Positions 1 through 38,020 of a stretch of 38,020 nt of DNA are shown one piece after another. Under the pieces are notes generated by a model, which had not been told where the DNA came from, made no database searches, and saw only the letters and a program-made list of their open reading frames with translations. The DNA is taken from positions 1-38,020 of the forward strand of contig PMMM01000104.1 in assembly GCA_003162245.1 (NCBI GenBank), given 5' to 3'. The translations under genes and the position numbers were made by a program. Numbering within the stretch: position 1 is the stretch's first letter; every line of letters starts with the position of its first letter. Source of the stretch: Phycisphaerales bacterium (GTDB taxonomy: Bacteria > Planctomycetota > Phycisphaerae > UBA1845 > Fen-1342).

Positions 1-8
1 CAAGTATG

Positions 9-128
9 CACCACGGAGACACGGAAAGCGCGGAGAAATACCGACGTTGCTGGTGGCTGGCGGAGATAGGCGGATTCTGGCGGGAAAATGCAACCGCAGA
101 GAAGCTGAGAAGCAGAGAAAACGCAGAG
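9..128. repeat. Degenerate purine-rich short tandem repeats
   Basis: Positions 9-37 repeat a roughly 9-bp unit of the type CACGGAGA with drift, and 97-128 repeat units of the type GCAGAGAAG. The stretch 1-309 contains no ORF with protein-like composition. A related CACGAAGGA tandem lies at about 21707-21735. I see these only as low-complexity intergenic repeats. Confidence 0.5.
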
Positions 129-309
129 TTACGCCTGGTATTGCGGACAAGAAAGGGCCGAGTCGAGAGCGTAGAGGCCAGGGGCAAACGGAAGACGGGC
201 GCGGGGGCGGGGGCGGGGCGGAAAACGGTTGGGTGTGACTCGTTTTGCTGGACTTGGGGTTTCCAGTAGCGGTCCGACGCGTCCGAGTCCGGTGAGGCCG
301 CGCAGGACC

Positions 310-337
310 ACCGCGCGACATAAGTGTCGCGGCTCCG
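310..337. repeat. Palindromic repeat, family C, copy 1
   Basis: An inverted repeat, CGCGACAT-AA-GTGTCGCG, with one arm mismatch. The flanks ACCG and GCTCCG are shared with the copy at 24078-24106. It overlaps the GTG used as the start of the XRE-type gene, so the 5' end of that gene may have been rewritten by the repeat. Confidence 0.7.
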
Positions 338-713
338 GGCGGGCCTGGAAGACGGCATCGCCTGGTCCAAGGGCCAGATTTCGCGGAGGGCGACCACGCT
401 GCCGGCCCCGCCGCCGAAGGCGGGCGCCGCCCGCATTGTGTCGCTGCGCCAAAGCCTGAATATGTCGCAGGCGGTCTTCGCCGCGACAATCAACGTCTCG
501 CCCAAGACCGTTCAGAGTTGGGAGCAGGGCACGCGCGTCCCCAGCGATGCCGCGTTGCGCCTCATCCAGGTGGTAGCCCTCGACCCCGCCATCGTTCAGC
601 GGCTTTTCTCTGCTTCCGCCGCCCGCGCCTCGCGGCGCCGCCCACTCAAGAAGGTCCCCGCCTCCGCCCCCCGCAAATCCGCCCGCGCCAGAAAGCGAAA
701 GCTGCTCGCGTAG
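324..713 (+). CDS. XRE/NadS-like helix-turn-helix regulator (antitoxin-type)
   Basis: A 129-residue protein with a Cro/CI-type helix-turn-helix at about residues 42-85 (SLRQSLNMSQAVFAATINVS, then the recognition-helix region with KTVQSWEQGTRVPSDAALRL). The N-terminal AGLEDGIAWSKG resembles the lead-in of NadS/HigA-like putative antitoxins, and the C-terminus is a very basic Arg/Lys tail. Such proteins usually bind their own operator and repress a toxin-antitoxin operon. No RelE/HigB-like toxin gene is visible upstream, so it appears orphan. The start is GTG directly after an in-frame TAA at 321-323, and both lie inside a palindromic repeat, so the native N-terminus may be lost. HTH assignment is firm; the antitoxin role is inferred. 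Confidence 0.75.
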   Translation: MSRLRAGLEDGIAWSKGQISRRATTLPAPPPKAGAARIVSLRQSLNMSQAVFAATINVSPKTVQSWEQGTRVPSDAALRLIQVVALDPAIVQRLFSASAARASRRRPLKKVPASAPRKSARARKRKLLA

Positions 714-995
714 CGATTCTGATCGCCGTGCGGTAAACCGCCGTTGCGGGACAGCGCGACCCTTCCGGGAGCCTGCCGCCGGCGGGCCAATTCAGCCGCC
801 ATGACCCCCCTTACCGCAGGGCGCCCGCATGATAAGCGCAAACGTTGACCCGTCGGCGCCGGAAACGAAACTCCGACGAAGCCATCGGGAGTCAACCGGG
901 TGCGTCACCCCCCCCAAGACGGCTGCCAAGTTCCCCTCCGCCCGCGCCCGCTGAGTCGTTCGCAGGCGGTCCTTATTCGCTCGACCAACGCGGGC
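714..995. other. Intergenic, no feature seen
   Basis: The gap lies between convergent genes. It is GC-rich with short C-runs. I see no ORF with protein-like composition, no convincing hairpin with a T-tract, and no repeat shared with the rest of the window. Confidence 0.5.
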
Positions 996-1904
996 TTACG
1001 AGGCGGGCACGAACGCCTTGGCGTATTGTTCTTTGGACATCACGCGACACTTTGCGGGAAGATGGGGGACCCTCGTATTCCAGAGAGCAAGCGCACTTTG
1101 CAGTGCCTGCTTAGTCGGGCCGTCCCCCGTGACGAGCACGTCGTCCTCGAAAAGACGGATGTGCATGCACAGATACCCATCCTCAGTGTCGTTCGGCTGA
1201 ATCGCCAGTACACCCTTCTTGTCGGGGCAGTACGTGCGCAACCTCGCGAACAAGTACCCAAAGTACGGGTACATGCTTTCGCAGACGTTGAGCAGTAGTG
1301 CCTCCGTGGCCACCCCGTCTTGCTCGTAAGACCCTCGGAGCGCCGCGAGCATATCGCTTAGCCATTGCCAGAGATGCTCGTCAGTCAGTTTGCTCGGATT
1401 CGTCAGCCCTGAGAGACTTACCACGCGCCCCCACATTTTCCTGGCGTTCTCGATGTAGCGCAGCTCTTCTTGTTCGAGCGCCTGGCGCGCGCGAACCGCA
1501 ATGTCCCCAAAGCGAACTTTCGCGCCATCAGGGCGAGTAAGCACTTCCCGCCTCAGCGCCGCGAGACTCTTGGCGCCGACGACGCAATTAACGATCTGCC
1601 TCGCCCCCTCGCGGTCCTCGAACCGCGTCGGGTTCGCCAGTTGTGCTGCCCCTACCGCCGCCGCGTGTTGCGCGAACGGGTCGTGCAGCATCTCAAGGCT
1701 CTGTAGCACTACGACGGTCCCCTTGCGACGCCTAAACGCTTGATCCGGGGTCTCGTCTTTGCGTACCTCATCCAGGTGGCACACGAGCTCCCAGACCGTG
1801 AAGGGCGATACGGCAACGACGCGCCGTTTGGCCACAGCCAGAATGTCCTTCCGCTTCATGCCGATGATCACGGAGGTGTCGAGAACGTCCACACACCACC
1901 TCAA
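996..1904 (-). CDS. PIN-domain protein (VapC-like fold, long form)
   Basis: A protein of up to 302 residues. The N-terminal strand VDVLDTSVIIGM has the first PIN acidic residue, ELVCHLDE follows at about residues 39-46, and DVLVTGDGPTKQAL near the C-terminus matches the closing LxTxD motif. PIN domains are Mg-dependent ribonucleases, most often VapC toxins. This one is about twice the usual VapC length, with a helical middle section (about 80-230) I cannot assign. The longest frame starts with TTG at 1904. GTG at 1890-1892 is an alternative because GAGGTGG lies just upstream, although the spacing is only about 3 nt. A sigma-70-like promoter lies at 1971-1998. No antitoxin gene is recognisable next to it. 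The PIN call is fairly sure; the toxin role is not. Confidence 0.72.
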   Translation of the reverse strand: MRWCVDVLDTSVIIGMKRKDILAVAKRRVVAVSPFTVWELVCHLDEVRKDETPDQAFRRRKGTVVVLQSLEMLHDPFAQHAAAVGAAQLANPTRFEDREGARQIVNCVVGAKSLAALRREVLTRPDGAKVRFGDIAVRARQALEQEELRYIENARKMWGRVVSLSGLTNPSKLTDEHLWQWLSDMLAALRGSYEQDGVATEALLLNVCESMYPYFGYLFARLRTYCPDKKGVLAIQPNDTEDGYLCMHIRLFEDDVLVTGDGPTKQALQSALALWNTRVPHLPAKCRVMSKEQYAKAFVPAS

Positions 1905-1970
1905 CTAACTCGAGCAAGTCGCGGCACGGCACGACGCGCTGAAGAACCGAGCCGCCGTGGCTCCGGTGGC

Positions 1971-1998
1971 ACTGTAGCTCTGCCCGTCGCCACGTCAA
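1971..1998 (-). promoter_or_regulatory. Sigma-70-like promoter for the PIN gene
   Basis: On the minus strand TTGACG (1993-1998) is separated by 16 nt from TACAGT (1971-1976). This leaves a leader of roughly 60 nt to the PIN start. The leader contains an ACCGAGCCGCC..GGCTC palindrome resembling the repeat at 8111-8144. Confidence 0.45.
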
Positions 1999-2145
1999 GC
2001 TGATCGGTATGTCCGCTACGGATGGCGGGACCTACCCGGTGGCCCGCTGGGCACACCGCCCTGCCCGCGCATCGCAGGCCGCGGTCCCCGCGTGAGCCAA
2101 ACGCATCGCGAACCTCTCCAGGCGAACCTCCCACCCCCGCCCCCG

Positions 2146-2151
2146 TATAAT
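2146..2151 (+). promoter_or_regulatory. -10 element upstream of the GH127 gene
   Basis: A perfect TATAAT in otherwise C-rich DNA. No good -35 is visible at the expected distance. Transcription starting near 2158 would exclude the upstream in-frame ATG at 2150 and supports translation from 2192. Confidence 0.45.
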
Positions 2152-2191
2152 GCCTCTCGCCCTGTTTGCTCCTCGAAAGGAACCGCCCCGC

Positions 2192-4636
2192 ATGCGCACG
2201 TTACATCCCGTCGCCACCGTCGTCACCGCCGACCTCACCGCCGCTCTGCTCGCCGTCCTCACCGCCCTCCTCGCCTCCCCAACCTCTTCCTGGGCCACCG
2301 ACATGAACGACTACCCCATCCAGCCCGTCCCCTTCACCGCCGTCCACGTCCAGGATGATTTCTGGCAGCCACGCCTCGAAACCAACCGCACCGTCACCAT
2401 CCCCTACGCCTTCCGCCGCTGCGAGGAAACCGGCCGCATCGACAACTTCGCCAAGGCCGGCGGCCTGATGAAAGGCGACTTCAAGGGCATCCGCTACGAC
2501 GATTCCGACGTCTTCAAGGTCATCGAAGGCGCCTCGTACGCCCTCGCCCTGCAGCCCGACCCCAATCTCGACGCCTACCTCGACGGCCTTATCGCCAAGA
2601 TCGCCGCCGCCCAGGAGCCCGACGGCTACCTCTACACCGCCCGCCGCCTCCGTCCCGACAACCCGCCCGAAGGCAGCGGCCCGGCGCGTTGGTCGTACCT
2701 CGCCCAGAGCCACGAGCTCTACAACCTCGGCCACCTGTACGAAGCCGCCGTCGCCCACCACCTCGCGACCGGCAAACGCACGCTCCTCGACGTCGCCCTC
2801 AAGTCCGCCAACCTCGTCTGCCGCGAATTCGGCCCCGACGCCCGCCACGACGTCCCCGGCCACCAGGAAATCGAGATCGGCCTCGTCAAGCTCTTCCGCC
2901 TCACGCACGACGAGCGCTACCTCAACCTCGCCCGCTTCTTCCTCGACCAGCGCGGCCGCCCCGAGGGCCACAAGCTCTATGGCGACTACGCGCAAGACCA
3001 CATGCCCGTCGTCGACCAGGACCACCCCGTCGGCCACGCCGTCCGCGCCGCCTACATGTACAGCGGCATGGCCGACGTCGCCGCCCTCACCGGCGACGAG
3101 CGCTTCATCCACGCCATCGACCGCATCTGGGAGAACATGGTCACCAAGCGCCTCTACCTCACCGGCGGCATCGGCGCCCGCCACGGCGGCGAAGCCTTCG
3201 GCGACGAATACGAGCTCCCCAACGCCTCCGCCTACGCCGAAACCTGCGCCGCCATCGCCAACGCCCTCTGGAACGAGCGCATGTTCCTCCTCCACGGCGA
3301 CGCCCAGTACATCGACGTCCTCGAACGCGTCCTCTACAACGGCTTCCTCGCCGGCGTCTCGCTGGGCGGCGACCGCTTCTTCTACGTCAACCCGCTCGCG
3401 TCCTTCGGCACCGCGACGCGCCAGCCCTGGTTCGACTGCGCCTGCTGCCCGACGAACGTCACGCGCTTCCTGCCCTCCATCCCCGGTTACATCTACGCCG
3501 TCCGCGACGACGTCATCTACGTCAACCTCTTCATTGGCGGCCAGGCCAAGATCTCGGTGAAAGGCCAGACGGTCACGCTCACGCAGGAGACGCGCTATCC
3601 CTGGGACGGCAAGATCAAGCTCACGGTAGCGCTGAAGGACCCCGCTCATTTCACCATCATGCTCCGCATTCCCGGCTGGGCTCGCGGTCTACCTGTTCCG
3701 AGCGACTTGTACCGAGATTCAGACCCGACAACTGACCTGCCGCGGGCCATCATCAACGGCGAGCTCCTGCTGGTCTGTGGACGGGGCGGCGGGTTCATGC
3801 CTATAGGTCGAACGTGGGAGAATGGCGATACGGTCGAATGGAACCTCGCGATGCCCATCCGCCGCGTTGTCGCAAACCCGTCCCTCAAAGACGACGCCGG
3901 CTACGTCGCGCTCGAGCGCGGCCCCATCGTCTACTGCGCCGAAGCTGTCGACAACCACAACCACGCCCTGAATCTCGTCCTCCCCGACGACAGTAAGTTG
4001 CAGCCGGAACATCGCCCCGACCTCCTCGGCGGCGTAACGGTTCTGCGCGGCCCTGCCACCGCCCTGCACCGCTCCGCCGACGGCAAATCAACCGAAACCA
4101 CGCCCGCCGAGCTCGTCGCCGTGCCATACTACGCCTGGTGCCACCGCGATGCCGGCGAAATGGCCGTCTGGCTCGCCCGCGACCCCAATGTCGCCCGCGC
4201 GCCGTCGCCGCCCACGCTCGCGACCGGCGCCCGCCGCAGCGCCTCCCACACCCACGACGAGCTCTCCGCGCTGAACGACCAGATTGACCCCGACAACTCA
4301 AACGACCATGCCATCCCGCGCTTCACCTGGTGGGACCACAAGGGCACGACCGAGTGGGTCCAGTACGACTTCGAAAAACCCACCCAGGTCAGCGCGGTCG
4401 AAGTCTACTGGTTTGACGACACCGGCGTCGGCCAGTGCCGCGTCCCCCGGTCTTGGCGCGTCCTATACCGTGTCGGCGACGACTGGAAACCGGTCGCCGC
4501 CGCCAGTGAGTATGCCGCGAAACGCGACACCTTCAACCAGGTCTCTTTCGATCCGTTCGAGACCTCCGCCCTCCGCCTCGAAGTCCAACTCCAAAGCGAC
4601 TTCTCCGGCGGCATTCTGGAATGGACTGTGCGCTAA
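2192..4636 (+). CDS. Secreted GH127-family (DUF1680) beta-L-arabinofuranosidase-like hydrolase
   Basis: An 814-residue protein. Residues 1-36 form a signal peptide (basic MRTLHP, Ala/Leu core, ending near SSWAT). The alpha/alpha-barrel follows with YAETCA (Glu350, Cys352) and the family hallmark FDCACCPTNVTRF (Cys418/Cys419). In bifidobacterial HypBA1 the equivalent Glu and Cys residues bind zinc, and one Cys is the nucleophile that releases L-arabinofuranose. The last 120 residues resemble an F5/8-type sugar-binding domain (STRAND-rich, WVQYDFEKPTQVSAVEVYWF). The start at 2192 is preferred over 2150 because of the signal peptide, the AAAGGA at about 2176 and the -10 at 2146. Codons for about residues 500-550 lose the strong C-ending bias of the flanks. 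The substrate is inferred from the family and may differ. The gene converges on the ABC exporter with a 14-bp gap. Confidence 0.85.
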   Translation: MRTLHPVATVVTADLTAALLAVLTALLASPTSSWATDMNDYPIQPVPFTAVHVQDDFWQPRLETNRTVTIPYAFRRCEETGRIDNFAKAGGLMKGDFKGIRYDDSDVFKVIEGASYALALQPDPNLDAYLDGLIAKIAAAQEPDGYLYTARRLRPDNPPEGSGPARWSYLAQSHELYNLGHLYEAAVAHHLATGKRTLLDVALKSANLVCREFGPDARHDVPGHQEIEIGLVKLFRLTHDERYLNLARFFLDQRGRPEGHKLYGDYAQDHMPVVDQDHPVGHAVRAAYMYSGMADVAALTGDERFIHAIDRIWENMVTKRLYLTGGIGARHGGEAFGDEYELPNASAYAETCAAIANALWNERMFLLHGDAQYIDVLERVLYNGFLAGVSLGGDRFFYVNPLASFGTATRQPWFDCACCPTNVTRFLPSIPGYIYAVRDDVIYVNLFIGGQAKISVKGQTVTLTQETRYPWDGKIKLTVALKDPAHFTIMLRIPGWARGLPVPSDLYRDSDPTTDLPRAIINGELLLVCGRGGGFMPIGRTWENGDTVEWNLAMPIRRVVANPSLKDDAGYVALERGPIVYCAEAVDNHNHALNLVLPDDSKLQPEHRPDLLGGVTVLRGPATALHRSADGKSTETTPAELVAVPYYAWCHRDAGEMAVWLARDPNVARAPSPPTLATGARRSASHTHDELSALNDQIDPDNSNDHAIPRFTWWDHKGTTEWVQYDFEKPTQVSAVEVYWFDDTGVGQCRVPRSWRVLYRVGDDWKPVAAASEYAAKRDTFNQVSFDPFETSALRLEVQLQSDFSGGILEWTVR

Positions 4637-4650
4637 CCCCGGCGCAAACC

Positions 4651-6849
4651 TCACGCCGGCGCGGTCTCTGCGAATTGCGTCTTGACCAGCGTCACGTAGA
4701 ACGGGCACGTCTGCAGCAACTCGTCGTGCCGCCCCTGCCCGACGATCCGCCCCTCGTTGAGCACGACGATCATGTCCGCCCGCGCGATCGTGCTGAAGCG
4801 GTGGGCGATGATGAACGTCGTGCGGTCGCGCATCACGTCCTCCAACGCCTCCTGGATCTTCCGCTCCGACTCGCTGTCCACCTGGCTCGTCGCCTCGTCG
4901 AGGATCATGATCGGCGGGTCGCGCAGGATCGCCCGCGCCAGCACGATTCGCTGCCGCTGCCCGCCCGACAGCGTCCGCGCGTTGACCCACGCGTCATAGC
5001 CCGTGGTCACCCGGCCGTCGTTGTCCACGCGCAGATCGCGCACGAACTCGTCCACCCGCGCGAGTCGTGCCGCGCGACGGATGTCGTCCTCCGTGGGCGC
5101 GACGTCCGTCCCGCCGCCGGCCGACACGCCCGCCCCGTCCAGCTTGACGCCGTACGCGATGTTGGCGCGCACCGTACCGGAGAACACGACCGCGTCCTGC
5201 GTCACCAGCCCGATCTGGCTGCGCAGCGACGCCAGCGACACCTCCGCGATGTTCCGCCCGTCGATCAGGATCGCCCCGCAGTTGGGCTCGAAGAACCGCA
5301 GCAGCAGCGAGATCAGCGTCGTCTTGCCCGACCCGTTCGGCCCCACGACCGCGACCACCTGCCCGCACCGCACGCGCAGGCTGACCCCGGCGAGCACCCT
5401 CCGCTCCGCGTTCGTCGGGTAGCTGAACGACACGTCGCGAAACTCGATCGTGTTCTGAAACCGCGGCAGCAGCGCGGCCGTCGCGTGCGGTGCCAGATCG
5501 GGCTCCTCCGCCGGCAGGTCCAGCAGCTCGAACAGCCGCCGCGCCGACGCCTCGGACGCCTGCAACCGGTTGTAGACGTTCCCCATCTTGCGCAGCGGGT
5601 CGAAGATCCCGCCCAGGCAGATCACCGCCCCGAAGAACATGTGCGGCTCGAGTTCCTGCGAAAACACGCGCGCCCCGCCGTACAGCACGAACGCCGACAC
5701 CGCCAGCGAAGCCAGCATCTCCAGCGCCGGACTGCTCGCGGCGTCCACCAGCTCGATATGCGTCTGCGCTCGCGTCAACACGTCGTCCTCGGCCGCGAAC
5801 CGGCGGCTCTCGGCAGCCTGCATGTTGTAGGCCTTCACGATGCGGACGCCCGCCAGCCGCTCGCCCAGGTGGTCCAGCAGCCGTCCCCACGACTGCGACG
5901 CCCGCCGCTGGGCCCGCTTGACCAGCCGGCCGAAGACGCGAATCACCAGCACGCCCACCGGCAGCCCGACGACGCCGACCAGCAGCATCCGCCAGTCGAG
6001 CAGCAGCGCCAGCGTGAGCACGCCGATGGCCTTGAGCGGCTCGCGGACCACCTTCCCGAACAGCGTGTTGATCCCCACCTCGACTTTCCCGATGTCCTGC
6101 GCGAAGCGGCTGAGGGTGTCGCCCGGCGGCTGCGTGCTGTGCCACGGCATCGGCAGCCGCAGCGTGTGGTGCGCCAGCGCCGTCCGCAGATCGTGCATCG
6201 CCCGCTGGACCGCGATTGCCACCAGCCCTTCGTTGGCGAACCGGCACACCGCCCCCAGCGTACTGATGACCAGGACCGCGATCATTACGACCAGCAGTGC
6301 ATTGAAACGGTCGTGCGGGCTGCGGCCGACCGGAAGGAGTTGAGCGCCACGCACTACGGCGGGCCACCACCACCGATGCGGCCGCAAGCGCAACGCCGTC
6401 TCGCGTTCGCCGCCGTCAATGCCGACCACGCGGGACCGGTCGATCTCCTCGCCATCGTACCCCGCCAGCCGCTCGCCCAGCTCGTACGCACTGCCGGCAC
6501 GCTCGCCGAGGGCGACGATGCGGTCCCCGCCGTGCACCAACGCCGCGCTCGGCGATGACGGCCGGATATCGACCACCGTCAGCCCCCGCGGATCGTCCGG
6601 CAGATCCGCGGCGATCGTGACGCCCAGCCGCCGCTGCGTCTCCGCCCGGTGCATCCAATCGACGAGCGTCTCATGCTCGGCGAAGATGATCTTCAGCACC
6701 GGCACGATACTCGATACGCTGAACGTGTAGAAGACGCTGACGCCGACCGCCGCGATCAGCCCGATAACAAGCGACCGCCGGTGCGGGTGCAGGTAGCCGA
6801 CCGCTCGGCGAAACATCGGCAGCCACTGCTCGTCGCGAGCCCTTCGCAT
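4651..6849 (-). CDS. MsbA-like ABC exporter (fused membrane and ATPase domains) with a PDZ-like insert
   Basis: A 732-residue half-transporter that would act as a homodimer, exporting lipid or lipid-linked substrate. TM1 is about residues 27-50. Residues 85-158 form an extra loop (GLTVVDIRPSSPSAALVHGG, then DRIVALG and a terminal ETALRLRPH) with the pattern of a PDZ domain, placed between TM1 and TM2 (about 183-204), which should be outside the membrane. The remaining helices run to about 420. The ATPase has Walker A GPNGSGKT (503-510), Q-loop Gln551, signature LSGGQ (627-631), Walker B IMILDE and switch His683. The start is the ATG at 6849; longer frames run back into the DegT gene. It is divergent from the aminotransferase gene with a 94-bp gap. 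The exporter call is firm; substrate is unknown. Confidence 0.88.
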   Translation of the reverse strand: MRRARDEQWLPMFRRAVGYLHPHRRSLVIGLIAAVGVSVFYTFSVSSIVPVLKIIFAEHETLVDWMHRAETQRRLGVTIAADLPDDPRGLTVVDIRPSSPSAALVHGGDRIVALGERAGSAYELGERLAGYDGEEIDRSRVVGIDGGERETALRLRPHRWWWPAVVRGAQLLPVGRSPHDRFNALLVVMIAVLVISTLGAVCRFANEGLVAIAVQRAMHDLRTALAHHTLRLPMPWHSTQPPGDTLSRFAQDIGKVEVGINTLFGKVVREPLKAIGVLTLALLLDWRMLLVGVVGLPVGVLVIRVFGRLVKRAQRRASQSWGRLLDHLGERLAGVRIVKAYNMQAAESRRFAAEDDVLTRAQTHIELVDAASSPALEMLASLAVSAFVLYGGARVFSQELEPHMFFGAVICLGGIFDPLRKMGNVYNRLQASEASARRLFELLDLPAEEPDLAPHATAALLPRFQNTIEFRDVSFSYPTNAERRVLAGVSLRVRCGQVVAVVGPNGSGKTTLISLLLRFFEPNCGAILIDGRNIAEVSLASLRSQIGLVTQDAVVFSGTVRANIAYGVKLDGAGVSAGGGTDVAPTEDDIRRAARLARVDEFVRDLRVDNDGRVTTGYDAWVNARTLSGGQRQRIVLARAILRDPPIMILDEATSQVDSESERKIQEALEDVMRDRTTFIIAHRFSTIARADMIVVLNEGRIVGQGRHDELLQTCPFYVTLVKTQFAETAPA

Positions 6850-6943
6850 GGTTGGCCGATATGATACCGATCTTTGCGGCGGCGCGCCACGCCCCGCAGA
6901 ACCCCGCGCGGATGCGCTGGGTGACCAAAGTTGGGAGTACGAC

Positions 6944-8059
6944 GTGAACCGCGAAATCAGTCTTTCCGCCCAGGACATCACCCAAGCCGAAATCGACGCC
7001 GTCGTCGCCGTTATGCGCTCCGAGCGCCTCAGCCTCGGCCCCCGCATCCCCGAGTTCGAGGCCGAATTCACCAAACGCCTCCGCGTGAAGCACGCCATCG
7101 CCTGCTCCAGCGGCACCGCCGGCCTCCACATGTGCTGGCGGGCCCTCGGCGTCGGCCGCGGCGACGAGGTGATCACGACGCCGTTCTCTTTCATCGCCTC
7201 CAGCAACAGCATCATGTTCGAGGGTGCCAAGCCGGTCTTCGTCGACATCGACCCGCAAACCTGGCAGCTCGACACCGCCCGCGCCGCCGCCGCCATCACC
7301 CCGCGCACCAAGGCCCTGCTACCCGTCGACGTCTTCGGCTGCACGCCGGACATGGACGCGATCTGGACCATTGCCCGCCGGCACCACCTCCGGGTGCTTG
7401 AAGATTCCTGCGAAGCCCTCGGCGCGACCTACCAAGGCCGCCCTTGCGGCACCATCGGCGAGGCCGGGGTCTTCGGCTTCTACCCCAACAAGCAAATGAC
7501 CACCGGCGAGGGCGGCATGGTCGTCACCAACGACGACGACCTCGCGTTCCTCATCCGGTCGTTCCGCAACCAGGGCCGCGACCCCGAGGGCGGCTGGCTG
7601 GCTCACCCGCGGCTCGGCTTCAACTACCGCATGAACGACATGCAGGCCGCGATCGGCACCGTGCAGATGCGCCGCCTAGACGAGATTCTCGCGAAGCGCG
7701 ACCGCGTCGCGCGGCTCTACCTAGAGCGCCTCAAGGACGAGCCGCGTCTCTCGACGCAGCGCGTGCTGCCCCAGACGCACATAAGCTGGTTCGTCTTCGT
7801 CGTCCGCCTTAGCGACCACTACGCGCAGTCCGACCGCGATCGCATCCTCGGGCAGCTCCGCGCCAAAGGCATCGGCTGCAACGTCTATTTCCCCGCGATC
7901 CACCTCCAGCCGTTCTACCACACCGACCTCGGCTACAACCCCGGCGATTTTCCCATCACCGAGGCCCTTTCGCAGCGGACGATGGCCCTGCCGTTTCACA
8001 ACCACCTGACCGAATCCGACGTCGACTACGTCGTGACGACTCTCCGCGCGCTACTGTAG
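6944..8059 (+). CDS. DegT/DnrJ/EryC1/StrS-family PLP-dependent sugar aminotransferase
   Basis: A 371-residue protein of usual family length. It has the SSGTAGLH phosphate-binding region (54-62), FVDIDPQTWQLD, the cofactor-ring Asp in VLEDSCEALGA (about 154), and GFYPNKQMTTGEGG with Schiff-base Lys183, followed by GFNYRMNDMQAAIG. These enzymes transfer an amino group from glutamate to a nucleotide-linked keto-sugar, feeding O-antigen, glycan or glycolipid synthesis. The start is GTG 6944, chosen because GGGAG lies 6 nt upstream and because homologues begin close to this MNREISLS segment. A divergent exporter and a downstream envelope cluster fit production of an amino sugar for export. The exact keto-sugar cannot be read from sequence. 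Confidence 0.88.
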   Translation: MNREISLSAQDITQAEIDAVVAVMRSERLSLGPRIPEFEAEFTKRLRVKHAIACSSGTAGLHMCWRALGVGRGDEVITTPFSFIASSNSIMFEGAKPVFVDIDPQTWQLDTARAAAAITPRTKALLPVDVFGCTPDMDAIWTIARRHHLRVLEDSCEALGATYQGRPCGTIGEAGVFGFYPNKQMTTGEGGMVVTNDDDLAFLIRSFRNQGRDPEGGWLAHPRLGFNYRMNDMQAAIGTVQMRRLDEILAKRDRVARLYLERLKDEPRLSTQRVLPQTHISWFVFVVRLSDHYAQSDRDRILGQLRAKGIGCNVYFPAIHLQPFYHTDLGYNPGDFPITEALSQRTMALPFHNHLTESDVDYVVTTLRALL

Positions 8060-8110
8060 CGCGAACCCGAGAATGTAGCGCCCCGCGCCCTCATTCCGAG
8101 CCCCCTCGAA

Positions 8111-8144
8111 GACCGAGCCGCCCCGGTGATGGGGCGGTCAGTTC
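8111..8144. repeat. Palindromic repeat, family E, copy 1
   Basis: The stem CCGCCCC-GGTGAT-GGGGCGG (8118-8137) lies within an element beginning GACCGAGCCG. The reverse complement shares the pattern CATCAC.GGG...GGCTCGGT with 23895-23930, and similarity continues weakly into the flank (GTTCCCCC). It lies in the 526-bp gap between the aminotransferase and dodecin genes. Confidence 0.55.
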
Positions 8145-8439
8145 CCCCGACGGGCCCGCGCGTCCGGCTCAGCGCACGGGAAATCGAACGCTCGGACGAT
8201 CGAGGCCGTCTTGGCTTCTGCGTCCTGCGTCCTCGCCGCCCCAGGCCCCAACGAAGCTGCCGGCGAACTGCATACCGCGTCCCCGCGTGCCTCGCCAACT
8301 CGGCGTTCTTCATCTTTGTGTATCGCCAGCACATGCGGACGGTCCCGCTCGATGTGGAGGACGCTGCCCGCCTCGATGGCGGCGATGGCAGGACCTTTCA
8401 GTTCTGCCGCAGCGCCGGCCCTCGTCGCACAGGTGGGCG

Positions 8440-8460
8440 GTGCGAAGTTCAACTTCGCAC
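8440..8460. repeat. Perfect 21-bp palindrome, family D
   Basis: Arms GTGCGAAGTT and AACTTCGCAC around a single C. No T-tract follows on either strand, so it is not a classical terminator. Only one copy is in this window. The remainder of 8060-8585 shows no protein-like ORF. Confidence 0.65.
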
Positions 8461-8542
8461 TACCACAAGCGCGCGCACGGCCGAGAATTGAAAGGCCCTG
8501 GCGGCGGCGGCCGGCACTCTCCCGTCCGGCCGCGACTTGCGG

Positions 8543-8548
8543 TATCAT
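8543..8548 (+). promoter_or_regulatory. -10 element for dodecin
   Basis: TATCAT sits about 40 nt before the dodecin start. It is followed by the 8-bp palindrome TGACGTCA at 8557-8564 and the strong ribosome site AAAGGAG at 8573-8579. No convincing -35 was seen. Confidence 0.35.
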
Positions 8549-8585
8549 CCCACGTTTGACGTCACGTCGGCAAAGGAGAAGAACG

Positions 8586-8801
8586 ATGGCGGAAAGCGTG
8601 TACAAGGTCATCGAGCTGGTCGGGACGAGCGAGAAGTCGTGGGAGGATGCGGCCAAGAACGCGGTGGAAACCGCGGCCAAGAGCCTCAAGGACCTCCGCA
8701 TCGCCGAAGTGATGAAGCTCGATCTGCGCGTCGAGAACGGGAAGGTGGTGGCTTACCGGGCCCGAGTCAGCCTGTCCTTCAAATACAGCGCCGGCAAGTA
8801 G
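8586..8801 (+). CDS. Dodecin, flavin-storage protein
   Basis: A 71-residue protein, the normal dodecin length. MAESVYKVIELVGTSEKSWE, the helix DAAKNAVETAAKSLKDLR, and the closing strands AEVMKLDLRVENGKV and YRARVSLSFKY match the beta-alpha-beta-beta fold. Trp19 of the SW pair is the residue that stacks on bound flavin in characterised dodecins. The protein assembles into a hollow dodecamer that binds riboflavin, FMN or FAD in the cytoplasm as storage or photoprotection. The ATG at 8586 has AAAGGAG seven bases upstream. It is probably transcribed alone, since a separate promoter-like site precedes the next gene. Confidence 0.93.
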   Translation: MAESVYKVIELVGTSEKSWEDAAKNAVETAAKSLKDLRIAEVMKLDLRVENGKVVAYRARVSLSFKYSAGK

Positions 8802-8950
8802 AAAAAGATCGTGCGCAGGCGAGTCTGCGTCGACGCCGGGATCATGTCGCGGCCAGCCCGGGCGCCGGGCCGGCCGAAACCATGATCGCAGGCCGCAAGC
8901 CGGCCGAAGCGTGTGGGAAACGTACGTGCTGGCGCGCGGTGGCCCGCGCC

Positions 8951-8968
8951 GGGCTCCCCGAGGAGCCC
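8951..8968. other. Hairpin between dodecin and the biosynthetic operon
   Basis: The stem GGGCTCC-CCGA-GGAGCCC is well formed but has no T-run on either side. It could attenuate readthrough from dodecin or be another intergenic palindrome. Confidence 0.3.
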
Positions 8969-9003
8969 CGAGGGCCCGTCAGAAAAGCAAGGCTCCGGGG
9001 CAG

Positions 9004-9032
9004 TTGACAGAATCGCCGCTGCGCGAAACGAT
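9004..9032 (+). promoter_or_regulatory. Candidate promoter of the nine-gene operon
   Basis: A perfect -35 TTGACA (9004-9009) is followed after 17 nt by a weak -10, AACGAT. The predicted leader to the KAS III-like start at 9102 is about 60 nt. There is no similarly good promoter between the later genes. Confidence 0.4.
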
Positions 9033-9101
9033 ACCGTGTCTGTGACAAGGGCCCATGGCCTCCCAAGGGCGGCCAGGGCCCTGTCCGCCAAGGCGAGGAC
9101 A

Positions 9102-10232
9102 ATGACAGCAGCGCTCCATCGAGTGTTTATCGCGGGCACGGGCGCGTTCCTGCCCAATGACCCGATCCCGAATGAGCGCATCGACGACATTCTGGGACGG
9201 TTGACGGACGCGCCCGAGCGAGTGCAGGGGTTTCTGAAAAATGTGGGCCCCAAGATGCTCGAAAGCAGCGGCATCGAGTGCCGCCACTTCGCCATCGACC
9301 CCAAAACCCTGTGCCTGACCCACACGGTCGCCACGCTGGGAGAAGAGGCGGCCCGGCCGGCGCTCGCCGCGGCGGGCCGCAAGCCGACCGACGTCGAGTT
9401 GCTCGTGCTGGCCTCCCCCAACTTTGACCGCAGCACGCCGCCCACCTCGGCGGTCTTGCAGGAGCGGCTGGGCATCGAGCGCTGCGCTGAGATGGAAATC
9501 CACTCCAACTGCTCGGGGGTCGGCAAGGCGCTCCAGATCGCGTACGACTCGCTCCAGCTCGGGCGTTACAAGAACGCCTTGGTCGTGATCTGCCAGCTTT
9601 CCAGCGTTTACCTGCGGAACTGCTACTTCAACCAAGCGGTGATGAACAAGACGCAGGCGGCACTGCGCTACATCCTCGCCGACGGCAGCGGTGCGATTTT
9701 CCTCCAGGCCGCCGAGGCCGGCCACAAGGGGCCGCTCCCCCGCGAGGTGCTCGGCACCTATGTCGAGTCCATCGGCGGGAAAATGGAGCCGGGCATGACC
9801 GCCGGCGGCGGCGTCGCGGACCTGGTCGAGCCGGACAGGCAGGTCCAGGCGGTCTACGAGCGCGGGCTGCATCACCTGGATCAGGATTTCGCCGCCGTCA
9901 ACCGCAATGCCGGCCCCTTCCTGCTCGAGGGCGCGCTCCGCATGTTGAACCAGCTCGACATCGACCCGGCCAAGGTCGATCACTATGTCTGGTCGATCCC
10001 GACCATGCAGCTCTACAACGGCAACATCGAGCAGTTCCAGACCCGGCTTCACGCCCCGCTCGCCAAGATGATGTTCCGCGCGCGCAACACGGGCTATTGC
10101 GGCGGCGCTTCGCTGCTCCTGCACTTCGACGAGATGGTCCGGGCCGGCGAGATCAAGCCCGGCCAGACCGTCGTGCTGCACTCGGTGGAGTCGAGCAAGT
10201 GGATGACTGCCGGCTTCGTCGTGCGCGGGTAA
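9102..10232 (+). CDS. KAS III-like 3-oxoacyl-ACP synthase / thiolase-fold acyltransferase
   Basis: A 376-residue protein. The N-terminal FIAGTGAFLPND and the later ELLVLASPNFDRSTPP are typical of the KAS III thiolase fold. The nucleophile is Cys137 in HSNCSGVGKALQ. A C-terminal NTGYCGGASLLLHF supplies the conserved Asn region. The segment where KAS III enzymes normally read PHQAN is here VDHYVWSIPTMQLY, with no His at the expected place. The enzyme may therefore not decarboxylate malonyl-ACP, but act as an acyl-transferring or non-decarboxylative condensing enzyme. The ATG at 9102 is preceded by GAGG. First gene of the same-strand cluster. Family call is firm; reaction is open. Confidence 0.82.
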   Translation: MTAALHRVFIAGTGAFLPNDPIPNERIDDILGRLTDAPERVQGFLKNVGPKMLESSGIECRHFAIDPKTLCLTHTVATLGEEAARPALAAAGRKPTDVELLVLASPNFDRSTPPTSAVLQERLGIERCAEMEIHSNCSGVGKALQIAYDSLQLGRYKNALVVICQLSSVYLRNCYFNQAVMNKTQAALRYILADGSGAIFLQAAEAGHKGPLPREVLGTYVESIGGKMEPGMTAGGGVADLVEPDRQVQAVYERGLHHLDQDFAAVNRNAGPFLLEGALRMLNQLDIDPAKVDHYVWSIPTMQLYNGNIEQFQTRLHAPLAKMMFRARNTGYCGGASLLLHFDEMVRAGEIKPGQTVVLHSVESSKWMTAGFVVRG

Positions 10233-10368
10233 GCTTCACCTCTCCGCATCACGGGGACGCGCGGGACGTAGAACCCAGGCTGTCAATCGTGCTTCCTGTA
10301 CGCCGGCCGCGATACGCGCGTGCCTACGTTTCCCGTTTTCGTCATCGCCCCTAACGGAGGCAAACGCA

Positions 10369-11181
10369 GTGTCCACAACGGATGAGGTTTCCGCCGTGTC
10401 GGTGGCCTCCTCGACCGCGCCGCACGGCGATCAACGAAGCGGTCTTCGCTGGTTCCTTGTCCTCGACCTCTTCACGCGGCTCTTCATCTGGTGCGTGGCG
10501 ATGTTCCTGGCCGCCGCCGCGTTCTCCGCGCTGCGGATCTGGCCCCTGGGCAGCCCGCTGGCGGCGGACCTGCCCCAGGTCTGGCGGTGGGCGGTCGCGA
10601 CCGGCCGCTTCGTCATCCTGTTTAACCTGGTTTACGTCGCAGAGCTGGTCGTGCTGCGCCTGCCGATCCCAACGCCGCACGAGGGACGGTACGACACGCG
10701 CAGCCGCATCCCGGGCCGGCAGGTCTTGTGGTCGTGCCTGCTCGCGGTGCTGACAAAAGCGCGCTACGAGGCCCCCTTCCCCGGCTTCCTCGTCTTCCAC
10801 TTTGCGAACCTCCCGCCGCTCGTCTGGCTGATGGGGCCGGTCTTCGGCCCGCGCTCGCGGTCGGCGTACGTCACCGATCCGCACGTGCTCGATCCGCACC
10901 TGGTCACGCTCGGCCGAAATGTCGTGATCGGCTTCAACGCGACCGTCGCGGGGCACTACCAGGAGCGCGACGCCGTCATCTTCAGACGCACCGTCATCGA
11001 GGACGACGTGCTGGTTGGCGGGCACGCCGTGATCTTCGGCGGCGTGCACATCCGCAGCGGCTCGATGATCGGGGCCGGGGCGGTGGTCCTGCCCGGCACG
11101 ACCGTCGGCCCCAACGAGTTTTGGGCGGGCGTCCCAGCGCGTAAGATTCGCGACTTGCCGTCGGTCGAAACGGCGGCGTGA
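10369..11181 (+). CDS. Membrane-anchored left-handed beta-helix (hexapeptide-repeat) acyltransferase
   Basis: A 270-residue protein. Two hydrophobic segments (about 27-52 and 86-106) precede a C-terminal hexapeptide-repeat domain (about 160-250) with the sequence VIGFNATVAGH, a VIEDDVLVGGHAVIFGGVHI run and the coil SMIGAGAVVLPGTTVGPN, ending in the cap WAGVPARKIRDL. LbH enzymes use acetyl- or acyl-CoA/ACP to acylate sugars or other alcohols and amines, working as trimers. The membrane anchor suggests a lipid-linked or membrane-carried acceptor. The start is GTG 10369 with GGAGG eight nt upstream. A 136-bp gap separates it from the KAS III gene and 16 bp from the next gene. Similar LbH-plus-helix modules occur at the end of some NRPS proteins, which fits the condensation-like genes downstream. 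Confidence 0.78.
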   Translation: MSTTDEVSAVSVASSTAPHGDQRSGLRWFLVLDLFTRLFIWCVAMFLAAAAFSALRIWPLGSPLAADLPQVWRWAVATGRFVILFNLVYVAELVVLRLPIPTPHEGRYDTRSRIPGRQVLWSCLLAVLTKARYEAPFPGFLVFHFANLPPLVWLMGPVFGPRSRSAYVTDPHVLDPHLVTLGRNVVIGFNATVAGHYQERDAVIFRRTVIEDDVLVGGHAVIFGGVHIRSGSMIGAGAVVLPGTTVGPNEFWAGVPARKIRDLPSVETAA

Positions 11182-11197
11182 ACCCCGGACGCCTGGA

Positions 11198-12985
11198 ATG
11201 ACCGTCGCACCGTCGAGCCGCCGCACGACACTCGTCGCCGCCCTGCTCATCGCCGCCGGCGTCGCAAACAACCTGCCCTCCTTCCGTTGGGGCTTCATCT
11301 GGGACGACTTCATCCACCAAGCCGTTCTGCGCGGCGATCTGCCCGGCGCCCGCCTGCCGCGCTGGAACCTCTATGACTTCGCCATCACACCCCGCCCCGG
11401 CGATGCGACGTTCGACGCCGGTATAGCGCCCTGGTGGACCGACCCCGACTTCAAGGCCCGCTTTTTCCGCCCCGTCGCCAGCCTGACGATCTGGCTCGAC
11501 TACGCGATCTACCACAATTGGGCCCCGGGCTACCACGTGACAAGCCTCGCGCTGCTGGGCGTGTTTCTCGTTCTGGCGTGGAAGCTGTACTACGCCCTGG
11601 GTGCTCCGCTGCGCGCGGCCCTGTGGGCCCTGGCGTTCCTGGCGCTCGACGACGTGCACTGCATGCCCGTCGGGTGGATCGCCAACCGCAACACGCTCCT
11701 CGCCGCTTTGTTCGTCGTTGCGACGGTCCTGTGCGTCGACCGTAATCGTGAAACCCGGCGCGCACGCTGGTTGCTCGCCGGCTTGGCGTGCTTTCTGCTC
11801 GCGTGCGGATCAAAAGAATCGGGTGTCGCGGCCCTGCCGATCATCGGCGCGTACGTTTTGTTCTTCGGCGGCCCCGCCGGGACGGAGACGCTCCGGGCAC
11901 GCGTGCACCGTGTGGTCAGTTCGCGCGTCCTGTGGTCGTTTGGGCTCGCGGCGGTGGCATATGCGGCGTTCTACGTCGCCGCCGGGTACGGATCGCGCTC
12001 CGTGACCTACCCAGTCCCGTGGCATGATCCGATGCGCTTCTTGTCGCGACTGGCCTGGGTCGTCCCGGCGGGGCTCATGCACCTGACCTACGCGGCCGTC
12101 ACGGACTTCATGGCGTTGAACGCCCGCTGGGCGTGGCAATTGCTCACCGCCAGCGCAATCCTGCTACCGGCCGCGGGCTTCGTGCTCGCGCGGGGGCTCA
12201 GGGGGTCGCGCGTGGCCGGCTTGGCCGTCGCTTGGGCCCTCTTCGCCCTGCTGGCCGAGGGCGGTGGCGACATCTCCGACCGTCTGTGGATGAATGCCGC
12301 CGTCGGGACCGCCCTCCTGTTCGGCCTGTTCCTCGACCGCCTCCCGCCGCTCCGCCAACGACTGACGCTGGGGCGCGCGGCGGCCCTGACGATGGGCGGC
12401 GTCCTGATCCTGACCGGGATTGTGGCCGCGGTCCCCATGACGAAGATCCGCCGCGACCTGTGTTCCTCGTTGGGCGGCACGGACCGCGCGAACAGCCTGA
12501 ACGCCGACATCGACATCGATCCGGCGCACCCCTTGGACGTATTCGCGCTGAACAGCCCGTCCAGCATGGGGGCCATGAGCCTCTCGCTCACGTGGCGGGT
12601 GGGCCACGACGATCTCCACACGCGCATCTTCCCGCTGCAACTGGGTCGCCGCCCGCTGACCTGGACCCGCGACGACGAGCGGACGATGACGCTGACCAGC
12701 GGGGCAATCCCGTTCCGCGCCAACCCATTTGAGCGCGTCTTTTGCACCCGCGCGGCCCCGCCAGCCGGCACGACGTTCACGACCGCCGCCTTCACGGCCA
12801 CCGTCCTGGCGTCGGAGCCCGCCGGCTTCCGCACGGTCCGTTTCCAGTTCCACAAGAGCCTGGACGACCCGTCCTATCGCTTCCTGGCTTGGCGAGACGG
12901 GCGTCTTTGCCGGACCGCGCCACCGCCGGTGGGCGACACCGTGCAGGTTCCCGAGGTGCCGCCGCCGACCCCGTACACGCCGTAG
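11198..12985 (+). CDS. GT-C-like polytopic membrane protein 1 (predicted lipid-linked-sugar glycosyltransferase)
   Basis: A 595-residue protein with about 10-12 membrane helices in residues 10-415 and a soluble C-terminal domain. After TM1 comes an acidic loop, RWGFIWDDFIH, then FFRPVASLTIWLDYAIY and PVGWIANRNTLLAALF. This is the layout of GT-C transferases such as the TMTC/PMT and ArnT groups, where the first-loop acidic residue is catalytic. These transfer sugar from polyprenyl-phosphate carriers on the outer face. The C-terminal domain (about 420-595) has a block VRFQFHKSLDDPSYRFL that recurs in the other GT-C-like protein at 19190-21082. The ATG at 11198 has GGA just upstream. The GT-C assignment rests on topology and motifs, not on a matched family, so activity is tentative. 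Confidence 0.65.
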   Translation: MTVAPSSRRTTLVAALLIAAGVANNLPSFRWGFIWDDFIHQAVLRGDLPGARLPRWNLYDFAITPRPGDATFDAGIAPWWTDPDFKARFFRPVASLTIWLDYAIYHNWAPGYHVTSLALLGVFLVLAWKLYYALGAPLRAALWALAFLALDDVHCMPVGWIANRNTLLAALFVVATVLCVDRNRETRRARWLLAGLACFLLACGSKESGVAALPIIGAYVLFFGGPAGTETLRARVHRVVSSRVLWSFGLAAVAYAAFYVAAGYGSRSVTYPVPWHDPMRFLSRLAWVVPAGLMHLTYAAVTDFMALNARWAWQLLTASAILLPAAGFVLARGLRGSRVAGLAVAWALFALLAEGGGDISDRLWMNAAVGTALLFGLFLDRLPPLRQRLTLGRAAALTMGGVLILTGIVAAVPMTKIRRDLCSSLGGTDRANSLNADIDIDPAHPLDVFALNSPSSMGAMSLSLTWRVGHDDLHTRIFPLQLGRRPLTWTRDDERTMTLTSGAIPFRANPFERVFCTRAAPPAGTTFTTAAFTATVLASEPAGFRTVRFQFHKSLDDPSYRFLAWRDGRLCRTAPPPVGDTVQVPEVPPPTPYTP

Positions 12986-13092
12986 GGCGTGTGAGCATCG
13001 CCCGGCTGTGCCACATTCACGGCCTTGTCTTGGCTTGACCAACGCGCCGGGCGCCACGACACTCCGTCGCGGCCAGAGGAGTGCACGGACGC

Positions 13093-14460
13093 ATGGCGCG
13101 GTATCAAGATCCCGATCCGTTGGACCTGCTCTTCTTCGCGGCTGACGCAGCCAGCCGTCGCGCGCGGCTACTCGGTGCCAACATCCACCTCGTGACCGAG
13201 GTCGAAGGCGAGCTGGACCTCGGCCGGCTCAAACAGGCGATCGCGGCCTTGCACCGCGAGTATCCGGTCACCGCGGCGAAACTGGTGACTGGCACGTTCA
13301 CCGGACGCCCGCGGTGGCGGCTCGATATGCCGCCCCCGCATCCAAATCACGTCGTGCAGGTCCACCAAATTCAGCCACCGACGCCAGACCAGTGGCGGAC
13401 GGAGTTCGAGCGGCTGTTCGCGACTCCCATTGACGCCGCGAGGTTCCCTCCGCTCCGGTTTCACGTCCTCCGCGGGCTCGCGCAGGGGGATGTGCTGGTC
13501 ATGCGTTGGCCGCACGCGCTGATGGACGCCCGCGGCGGGGGCATGATGTCGGAGGAACTGGACCGTTTGTACGAGGAAGCGCCGGACGTGAATACGTTGT
13601 GCAGCGCCGGCGACGAAACCCGCGACGACTTCGGGGCGCTGCTGGCCCGCACGACACTCCGTTGGCGCGTCCAGACGTTCTTCGGGTCAGTTCTCCGGCC
13701 CAACCGACAGCGGAGGCGTTTCAGCCAGCTCGTCACGGAGCCCATCCCGACGGACCTGGGGCGACTGCGCTGCGTATTCCGCCATTTTCCCGCCAGCGAA
13801 ACCAAACGGATCATGGATAACGCCGTGCGGATCTGCGGCGTGGCGCGGTTTCCAGACTTCTTGCGGGCTTGTGCGCTCCGCGCGCTGCACGAGGTGATGC
13901 CGCACCCGGTGCCGCCGGACACGTTGTACACGACGCTGAACCTGCTTGGGCGGCGGAATCGGCGACAGCCGCTGCGTTGGTGCTGCAACTTGACGAGCGC
14001 ACTGCCGCTGGCCGTACCGGCCGGGCTCATTCACGACCGGCAGCGGGTCGCCGACCTGTTCCGGGAGCAGACCGGAAACCAGCTCGCGTCGGACACGCCG
14101 CTTCGGCACGCCGCGATCCTGTGGCTGTTCACGCGCCTGCCAACGGCCTGGCTCGCAGCCGGGATCAAGACGCGGGTCAGCTCCGGCCGGCGCGTGACGC
14201 CCTGGCTGGGTATGGGGCAGACTCCGTCGCTGCCGCTGGGCCTGATGGGGCCCAGTACACGTCCGATGGCCACTTTTTGCGGGTGCAAGTTACTGAACTA
14301 CTATGGCGGCCGGCCGCCGCTGCCGGACACCGGGTTTGCCCTGGATGCCAACGTGACGGCCGAGCGGCTGAACATCACGGGGGTGTGTTATGAGAAGCGC
14401 GTCCCGGTTGCGACTTTGACTAACCTCATCGACCGGCTCGCCGGCGTGCTGCTTGAGTAA
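13093..14460 (+). CDS. Condensation / WS-DGAT superfamily acyltransferase 1
   Basis: A 455-residue protein with the CoA-dependent acyltransferase fold. It begins DPDPLDLLFFAADAASRRAR, has strands around VTEVEGELDLGRLKQAIAAL, and carries the active-site motif MRWPHALMDARGGG with His141 and Asp145 (HxxxD). In this superfamily the His is the general base that lets an alcohol or amine attack an acyl thioester, giving esters, waxes or peptides. It is shorter than PapA or WS/DGAT enzymes by little and lacks NRPS partner domains. The start at ATG 13093 gives the same N-terminus as its paralogue; GAGGAG lies about 11 nt upstream. A GTG at 13081 is the alternative. It overlaps the next gene by 8 bp. 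The superfamily call is good; substrate is unknown. Confidence 0.75.
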   Translation: MARYQDPDPLDLLFFAADAASRRARLLGANIHLVTEVEGELDLGRLKQAIAALHREYPVTAAKLVTGTFTGRPRWRLDMPPPHPNHVVQVHQIQPPTPDQWRTEFERLFATPIDAARFPPLRFHVLRGLAQGDVLVMRWPHALMDARGGGMMSEELDRLYEEAPDVNTLCSAGDETRDDFGALLARTTLRWRVQTFFGSVLRPNRQRRRFSQLVTEPIPTDLGRLRCVFRHFPASETKRIMDNAVRICGVARFPDFLRACALRALHEVMPHPVPPDTLYTTLNLLGRRNRRQPLRWCCNLTSALPLAVPAGLIHDRQRVADLFREQTGNQLASDTPLRHAAILWLFTRLPTAWLAAGIKTRVSSGRRVTPWLGMGQTPSLPLGLMGPSTRPMATFCGCKLLNYYGGRPPLPDTGFALDANVTAERLNITGVCYEKRVPVATLTNLIDRLAGVLLE

Positions 14461-15832
14461 GGTCTTGGCCCACTACCAGTACCCCAACCCGCTCGACCTG
14501 CTGTTCTTCGCGGAGGAGCAGGCCACGAGGCGTGCCGGGCTGCCCGGCGTGCACGTCCACATCCACCTCGAGCTCCGCGGACAGGTCGATGTCGCGGGGC
14601 TGCGCCGCGCGCTGCTCGCCCTGTACCGCGTGTATCCGACGGCCGGGGCACGGCGCGAGTTGGAGATCCGCACCGGCCGCCCGCGCTGGCGGCTGGACAG
14701 CCCGGCGCCGGACATGCGCCGCGTCGTGCAACTGCACGCGGTTACACCACCCACCGCCGCTCAATTGCAGCACGATGTCGAAGCACTCTTCGCCGCACCA
14801 CTCGACATTGACGGTCTGCCGCCCGTCCAGTTCCACGTCTTTCGCGGGCTGCCCCGCGGCGATGTGGTCGTGATGCGCTGGCCGCACGCCCTGACCGACG
14901 GACGCGGGGCTTACTCGCTCCTGGAAGAGCTGGCCCGCCTGTACGATGAGGCTCCCGATCCCGCGGCCTTGACCAGCGCCGGCGACGAACGGCGCGATGA
15001 CTTCGGCCGGATGCTCGCCGACTACCCCATTTGGCGGCGCCTCCAGGCCGTACTCGAGCTGTGCCGTCCAGCACACCCAGGTTGCGGCCCGGTCCTGCAA
15101 CTGGCCCCCCGACCGGGGGTGACCTCCCCAGGCCCCATGCACTTCGTTCTGCGACACCTGACGCCGGAGCAGACGGTGCAGGTTGGCGACAGGATGCGGC
15201 GGGTCGCGGGCACGTCACCATCGGGCGACTATCTGCGCGGCTGTGCGCTGCACGCCCTGCATGAGCTGATGCCGAAGCCCCAGCCATCGCACGGGTTGTA
15301 TACCGTCATGTTGCTGCTCGACAATCGGCGTCGACAGGGGCCGGCCATGTGCTGGAACCTGACCAGCGCCTTGCCGCTCATAGTGCCGGCCGAGGCTGCG
15401 GGCGATCCGGTGGAGGCAACCCGGGTGATCCACCGTCAGACGATCGCCCACGTCCGCGCCCGCACCGGCTTGCAATACTACGCCGCTCTTTCGCTTCTGA
15501 TGTACCCGCCCACGGCGTACGTCGCCGCGGTCCTGCGCGCGACCATGCTCTCCGGCCGCCGCCACACATCCGGCCTCATGCTGGCGGGCACGCCTTCCCT
15601 GCGGCTGGACTTCATCGGCCCCTTCTCGCGCCCCTTGCCGCGCTTCTGCGGCGCCGAACTTCACAACCACTACGGCTACTCGACACTCCTACCGGAGCCT
15701 GGCTTCGCCCTGCACGTCAATCTGACCCACGACCGGTTGAATATCATCGGCGTGTGCTTCGAATCGCGCGTGCCGGTGCCAACGCTGACGGCGCTCATGG
15801 ATCGCTTCGTTGCCACGCTCCTGGACGCCTGA
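14453..15832 (+). CDS. Condensation / WS-DGAT superfamily acyltransferase 2
   Basis: A 459-residue paralogue of the preceding protein. NPLDLLFFAEEQATRRAGLP, the WRLDSPAP region, MRWPHALTDGRGAYSLLEEL (His145, Asp149, Gly150) and the C-terminal LNIIGVCFESRVPVPTLTAL all have counterparts there. Its HxxxDG is closer to the canonical condensation motif. Tandem non-identical copies suggest two acylation steps on one acceptor, or a heterodimer. The start is a TTG at 14453 inside the end of the upstream gene, implying translational coupling. A second TTG at 14465 is possible; no ATG is available that keeps the conserved N-terminus. Confidence in the family is good, in the exact start low. Confidence 0.74.
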   Translation: MSKVLAHYQYPNPLDLLFFAEEQATRRAGLPGVHVHIHLELRGQVDVAGLRRALLALYRVYPTAGARRELEIRTGRPRWRLDSPAPDMRRVVQLHAVTPPTAAQLQHDVEALFAAPLDIDGLPPVQFHVFRGLPRGDVVVMRWPHALTDGRGAYSLLEELARLYDEAPDPAALTSAGDERRDDFGRMLADYPIWRRLQAVLELCRPAHPGCGPVLQLAPRPGVTSPGPMHFVLRHLTPEQTVQVGDRMRRVAGTSPSGDYLRGCALHALHELMPKPQPSHGLYTVMLLLDNRRRQGPAMCWNLTSALPLIVPAEAAGDPVEATRVIHRQTIAHVRARTGLQYYAALSLLMYPPTAYVAAVLRATMLSGRRHTSGLMLAGTPSLRLDFIGPFSRPLPRFCGAELHNHYGYSTLLPEPGFALHVNLTHDRLNIIGVCFESRVPVPTLTALMDRFVATLLDA

Positions 15833-15945
15833 GCAACAGGATCGGACGCCACGCTCGGTTGACAGGCGCCCCTGCGTCGGGAATCATGGGTCAACTGCGG
15901 TGGTCCCGGTGTTGGTGCGGTCGGCCACTGGTGCGTGGAGACCCT

Positions 15946-16521
15946 ATGACGACAGACATCCGGTCGAGATCCGACCCGGTGCACGCCGGCACCGGCGGGC
16001 TTCGCGCGTGGCTCGACCGGATTCCGCTCGCGCTGCGGATGCTGGTGTACAGCATTCTGTTCCTGGCCGCCGTGCTCGTGCTGCTGCCCTGGCTGGCGAG
16101 CCGGATCGACGTGCACTGGCCCCGCGCCCGCGTCGAGATCGGTTCAGTGCGCTGGCTCGGCGTGATCCTCTTCTCGATCTGCATGGGCCTCTATGCGACG
16201 GCGTCATTGCTGCTTTCCCGCCACGGCCGCGGCGCCTACGTCGAGTTCGACCCGCCCAGAGAATTCGTCGCAGTCGGGCCGTTCCAGTGGTGCCGCAACC
16301 CGATCGCCGGCAGCTTGCTGGGGATGCTGCTCGGCGAGGCGCTCGCGTTCTCGTCCACTGGCATCTTCCTGCTGTTCCTCGTGGCGCTGCCGCTCGCGCA
16401 GCTTCAGGTCGTGTGCCTGGAGGAGCCCCTGCTGCGCAAGCGATTTGGCCAAGCCTACGAGGAGTACGTGCGGCGAGTGCCGCGCTGGCTCCCGGGCACT
16501 CCGCGCAGGGCCGGCCCATGA
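15946..16521 (+). CDS. ICMT/PEMT-like integral membrane methyltransferase
   Basis: A 191-residue protein with hydrophobic segments near residues 27-50, 65-86, 115-130 and 132-150. The conserved C-terminal pattern of isoprenylcysteine carboxyl methyltransferases and phospholipid N-methyltransferases is present: GPFQWCRNPIAGSLLG, then EEPLLRKRFGQAYEEYVRRV and PRWLP. These use SAM to methylate a carboxyl, amine or lipid headgroup at the membrane. ATG 15946 has GGAG six bases upstream. The stop overlaps the next start as ATGA. A 113-bp gap separates it from the acyltransferase gene. In this setting it could O- or N-methylate the cluster's lipid product; that is inference. Confidence 0.78.
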   Translation: MTTDIRSRSDPVHAGTGGLRAWLDRIPLALRMLVYSILFLAAVLVLLPWLASRIDVHWPRARVEIGSVRWLGVILFSICMGLYATASLLLSRHGRGAYVEFDPPREFVAVGPFQWCRNPIAGSLLGMLLGEALAFSSTGIFLLFLVALPLAQLQVVCLEEPLLRKRFGQAYEEYVRRVPRWLPGTPRRAGP

Positions 16522-17564
16522 ACGTAACCATCACCGGCGCGACCGGCTTCTTCGGGCACGCTTTGCTCCAGGTCGCGCTACGCCAGGCGGATTTGGTGCG
16601 CGCCCTCGTACGCCGGCCCGCAGACGACACGCGGCTCCGAGCCCTCGGTGCCCACACGATCCGCGGCGACCTCTCCGCGCCGGGCGGCTGCCGCGGCTTA
16701 GTTGAGCCGGGCGACATCGTGGTTCACGCCGCCGCCCGCGTCGAACTGGTTGGGCGCTGGCCGGAGTTTCAGCGCGGCACCGTGGATATCACCCGGCACC
16801 TGCTCGACGCCGCCCTGCCGCAGAAACCGGCGTGTTTCGTGTACGTCAGCTCGGCGGCCGTGTACTCGCCCAACGCCGCGACTCCGCTCATGGGCGCCGA
16901 CCACACCCCCACACGGCCCACACCTGACAACCTCTACGGTCGCGCGAAGCTGGTCGCCGAGCGCCTCGTGCAGCGGCGCTGCGACGAAGCGGGCTGCCCG
17001 TGGACCATCGTGCGGCTGGCGTTCCTGTACGGCCCCCGAAATCAGACGCTGCTCGACCGCCTGGAGGTCCTGCACGCGCGCGGCCGGTTGTGCCTAGTCG
17101 GCGACGGACAAAACCGCATCGCGACCCTGTACAACGATGACGCCGCCGCCGCTGTATGGGCCGCCGCCACGCATCCGGCCGGTGCCCGGAAGGTCTACGA
17201 CGCGGCCAGCGCCGAACGGGTGACGCAAGAGCAGTTCGTCAACGCGCACGCGGCCCTGCTGGGCTTGCCGCCGCTTCGGCAACGGATCCCGCGGCCAGTG
17301 GCGTACGCGGCGGGCTGGGTGGCGGAGTTCGTCTCCGTGCTCGCTGGACGTCAACCGGCCATCAGCCGTTGTACGGCCCGACTGATGGGCACCGACCAGG
17401 TCGTAGACGCGTCCCGCTTGCAAGCCGAGACCGGTTGGTGCCCGCGCGTGAGCTTCACGGACGGCATGGAACGGACGCGGGCGTGGTGGTGCGACCGAAC
17501 CGCAGCCGTGCGCCAGCCCCTTCACTGGCCCGCACAGCTCGCAGGGGGAAAAGAGTCGGCATGA
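16518..17564 (+). CDS. Extended SDR, NAD(P)-dependent epimerase/dehydratase (3-beta-HSD-like)
   Basis: A 348-residue protein. It has the nucleotide site TGATGFFG (residues 6-13), the conserved DIVVHAAA strand, the catalytic Ser in VYVSSAAVYSP (about 111-112) and YxxxK as YGRAK (Tyr140, Lys144). The C-terminal part (RVTQEQFVNAHAALLGLPPL) is like 3-beta-hydroxysteroid dehydrogenase-type SDRs and OleD-like reductases. It would oxidise or reduce a hydroxyl or keto group on a sugar or acyl chain. It overlaps both neighbours with ATGA junctions, so translation is coupled from the methyltransferase through to the phosphatase-superfamily gene. With only a KAS III-like enzyme and no OleB or OleC, an olefin pathway is not supported. 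Confidence 0.85.
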   Translation: MNVTITGATGFFGHALLQVALRQADLVRALVRRPADDTRLRALGAHTIRGDLSAPGGCRGLVEPGDIVVHAAARVELVGRWPEFQRGTVDITRHLLDAALPQKPACFVYVSSAAVYSPNAATPLMGADHTPTRPTPDNLYGRAKLVAERLVQRRCDEAGCPWTIVRLAFLYGPRNQTLLDRLEVLHARGRLCLVGDGQNRIATLYNDDAAAAVWAAATHPAGARKVYDAASAERVTQEQFVNAHAALLGLPPLRQRIPRPVAYAAGWVAEFVSVLAGRQPAISRCTARLMGTDQVVDASRLQAETGWCPRVSFTDGMERTRAWWCDRTAAVRQPLHWPAQLAGGKESA

Positions 17565-19159
17565 CAGCCCTCCGTCCCAACGTGCTGATGGTGGTTGCCG
17601 ATTGCGGCCGCGCCGACAAGTGGGTCGATCCGGGCCGGCGCACCAGGACACCGACCATCGACGCCCTGCGCCAGTCCGGCCTCACGTTCCCTACTGCGAT
17701 CGTCGAGATGGCCTGCACCACGCCCAGCTTCACCGGCTTGCTCACGGGCCGGTACAGCCCGCGACATGGTGTGCACATGGTCTGGGGCGACCGGTTGGCC
17801 GACTCCGTGCCGATGCTCACGGAAGTACTGGCCGCCAACGGCTACCACACCTACGCCGAAGTCACCGGCCCGCTGTTGCCCGAGATGGGGCTGGCGCGCG
17901 GCTTCGAGCACTACGAATATCGCGCCCCCTGCGACTACCTGCATACACATTGGGGCGACGAGTTGGTCGCCCGGCTCCGCGGCGGCCACTATCGCGCGCC
18001 ATGGTTCCTGCTGCTGCACCTCTGGGAGCTACATCCCCCGCGCCAAGTTCTGCGCGGTTTCGATCACGCCGAGTTCGGACGTAGCGACTACGAGCGCGCC
18101 GTCTCCAGCCTCGACGCCCAACTGGCGCGCGTCTTCGATGCCGCCGGCGACGATACGTTCGTCCTTTTCACCGGCGATCACGGCGAAAAGTCCGCCGACG
18201 AGCCGTACCGCGACGGGACCGCCGTGGCCTACGCCCGCAAGCTGCTGCGCATCGACGCGATCGAGGGCATGGTCCCTTATCACGTCGCCGGCTGGGCCGG
18301 ACCTAGCGTCCTGCAACAGCTCTACCGGGCCGGCGCCCCCCTGCTGCGCGACCTGCGGCTCAGCGACATCCGCTTGCGCACGCGGGCCAAGCTCTGGACG
18401 CGCATCCGCGACCGGCTGCGGCTGTTGCTGCTGACGCCCTACCTGACCGCGCGCGACCTGTTGGCGCTGGCTAAGCCCGCGCGCCTGACCGCGATGCTCA
18501 AACGCAGCGGTCTGCTCGACGCCGAACGCTCCCGCCGTAAGGTCGATCGCTTCAAACACTGGCTCGGTGAGGAACGGCTGCTCGATATGCACTTGCGGAT
18601 GTGGCTGAACTCCTACAAGCACAACCTGCATGAAGGCCACATGCTGCACGTCTACGATTTCCTCGTGCGCGTCCCGCTGGTGCTGCGCTGGCGCGGCCGG
18701 CTGCCCGCCGGCATCGCCTGCCCGCGCATGGTGCGCCTCGTGGACGCCCTGCCAACCGTGCTCGATCTCCTGGACATCGATCCGCGGACCATCGACGGCC
18801 TCGACGGCGTATCCTTCCGCCCGCTGATCGAGAACCGCCCCTGGCAGCCGCAGCCCGCGTATCTCTCCGTCTCCGGCGTGCCGCGTGACCTCGAACTGCG
18901 CGGCGTCCGGACCGAGGAATACAAATACACATACGGGCCGCACAACGCCGAGTTGCCCGAAGAGCTGTACGACCTGCGCCGCGACCCAGCCGAGGCCGAC
19001 AATCGGGCCGACGCGGACGCCGCGCTGTGCCGCCAGCTTCGGCAATTGGCCAACCAGTTCGTGCCGGCTCAACCCCGACTCGCGACCGCCCCGCTCACCA
19101 TTTCGCCCGACGAGCAGGCGCGCGTCGAGCGCCGGCTGCACGAGCTGGGCTACTTGTAA
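17561..19159 (+). CDS. Sulfatase-like alkaline-phosphatase-superfamily hydrolase/transferase, Thr at nucleophile site
   Basis: A 532-residue protein. Metal ligands appear in NVLMVVADCGR (Asp14) and FTGDHGE. The active-site loop reads MACTTPSFTGLLTGRYSPRHG: the residue that is formylglycine-forming Cys in type I sulfatases aligns with Thr53 (TTPSF), and the following Arg is Phe. Thr nucleophiles are used by phosphoglycerol- and phosphoethanolamine-transferases (LtaS, EptA) of the same superfamily, but this protein has no N-terminal membrane helices. An unusually long Arg-rich helical insert spans about residues 235-350. The C-terminus has a HEGHMLHVYDFLVRVPLVLR block usual in sulfatase-like folds. 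No signal peptide, so it probably acts in the cytoplasm or at the inner leaflet. The ATG overlaps the SDR stop. Confidence 0.75.
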   Translation: MTALRPNVLMVVADCGRADKWVDPGRRTRTPTIDALRQSGLTFPTAIVEMACTTPSFTGLLTGRYSPRHGVHMVWGDRLADSVPMLTEVLAANGYHTYAEVTGPLLPEMGLARGFEHYEYRAPCDYLHTHWGDELVARLRGGHYRAPWFLLLHLWELHPPRQVLRGFDHAEFGRSDYERAVSSLDAQLARVFDAAGDDTFVLFTGDHGEKSADEPYRDGTAVAYARKLLRIDAIEGMVPYHVAGWAGPSVLQQLYRAGAPLLRDLRLSDIRLRTRAKLWTRIRDRLRLLLLTPYLTARDLLALAKPARLTAMLKRSGLLDAERSRRKVDRFKHWLGEERLLDMHLRMWLNSYKHNLHEGHMLHVYDFLVRVPLVLRWRGRLPAGIACPRMVRLVDALPTVLDLLDIDPRTIDGLDGVSFRPLIENRPWQPQPAYLSVSGVPRDLELRGVRTEEYKYTYGPHNAELPEELYDLRRDPAEADNRADADAALCRQLRQLANQFVPAQPRLATAPLTISPDEQARVERRLHELGYL

Positions 19160-19189
19160 TGACGGCAAATCACGGGTAGCCAAGAGCGC

Positions 19190-21082
19190 ATGCCAGACGC
19201 CGCAACCACGCCGATCGCACCCGTCGTGGCGGGCTCCACGACGCGCGGCCCGCGGCTCCGCTTCTGGCAGCTTGCCGTGGGTCTGCTGCTCGTGGTCGTC
19301 GCCGTGGACGGCCCGTCGCTGTGGGACGGCCTGTTCTTCGACGATCACTGGCACCGCGCCACGCTGCGCGAGTACGGCTGGGGGTTCTCCGACCTCGTCG
19401 AGGCCGCGACGTTCGACCTCCCGGGCCGGCTCACACACCTGTGGTGGCAGGAGCAGCCGCTCCAGTGGCGCTATGCCCGCCCCGTCGCCATGCTGTGCAT
19501 GAAGATCGAGTATGTACTCACCGGCGGCAGCCCGATCGCGATACACGCCTGCGCCTTGCTATGGCACTGGCTCACGACGCTGCTCGTCTGCCGAATGGCG
19601 ATATGGGCACTACGACACCGCGGCTGGGCGTTTCTGGCCGCCGCCGTCTTCGCCATCAACCCGCATTCGGTCTTCGCCGTAAGCTGGATCGCCGCCCGCA
19701 ACGCGCTCGTCGGCGGGTTCTTCTTCGTCGCGGCGGTGCTGGCGTACGTGCGCGCCTCGTTCCACGACCGGGCGCCGCGGCCGCAGCGCTGGTCGTCGTG
19801 GCTGGTGGCCGCGCTGGCGCTATGGGCGTTGGCGCTGTTCAGCCGCGAGACCGGCATCGTCTTCCCGGTCGTGGTCGTCGTGCTCGATCTCGCATTCGGC
19901 GGCTGGCGGCACACGCTGCGGCGGTGGCCGGTGTACGTCGTCATCGGGCTGCTGAGCTGCGCATACCTGTACTGGCGGCTGTTCGTCTTCCCCGTCCACA
20001 GCGTGCCGGACATCTACTTCACCGCGCCGGCGGGGCTCGCGTACGTGCCGTGGGCGGCCAGCAAGCTGCTGCACCTGATCTTCGCACAGATCTTCTACAC
20101 GCCGATGTTCCTCGGGCTGGCGACGTACGGCGGCGGCGGGGCGACGCACGCGTGGGCGTACGTGTTCATGGTCGTGCTCGTCGGGCTGATCGCGGCGTGG
20201 TTTGTCGTCGCGTCGCGGGGCGTGGCGGGTCGGTGGCTATGGCCGGCGTGGACCGTCGTCGCGTTCGTGCCGGTGATTCCGGTCTTCGTGATGGCGCATT
20301 TCAGCTATTTGCCGGCGATCGCGTATGCCGTGATGGTCACGATCCTGCTGATGGGGCTGCGCGGGCGATGGCGGACGGTGGTTGCGGGGCTCGTCGTCGG
20401 GGCGATGCTGTGGTCGCACTTCGTGTACCGCAACGTCTGGCGCGGGATCGTGCGGTCGGAGCAGTTGATCTATGCCGATATCCGCTCCACGACGCCCGCG
20501 CCGCCGGTGGCGACGAAGCTGTTCTTCATCAATCTGCCGGTCGCGGGGATCTATGCGCCCGTCGCCCTGCGCGAGGCGTGGGGGCTGGATCGCCTCGACG
20601 GCTATGTGCTGACGTTCGCGCCGCAGCCGCTGATGATGCGCGAACCGAGCCGCATCGAGCAGCTCAACGACCGCGAGCTGCTGGTGTCGGCGGACGAGCC
20701 GGGGTACTTCGGCGGCCTCGCGGGGCGGATGCTGCTGGACGGGATGCGGCCGGGGCATCCGCTGCACGCCGGCACGTTCGTGCCCGGTGACGAGTTCGAT
20801 ACGACGGTTGTGGCGGCGGGCGACGAGGGGATCACGAAGCTGCGCTTCTCATTCCACAAGCCGCTGGCGAGCGCGGATTACTGCTTCTTCGTCTCGACGC
20901 CGGAGCGGCCCGCCGCCCGGGTGGAGTTCACGGGGCCGGGGACGGTCGTCACCGCCGCGCCGCCGGCGGAAGCGTGCCGTGAGAAGTACGCCGGCTGGCT
21001 GGCGGCGCGGGACCAGTATTTCTGGATCGTGGACTTCACGCAGCGGTTCGTGCAGTCGGATGTACTGCTGACGAAGAAGTAG
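19190..21082 (+). CDS. GT-C-like polytopic membrane protein 2, paralogue of the 11198 gene
   Basis: A 630-residue protein with about ten membrane helices between residues 24 and 430 and a soluble C-terminal domain. Motifs parallel the first GT-C-like protein: LFFDDHWHRATLREYGW after TM1, YARPVAMLCMKIEYVL, INPHSVFAVSWIAARNALVG. The C-terminal domain repeats the FSFHKPLASADYCFF block. Acidic DD in the first outer loop fits a GT-C catalytic residue. It is the last gene of the run, 30 bp after the phosphatase-superfamily gene. The pair probably adds two different sugars or acts on two acceptors. No clear terminator follows; the next 30 bp are tandem CAGCT repeats. Activity is tentative. Confidence 0.65.
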   Translation: MPDAATTPIAPVVAGSTTRGPRLRFWQLAVGLLLVVVAVDGPSLWDGLFFDDHWHRATLREYGWGFSDLVEAATFDLPGRLTHLWWQEQPLQWRYARPVAMLCMKIEYVLTGGSPIAIHACALLWHWLTTLLVCRMAIWALRHRGWAFLAAAVFAINPHSVFAVSWIAARNALVGGFFFVAAVLAYVRASFHDRAPRPQRWSSWLVAALALWALALFSRETGIVFPVVVVVLDLAFGGWRHTLRRWPVYVVIGLLSCAYLYWRLFVFPVHSVPDIYFTAPAGLAYVPWAASKLLHLIFAQIFYTPMFLGLATYGGGGATHAWAYVFMVVLVGLIAAWFVVASRGVAGRWLWPAWTVVAFVPVIPVFVMAHFSYLPAIAYAVMVTILLMGLRGRWRTVVAGLVVGAMLWSHFVYRNVWRGIVRSEQLIYADIRSTTPAPPVATKLFFINLPVAGIYAPVALREAWGLDRLDGYVLTFAPQPLMMREPSRIEQLNDRELLVSADEPGYFGGLAGRMLLDGMRPGHPLHAGTFVPGDEFDTTVVAAGDEGITKLRFSFHKPLASADYCFFVSTPERPAARVEFTGPGTVVTAAPPAEACREKYAGWLAARDQYFWIVDFTQRFVQSDVLLTKK

Positions 21083-21088
21083 CTCATA

Positions 21089-21120
21089 AAGCTGTCAGCT
21101 CTCAGCTATCAGCTTTCAGC
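21089..21120. repeat. CAGCT-type short tandem repeat
   Basis: About four degenerate 7-8 bp units (TCAGCTCTCAGCTATCAGC and variants) start directly after the last gene of the envelope cluster. It is low-complexity with no coding role seen. Confidence 0.6.
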
Positions 21121-21176
21121 CACCAGGCCGTGCCCGGCGGCGCGGGGCGGGCGAGGCCGGCCAAGAGTATCGCGGT

Positions 21177-21450
21177 GGGGCGATAACAACGCGGTTCTGA
21201 GCCTCCGGGGCGAAGAGTATCAAGAGTATCGCGTTTGTACGGGGCGTAAATGAGACTCTTGACCGGGTGGCGGCGGCGTGCGCGGTTTTTGGCGCGGGGC
21301 CGACACGCCGGGCGGGGGAAGATGCTCAAGGGGGCGCCCGAGGGGGCGATAATATCGCGTTTTTTGGCGCTGGAACGTAAGGTTCTCAAGATGCTCATGT
21401 TTGTAGGGGTCGTAAATGGGAATCTTCCGATAACCAGCGGCGGCCGGCGG
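21177..21450. repeat. Diverged direct repeat, about 110-bp units, two copies
   Basis: Units at roughly 21177-21290 and 21337-21450 share GGGGCGATAA near one end, then GTTTGTA.GGGG.CGTAAATG and a CTT motif at constant spacing, with moderate identity between. Extra GAGTATC units lie in the first copy. Read on the minus strand both could encode similar peptides (IYDPYKHEHL and IYAPYKRDTL), but in different frames and without a plausible gene around them. I treat it as a DNA repeat. Confidence 0.5.
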
Positions 21451-22025
21451 GGGCGACGAGCGGCGACAGGTGGAAGGTGACAAGCGACACGGGACAATGG
21501 CGGCATCGCGCATCCCAGCTTTCCGTTCTGCGTTTTCGGCGAGCCAGGCTCGGGCGGCGGCGCGGAGACGGGGAATGGGCCGCGTCGGGCCTAGATAGTA
21601 TAGACGAGGAATGGCGAGGCGGGGAAGAAACCGGGGGGTTTGCGCGAGATTGGCGACCGCTGCGCGATTTTGTGCGTTCTTGGCGGCGGGTGGCGGAGTT
21701 TCACCACGAAGGACACGAGGGGCACGAAGGAAACGCCCTTTGTCAGAACTCGGCAAAGCAAGGCCGGGAATCACCGTGGAGGACGGAAGGACGCGAAGCA
21801 GAAGAGGGCGGGCGGGAGGGCGGAAATAGCGAATGGCCAATGGCGAATGGCGAAAAACGAGGGAGGGCGGAGGGCACGGCGGATTGTGGATGTTGTCCCG
21901 GCGCGCCGGGATTGGATTTTGGATTGGGACGGCCGGAGGGGTTGACGCGGCCGCGCCGGCACGACGGGAACCGCTTGTCATCCGCGTACGGCGAGCGCAG
22001 GAACTGGGTGACTGTCCCGCTGTGC
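21451..22025. other. Gene-free stretch with low-complexity repeats
   Basis: It contains CACGAAGGA-type 9-bp tandem units at about 21707-21735 and AATGGC-type units at about 21831-21857. ORFs across it have Arg/Pro/Gly-rich composition typical of unselected high-GC frames. I see no gene. Confidence 0.5.
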
Positions 22026-22661
22026 CTAATCGTCGACTCCCTTATATCTGCAAGCAAATTTACCCCACTCTGAATTATGTCGCAAAGCACTCGTTGCTTC
22101 CTTTATAAGAAGATACTCCGGTATCGCGACGGAACCACGACCATTACATCCTGCGCACCTATGTCCTTTAATTCTCCCACTACCAGTGCATTTGTCACAT
22201 TTCTTGTTTTGTGGAAGTCGTCGTATTTCACTTTCCACCGCTCTTTCATACGCATTTCGACAACGACGACAAAGAGCTTCATCGACGTAATATTGAGCAC
22301 TGAACGGTTTACCACAGCGATCGCAATTCCTATCTGGCCCAGTCCGCCGTTCATCCAAACCAAAGAAATAGTAGCACACTGCACCGATTATCCCTATTAC
22401 GAACGAAGCCGCTAAACCCAGTGTTACATTTAACACTGTTAGTTTACCACACAAGTGGAGTATTCCAAATACGACCGACCAGAATGCAAGATCGACAAGA
22501 AACATCCCTGGCTTGCTAGCGCGCTTGTCGGAAAGTAGTTTCTCGTAGATGAACCCCGGTGCAGTAAATACAAGGGCAATGACAGTGACAGCGCCAGACC
22601 CCACATAGCTGCCAACTACGAAACCGCCGAAGATAGTCAGCAGGGCGATGAGTAGCGGCAT
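22026..22661 (-). CDS. Small membrane protein with DnaJ-like zinc-finger motifs
   Basis: A 211-residue protein. The N-terminal half is hydrophobic with about four helices (MPLLIALLTIFGGFVVGSYV, VTVIALVFTAPGF, FLVDLAFWSVVFGILHLC, LGLAASFVIGIIGAVCYYFF). It is followed by CDRCGKPFSAQYYVDEALC with a further CRRC, and CDKCTGSGRIKGHRCAGCNG, the last resembling DnaJ CxxCxGxG zinc repeats. The cytosolic half probably binds zinc. The function is not recognised; similar modules occur in protein-folding or quality-control adaptors. ATG 22661 has AGAGGA at a good distance. Base composition is clearly AT-richer than the flanking genes, which suggests acquisition by transfer. It overlaps the tail of the decayed HAF frame. 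Confidence 0.65.
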   Translation of the reverse strand: MPLLIALLTIFGGFVVGSYVGSGAVTVIALVFTAPGFIYEKLLSDKRASKPGMFLVDLAFWSVVFGILHLCGKLTVLNVTLGLAASFVIGIIGAVCYYFFGLDERRTGPDRNCDRCGKPFSAQYYVDEALCRRCRNAYERAVESEIRRLPQNKKCDKCTGSGRIKGHRCAGCNGRGSVAIPEYLLIKEATSALRHNSEWGKFACRYKGVDD

Positions 22662-22875
22662 TGTGAGTCCTCTTGGGGATTACCTAACTGATAAGAAACT
22701 ACTCTTCTAACGATATTCGCGCTCAATCCAACACGGCGCTCTCCCGAATACCCGTATCCGAGCACCAGTGAGCCATCCGCAGACGCGGCTTCCCCGAGGG
22801 TGGGACCGTTCGCCATGCGCGCGAGACTTGACCCCATCTTATTCACGGCGCGCTCCGAGTCCGGCAGAGGCCAGC

Positions 22876-22942
22876 CCTGATTCGCCGAGTCAGGCCCTGC
22901 CCAGTTTTCGCCGCCCGCTGGGTCAAGTGCGCGCGGGCGGCG
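22876..22942. repeat. Two adjacent GC-rich palindromes inside the HAF remnant
   Basis: CCTGA-TTCGCCGAG-TCAGG at 22876-22894, and the stem CGCCGCCCGC/GCGGGCGGCG at 22909-22918 and 22933-22942. The HAF reading frame loses its repeat pattern exactly here, so this block is probably an insertion. Confidence 0.55.
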
Positions 22943-23141
22943 CCTGGCGCGTAGGAGTTTGTCGATCGTGAGGTTACGCGAAACACGAACCTGGAGGTGT
23001 GAATAAGGTGGGTTGACATTCCACCGGATTGCGTCCAGCGGAAGGGCTCGTAGGCAAGGTTAAAATCACTATATCCGACAACCACCGCCCCATCGGCCGA
23101 AACGCCGAGATCTTGGCCAAGAGCGACTAACAGAGCGCAGC

Positions 23142-23167
23142 GTGGGGCGGGCGTTCCTGCCCGCCGA
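23142..23167. repeat. Palindromic repeat, family F, in frame in the HAF remnant
   Basis: The stem GGGCGGGC-GTTCCT-GCCCGCC. On the minus strand it is read through in frame as RAGTPAPR and splits two HAF repeats without a stop. Confidence 0.6.
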
Positions 23168-23518
23168 ACGCGGGCGCAGAGGTCCGCACCGCTCGTTTTG
23201 ATAGGGGCTCTAAAGGAACTGCCGCCAGGCAGGTGCCCGAAACCCTCTAGTCCAGAGCCATTTACGGACCGAGAGGCCTCACCCGATGATGTGGAGCTGC
23301 TGACCCCCACGATCACCGAACCATCGGCGGATACCGCACAGGCTGAACCCTCGACATCTGGTTGGTGCGGATGTCCGACGCCTCGGAGACTGGGTTGGGC
23401 CGCGAAAACCAGTGCAGCGAGGCACAGGGCCCGCTTTGTCGCCCCGCCCGCGACCAAGTACGCGTGCATCAGAAACATTGACACGACCGCTTCTCCCCTC
23501 GACAACTCCGGTACTCCT

Positions 23519-23546
23519 AAGTTACACCTGACGCCGGCTGTGTCAA
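23519..23546 (-). promoter_or_regulatory. Promoter of the HAF remnant
   Basis: Minus strand TTGACA (23541-23546), 16-nt spacer, TAACTT (23519-23524). Predicted transcription starts near 23512, which favours the ATG at 23478 over the longer frame at 23592. Confidence 0.5.
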
Positions 23547-23664
23547 GCGTAAAAGGGGAGCGTAGGAGGACGAGAAAGAGAGGGACCGTCACGAATGGCG
23601 TTAACTTAAGCCGTACGTTCCGGCTTCCGCAGAGCTTGGCGTGGTTTAAAAGTCCGCCGCAGAA

Positions 23665-23694
23665 GTAGCGTCGGCCCCCCGTGGCCGACGTAGA
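23665..23694. repeat. Palindromic repeat, family B, intergenic copy
   Basis: A 30-bp element with arms CGTCGGCC and GGCCGACG around a CCCCGT loop region and flanks GTAG and TAGA. It is identical over all 30 bp, in inverse orientation, to 31047-31076 inside valS. Confidence 0.85.
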
Positions 23695-24077
23695 TTACGA
23701 GAAAACACGGCCTTCGTGAGCGGTCCTCCGCGGCGAAGGTCCTTTTGCGGCGGACTGTTAGCGCGGGGCTGGGTCATCGGGGAGCACTCCAGCGGGCGGC
23801 GTTTGCGGACGCGCGGCTCGTGGCGGTCCGGCTACGGCCGTCCGGACGTGCCCCGCGCTGCCCCTCGGGCGCCCACTGGCGCGCTGGGCGGCACGAACCG
23901 GTCCATCACTGGGCCGGCTCGGTTACGTGACCCGCGCTCCCGCTCGGGCTCCGACTCGCGCGCCGACGGGCCCTTTCCGCCGCGGGGGCTCTGATTGGGG
24001 GGGGCGGGGTAGTGTAGTGTCTCACAAATACTGCGTCGTATCCCGGCCGGGGTTGCGGCCTTCTGGCCGCGCGGGCC
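23695..24077. repeat. Cluster of stacked palindromic and GC-rich repeats
   Basis: This contains a family E copy (CCGG-TCCATCACTGGG-CCGG within 23895-23930, with GGCTCGGT as at 8111-8144) and a GGCCGGGGTTGCGGCC hairpin near 24041-24056. Imperfect CG-rich repeats fill the rest. ORFs crossing it look like shadows. No gene is supported. Confidence 0.5.
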
Positions 24078-24106
24078 GACCGCGCGACATGAATGTCGCG
24101 GCTCCG
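24078..24106. repeat. Palindromic repeat, family C, copy 2
   Basis: A perfect inverted repeat CGCGACAT-GA-ATGTCGCG flanked by ACCG and GCTCCG. It matches copy 1 at 310-337 with two or three changes. It lies just downstream of the MqsA-like gene (minus strand). Confidence 0.75.
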
Positions 24107-24135
24107 ATACCTTGCGATTCTTGCGAGACAGTACG

Positions 24136-24627
24136 CTAGCTGGCGCGGCGGGATTTGCGGGAGAGACGGGGGCGGGGTGTCGCGCACGACAGGCGGACGG
24201 GGTTGCGGAGAGCGCGCTCGACCTCGGGGACGGAGAAGAAAAGGCGGACGAGGTTGTCCATGGCGCGCGACTGGATGACGGCGCCGTTTTCCCAGCGCGA
24301 GATCGTCTCCGGCGCGATGCCGAGAAGATCGGCCAACTCCTGCTGCTTGAACCGGCGGCCGCGCAGCTCCTTGATCTGCTGGGGCTGCAGCAGGCCGAGC
24401 TGGGCGCGAAGCGCGCGGTTGATTTGATCGTCGGTCTCGAGCGTGAACGAGATCTCGCCACACGCCCGGCACCGAGCCACTGCCAAGTCGTGGACTGTGA
24501 CTTCGTGGACGCGCCCGTCGTGCTTGACGTGCGCGGTGTACTCGGCGAGCGAGCCCGGGCGGACCTCGCGTTTGAGGCATTTCGGGCACCGCCAAGGAAA
24601 CGGTTTGGCTGCACGGTCAGGGGTCAT
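24136..24627 (-). CDS. MqsA/YgiT-family antitoxin: zinc finger plus HTH
   Basis: A 163-residue protein. The N-terminal zinc module has paired CPKC (14-17) and CRAC (53-56), and VTVHDLAVARCRACGE is the typical YgiT lead. A C-terminal XRE-type HTH follows at about 92-120 (FKQQELADLLGIAPETISRW, then ENGAVIQSRAMDN). MqsA binds its toxin through the N-terminal part and its own promoter through the HTH. The ATG at 24627 overlaps the end of the upstream partner frame by 11 bp, showing a coupled operon. The promoter is at 25014-25043 with a palindromic element that could be its operator. Family call is strong; the basic C-terminal tail is longer than in E. coli MqsA. Confidence 0.85.
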   Translation of the reverse strand: MTPDRAAKPFPWRCPKCLKREVRPGSLAEYTAHVKHDGRVHEVTVHDLAVARCRACGEISFTLETDDQINRALRAQLGLLQPQQIKELRGRRFKQQELADLLGIAPETISRWENGAVIQSRAMDNLVRLFFSVPEVERALRNPVRLSCATPRPRLSRKSRRAS

Positions 24628-24961
24628 GGACGCTCACCACATGAATCGTCGTGTCTTCGATGTCGCGCTCCATCAGGAGCCGTGTTTCCACATAGACCAT
24701 CCGGCCGCCGACCGAGAACCTCAAGTCGTAATGGAACTTGTGTTCCGCGTACTCTTTTCGGCGTTCGGGGACCTCGTCGATTCGTCCGCCGCGCTCGACG
24801 TGCTACCACATAAGCTCCGAGAACGCCCGCTGAGTTACGCCGAGGTTCGATCGTATCCAGTCGTGCGCGAGCGGGTGGTAGACGACATAACCAGTGCAAT
24901 TCCAGCAACGTAGCGCCTGACGGTAGTGGCGCAGCCGCTGCGGGTCCTTCAGCGGCGGCAT
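24617..24961 (-). pseudogene. MqsA-partner gene interrupted by an in-frame amber codon
   Basis: From ATG 24961 the frame reads MPPLKDPQRLRHYRQALRCW and ends AFSELMW-TAG (24803-24805), a 52-residue product. Beyond the amber codon the same frame stays open as HVERGGRIDEVPERRKEYAE and continues FHYDLRFSVGGRMVYVETRL, ending IHVVSVHDP-TGA at 24617-24619. The full frame of 115 codons is compact and protein-like on both sides and overlaps the antitoxin start, so it looks like one toxin-like gene with one nonsense change (for example CAG to TAG). I do not recognise a named family; it is not clearly MqsR. An in-frame TGA directly before the ATG fixes the 5' limit. Toxin identity is inferred from position. 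Confidence 0.68.
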
Positions 24962-25013
24962 GGCTCAGGCCACCGGCCGGGGTGCGGGCAACGAACAACG
25001 GCCGCACGGTTCA

Positions 25014-25043
25014 ACTATAGCGTACGTACATGACATACGTCAA
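25014..25043 (-). promoter_or_regulatory. Toxin-antitoxin promoter with palindromic operator
   Basis: Minus strand TTGACG (25038-25043), 18-nt spacer, TATAGT (25014-25019). Within the spacer lies ACGTACATGACATACGT, an imperfect palindrome ACGTA...TACGT, well placed to be bound by the HTH protein and block RNA polymerase. The leader to ATG 24961 is about 45 nt. Confidence 0.6.
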
Positions 25044-25061
25044 GTTCGACCTTCCGTCCGC

Positions 25062-25075
25062 GCTGCTTTAGCAGC
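25062..25075. repeat. Short palindrome GCTGCT-TTA-GCAGC
   Basis: A short inverted repeat just upstream of the toxin-antitoxin promoter. Only one copy is in this window; it may belong to another dispersed palindrome family. Confidence 0.35.
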
Positions 25076-25241
25076 ATTCAGGCGATACCAGAGCAAATAA
25101 CCTCCTCGGGTGGCGAATTGTGGCACCCTCGTACAGCAAACATCATCGTACCGGGCGGGCGAAATGAGCGCCAAGCCCCCGCCTGAACAGAATCGGTGGC
25201 GGCGCCCGCACGATGGTGGCTGGCGCGCGTCGCGCAGCAAA

Positions 25242-25343
25242 ACGCGGCGCCAGGGGCGGATGAACAGGACGGTTGCGGCGGCCAGGAGGTGGTTGGCGAT
25301 GCACGCCACGACGAGAAGCGGGCGGATTTGGCGGGCCGCCGCG
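25242..25343. repeat. 102-bp direct repeat, left copy
   Basis: It matches 26263-26364 in the same orientation with about 8 mismatches in 102 positions by eye and no gaps. On the minus strand both copies keep an open frame for a hydrophobic peptide (IRPLLVVACIANHLLAAATV here), with conservative differences. The two copies flank the 25536 gene. Confidence 0.8.
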
Positions 25344-25535
25344 AAATGTGGACGCGGGTCGGATAATCACCCTCAACGACGCCGTCCGGCAGCGAGGCCG
25401 CGACGAACGTGCGCACGGGCGGTCTGGGAAAACGTCATCGGCGACCTACGGCGTGACGATATTCCATTGAATTGGGCAGAGATCGCGACGGGGCTACGAC
25501 CGTCCGCCCAAATCTGACCAAGAAAGGAGACTTCT

Positions 25536-26114
25536 ATGTCGAGCGTGTCAGGTTTCGGGTTCGCTGCGTCGGCGCAGGCGGCTGGGCGTCCGCGCAACGG
25601 ACACACGGGGCAGCCGGATCGCATGGATCAGGCGTCCAACATGGCGCTCCAGGCGATGGGCGTCGATTCCAGCAAGGCGGCCTCGATCACCAAGCAGATC
25701 GAAGCGGCGATGCAGGCGGCGGCCAAGAACAGCGACGGCTCCAGCGACCCGCGTGCGGCGGCACAGCGGGCGGTCAGCGACATCTTGACCAAGAACGGGA
25801 TCGACCCGCAACAGTTCAAGACTCAAATCCAGGCCGCGATGAAGAAGCTGGGTGGAAAAGGGCGACCGGCGGCCAAACCGGCCGGGGGCGGCCAGCCTCC
25901 ATCCGGCCAGGCGGCGACATCGAAACAGGCAACCAGCAGCCAGAGCACCGCGCAAGAAGAGGCCGCGGAGACGTACGCCGACACACTCAAAGAGGCGCTC
26001 GCCGGGGACCAGCAGGCGATCGCGAAGCTCGCGGCGGAGCAGCAGGCCGCGGACAACGGCGCGGCGGCTGACACGACGCAGGGCAACGCCAGCGGAGTAA
26101 ACATGACCGCCTGA
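25536..26114 (+). CDS. Hypothetical Ala/Gln-rich protein
   Basis: A 192-residue protein I cannot assign. It has a strong ribosome site, AAAGGAG, about 8 nt before ATG 25536 and a good terminator after its stop, so it is a real single-gene unit. Residues 29-100 are helical and have an odd resemblance to short EF-hand-like spacing (MDQASNMALQAMGVDSSKAA, then SDILTKNGIDPQQFKTQIQA). The centre (about 108-140) is a Gly/Pro/Gln/Ser-rich linker and the end is Ala/Gln-rich helix. There is no signal peptide or membrane segment and no Cys. It may be a cytoplasmic or surface-associated structural protein. It lies between the two 102-bp direct repeats. Confidence 0.72.
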   Translation: MSSVSGFGFAASAQAAGRPRNGHTGQPDRMDQASNMALQAMGVDSSKAASITKQIEAAMQAAAKNSDGSSDPRAAAQRAVSDILTKNGIDPQQFKTQIQAAMKKLGGKGRPAAKPAGGGQPPSGQAATSKQATSSQSTAQEEAAETYADTLKEALAGDQQAIAKLAAEQQAADNGAAADTTQGNASGVNMTA

Positions 26115-26179
26115 GCGCTCACGATTCCGACTGGTGCGCTGAGCTGAGAGCCGTCCGGCCAGCGCCGAACGAACCCCCG

Positions 26180-26216
26180 AAGGCCGGCGACCTTGCACGA
26201 GGTTGCCGGCCTTCTC
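26180..26216 (+). terminator. Rho-independent terminator of the 25536 gene
   Basis: The stem AAGGCCGGCGACC (26180-26192) pairs with GGTTGCCGGCCTT (26201-26213), followed by CTCT. It starts 66 bp after the stop codon. Confidence 0.8.
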
Positions 26217-26262
26217 TGATGGCAGCGAGAACTGCGTGGCGGGTTCGGGTCAGTTGGCACCC

Positions 26263-26364
26263 ACGCGGCGCCAGGGGCAGATGAGCAGGACGGTTGCGGC
26301 GGCCAGGAGGTGGTAGGCGAGGCATGCGACGACGAGAAGCGGGCGGATTTGTTGGGCCGCCGCG
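26263..26364. repeat. 102-bp direct repeat, right copy
   Basis: Second copy of 25242-25343. On the minus strand it lies in a 63-codon frame (26250-26441) encoding LLVVACLAYHLLAAATVLL, a single possible membrane segment. I see no ribosome site for it and do not call a gene. Confidence 0.8.
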
Positions 26365-26438
26365 AGCAGCCAGTCGCGGCCGAGCGGCAGGGAATGCGGG
26401 CCGCGGGGGCGACTGCGGCCGGGCGGGCGTGTGGTTCG

Positions 26439-26462
26439 CACTGCTCAAGAGCAGTGGCACAC
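26439..26462. repeat. Palindromic repeat, family A, copy 1 (intergenic)
   Basis: The stem CACTGCTC-AA-GAGCAGTG followed by GCACAC. The 24-bp core is identical in four places between 26.4 and 27.7 kb. Confidence 0.9.
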
Positions 26463-26545
26463 GGCGGCTACGGTTTTCGACAAGGGCGCGGGCTCGACGG
26501 GAACGGCCGCGCGACCGTATCGTGAACGCGGGCGGCAAGGAGACC

Positions 26546-26611
26546 GCTTCCTGACGGGCGCGGTTCGGATCGCACTGCACGACGGCGCTTCCTGACGGGC
26601 GCGGTTCGGAT
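26546..26611. repeat. Two 25-bp direct repeats with 41-bp period
   Basis: Copies at 26546-26570 and 26587-26611 are identical, starting GCTTCCTGACGGGCGCGGTT. The unit contains a weak CCGC...GCGG inverted repeat. It lies just upstream of the methyltransferase ribosome site and may contain its promoter region, though no clear -35/-10 is seen. Confidence 0.75.
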
Positions 26612-26664
26612 TGCTGGGCGCGGCGCGGAGAACGTGGTGCGCGACGCACAAGCAAGGTGAGGCG

Positions 26665-27603
26665 ATGGAATTCAGGAATTCGTACGAAGATGACGCGTAC
26701 GCCGCGGCGTATGCGAAGCTGGAGTTTCCGGGGACGTACTACCTCGCGTTTCGGGATTTGCCGGAGATTTTGGGGCGGCACGTGAGCGGGGAGCGGGCGC
26801 CGGGTTCCGCGTGCGGGACGGGGAAGAAGGCGCTGGATTTCGGGTGCGGGACGGGACGGTCGACGCGGTTCCTGCGGAAGCTCGGGTTCGACGCGGTCGG
26901 CGTGGACATCAGCGAAGAGATGGTCGGGCGGGCGCGGAAGATCGACCCCGAGGGCGATTACCGGCTGGTTGCGGACGGGGAGTTGCGGGAGGTGGAGCAA
27001 CCGGGGCGTCCGCCGATATCGGCGCGGCCGTACGACCAGCAGGGATGCCGGCGGACACGCGAGGATAGCGAACACTGCTCAAGAGCAGTGGCACACGGCG
27101 ACGGCCGACACGGGGGTCGGCGGGTACGCGAGGGCGGCGGGGAGCACTGCTCAAGAGCAGTGGCACACCGATCGGTCGCGGACGGCGGGTTCGACCTCGT
27201 GCTCGCTGCGTTCCCGTTCGACAACATCCCGACCGCGGAGAAGAAGATCGCGCTGTTTCGCGGGCTGTCGGCGGTACTGAACGCGGGCGGGCGGATCGTC
27301 AATCTGGTGTCGTCGCCGGAGATTTATCTGCACGAGTGGGTGTCGTTCACGACGAAGGACTACCCGGAGAACCGGCAGGCGAAGTGCGGCGACGAGGTGC
27401 GGATCATCAACCTGGCGCTCGGCGACCCGCGGCCGTGCGTGGACATCATCTGGCCGGACGCGGACTACCGCGCGGTGTACCGGCGGGCGGGGCTGGCGGT
27501 GGTGGAGATGTGCGCGCCGCTGGGGCGGGCGGACGAGCCGTACGCGTGGGTGAACGAGACGCGGATCGCGCCGTGGGTGGTGTACGTGCTGGGGAAGGGG
27601 TAG
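26665..27603 (+). CDS. SAM-dependent class I methyltransferase with two in-frame palindromic inserts
   Basis: A 312-residue protein. The Rossmann motif I is ALDFGCGTGRSTRFL (56-70), with VGVDISEEM (79-87) as the acidic second strand, and FDLVLAAFPFDNIP (176-189) as the motif IV region. In related methyltransferases the DGEL-type loop (103-107) leads almost directly into DGGFDLV. Here about 60 residues intervene (about 111-171), containing two copies of EHCSRAVAH, each encoded by a family A palindrome (27073-27096 and 27145-27168). Both keep frame. The substrate is unknown. AGGTGAGG precedes ATG 26665. If the insert is tolerated it would sit as a loop on the edge of the SAM fold; it may also have inactivated the enzyme. 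Confidence 0.8.
   Translation: MEFRNSYEDDAYAAAYAKLEFPGTYYLAFRDLPEILGRHVSGERAPGSACGTGKKALDFGCGTGRSTRFLRKLGFDAVGVDISEEMVGRARKIDPEGDYRLVADGELREVEQPGRPPISARPYDQQGCRRTREDSEHCSRAVAHGDGRHGGRRVREGGGEHCSRAVAHRSVADGGFDLVLAAFPFDNIPTAEKKIALFRGLSAVLNAGGRIVNLVSSPEIYLHEWVSFTTKDYPENRQAKCGDEVRIINLALGDPRPCVDIIWPDADYRAVYRRAGLAVVEMCAPLGRADEPYAWVNETRIAPWVVYVLGKG
27073..27096. repeat. Palindromic repeat, family A, copy 2 (inside methyltransferase)
   Basis: The same 24-bp core as the other three copies. It is read in the plus frame as HCSRAVAH, residues 137-144. Confidence 0.9.
27145..27168. repeat. Palindromic repeat, family A, copy 3 (inside methyltransferase)
   Basis: The same 24-bp core, 72 bp (24 codons) after copy 2, so again read as HCSRAVAH (161-168). 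The upstream flank GGCGGGGAG is shared with copy 4. Confidence 0.9.
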
Positions 27604-27614
27604 ACGGCGGGGAG

Positions 27615-27638
27615 CACTGCTCAAGAGCAGTGGCACAC
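27615..27638. repeat. Palindromic repeat, family A, copy 4 (between convergent genes)
   Basis: It fills most of the 39-bp gap between the stops of the methyltransferase gene and the YkgJ-like gene. The stem could act as a bidirectional transcription stop, although there is no T-run. Confidence 0.9.
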
Positions 27639-27642
27639 GGGG

Positions 27643-28407
27643 TCAGGTCAGGCAGCCGGCGAAGACGTTTTCGCCACGGGCCCAGCGCTCGGGGGCGTCG
27701 GGCGTGTCGAGGACGCGACGGAGGGCGTGGTGCAGCTCGTAGGAGTTGCCGTCGCGTTGAGCGGCCCGGCAGCCGTCCCGCAGGCCGACGGCGACGCACA
27801 ACGCCGCGGCGGCGCCGAACTTGTCGGTCGGCACGAGGTCGCGGTTCGGGGCGCGCGTGAACTCGGCGGCGCACTTTTCCTGCGAAGTGGACAGGAAGCC
27901 GGCGCAGGCCAGCGGGCGGACGGGGTGGACGCGGCAGTTGCCGTCGGTGGTGAGCAGGGCGCACGGGATGAGGCGGGCGATGTAGTCGGCGCGCGGCAGG
28001 GCGGCGGCCAGCTCCGCGTTGGGGTCGAGCCGGGCGCGCAGCTCGCCCAGGGCGTCGGCGGAGAGGCGGTCCCGCAAGTAGTGCGCGATCGCGAAGACCT
28101 CCGGCGGGGCCACGGTCACGGCGGTATGGCAACAGAACGCACAGCCGGGGCGACAGGCGTGCCGGGCGGCGAGCGGGGACTGCTGGATGGTGTGCAGCGC
28201 GAGGCGGTGCGCCTGCGCTGTCATTTCTGTGAGCTCGGCGGCGGGCGCCGCGCGGCTCAAGAATGTCGTGACGATGTGCTCCGCCGCGCGGCCGGCGTCG
28301 TACAAGACTTGTTGCAGACCCGAGAGCGCGGGGGACGGCGAGCGATTGTCGCCGGGTGCAGGCCGGCGCCCGCGTTCGCGTTTCTGGCGTTCACGTCTGG
28401 CGGACAT
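27643..28407 (-). CDS. YkgJ-family Cys-cluster (zinc/iron-chelating) protein
   Basis: A 254-residue protein. After a charged N-terminus and a helical section come CRPGCAFCCHTAVTVAPPE (about 99-117), the CxxCxxCC cluster and following acidic residue typical of the YkgJ/UPF0153 group. Later come NCRVHPVRPLACAGFLS and further Cys to the end (LCVAVGLRDGCR). These proteins probably bind zinc or an iron-sulfur cluster; a biochemical role is not established. The start is set at ATG 28407, because the upstream in-frame ATG at 28458 overlaps a TATAAT -10 element and could not be in the transcript. It is convergent with the methyltransferase gene. Confidence 0.8.
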   Translation of the reverse strand: MSARRERQKRERGRRPAPGDNRSPSPALSGLQQVLYDAGRAAEHIVTTFLSRAAPAAELTEMTAQAHRLALHTIQQSPLAARHACRPGCAFCCHTAVTVAPPEVFAIAHYLRDRLSADALGELRARLDPNAELAAALPRADYIARLIPCALLTTDGNCRVHPVRPLACAGFLSTSQEKCAAEFTRAPNRDLVPTDKFGAAAALCVAVGLRDGCRAAQRDGNSYELHHALRRVLDTPDAPERWARGENVFAGCLT

Positions 28408-28456
28408 GATGAGAACCAACCTAGCCGCGACCACGCCCCCGGTCTCGGAGTTGGCC

Positions 28457-28462
28457 ATTATA
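28457..28462 (-). promoter_or_regulatory. -10 element of the YkgJ-like gene
   Basis: A perfect TATAAT on the minus strand. A -35-like TTGCGC lies 19 nt upstream. Transcription from about 28450 gives a leader of roughly 40 nt to ATG 28407. Confidence 0.45.
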
Positions 28463-28485
28463 TCGCGCGCGCTCGGGCACGGCGC

Positions 28486-28521
28486 AACAAAGCGGCCCGT
28501 CACGGGGGGGTGACGGGCCGC
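28486..28521 (-). terminator. Strong rho-independent terminator of the 28590 gene
   Basis: GCGGCCCGTCA (28492-28502) pairs perfectly with TGACGGGCCGC (28511-28521). On the minus strand the stem is followed by TTTGTTG. It insulates the upstream small gene from the YkgJ-like gene. Confidence 0.85.
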
Positions 28522-28589
28522 GGGATTGACGAAGCAGCAAGCTGTGTTGTTGGTGAAAGGAATCGACCGGTCGCTGCGTCCGCGCGCGA

Positions 28590-29042
28590 CTAGGTCCAGT
28601 TGTACTGCGCGAAGGGACGGCCGGTCACGTTCTTGGTCGTGGCGACCAGCCAGCAGTTGTTGTTGCCGCGGGTGACGTCCTTGATCCACGTGCCGTACTT
28701 CCGCCGCAGGTACTGCCGGGCGGTCGTCGGCGTGGTGTAGGTCATCCGGGTCCCGAAGTGCCGGGTGAACTCGTTGGTGTTGAACTTGTAGACACGTACG
28801 CCGTTGTTGACGTAGCGGATCCACTTGTTCGCGGCGGCGGGCGAGAAGCACGTCCGGGTTCCGCCGGCGAACTGCGCGTAGATGTTGCGATACGAACCCA
28901 TCCGCCACTGGCACTCATCCCGCGCCAGGCGATACTTCGGCGAGTTGCAGGGATAGTGTGTGCCGGTCTGGGTGGTGCGGCGGTACGTGTTGGTCCAGTA
29001 GGTCTTGTTCCAGTTTGTGTTCATGGTCTTTCTTGGCGGCAT
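28590..29042 (-). CDS. Hypothetical small basic, aromatic- and Asn/Thr-rich protein
   Basis: A 150-residue protein that I do not recognise. It is strikingly rich in Tyr, Trp, Arg, Asn and Thr (for example NTNWNKTYWTNTYRRTTQTG and NKWIRYVNNGVRVYKFNTNE), with four Cys, few acidic residues and no signal peptide. Real-gene evidence: GGGGAG six nt before ATG 29042, a -10-like TATAGA at 29095-29100, and a strong dedicated terminator at 28486-28521. Such composition suggests binding to nucleic acid or a repetitive surface, or an excreted structural protein. ATG 29024 is an alternative start. Confidence is good that it is a gene, low for any role. Confidence 0.7.
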   Translation of the reverse strand: MPPRKTMNTNWNKTYWTNTYRRTTQTGTHYPCNSPKYRLARDECQWRMGSYRNIYAQFAGGTRTCFSPAAANKWIRYVNNGVRVYKFNTNEFTRHFGTRMTYTTPTTARQYLRRKYGTWIKDVTRGNNNCWLVATTKNVTGRPFAQYNWT

Positions 29043-29348
29043 TCGTCGCTCCCCATGTAGGCTGCTGCTCGTCGTGGTAAACGAAAACACGTCATCTATA
29101 TCGGGCAGCGTCCCACGGGGGTTGAAAAAAAAGAGCGCAAGTTCCGCGCGCGCTCGGGCCGAGCGGGCCGCGGCGGAGGGCGGGGCTCAAGATCGCCGGG
29201 GGCGGAAGCGGAGCGGGGCGAATGGCGCCGGCCGTGGAGAATGGGGCGGCCGGCGCGCGCGGCGTGCGGTTTGGCGGTGTGACGCCGGGGCGGGTACACT
29301 TCGGAATTCGCAGGTGAAACGCGGAACTTTGGACCGCTGGGAGCCGTC

Positions 29349-32300
29349 ATGAGCAACGGTGGTAGTTACGATCCGCACGCGGTGGAGCAGGAGATTTACC
29401 GCTTCTGGGACGAAGGCGGGCACTTCCGCGCGGTCGCCGATGCGGCCCGCCGGCCGTACACGATCGTCATCCCGCCGCCGAACGTGACCGGGGCGCTGCA
29501 CATGGGGCACGCGCTGAATAACACGCTCCAGGACGTGCTGATCCGGCGCAAGCGGATGGCCGGGTTCGCGACGCTGTGGCTGCCGGGGACGGACCACGCG
29601 GGCATCGCGACGCAGGCGGTGGTCGAGAAGCGGCTGCGGGAGGAGCAGAAGCTGACGCGGCACCAGATCGGGCGCGAGGGGCTGGTCAAGAAGATTTGGG
29701 AGTGGAAGGAGGACTATAACAGCCGGATTCTCGGGCAATTGCGGGCGGTGGGGTGCTCGTGCGACTGGTCGCGGATTCGCTTCACGCTCGACGAGGTCTG
29801 CGCTCGGGCGGTGTATGAGACGTTCTTCCGGTTCTTCAAGGACGGGCTGATCTATCGCGGGCTGCGGCTGGTCAACTGGGACGCGGCGCTGCAAACGGCC
29901 GTCGCCGACGACGAGATCGTGCACGAGACGGTCAAGGGGAGCTTGTGGCACTATCGGTATCCGTTGCTGCCGGAAGGGGCGGAGGGGCGAAGCGGCGAAA
30001 CGGCGAAGGAGGCGCTGGCGCGGGCCACGCGACCCGACGCGAAGCTGGGCGTCGATTACCTCGTCATCGCGACGACGCGGCCGGAGACGATGCTTGGCGA
30101 TACGGCCGTCGCGGTGCACCCGGACGACGAGCGGTATCAGCACCTGATCGGCAAATACTGCGTGCTGCCGCTGGTGAACAAGGCGATTCCGATCATCGGC
30201 GACGGCCTGCTGGTGAGTAAGGAGTTCGGCACTGGGTGCGTGAAGGTGACGCCGGGGCACGATCCGAACGATTACGCGTTCGCCCAGCGGCACGGCGTGG
30301 AGATGATCAACATCCTCGCGCCGGACGGGAAGATCAACGAGAACGGCGGGGCGTACAAAGGGCTGGATCGGTACGAGGCGCGCAAGAAGGTGGTCGTGGA
30401 CCTCGAAGCGCTGGGGCTGATGGAGAAGATCGAGCCGTACGAGACGGAGATCGGCCACAGCGACCGCAGCAAGACGCCCATCGAGCCGATGCTCAGCGAG
30501 CAGTGGTTCGTGAAGATGGAGAAGCTGGCGGAGACGGCGATGGAGGCCGTCCGCGACGGCCGCATCCGCTTCTTTCCCGAGCGTTACGCGAAGACCTACC
30601 TCGACTGGCTCGGCGAGAAGCGCGATTGGTGCATCAGCCGGCAGCTCTGGTGGGGGCATCGGATACCGGTGTGGACGTCCGACTCCGGTGCGGCCTTCGC
30701 TGCACCCGACGTTGGCCCTGAGGATCTTCAGGCGGCAATGGACGAGGGCAAACTGATCTGTCGAGTCGTGCAGGACAACCGAGGAATCACTGCGTTGGCT
30801 GCGGTTGTTGGTGAGCAGCAAGCGCAACAACAAATGCTCGGTTGGAGCCCGCCGGGTGGCGCGAACATCCTGAAGCTCGCGTTCTGCCCTCGGGCCGACT
30901 ATCTGCCGGAGTTCGAGCGGCTCGCCCAGAAGTTGGGCATGGAGCGCGACTCGGACGTGCTCGACACGTGGTTTAGCTCGGCGTTGTGGCCGCATAGCAC
31001 GTTGGGGTGGCCGGGGGATGCTGCGCAGGGCCAGGGTGATCGGACTTCTACGTCGGCCACGGGGGGCCGACGCTACAGCACGCCGTCGGACCTGGACTAC
31101 TTCTACCCCACCGACGTGCTGTGCACGGCCCGGGAGATCATCACGCTGTGGGTCGCGCGGATGGTCATGACCGGGCTGTACAACGTCGGCCGCGTGCCGT
31201 TCCACCACGTCTACATCCACCCCGTCATCCAGGACGGGCAGGGGCGGCGGATGTCCAAATCGCTCGGCAACGGCGTGGACCCGCTCCACATCATCGAGCT
31301 GTTCGGGACCGACGCGATGCGGTTCACGCTGACGCAGCTCGCCGGCGAGACGCAGGACATCCGGATGCCGGTGAAGTCGATCAAGACCGCCGACGGGCGG
31401 AAGATCAACACCAGCGACCGATTCGAGCTGGGGCGCAATTTCTGCAACAAGCTGTGGCAGGTGGCGACGGGGTTTGTGTTTCCGAACCTGGAGACGGCGG
31501 CGGCCGGCACCGCTCCCACGCCGCTCCGGCCCGAGGACCTCGCGGTCGAGGATCGGTGGATTCTGTCGCGGTTGGCGGGGTGTATCGAAGAAGTCAACCG
31601 CCGGCTGGACCGGTACCAGTTCAACGAGCTGGCCAACACGCTCTACGCGTTCTTCTGGAGCGACTTCTGCGACTGGTACGTCGAGCTGATCAAGCCGCGC
31701 TTGTACAGCAAAGGCGAGGAGACGGAGACCGCGGCGGTCGCGCGGCGCGTGCTGGCGACGGTCCTCGACCAGATTCTGCGCCTGCTCCACCCGATCGTGC
31801 CGTTCGTCACCGAGGCCTTGTGGAAGCAGTTCAACGAGAAGATGCCGCAGCGCGGCGTCACGCAGATTCGCACCGGCGAGCCGGCGCTGATTACGGCCGC
31901 GTGGCCGGATGCGGCGGCGTTTACGCGCGATCCGGAGGTCGAGCGCGAGATGACCGCGCTGCAGGACGTGATCCGGGCGCTGCGCGACACACTGGCGCGC
32001 ATCAACACGAGCCGGGCGGCGGCCAAGCAGCCGGCGGTCGGGAAGCTGCCGCGGGCGGTCATCCGGGCGGACGCCGCGATCGTCGCGGGGCTGAAGGAGC
32101 AACACGCGGTGCTCGAACGTCTGGGGCGCTGCGAGAGCCTGGAGATCGGCGCCGACATTGCCAAGCCGGCGGATGCGGCCACGCAGGTGCTCACCGGCGT
32201 CGAGGTCTACGTGCCGCTCGCGGGTTTGATGGACCTGGCGGCCGAGCGCCGGCGGCTTCAGAAGGAGCGCGACGACTTGCAGGGCCACATCGAGCGGTTG

Positions 32301-32435
32301 GTGGGCAAGCTGTCGAACGACGGCTTCCTCGCCAAAGCTCCCGCCGCGGTCGTCGAGCAGGAACGCGCTCGATTGGCGGAGATGCAGGAGCGGCTGGGGC
32401 TGATCGACCGCAATCTGGCAGAGATCGCCGAATAG
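29349..32435 (+). CDS. valS: Valyl-tRNA synthetase
   Basis: A 1028-residue class I synthetase that charges tRNA-Val. It has PPPNVTGALHMGHALNNTLQ with HIGH-type HMGH (51-54), the editing-domain ATTRPETMLGDTAVAVHPDD, DVLDTWFSSALWPHSTLGWP, and RRMSKSLGNGVDP with KMSKS-type RMSKS (634-638). The anticodon-binding domain and a C-terminal coiled coil (AERRRLQKERDDLQGHIERL) follow. It is longer than E. coli ValRS (951). One extra piece is a 9-bp low-complexity run near 29976-30012. Another is about 25 residues after STLGWPG, containing a 30-bp family B repeat read as STSATGGRRY (567-576). Both keep frame and leave the catalytic motifs intact. GGGAG precedes ATG 29349. Confidence 0.96.
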   Translation: MSNGGSYDPHAVEQEIYRFWDEGGHFRAVADAARRPYTIVIPPPNVTGALHMGHALNNTLQDVLIRRKRMAGFATLWLPGTDHAGIATQAVVEKRLREEQKLTRHQIGREGLVKKIWEWKEDYNSRILGQLRAVGCSCDWSRIRFTLDEVCARAVYETFFRFFKDGLIYRGLRLVNWDAALQTAVADDEIVHETVKGSLWHYRYPLLPEGAEGRSGETAKEALARATRPDAKLGVDYLVIATTRPETMLGDTAVAVHPDDERYQHLIGKYCVLPLVNKAIPIIGDGLLVSKEFGTGCVKVTPGHDPNDYAFAQRHGVEMINILAPDGKINENGGAYKGLDRYEARKKVVVDLEALGLMEKIEPYETEIGHSDRSKTPIEPMLSEQWFVKMEKLAETAMEAVRDGRIRFFPERYAKTYLDWLGEKRDWCISRQLWWGHRIPVWTSDSGAAFAAPDVGPEDLQAAMDEGKLICRVVQDNRGITALAAVVGEQQAQQQMLGWSPPGGANILKLAFCPRADYLPEFERLAQKLGMERDSDVLDTWFSSALWPHSTLGWPGDAAQGQGDRTSTSATGGRRYSTPSDLDYFYPTDVLCTAREIITLWVARMVMTGLYNVGRVPFHHVYIHPVIQDGQGRRMSKSLGNGVDPLHIIELFGTDAMRFTLTQLAGETQDIRMPVKSIKTADGRKINTSDRFELGRNFCNKLWQVATGFVFPNLETAAAGTAPTPLRPEDLAVEDRWILSRLAGCIEEVNRRLDRYQFNELANTLYAFFWSDFCDWYVELIKPRLYSKGEETETAAVARRVLATVLDQILRLLHPIVPFVTEALWKQFNEKMPQRGVTQIRTGEPALITAAWPDAAAFTRDPEVEREMTALQDVIRALRDTLARINTSRAAAKQPAVGKLPRAVIRADAAIVAGLKEQHAVLERLGRCESLEIGADIAKPADAATQVLTGVEVYVPLAGLMDLAAERRRLQKERDDLQGHIERLVGKLSNDGFLAKAPAAVVEQERARLAEMQERLGLIDRNLAEIAE
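31047..31076. repeat. Palindromic repeat, family B, inside valS
   Basis: Exact reverse complement, 30 of 30 bp, of the intergenic element at 23665-23694. It begins on a codon boundary and encodes ten residues in the loop after the DTWFSS motif. Confidence 0.9.
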
Positions 32436-32505
32436 CCGGAATCGGCCAGCACGACAGAGGCCCAGCGCGGGCTGCGCCCGCTGCCCCACGCCCCGGGCGC
32501 GTGGA

Positions 32506-32511
32506 TATACT
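32506..32511 (+). promoter_or_regulatory. -10 element directly before a start codon
   Basis: TATACT lies 8 nt before the ATG at 32520. The expected transcription start falls on or within about 2 nt of the ATG, so the message is probably leaderless. No ribosome site precedes the ATG. Confidence 0.45.
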
Positions 32512-32519
32512 GCCGTTCA

Positions 32520-34757
32520 ATGGCCGGCAAACGTCGCTATTGCGATCCGCAACGGGCAATCCTCCTGGTGGCGGCGGCCCTGTGCGCCCGCCTCGCCCCC
32601 GCCGCACCCCCGCCCGCTGAGGTCACCGGCGCACAGGTTAAGCACGCGATCGAGCGCGGCGTCGCGGCGATCCGCGAGCAGCAGCTCGCCGACGGGTCGT
32701 GGAGCGAAAGCTACTACCCCGGCGGCATAACCTGCCTGGCCACGCTGGCCCTGCTCCAGGCGGAGCAGCCGGCCGATTCTGACACCGTCGCCGCGGCGCT
32801 GCGCTACATCCGCGACGTGCCCGACGAGCACACCTACGTCGTGAGCCTGAAGGCGATGGTGCTGGCGAAGGCGGACGCGAAGCAGTATCGCCCGGAGATC
32901 GAGGCCGCCGCCAAGTGGCTCGCCGGGGCCCAGAACCGTTCCGGCCTGTGGGGCTACTCCGCCGAGGGCGAGCGCTTCGACCATTCCAACTCGCAGTTCG
33001 CGTTGCTCGGGCTCGATGCGGCCTCGGACGCAGGCGTGGCCGTGCCCCGCGCGGTCTGGGAACACGCCCTGCAAGCCGTGATCCGCACGCAGAACAACGA
33101 CGGCGGCTGGGCGTACCAGGCCACGGGCACGAGCTACGGGAGCATGACCGCCGCCGGCGTCTCCGACCTGCTCATTCTCGCCCGCGACTCCGACCAGGGG
33201 CGGGAGCACGGCTTCCGCGACGGGGCCGCCCCGAACTGCAGCCACTACCGCGTCACCCGCGCCCTCGCCAAGGGCCAGGAGTGGCTCGCCCGCAACTTCC
33301 AGGCCGGCCGCAACCCCGGCCGCGGCGACCTGCTGCACTACTGGCTGTACGGCGTCGAGCGCTGCGGCATTCTCTCCGGGCAGAAGTACTTCGGTCCGCA
33401 CGACTGGTACCGCGCGGGAGCGACGATCCTCGTCCGCACGCAAGGCGCTAGCGGCCAATGGGACAACAGCGTGGTGGAAACGTGCTTCGCCGTCCTGTTT
33501 CTGGCGAAGGGGCACATGTCGCTGGTCGTGCAGAAGCTGCAATGGTCCAACGACGAGGCGTGGACGCCGGACCGCTATGACCTCGAGCACCTCATCCGGT
33601 TCATCGGGGACGCGCTCGGGCAGCCGATCGCCTGGCAGGTCGTGCCGCTCGACGGGCCGCTGGAGGAGTGGCTCGCGGCCCCGCTGCTGTACGTGAGCGG
33701 CCACACGTTTCCCAAGCTGACCAGCGAGCAGCGCGTGAAGTTCCGCCGGTACATCGAGCTCGGCGGCACGATCCTGGCCGAAGCGTGCTGCGGGCGCGAG
33801 GAGTTTCAGCGCGGATTCGAGGACTTTGCCGTGACGACGTTTCCGGAGGTTCCGCTGCACGAGCTGGGCGCGGAACACGCCGTGTACCGGGTGCTGCACA
33901 CGGTCAAGCCGTACGGGCTGAGGGGGATCGACCTGGGGTGCCGCACGAGCGTGGTTTTCAGCCCGCGCGATCTGTCGTGCCTCTGGGAGCAAGCCCACGT
34001 GCCGGAGTTGAGCGACATGGCGTTTCAGCTCGGGGCGAACATCGCGGCGTATGCGGTGGGACGCCGGCCGCTGCACGACCGGCTCGACGTCGTGCTCGTC
34101 CCCAAGACGACCGAGGAGGCCGCTGGGACGACTCGGCCGGCGCCGGGGGCGCTGCGTCTGGCGCAGGTGGTCTACGAGGGCGACTGGCGGCCGTTCCCGG
34201 GGGCGCTGCGGAACCTAGCGGAGCTGCTCCGCGACCAGCTCAACATGGACGTCGTGACCGAGGCGCGTCAGATTCGCCTGACCGACGAAAGCCTGTACTT
34301 GTGCCCGGTGCTCGTCCTCTCGGGGCACTTCGGGTTCGAGCTGTCTGCGGCCGAGCGCAACGCGCTGGCGGCGCACCTGCGCCGCGGGGGCTTTCTGCTG
34401 GCTGAGGCGTGTTGCGGCACGGAACCGTTCGACGGAGCGCTACGGCGCGTGTTGCAAGAGGTGTTTCCGGGGCAGGCGCTGGAGCGGCTGCCTCCGGATC
34501 ACCCAATCTTCGCCGGCAAGCCGGGGTTTGACGTGACGACCGTGCGGTATTCGCCGGACGTGGTGCGGGAGCATCCCAAGCTGTCGGCTCCGGAGCTGTG
34601 GGGTTTGCGGATCGACGGCCGGCTGGCGGTTGTGTACAGCCCGTACAGCTTGAGTTGCGGGCTGAACGGGCCGGCGTTCGACGGCTGTTGGGGGTTGACC
34701 AGCGACGATGCGCGCCGTCTGGCGGCGAACATCGTCCTCTATGCGCTCACGCACTGA
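32520..34757 (+). CDS. Secreted terpene-cyclase-like toroid plus two DUF4159 domains
   Basis: A 745-residue protein. The N-terminal signal segment is AILLVAAALCARLAPAAPPP. Residues about 38-325 carry four or more prenyltransferase/squalene-cyclase-type repeats, each with a DGSW/GLWGY/DGGWAY/SGQW motif (REQQLADGSWSESYYPGGIT, AGAQNRSGLWGYSAE). Then come two DUF4159 domains, about 370-515 (LYVSGHTFPKLTSEQRVKFR, EACCGREEF) and 545-740 (LVLSGHFGFELSAAERNALA, EACCGTEPF). DUF4159 has a Rossmann-like glutamine-amidotransferase-like fold of unknown role. Catalytic DxDD of cyclases is not seen, so the toroid is probably a binding scaffold. Location is periplasmic or outside. Common in planctomycetes. 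Confidence 0.78.
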   Translation: MAGKRRYCDPQRAILLVAAALCARLAPAAPPPAEVTGAQVKHAIERGVAAIREQQLADGSWSESYYPGGITCLATLALLQAEQPADSDTVAAALRYIRDVPDEHTYVVSLKAMVLAKADAKQYRPEIEAAAKWLAGAQNRSGLWGYSAEGERFDHSNSQFALLGLDAASDAGVAVPRAVWEHALQAVIRTQNNDGGWAYQATGTSYGSMTAAGVSDLLILARDSDQGREHGFRDGAAPNCSHYRVTRALAKGQEWLARNFQAGRNPGRGDLLHYWLYGVERCGILSGQKYFGPHDWYRAGATILVRTQGASGQWDNSVVETCFAVLFLAKGHMSLVVQKLQWSNDEAWTPDRYDLEHLIRFIGDALGQPIAWQVVPLDGPLEEWLAAPLLYVSGHTFPKLTSEQRVKFRRYIELGGTILAEACCGREEFQRGFEDFAVTTFPEVPLHELGAEHAVYRVLHTVKPYGLRGIDLGCRTSVVFSPRDLSCLWEQAHVPELSDMAFQLGANIAAYAVGRRPLHDRLDVVLVPKTTEEAAGTTRPAPGALRLAQVVYEGDWRPFPGALRNLAELLRDQLNMDVVTEARQIRLTDESLYLCPVLVLSGHFGFELSAAERNALAAHLRRGGFLLAEACCGTEPFDGALRRVLQEVFPGQALERLPPDHPIFAGKPGFDVTTVRYSPDVVREHPKLSAPELWGLRIDGRLAVVYSPYSLSCGLNGPAFDGCWGLTSDDARRLAANIVLYALTH

Positions 34758-34794
34758 CCGAAGGTCGGTCGCGCACGCACGATGGTCACACTAT

Positions 34795-34835
34795 AAGAAA
34801 AAACCCCCGCGCGACCGACAACCGCCGGTCGAGGC
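34795..34835 (-). terminator. Rho-independent terminator of the RRM gene
   Basis: On the minus strand CGACCG-GCGGTTGT-CGGTCG is followed by GCGCGGGGG and TTTTTTCTTATAG. A second longer GC-rich hairpin, GCGGCGGCCGG/CCGGCCGCCGC at about 34842-34872, lies just upstream of it. Confidence 0.7.
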
Positions 34836-34891
34836 AACTGGGCGGCGGCCGGCCAGCGACCGGCCGCCGCTCGTAAGGTCTGACGAAGCGT

Positions 34892-35200
34892 CTACTGACG
34901 GCGACCGCGGCCGGCGAATCCGCCGCCGCCGCCGCGTCCTTCGCGGGCGCCCGCCTCGCGGGGCCGAGCCTCATTGACGGTCAGGGTGCGGCCGTCCACC
35001 TCGGTGCCGTTCAGGCCGTTGATGGCCGCGAGAGCCTGCTCGTCGTCCTCCATCTCGACAAAGCCGAAGCCGCGCGATCGACCGGTCTCACGATCCTGCA
35101 GAATCGCAACGCTCCGCACGGTTCCGAAAGCGGCAAAGGCCGCTTCGAGTGACTCATCTGTCGTCCGATAGCTCAAGTTCCCAACATAGATCCGCTTCAA
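34892..35200 (-). CDS. RRM-type RNA-binding protein with Gly-rich tail
   Basis: A 102-residue protein. It has one RNA-recognition motif with RNP2 IYVGNL (residues 4-9) and RNP1 RGFGFVEM (about 43-50), then an Arg/Gly-rich tail ([19 protein letters not shown]). Such proteins in cyanobacteria and other bacteria bind single-stranded RNA and often respond to cold. The start is set at TTG 35200 because AGGAG lies 6 nt upstream and the protein then begins at the RRM, as relatives do; the longer frame to 35308 would be inside the leader. The promoter at 35329-35357 gives a leader of about 120 nt, which may be regulatory. Confidence 0.88.
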
Positions 35201-35328
35201 CTGTCGCTCCTCGATTCTCTGTGCATTGCGTTGCGCAGACGGGGTCACGCCCCTAAGCCAAACCTGATCAATTACACCCGATGGAGCTGGCAAACCAAAG
35301 GCAGGCACAATTCCGATCGGTCGCTAAA

Positions 35329-35357
35329 AGAGTAGCCCTTTTCAAGCCGAAAGTCAA
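35329..35357 (-). promoter_or_regulatory. Promoter of the RRM gene
   Basis: Minus strand TTGACT (35352-35357), ideal 17-nt spacer, TACTCT (35329-35334). The transcript would begin near 35322, about 120 nt before the TTG start. Confidence 0.6.
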
Positions 35358-35429
35358 TCGCACGGGCGGAATTGGCGTCCGAAACCGCGCACGAAACGCG
35401 CTTGGGCAAAGGGGTATGGCGCGGGACGT

Positions 35430-37259
35430 TCATTCCGCCTTCAGCCGCTGCACGACGCCGGCCTCGCCCACTCGGGCGACCGGGTACACGTTCTGCCGTG
35501 CATCGGCGTAGGGCGACCGGCGGTAGAAAAAGTCCAGGCGCTGCTGCGGGTTTCGGGCAAATGCCTCGTCCCACGCCAAGCGCTCCGCGAACTCCCGGCG
35601 CAGCGCGGCGTCCTCCGCCGACATCTGCCGGGCCAGCGGCTCCATCACATACGCCTCCGCGTATTCCTTCTGCTCGAAGATGGCGTTGAAGAGGCCCCAG
35701 GCCACCAGCGAATCCGGCCCGGCCGGCTCCAGCAGATTCACCGCGAGCTTGGCACGCGGTTGATCGAGGGGGACAACGACCGTGCCGGCGACGAAATGCC
35801 GCCGCTCGCGGATGGACGTGGACTGGTAGTGGGGGAGCTGCCGGCCTTCGTGCGGGCGGTCGGTGAACGAAACGTCGTCAAAGCGATGGGACTCCACGTC
35901 CAGATCGTGGGCCTGCCGGAGACGAAAGAAGCGGATGCCGTGCACCTCGAGGCGCTGGATAGCGTCTGACCACTGCGGCGGGATGAGATAGGCCGCCGGC
36001 GGCGTCACTGCGAATGTGGGCTCGATCCCATCGAACAGCGGAATCTCCACGTCCAGCGGCGTCTGGGTGTACTCGATGACCGGGTCGCCGGTGATCTCGC
36101 TCTCGTGCAGCACCTGCTGATAGGCGTGGTAGGTGACCGGGTGGTGCTGGTCCGTGTGGGCAAAGGCGAGCGCGACGCGGCCGTCGTCCCCGCCGCCGTG
36201 TGCGGCGACGCACTGGGCGTCGGCAGCGCGAATGGCGGCGCGCAGCGTCTGGGGCCGCGCGCCGAGCGTGCTCAAGGTGTGGCGCAGGAAGTCGTACGTA
36301 GCGCGGACGCGCCGCGCGTATGGGTTCCAGGAATAGGTTTCCACAAGCAGGGCGGGGCGGTTGCACGCCGCGGGGTAGCCGGTGGAGAAGCGCGGGCTCA
36401 TCGACCAGCCGGCCATGTATCCTTCTGTTGGGGCCTTGCGGTCCCGCAGTTGGCCGTAGGGGAGCGTGGCATAGCCGTCGGCGGTCAGGGCCGCCAGCAC
36501 GTCGGGGAGAAGCTGCGCGCGCACCCAGCGGGCGACCGGTTCGGCCGTCTCCGGCCCCTGCGTGGCGTCGTAAAATAGGTCGTACCGGTGTCTTTCGCCG
36601 TCGGTGGTGTGCGTGTCGATGAAGAGATCGGGCTGCCAGGCGTTCCACAGCCGGAGCCAGGCCTGCGTCTCGACCGCATCCGCCTTCACATAGTCGCGGT
36701 TGAGGTTCAAGTTGGTCGCGTTGGTGCGCCAGCCCATCTCGCGCGGTCCGTTCTGGTTGATCCGGCCGTAGAGGCTGCGGCGCTCGTGCCCGTCGACGTT
36801 GTAGATCGGGATGATCAGCACGTTGACGTGCGCGAGGAGGTCGGCCTGCGTGCCGGTGATGATGATGTCGCGCGCCAGCGCAAGCGACGCGTCCTTTCCT
36901 TCGCATTCCCCGGCGTGGATGCAGTTCTGAACGAGCACAAGCGGCTTGCGGCTCTGCTGCGCCGCAGCAGGCGTAAACGCCGCATCCGTGGAAAGCACGA
37001 GCAGCGGGAGCGCCCGCCCCTCGCCGCTGACGCCGAAGGTCAGGTAGCGGGCGTACGGCGAGGCGGCGGCCAGCCGGCGACAGAAGCTGACGGCCTCATC
37101 GTACCGGCCGGTCTCGTCGTAATTGGTTCGCTCGGCGTGGAGGCGCCAGGTCTCGGGCAAAGCTTCGGGGCTCAGATAAGACGTCCGCGGCGTCGTTTCG
37201 CAGCCAAGGGTTGCCAGCACAAGCGACGCGAGGACGGGGGTCAGACAGGGCCGCTTCAG
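35430..37259 (-). CDS. M14-family zinc carboxypeptidase, predicted lipoprotein
   Basis: A 609-residue protein. Zinc site: HAGECEG (His115, Glu118) and DTHTTDGE (His217), with the Asn-Arg pair in LNLNRDY for substrate carboxylate binding; this is the M14 HxxE...H pattern. It would trim C-terminal residues of peptides outside the inner membrane. From CTG 37259 it begins MKRPCLTPVLASLVLATLGC, a lipoprotein signal with lipobox ending at Cys20, and GGAG lies about 9 nt upstream. The longest canonical start, GTG 37220, would cut the signal in half, so a rare CTG start is favoured. The C-terminal 250 residues are a family-specific extension. It lies 46 bp after the TolB-like gene, so they probably form an operon. 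Confidence 0.85.
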   Translation of the reverse strand: MKRPCLTPVLASLVLATLGCETTPRTSYLSPEALPETWRLHAERTNYDETGRYDEAVSFCRRLAAASPYARYLTFGVSGEGRALPLLVLSTDAAFTPAAAQQSRKPLVLVQNCIHAGECEGKDASLALARDIIITGTQADLLAHVNVLIIPIYNVDGHERRSLYGRINQNGPREMGWRTNATNLNLNRDYVKADAVETQAWLRLWNAWQPDLFIDTHTTDGERHRYDLFYDATQGPETAEPVARWVRAQLLPDVLAALTADGYATLPYGQLRDRKAPTEGYMAGWSMSPRFSTGYPAACNRPALLVETYSWNPYARRVRATYDFLRHTLSTLGARPQTLRAAIRAADAQCVAAHGGGDDGRVALAFAHTDQHHPVTYHAYQQVLHESEITGDPVIEYTQTPLDVEIPLFDGIEPTFAVTPPAAYLIPPQWSDAIQRLEVHGIRFFRLRQAHDLDVESHRFDDVSFTDRPHEGRQLPHYQSTSIRERRHFVAGTVVVPLDQPRAKLAVNLLEPAGPDSLVAWGLFNAIFEQKEYAEAYVMEPLARQMSAEDAALRREFAERLAWDEAFARNPQQRLDFFYRRSPYADARQNVYPVARVGEAGVVQRLKAE

Positions 37260-37305
37260 GGGGCACGCTCCAGATCTGCCCGGCGGCTGGGCGGCTGTGG
37301 GTGAG

Positions 37306-38020
37306 CTACCGATCGGCCGCCCGCAACTCGCCCGCGGGCGTAAGACCGATGAACTCCGCGATGAACACCTGCGGCGACTCGAGCCCGCCGCGGCGCGACG
37401 TCCACATCAGGTACCGTCCGTCCGGCGAGAACACGGGCAATCCGTCAAACGCGGGATCGAAGGTCACGCGGTGCTGCTCCGAGCCGTCGTCGCGGATGAC
37501 GTACAGGTCGAAATTGGGCCGGCCGCGGAAATTCGCCTGCGTGAAGATCAGCCACTTGCCCGAGGGATGCCAGAACGGGCACCAGTTGAACGTGTCGTTG
37601 CCCGTCAGCGCGCGTTCGTCGGTGCCGGTGAGGTTGTTGAGGAAGATCTGGAGGTTGTCGTTGCCGGCGCGATCCGAGCGATAGCAGATGCGCTTTCCGT
37701 CGGGGCTGAAAAACGGTCCGCCGTTCTTCCCGCCCGCATGGGTGATCTGCCGTGCGTTCTGACCGTCGGCGTCGCAGATGAAGATCTCCTGGCTGCCCGT
37801 ACGGAGCGAGGAGAACACGATGAGCTTGCCGTCGGGGGAGTAGGCGCACTCGGCGTCGTAGCCGTCAGAAGACGTCAGTCGCCGCAGCGCGCCGGTCGCG
37901 AACGTGTACTCGAAGATGTCCATGCCGGGGTAGTACACCCAGGCGTTGGGCGCCGAGCTGCCGCCGGCGGGATGGCTTGCCCCGTGGGGCGGTCCGGCCG
38001 GCTGCGATTCAGCGCCCGGG
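37306..38020 (-). CDS. TolB-like PD40 beta-propeller protein, 5' end outside the window
   Basis: The frame is open to the window edge (PGAESQPAGPPHGASHPAGG, then SSAPNAWVYYPGMDIFEYTF), so the N-terminus is missing. At least four WD40-like PD40 blades are visible: YDAECAYSPDGKLIVFSS, NGGPFFSPDGKRICYRSD, FNWCPFWHPSGKWLIFTQ and FDGLPVFSPDGRYLMWTS. Such proteins act in the periplasm or on the surface as binding propellers, or as part of prolyl oligopeptidases. No catalytic serine-hydrolase domain is present at this C-terminus, so a pure propeller is more likely. It lies directly before the M14 peptidase gene on the same strand, suggesting a shared role in peptide handling. Confidence 0.85.
   Translation of the reverse strand, partial: PGAESQPAGPPHGASHPAGGSSAPNAWVYYPGMDIFEYTFATGALRRLTSSDGYDAECAYSPDGKLIVFSSLRTGSQEIFICDADGQNARQITHAGGKNGGPFFSPDGKRICYRSDRAGNDNLQIFLNNLTGTDERALTGNDTFNWCPFWHPSGKWLIFTQANFRGRPNFDLYVIRDDGSEQHRVTFDPAFDGLPVFSPDGRYLMWTSRRGGLESPQVFIAEFIGLTPAGELRAADR

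Follow-up and report, generated by a model that had tools for sequence, protein, structure and literature searches.

A conserved KAS III-like gene set in a planctomycete order with a possible role in envelope lipid biosynthesis

Introduction

Enzymes related to KAS III take part in several described pathways. In FabH-type enzymes, the Cys carries out transacylation, whereas the Claisen-like condensation depends on the His and Asn (PMC5724707). StlD and DarB, which act in the stilbene, dialkylresorcinol and flexirubin pathways, share the KAS III fold. The KAS III-like enzymes AbyA1 and RkD form tetronates, in clusters that carry glyceryl-transfer and ACP genes (PMC3625739). In the OleA/OleD olefin pathway, a KAS III-family enzyme is paired with a short-chain dehydrogenase (SDR). 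OleA retains the Cys-His-Asn triad. The mycobacterial phenolic glycolipids and PDIM are tailored by the acyltransferase PapA5 together with a ketoreductase, an O-methyltransferase and glycosyltransferases, and in the srs and bps operons a type III PKS adjoins an ICMT-like membrane methyltransferase.

The locus described here consists of nine genes in a window, meaning the whole 38-kb contig that was analysed, from the 4.76-Mb draft genome (97% complete) of a planctomycete in the Phycisphaerae. Its KAS III-like enzyme (KS) resembles StlD and DarB in fold, in a full-length profile match and in a conserved Cys nucleophile, but it is 21-25% identical to them, replaces the His and Asn with Ser and Tyr, scores far under their cut-offs and has no DarA-type partner in the cluster. 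AbyA1 and RkD represent the second-closest kind of solved structure. Like KS, AbyA1 has no counterpart of the FabH His in the alignment, but it retains the Asn, and the nine-gene cluster carries neither the glyceryl-transfer nor the ACP genes found in tetronate clusters. The pairing of KS with an OleD-like SDR recalls the olefin pathway, yet there are no OleB or OleC genes, and the SDR scores 135 bits against an OleD (2-alkyl-3-oxoalkanoate reductase) cut-off of 580, which leaves it outside that family. The likeness to PDIM and phenolic glycolipid tailoring lies in the set of activities and in a PapA5-like acyltransferase and is an analogy of logic: the cluster has no modular polyketide synthase, the mycobacterial methyltransferase and glycosyltransferase folds differ from those found here, and sequence kinship is claimed only for the acyltransferase superfamily. 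The pairing of KS with a membrane methyltransferase recalls the srs and bps operons, where, however, the condensing enzyme is a type III PKS instead of a KAS III-like protein. A first-pass annotation of this DNA knew of no characterised pathway with such a set, and none matching was found in the open-licence literature and databases searched.

Gene content of the locus

Gene calling and GC by codon position bear out the proposal that nine intact genes lie on the + strand from 9102 to 21082. Their GC content is 67-70%, and most of the remaining window is alike. The starts, which had been described as coupled, are so at three junctions only, AT1/AT2 (an 8-bp overlap), MT/SDR and SDR/SULF (both ATGA overlaps); elsewhere the genes are separated by gaps of 16-136 bp. 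Family searches agree with the families first assigned, namely a KAS III-like enzyme, an LbH acyltransferase, two HxxxD acyltransferases, a PEMT/ICMT-like membrane methyltransferase, an SDR and a member of the sulfatase/alkaline-phosphatase superfamily. No carrier-protein, regulator or resistance gene was found within the cluster.

KS (9102..10232, +) yields a predicted model with an AF2 pLDDT of 93.8. Its closest solved fold is StlD (Foldseek rank 1, TM 0.84), followed by AbyA1, and the top matches are all of KAS III type. This fold and a nucleophilic Cys137, invariant among relatives, make KS a member of the KAS III/thiolase superfamily. Of the Cys-His-Asn triad of StlD and DarB only the Cys is kept: in the KS relatives of the order Ser298 stands in place of StlD His302, and Tyr332 in place of the catalytic Asn. 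Tyr332, His134 and His257/258 are candidates for taking over the role of the missing pair. Distant planctomycete relatives likewise lack the His and carry the Tyr, and Bacteroidota DarB retains both His and Asn at the aligned positions. KS scores below the StlD/DarB cut-offs (NCBIfam NF005293 and NF053539; 109.3 vs 450 and 91.0 vs 550 bits), the genome-level StlD/DarB score is 89.8 vs 550 bits, and a KS relative from Bacteroidota scores 519 and 531 bits with the StlD/DarB models. The FabH model TIGR00747 gives 79.5 vs 292 bits, with the triad incomplete. By curated cut-off, KS is thus classed outside both the DarB/StlD and the FabH families. A dialkylresorcinol/flexirubin cluster was ruled out, as KS fails both the cut-offs and the triad and no DarA candidate was seen; a search of 41 genomes, run without a positive control, recovered no relative of a DarA-candidate protein. 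Because it has lost the His and Asn, KS fits acyl transfer or non-decarboxylative joining, and from its active-site residues we infer that it is probably an enzyme of this kind. It might also act solely as an acyltransferase or be unable to catalyse condensation.

In two families of the order, second KS copies (L023, L025, L041, L043, L046, L047, L055) have as neighbours not MT-SDR but a Ser/Thr protein kinase and an ECF sigma factor, and these copies may represent a regulated paralogue. In other planctomycete classes, KS relatives (L049, L050) lie amid genes for a 3-hydroxyacyl-CoA dehydrogenase, enoyl-CoA hydratases and a malonyl-transferase-like protein, a setting that suggests a different, polyketide-like pathway using the same KS fold.

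Three of the remaining genes encode acyltransferases. LbH (10369..11181, +) is a left-handed β-helix acyltransferase whose N-terminal half is hydrophobic. AT1 (13081..14460, +) and AT2 (14453..15832, +) are tandem paralogues with 46% identity. Invariant His145 and Asp149 of the HxxxD motif and a Pfam WS_DGAT_cat match above cut-off place them in the HxxxD PapA5/WS-DGAT superfamily, and PapA5 is the sole solved structure recovered by the AT profile (E 5e-11). They fall outside the wax ester synthase/DGAT family TIGR02946, which is matched over the N-terminal half only and at 40.3 vs 310 bits.

MT (15946..16521, +) is an integral-membrane methyltransferase of the isoprenylcysteine carboxyl methyltransferase/PEMT superfamily, as indicated by a Pfam PEMT match above cut-off, by the ICMT structures recovered with its profile and by an invariant RNP motif, EEP motif and V-RW-P end (the C-terminal SAM-site signature). 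It also matches the lipid A phosphate O-methyltransferase LmtA weakly (E 9e-4). SDR (16518..17564, +) is an extended short-chain dehydrogenase of the OleD/HpnA/3β-HSD-like kind with its cofactor and catalytic motifs kept (TGxxGxxG and Ser-Tyr-Lys). OleD is its nearest family, and its best NCBIfam scores are with OleD/HpnA-like reductases, not with nucleotide-sugar enzymes.

SULF (17561..19159, +) belongs to the alkaline-phosphatase/sulfatase superfamily and carries Thr at the formylglycine position (CTTPSF). Its close relatives all have TTPSF there, apart from TTPAF in one copy. A formylglycine-dependent sulfatase was ruled out, since the C/S-x-P-x-R motif is absent.

The two GT-C-like membrane proteins of the first-pass annotation were also recovered. 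Neither GTC1 (11198..12985, +) nor GTC2 (19190..21082, +) has a Pfam match above cut-off, and GTC2 matched no solved structure by sequence and gave nothing significant with Foldseek alone. In a VIA-align structure comparison of GTC2, the rows with Z >=6.7 (at least 6.7, and up to 10.8) are all GT-C enzymes (STT3, PMT, AglB, ArnT, Aft, Emb), an assignment made from a model of modest confidence (pLDDT 61.7). An invariant Asp-Asp occurs in both proteins (Asp36-Asp37 in GTC1); in GTC2 it is D51-D52, the acidic pair in the first periplasmic loop. With this fold and this pair, GTC2 qualifies as a GT-C glycosyltransferase-like protein, and GTC1 is distantly related to it, at 27-31% identity over some 200 aa.

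Conservation and co-occurrence

The nearest relative is a genus mate, an uncultured member of the Phycisphaerales whose genome comes from lake sediment and whose KS is 94% identical; a contig scan for KS relatives returned only this genome and a distant Bacteroidota DarB. It carries LbH-GTC1-AT-AT-AT-MT-SDR-SULF-GTC2 on one contig and KS-LbH on another, so that the set lies in matching order apart from a third tandem AT. The alignments contain no stop codons, and dN/dS is 0.08-0.27 for all nine genes, which are thus under purifying selection in this comparison.

For a broader view of synteny, genes were called in the surroundings of 51 KS relatives and grouped by clustering. On the same strand near these 51 KS genes, MT was found 32 times, SDR 28, GTC2 9 and SULF 6, and AT, LbH and GTC1 4 times each. 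KS, MT and SDR are linked in about 30 loci and form the core, and the nine genes are one arrangement of a looser set. For instance, one locus (L051) reads KS-MT-SDR-LbH-GTC1...AT...GTC2 and another (L052) KS-MT-SDR-SULF-GTC2-AT, and one genome of family f4 spreads its genes over three contigs, which carry LbH-GTC1-GTC2-AT-AT, MT-SDR-SULF and KS-MT. Because a near-complete set is rebuilt in these other arrangements, the window holds one packing of a shared set. The exact nine-gene order was seen only within the genus, and other families of the order carry pieces of it. The first-pass annotation had named a lack of joint conservation in other genomes as grounds for refutation; the synteny search that it called for found the set conserved together elsewhere, with pieces in several families, and left the proposal standing. 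In L022 and L024, a KS-MT-SDR-GTC2 operon is separated from an oppositely oriented AT gene by four GT28/UGT-like glycosyltransferase genes in tandem. In family f7, the divergent neighbours c3 (a mandelate-racemase/muconate-lactonising-type enzyme) and GntR (a regulator) were judged to be local synteny, not pathway.

Of 114 genomes from the order, 36 contain a member of the KS family; in a 392-genome sample across the phylum, the KS family appears in only 3 beyond the window's own. MT occurs in 35 of the 36 KS-positive genomes, the lone exception having a KS truncated at a contig edge, and in 0 of the 78 KS-negative ones. The corresponding figures are 29/36 vs 0/78 for LbH, 30/36 vs 2/78 for AT, 10/36 vs 0/78 for SULF and 13/36 vs 0/78 for the close GTC2 orthologue group (E<=1e-220). 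These counts ignore kinship, as genomes share ancestry and the p-values are neither independent nor corrected for phylogeny; the pattern nevertheless persists inside the window's own family (MT 10/10 KS-positive vs 0/17 KS-negative, LbH 7/10 vs 0/17) and thus reflects more than deep ancestry. Co-occurrence over 114 genomes therefore makes these genes one functional module. Family f7 keeps KS-MT-SDR, AT and LbH, the last two mostly unlinked to KS, so that adjacency alone would miss them. It lacks SULF and close GTC2 orthologues, and glycosylation and the phosphatase step are therefore not universal.

Flanking genes

An MsbA-like exporter (4651-6816, -) and a DegT aminotransferase (6848-8059, +) had been counted as parts of the system. 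Neither is found close to the cluster in the genus mate or recurs alongside the set in other genomes, so the amino-sugar element of the product originally envisaged, for which they were the evidence, is unsupported. The exporter that accompanies the KS core in families f4 and f5 is a different one, a divergent HlyD-ABC-MacB system. In the MsbA-like protein, the loop that follows the first membrane helix may contain a PDZ-like domain (weak Pfam match, E 0.04). A dodecin gene (8586-8801, +; E 4e-26) lies just upstream of KS, likewise in the genus mate. Downstream of the cluster, about 3 kb (21083-24135) with GC down to 0.59 contain no confident gene and no Rfam match, and an MqsA-like antitoxin gene follows at 24136-24627.

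Proposed pathway and alternatives

What stands of the first-pass proposal is a conserved, undescribed and envelope-lipid-like gene set, for which synteny is evidence and co-occurrence over 114 genomes the stronger evidence; the exporter, DegT and amino sugar do not stand. On balance, by a modest lean, we favour a pathway that builds and decorates a long-chain envelope lipid. This reading starts from the module and from the fold or family established for each product, and the order of reactions, the substrates and the product are proposed from these. KS would load an acyl chain on Cys137 and, bypassing the usual decarboxylative chemistry, join or transfer this chain to another acyl or lipid acceptor. 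SDR would reduce a keto group arising from this step, the membrane MT would O-methylate the product, and the PapA5-like AT and LbH acyltransferases would esterify free hydroxyls. The GT-C enzymes may use a polyprenyl-phosphate donor to attach sugar on the outer face of the membrane, and SULF, as a Thr-nucleophile phosphatase-superfamily enzyme, may remove or transfer a phosphate group. A membrane location is supported by the two multi-pass GT-C-like proteins, the ICMT-type MT and the HlyD-ABC-MacB exporter by the core in f4 and f5; lipid chemistry is supported by the ketosynthase-fold enzyme with its OleD-like reductase and by the PapA5-like AT. Counted against the envelope lipid are the lack of a carrier protein in the cluster and of SULF and close GTC2 in f7.

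Other products deserve consideration. The genes could instead make a secreted specialised metabolite, an acylated, methylated and glycosylated small polyketide (e.g., a pyrone, tetronate or cyclohexanedione) in place of a structural envelope lipid. StlD and AbyA1, the nearest folds to KS, make small-molecule metabolites, the distribution is patchy (36/114 genomes), and the distant KS relatives in other classes adjoin the 3-hydroxyacyl-CoA dehydrogenase, enoyl-CoA hydratase and malonyl-transferase-like genes described above. This alternative is nevertheless fairly unlikely: the GT-C-like pair, the membrane MT and the hydrophobic half of LbH point to a membrane-bound substrate, and the cluster has no carrier protein, regulator or resistance gene. 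Decoration of an existing envelope glycan or lipid A with acyl, methyl and sugar groups, with the KS fold acting purely as an acyltransferase, would suit a protein that retains Cys and not His or Asn, as well as the weak resemblance of MT to LmtA. GT-C, LbH and HxxxD enzymes are frequent in such loci. The SDR of the core, however, is an OleD/HpnA-like reductase by best score, and across the 51 KS loci the genes recognised as travelling with the set include no flippase, polymerase or nucleotide-sugar gene; we consider decoration decidedly unlikely.

A chance gathering of neighbours in one genome, with no functional unit, would accord with an exact order confined to the genus and with the scattering of pieces elsewhere. 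It is contradicted by the way KS, MT and LbH co-occur almost perfectly throughout the order, also in genomes where they are unlinked, and by repeated co-clustering in several families, and is hardly credible.

Significance

The envelope-lipid reading can be extended, tentatively and at less than even chances, to a new lipid class confined to a single planctomycete order plus a few scattered relatives, in which a KAS III-fold Cys working with a Ser/Tyr site in place of His/Asn would join or transfer acyl chains before reduction, O-methylation, double esterification and lipid-linked glycosylation. KS offers a test of whether a KAS III fold can handle acyl chains without the His-Asn pair, and KS-MT-SDR-LbH-AT provides a ready gene list for deletion or expression. 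The product could also act as a sediment lipid marker for the group. The module represents a lipid-type biosynthesis, undescribed in the sources searched, in a poorly cultivated group with little-known envelope chemistry.

Follow-up and report, generated by a model that had tools for sequence, protein, structure and literature searches.

According to the main text of PMC6006769, the described REPs of the superfamily carry a GTAG or GTGG foot and a few subclasses are atypical. Canonical REPs and REPtrons (RAYT/TnpA_REP), as the main texts on them put it, are 7-8 bp hairpins whose 5' foot bears a tetranucleotide, and they occur in many, mostly extragenic copies; the RAYT gene is flanked by such hairpins, and the hairpins differ with the RAYT (PMC2817692, PMC6006769, PMC8266576). 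In REPINs, the hairpins stand in close inverted pairs (PMC3116915). Intragenic REPs with GTAG or CGTC tags are present in Opitutus terrae and Rickettsia conorii, where they are read in frame in unrelated genes, sometimes twice per gene and in tRNA synthetases among others, and the CGTC tag is stated for the RPE-4/6 type repeats of R. conorii (PMC3733652). Rickettsia palindromic elements (RPEs) are in-frame palindromic inserts in protein loops.

Here we describe repeat A, found in a contig of 38,020 nt from a Phycisphaerales bacterium (the window). Judged from its sequence, repeat A is a variant REP element that has a cognate RAYT and GTGC at its foot. The unit consists of CACTGCTC-AA-GAGCAGTG followed by GCACAC, and it is repeated exactly over 24 nt at 26439, 27073, 27145, and 27615 of the window, as the initial annotation had reported; 100 shuffles of the window contained 0.03 matches to the 24-nt unit on average. 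That annotation described a 24-bp palindrome. The exact repeat is indeed 24 nt long, but only 18 nt of it are palindromic (8-bp arms around AA), and GCACAC is a one-sided tag. On the other strand (GTGTGCCACTGCTCTTGAGCAGTGC) the unit reads 5'-GTGTGC-CACTGCT-CTTG-AGCAGTG, and a predicted hairpin of 7 bp with a 4-nt loop, which could fold on either strand, starts directly after GTGTGC. GTGC is thus found at the 5' foot of the hairpin, both in the copies and beside related RAYTs, where canonical REPs have GT[AG]G. In the broad sense repeat A has the features of a REP: it is a dispersed, hairpin-forming palindrome, it is mostly outside genes, and a cognate RAYT is flanked by it. No match at the gathering score was found in Rfam for positions 26000-28000 of the window.

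The core is not confined to the window, in keeping with the mobile palindrome that had been proposed. The genome of this bacterium (G000; 4.76 Mb, fragmented, with the window as one contig) contains 28 exact cores, while a reversed-pattern control gave none, and 34 copies of core plus tag were found with at most one mismatch. About 35 copies were examined, and about six of them are inside recognizable genes (two in a methyltransferase, two in ManC, and one each in ArgRS and CysRS). Most copies are therefore outside genes, although this split is approximate, as it is based on 3-kb loci with open reading frames judged by codon-position GC. Of 397 genomes sampled from the class, 35 contained the 21-mer of core plus tag. 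In a phylum-wide sample of 392 genomes it was found in G000 only and in none sampled outside the class, and those carriers that have a name are metagenome assemblies of Phycisphaerae or Planctomycetota. Copy number ranged from 0 to 312 among the genera of one family. In contrast to canonical REPs as their main texts describe them, a single sequence is nearly identical across many genera of the class; the loop adjoining the tag is AA in 167 of the 176 tagged copies of the relatives. Of 53 close pairs in these relatives, 44 are inverted, with a spacing of mostly 49-59 bp, which is the arrangement of REPINs. G000 differs from REPINs in that its copies are mostly single or direct tandems, with one close inverted pair (C264:25858/25928). 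No match to repeat A was present in a collection of viral contigs, which therefore offers no hint that phages spread it.

Three genomes of a single genus contain just one or two pairs, and there a gene is flanked by two inverted repeat A copies about 600-650 bp apart. Its product is a RAYT (REP-associated tyrosine transposase), with a match to NF047646 above the cut-off, an HUH motif (EHVHVLL), and a tyrosine motif (YIHANP). G000 itself encodes an intact RAYT of 185 aa at C250:1577-2119, within a cluster of repeat A copies at 1376-2221. It matches NCBIfam NF047646 (REP_Tyr_transpos) with 93.7 bits against a cut-off of 80 and is 74% identical to the RAYT query from that genus; a search against solved structures by sequence gave no hit at an E value of 1e-3. 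A search with Pfam Y1_Tnp alone had found three other RAYT-like genes with no repeat A nearby, and the conclusion drawn from it, that there was no cognate RAYT, was rejected when a class-wide protein search found the C250 gene.

When the flanks of 30 RAYT genes were scanned, 10 had exact repeat A as the flank (G000 and nine other genomes). The tag of the 5' copy points outward in these, and where the gene is complete the 3' copy also points outward. Seven RAYTs have repeat A on both sides with the tags outward (G041, G108, G098, G003, G082, G014, and G289), and their 5' copy starts 31-39 nt before the gene, except that in G108 the exact 5' copy is at 87 and a copy with one mismatch is nearer to the gene. 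Repeat A is also 5' of the RAYT gene in G073 and of the truncated one in G004, and in G000 and G073 extra copies are located between the gene and the outward 3' copy. Five relatives (G017, G084, G060, G065, and G071) have the same arms with other loops of three or four nt, while in four others (G018, G146, G158, and G008) the stems differ but the foot is still GTGCCA. The hairpin thus changes together with its RAYT, as has also been described for other RAYTs (PMC2817692).

Across the genomes, a RAYT of at least 60% identity goes together with repeat A (13 of 16 genomes with such a RAYT contain the repeat, compared with 22 of 381 without; p ~9e-13, a value that ignores the kinship of the genomes). 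Several observations count against this link. In the sister species the nearest RAYT reaches no more than 51% identity, although 26 tagged copies are exact, and in G007, with its 312 copies, the best RAYT is at 49%; we assume that the cognate RAYT was lost in these genomes or falls in assembly gaps at repeats. Furthermore, the repeat-flanked genes do not form one clade in the RAYT tree, in which the flanked/unflanked label changes three times and many branches are weak.

Other RAYT loci were also noted. L166 (G000:C204:818-1850) is a RAYT-like gene with its own 22-nt inverted repeats (GAAAACGGGACATCACTGATTT), which are unrelated to repeat A. L167 (G000:C4) and L168 (G000:C59) are RAYT-like remnants, both broken by the same longer interspersed repeat (NLAVARRSFVCYVGHGG in one frame). 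At L200 (G098:C376) a squalene-hopene cyclase-like gene (ORF 2504-4501, minus strand) has the RAYT element at its 3' end, and the last codons of this gene run into the terminal hairpin (ACATALEQCW). L215 (G289:C6) belongs to a genome from a different family in the class, with 35 identical copies of repeat A and a RAYT only 61% identical. Because an identical repeat is beside such a divergent RAYT, either the hairpin would be far better conserved than the RAYT protein, or the pair would have moved horizontally.

Repeat A is very probably a REP that is copied by the C250 RAYT, with a few copies surviving as translated sequence in protein loops. The repeats and RAYT flanks themselves establish the family and its tie to a RAYT, and by analogy with described systems we infer that this RAYT binds, cuts, and copies the repeat with GTGC as the guide. 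This enzyme, of the HUH/Y1 type, most likely binds the hairpins as single strands; it would cut beside the hairpin, with the foot as guide, and pass copies, singly or paired, into new sites. Most of the surviving copies are between genes. A few may have landed in loops tolerant of extra residues, where a net length that is a multiple of three would let them be translated. No target-site duplication or defined insertion end could be established for repeat A, and this counts against such copying, as do the foot, which is GTGC in place of GT[AG]G, and the single close inverted pair in G000.

Two of the four window copies are in a gene for a class I methyltransferase of 312 aa (26665..27603, plus strand, ATG at 26665 and stop ending at 27603; Pfam Methyltransf_25 and relatives). 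They are 72 bp apart on the plus strand (27073..27096 and 27145..27168) and are read in frame 0 as HCSRAVAH at residues 137-144 and 161-168. The 24-codon spacing and the repeated peptide had both been pointed out in the initial annotation, as had the lack of a stop in this frame; of the six frames in which the unit can be read, five are open. Both copies belong to an insert of 61 codons, residues 111-171 (26995..27177, plus strand), whose limits agree with those first proposed. The insert is lineage-specific. It is absent from all 14 orthologs, which are from other genera in the same and other families of the order and in which residue 110 joins straight to residue 172 (window numbering); no distant ortholog sharing it was found. 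The two repeat A units make up only 16 of its 61 residues. Between them, in frame, is one copy of repeat B, CGGCCGACACGGGGGTCGGCGGGTACG (27102..27128, minus strand). Repeat B (CGGCCGACACGGGGGTCGGCCGCTACA) has 24 matches in the genome, most of them ending in CGCTACA, which corresponds to TGTAGCG plus a hairpin on the other strand, and it can be classified as a GTAG-type REP. Thus the insert is by its composition a mosaic of two repeat A copies, one repeat B copy, and further sequence, and since both kinds of repeat are inside it, two REP families have met in one methyltransferase loop.

The methyltransferase of the sister species (G001) is 87% identical overall. Its insert at the same place has a different make-up, with one repeat A copy and three copies of the repeat B palindrome, and the counterpart of our copy at 27145 has a GA loop. 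Repeat B variants with GGTAC fill this insert. The loop probably took in two repeat A copies and one GTAG-type REP, and would have continued to change once the two species had separated. There is also a second in-frame insert at residues 41-53 (26785..26823, plus strand; about 11 residues net, SGERAPGSACGTG), which is absent in the sister species and resembles a third repeat (AGCGCAAGCGACGGGTTC). A 40-nt direct repeat (CGCTTCCTGACGGGCGCGGTTCGGAT...; window 26545-26625, spacing 41) was observed near the gene, and it also follows the methyltransferase of the sister species.

In G000, repeat A is also read in frame in CysRS, ArgRS, and ManC, and three different reading frames are used by the intragenic copies. 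CysRS has one copy, read as ATALEQC, and ArgRS has one copy in a linker of variable length among the relatives. ManC has two tandem copies 33 bp apart (TAQEQ.H), while the sister species has one copy and ten other orthologs have none (the insert is absent in 10 of 10). The third repeat has 24 matches in the genome within two mismatches, including sites in ArgRS (G000:C249:7059-7076), in CysRS (C106:4205-4222), at C244:45169-45252, and at 36877-36894 of the window. In both synthetases it adjoins repeat A, and the ArgRS of the sister species has it in tandem (SEPGAQATG-like peptides). Like the intragenic REPs of O. terrae and R. conorii, repeat A is in frame, sometimes twice per gene, and tRNA synthetases are among its hosts. 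In contrast to those REPs, two differently tagged families are present in one insert here, and empty and half-filled states are visible in the orthologs.

About 11-12 of about 27 copy sites are common to the sister species with homologous flanks, including those in CysRS, ManC, the nuo genes, and the methyltransferase and the intergenic copy at 26439 (26439..26462, plus strand; core 26439-26456 plus tag GCACAC). The remaining sites, including the RAYT cluster, have no counterpart among the 30 best copies of the sister species. In the sequences compared, in-frame inserts are lineage-specific and copies turn over between sister species. Alternatively, local tandem duplication and gene conversion could have enlarged the methyltransferase insert without new transposition, the mobility being ancient. 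As a full account this is doubtful, since about half of the sites are without a counterpart among the sister-species copies and the unrelated repeat B landed in the same loop. However, the copies at 27145 and 27615 have 34 identical nt in common, including 10 nt of the 5' flank, tandem units recur elsewhere in the genome, and the two ManC copies correspond to one in the sister species. The copy at 27615 is a recent and possibly local one, because it has no counterpart following the methyltransferase in the sister species and shares these 34 nt with the copy at 27145. Some of the tandem copies probably arose through gene conversion or local duplication, and such a process may well complement copying by the RAYT by accounting for the doubling step.

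The copy at 27615..27638 (plus strand) is exactly in a 39-bp gap between convergent genes, as had been noted, with the methyltransferase stop (27603) on one side and the end of a minus-strand open reading frame at 27643 on the other. REPs often acquire terminator or mRNA-stabilizing roles, and the copies might be such hairpins at gene ends, with this one serving both genes. We consider this very unlikely as the explanation of the family, because the copy is followed by GGCACACGGGGTC with no T run on either strand, so that no intrinsic terminator was found at 27615, and because other copies are inside the methyltransferase, CysRS, ArgRS, and ManC or upstream of genes. A terminator or stabilizer function would at most be a secondary role. 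It is also most improbable that repeat A is an immobile regulatory or structural site of the host (for a repressor, a nucleoid protein, or a replication or segregation factor) that is kept by selection. The near invariance of the 21-mer and its AA loop across many genera, set against up to 40% divergence of the RAYT, would fit such a site, but copy number varies from 0 to 312 within a single family, congeneric species differ in where their copies are located, copies are in unrelated genes in three frames, and at the RAYT flanks the repeat is in fixed positions and changes with the RAYT.

The resemblance to RPEs that was first suggested holds for the in-frame, translatable copies in loops of unrelated proteins, which the five open frames would favor, but membership of that family, with persistence dependent on translation, can be practically dismissed, as repeat A has no CGTC tag (GTGC on one strand and GCAC on the other), is short, is linked to a RAYT, forms inverted REPIN pairs in relatives, and is mostly outside genes. 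To our knowledge, no RAYT is associated with RPEs. Compared with RPEs by description, repeat A is not an RPE, and its family is REP/RAYT. The idea that the palindromes survive by being translatable is reasonable for the intragenic copies; because most copies are outside genes, it explains which of the intragenic copies survive and not the persistence of the family.

REPs in frame within genes are known already; what looks new is a GTGC foot and the lineage that carries it, and no description of this foot was found in the main texts of the REP/RAYT papers cited here. The repeat A lineage, its tag sequence, the composite insert, and some of the host genes also appear to be undescribed. We tentatively suggest that a distinct Phycisphaerae-type RAYT/REP lineage uses a GTGC guide, and that in this genus several unrelated REP families keep entering the same loops and lengthen essential enzymes such as tRNA synthetases step by step. 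In another RAYT, a GTAC foot in place of GTAG shifts the cut site from CT/CA to GA/GT (PMC8266576). If this rule holds here, a RAYT with a GTGC guide should cut at GC or GA, and the change of guide would have given the entire family new targets. With its GTGC foot, this system extends RAYT/REP pairs to a planctomycete class, where the guide model can be tested with a natural variant. Orthologs without the insert, sister species with one copy or two, and two families sharing one loop together provide a clean natural record of REP insertion into genes. Peptides such as HCSRAVAH, TAQEQWH, CATALEQ, VPLLLSS, and LLKSSGT in planctomycete proteins can be translated REPs and not motifs, and should be read with caution.
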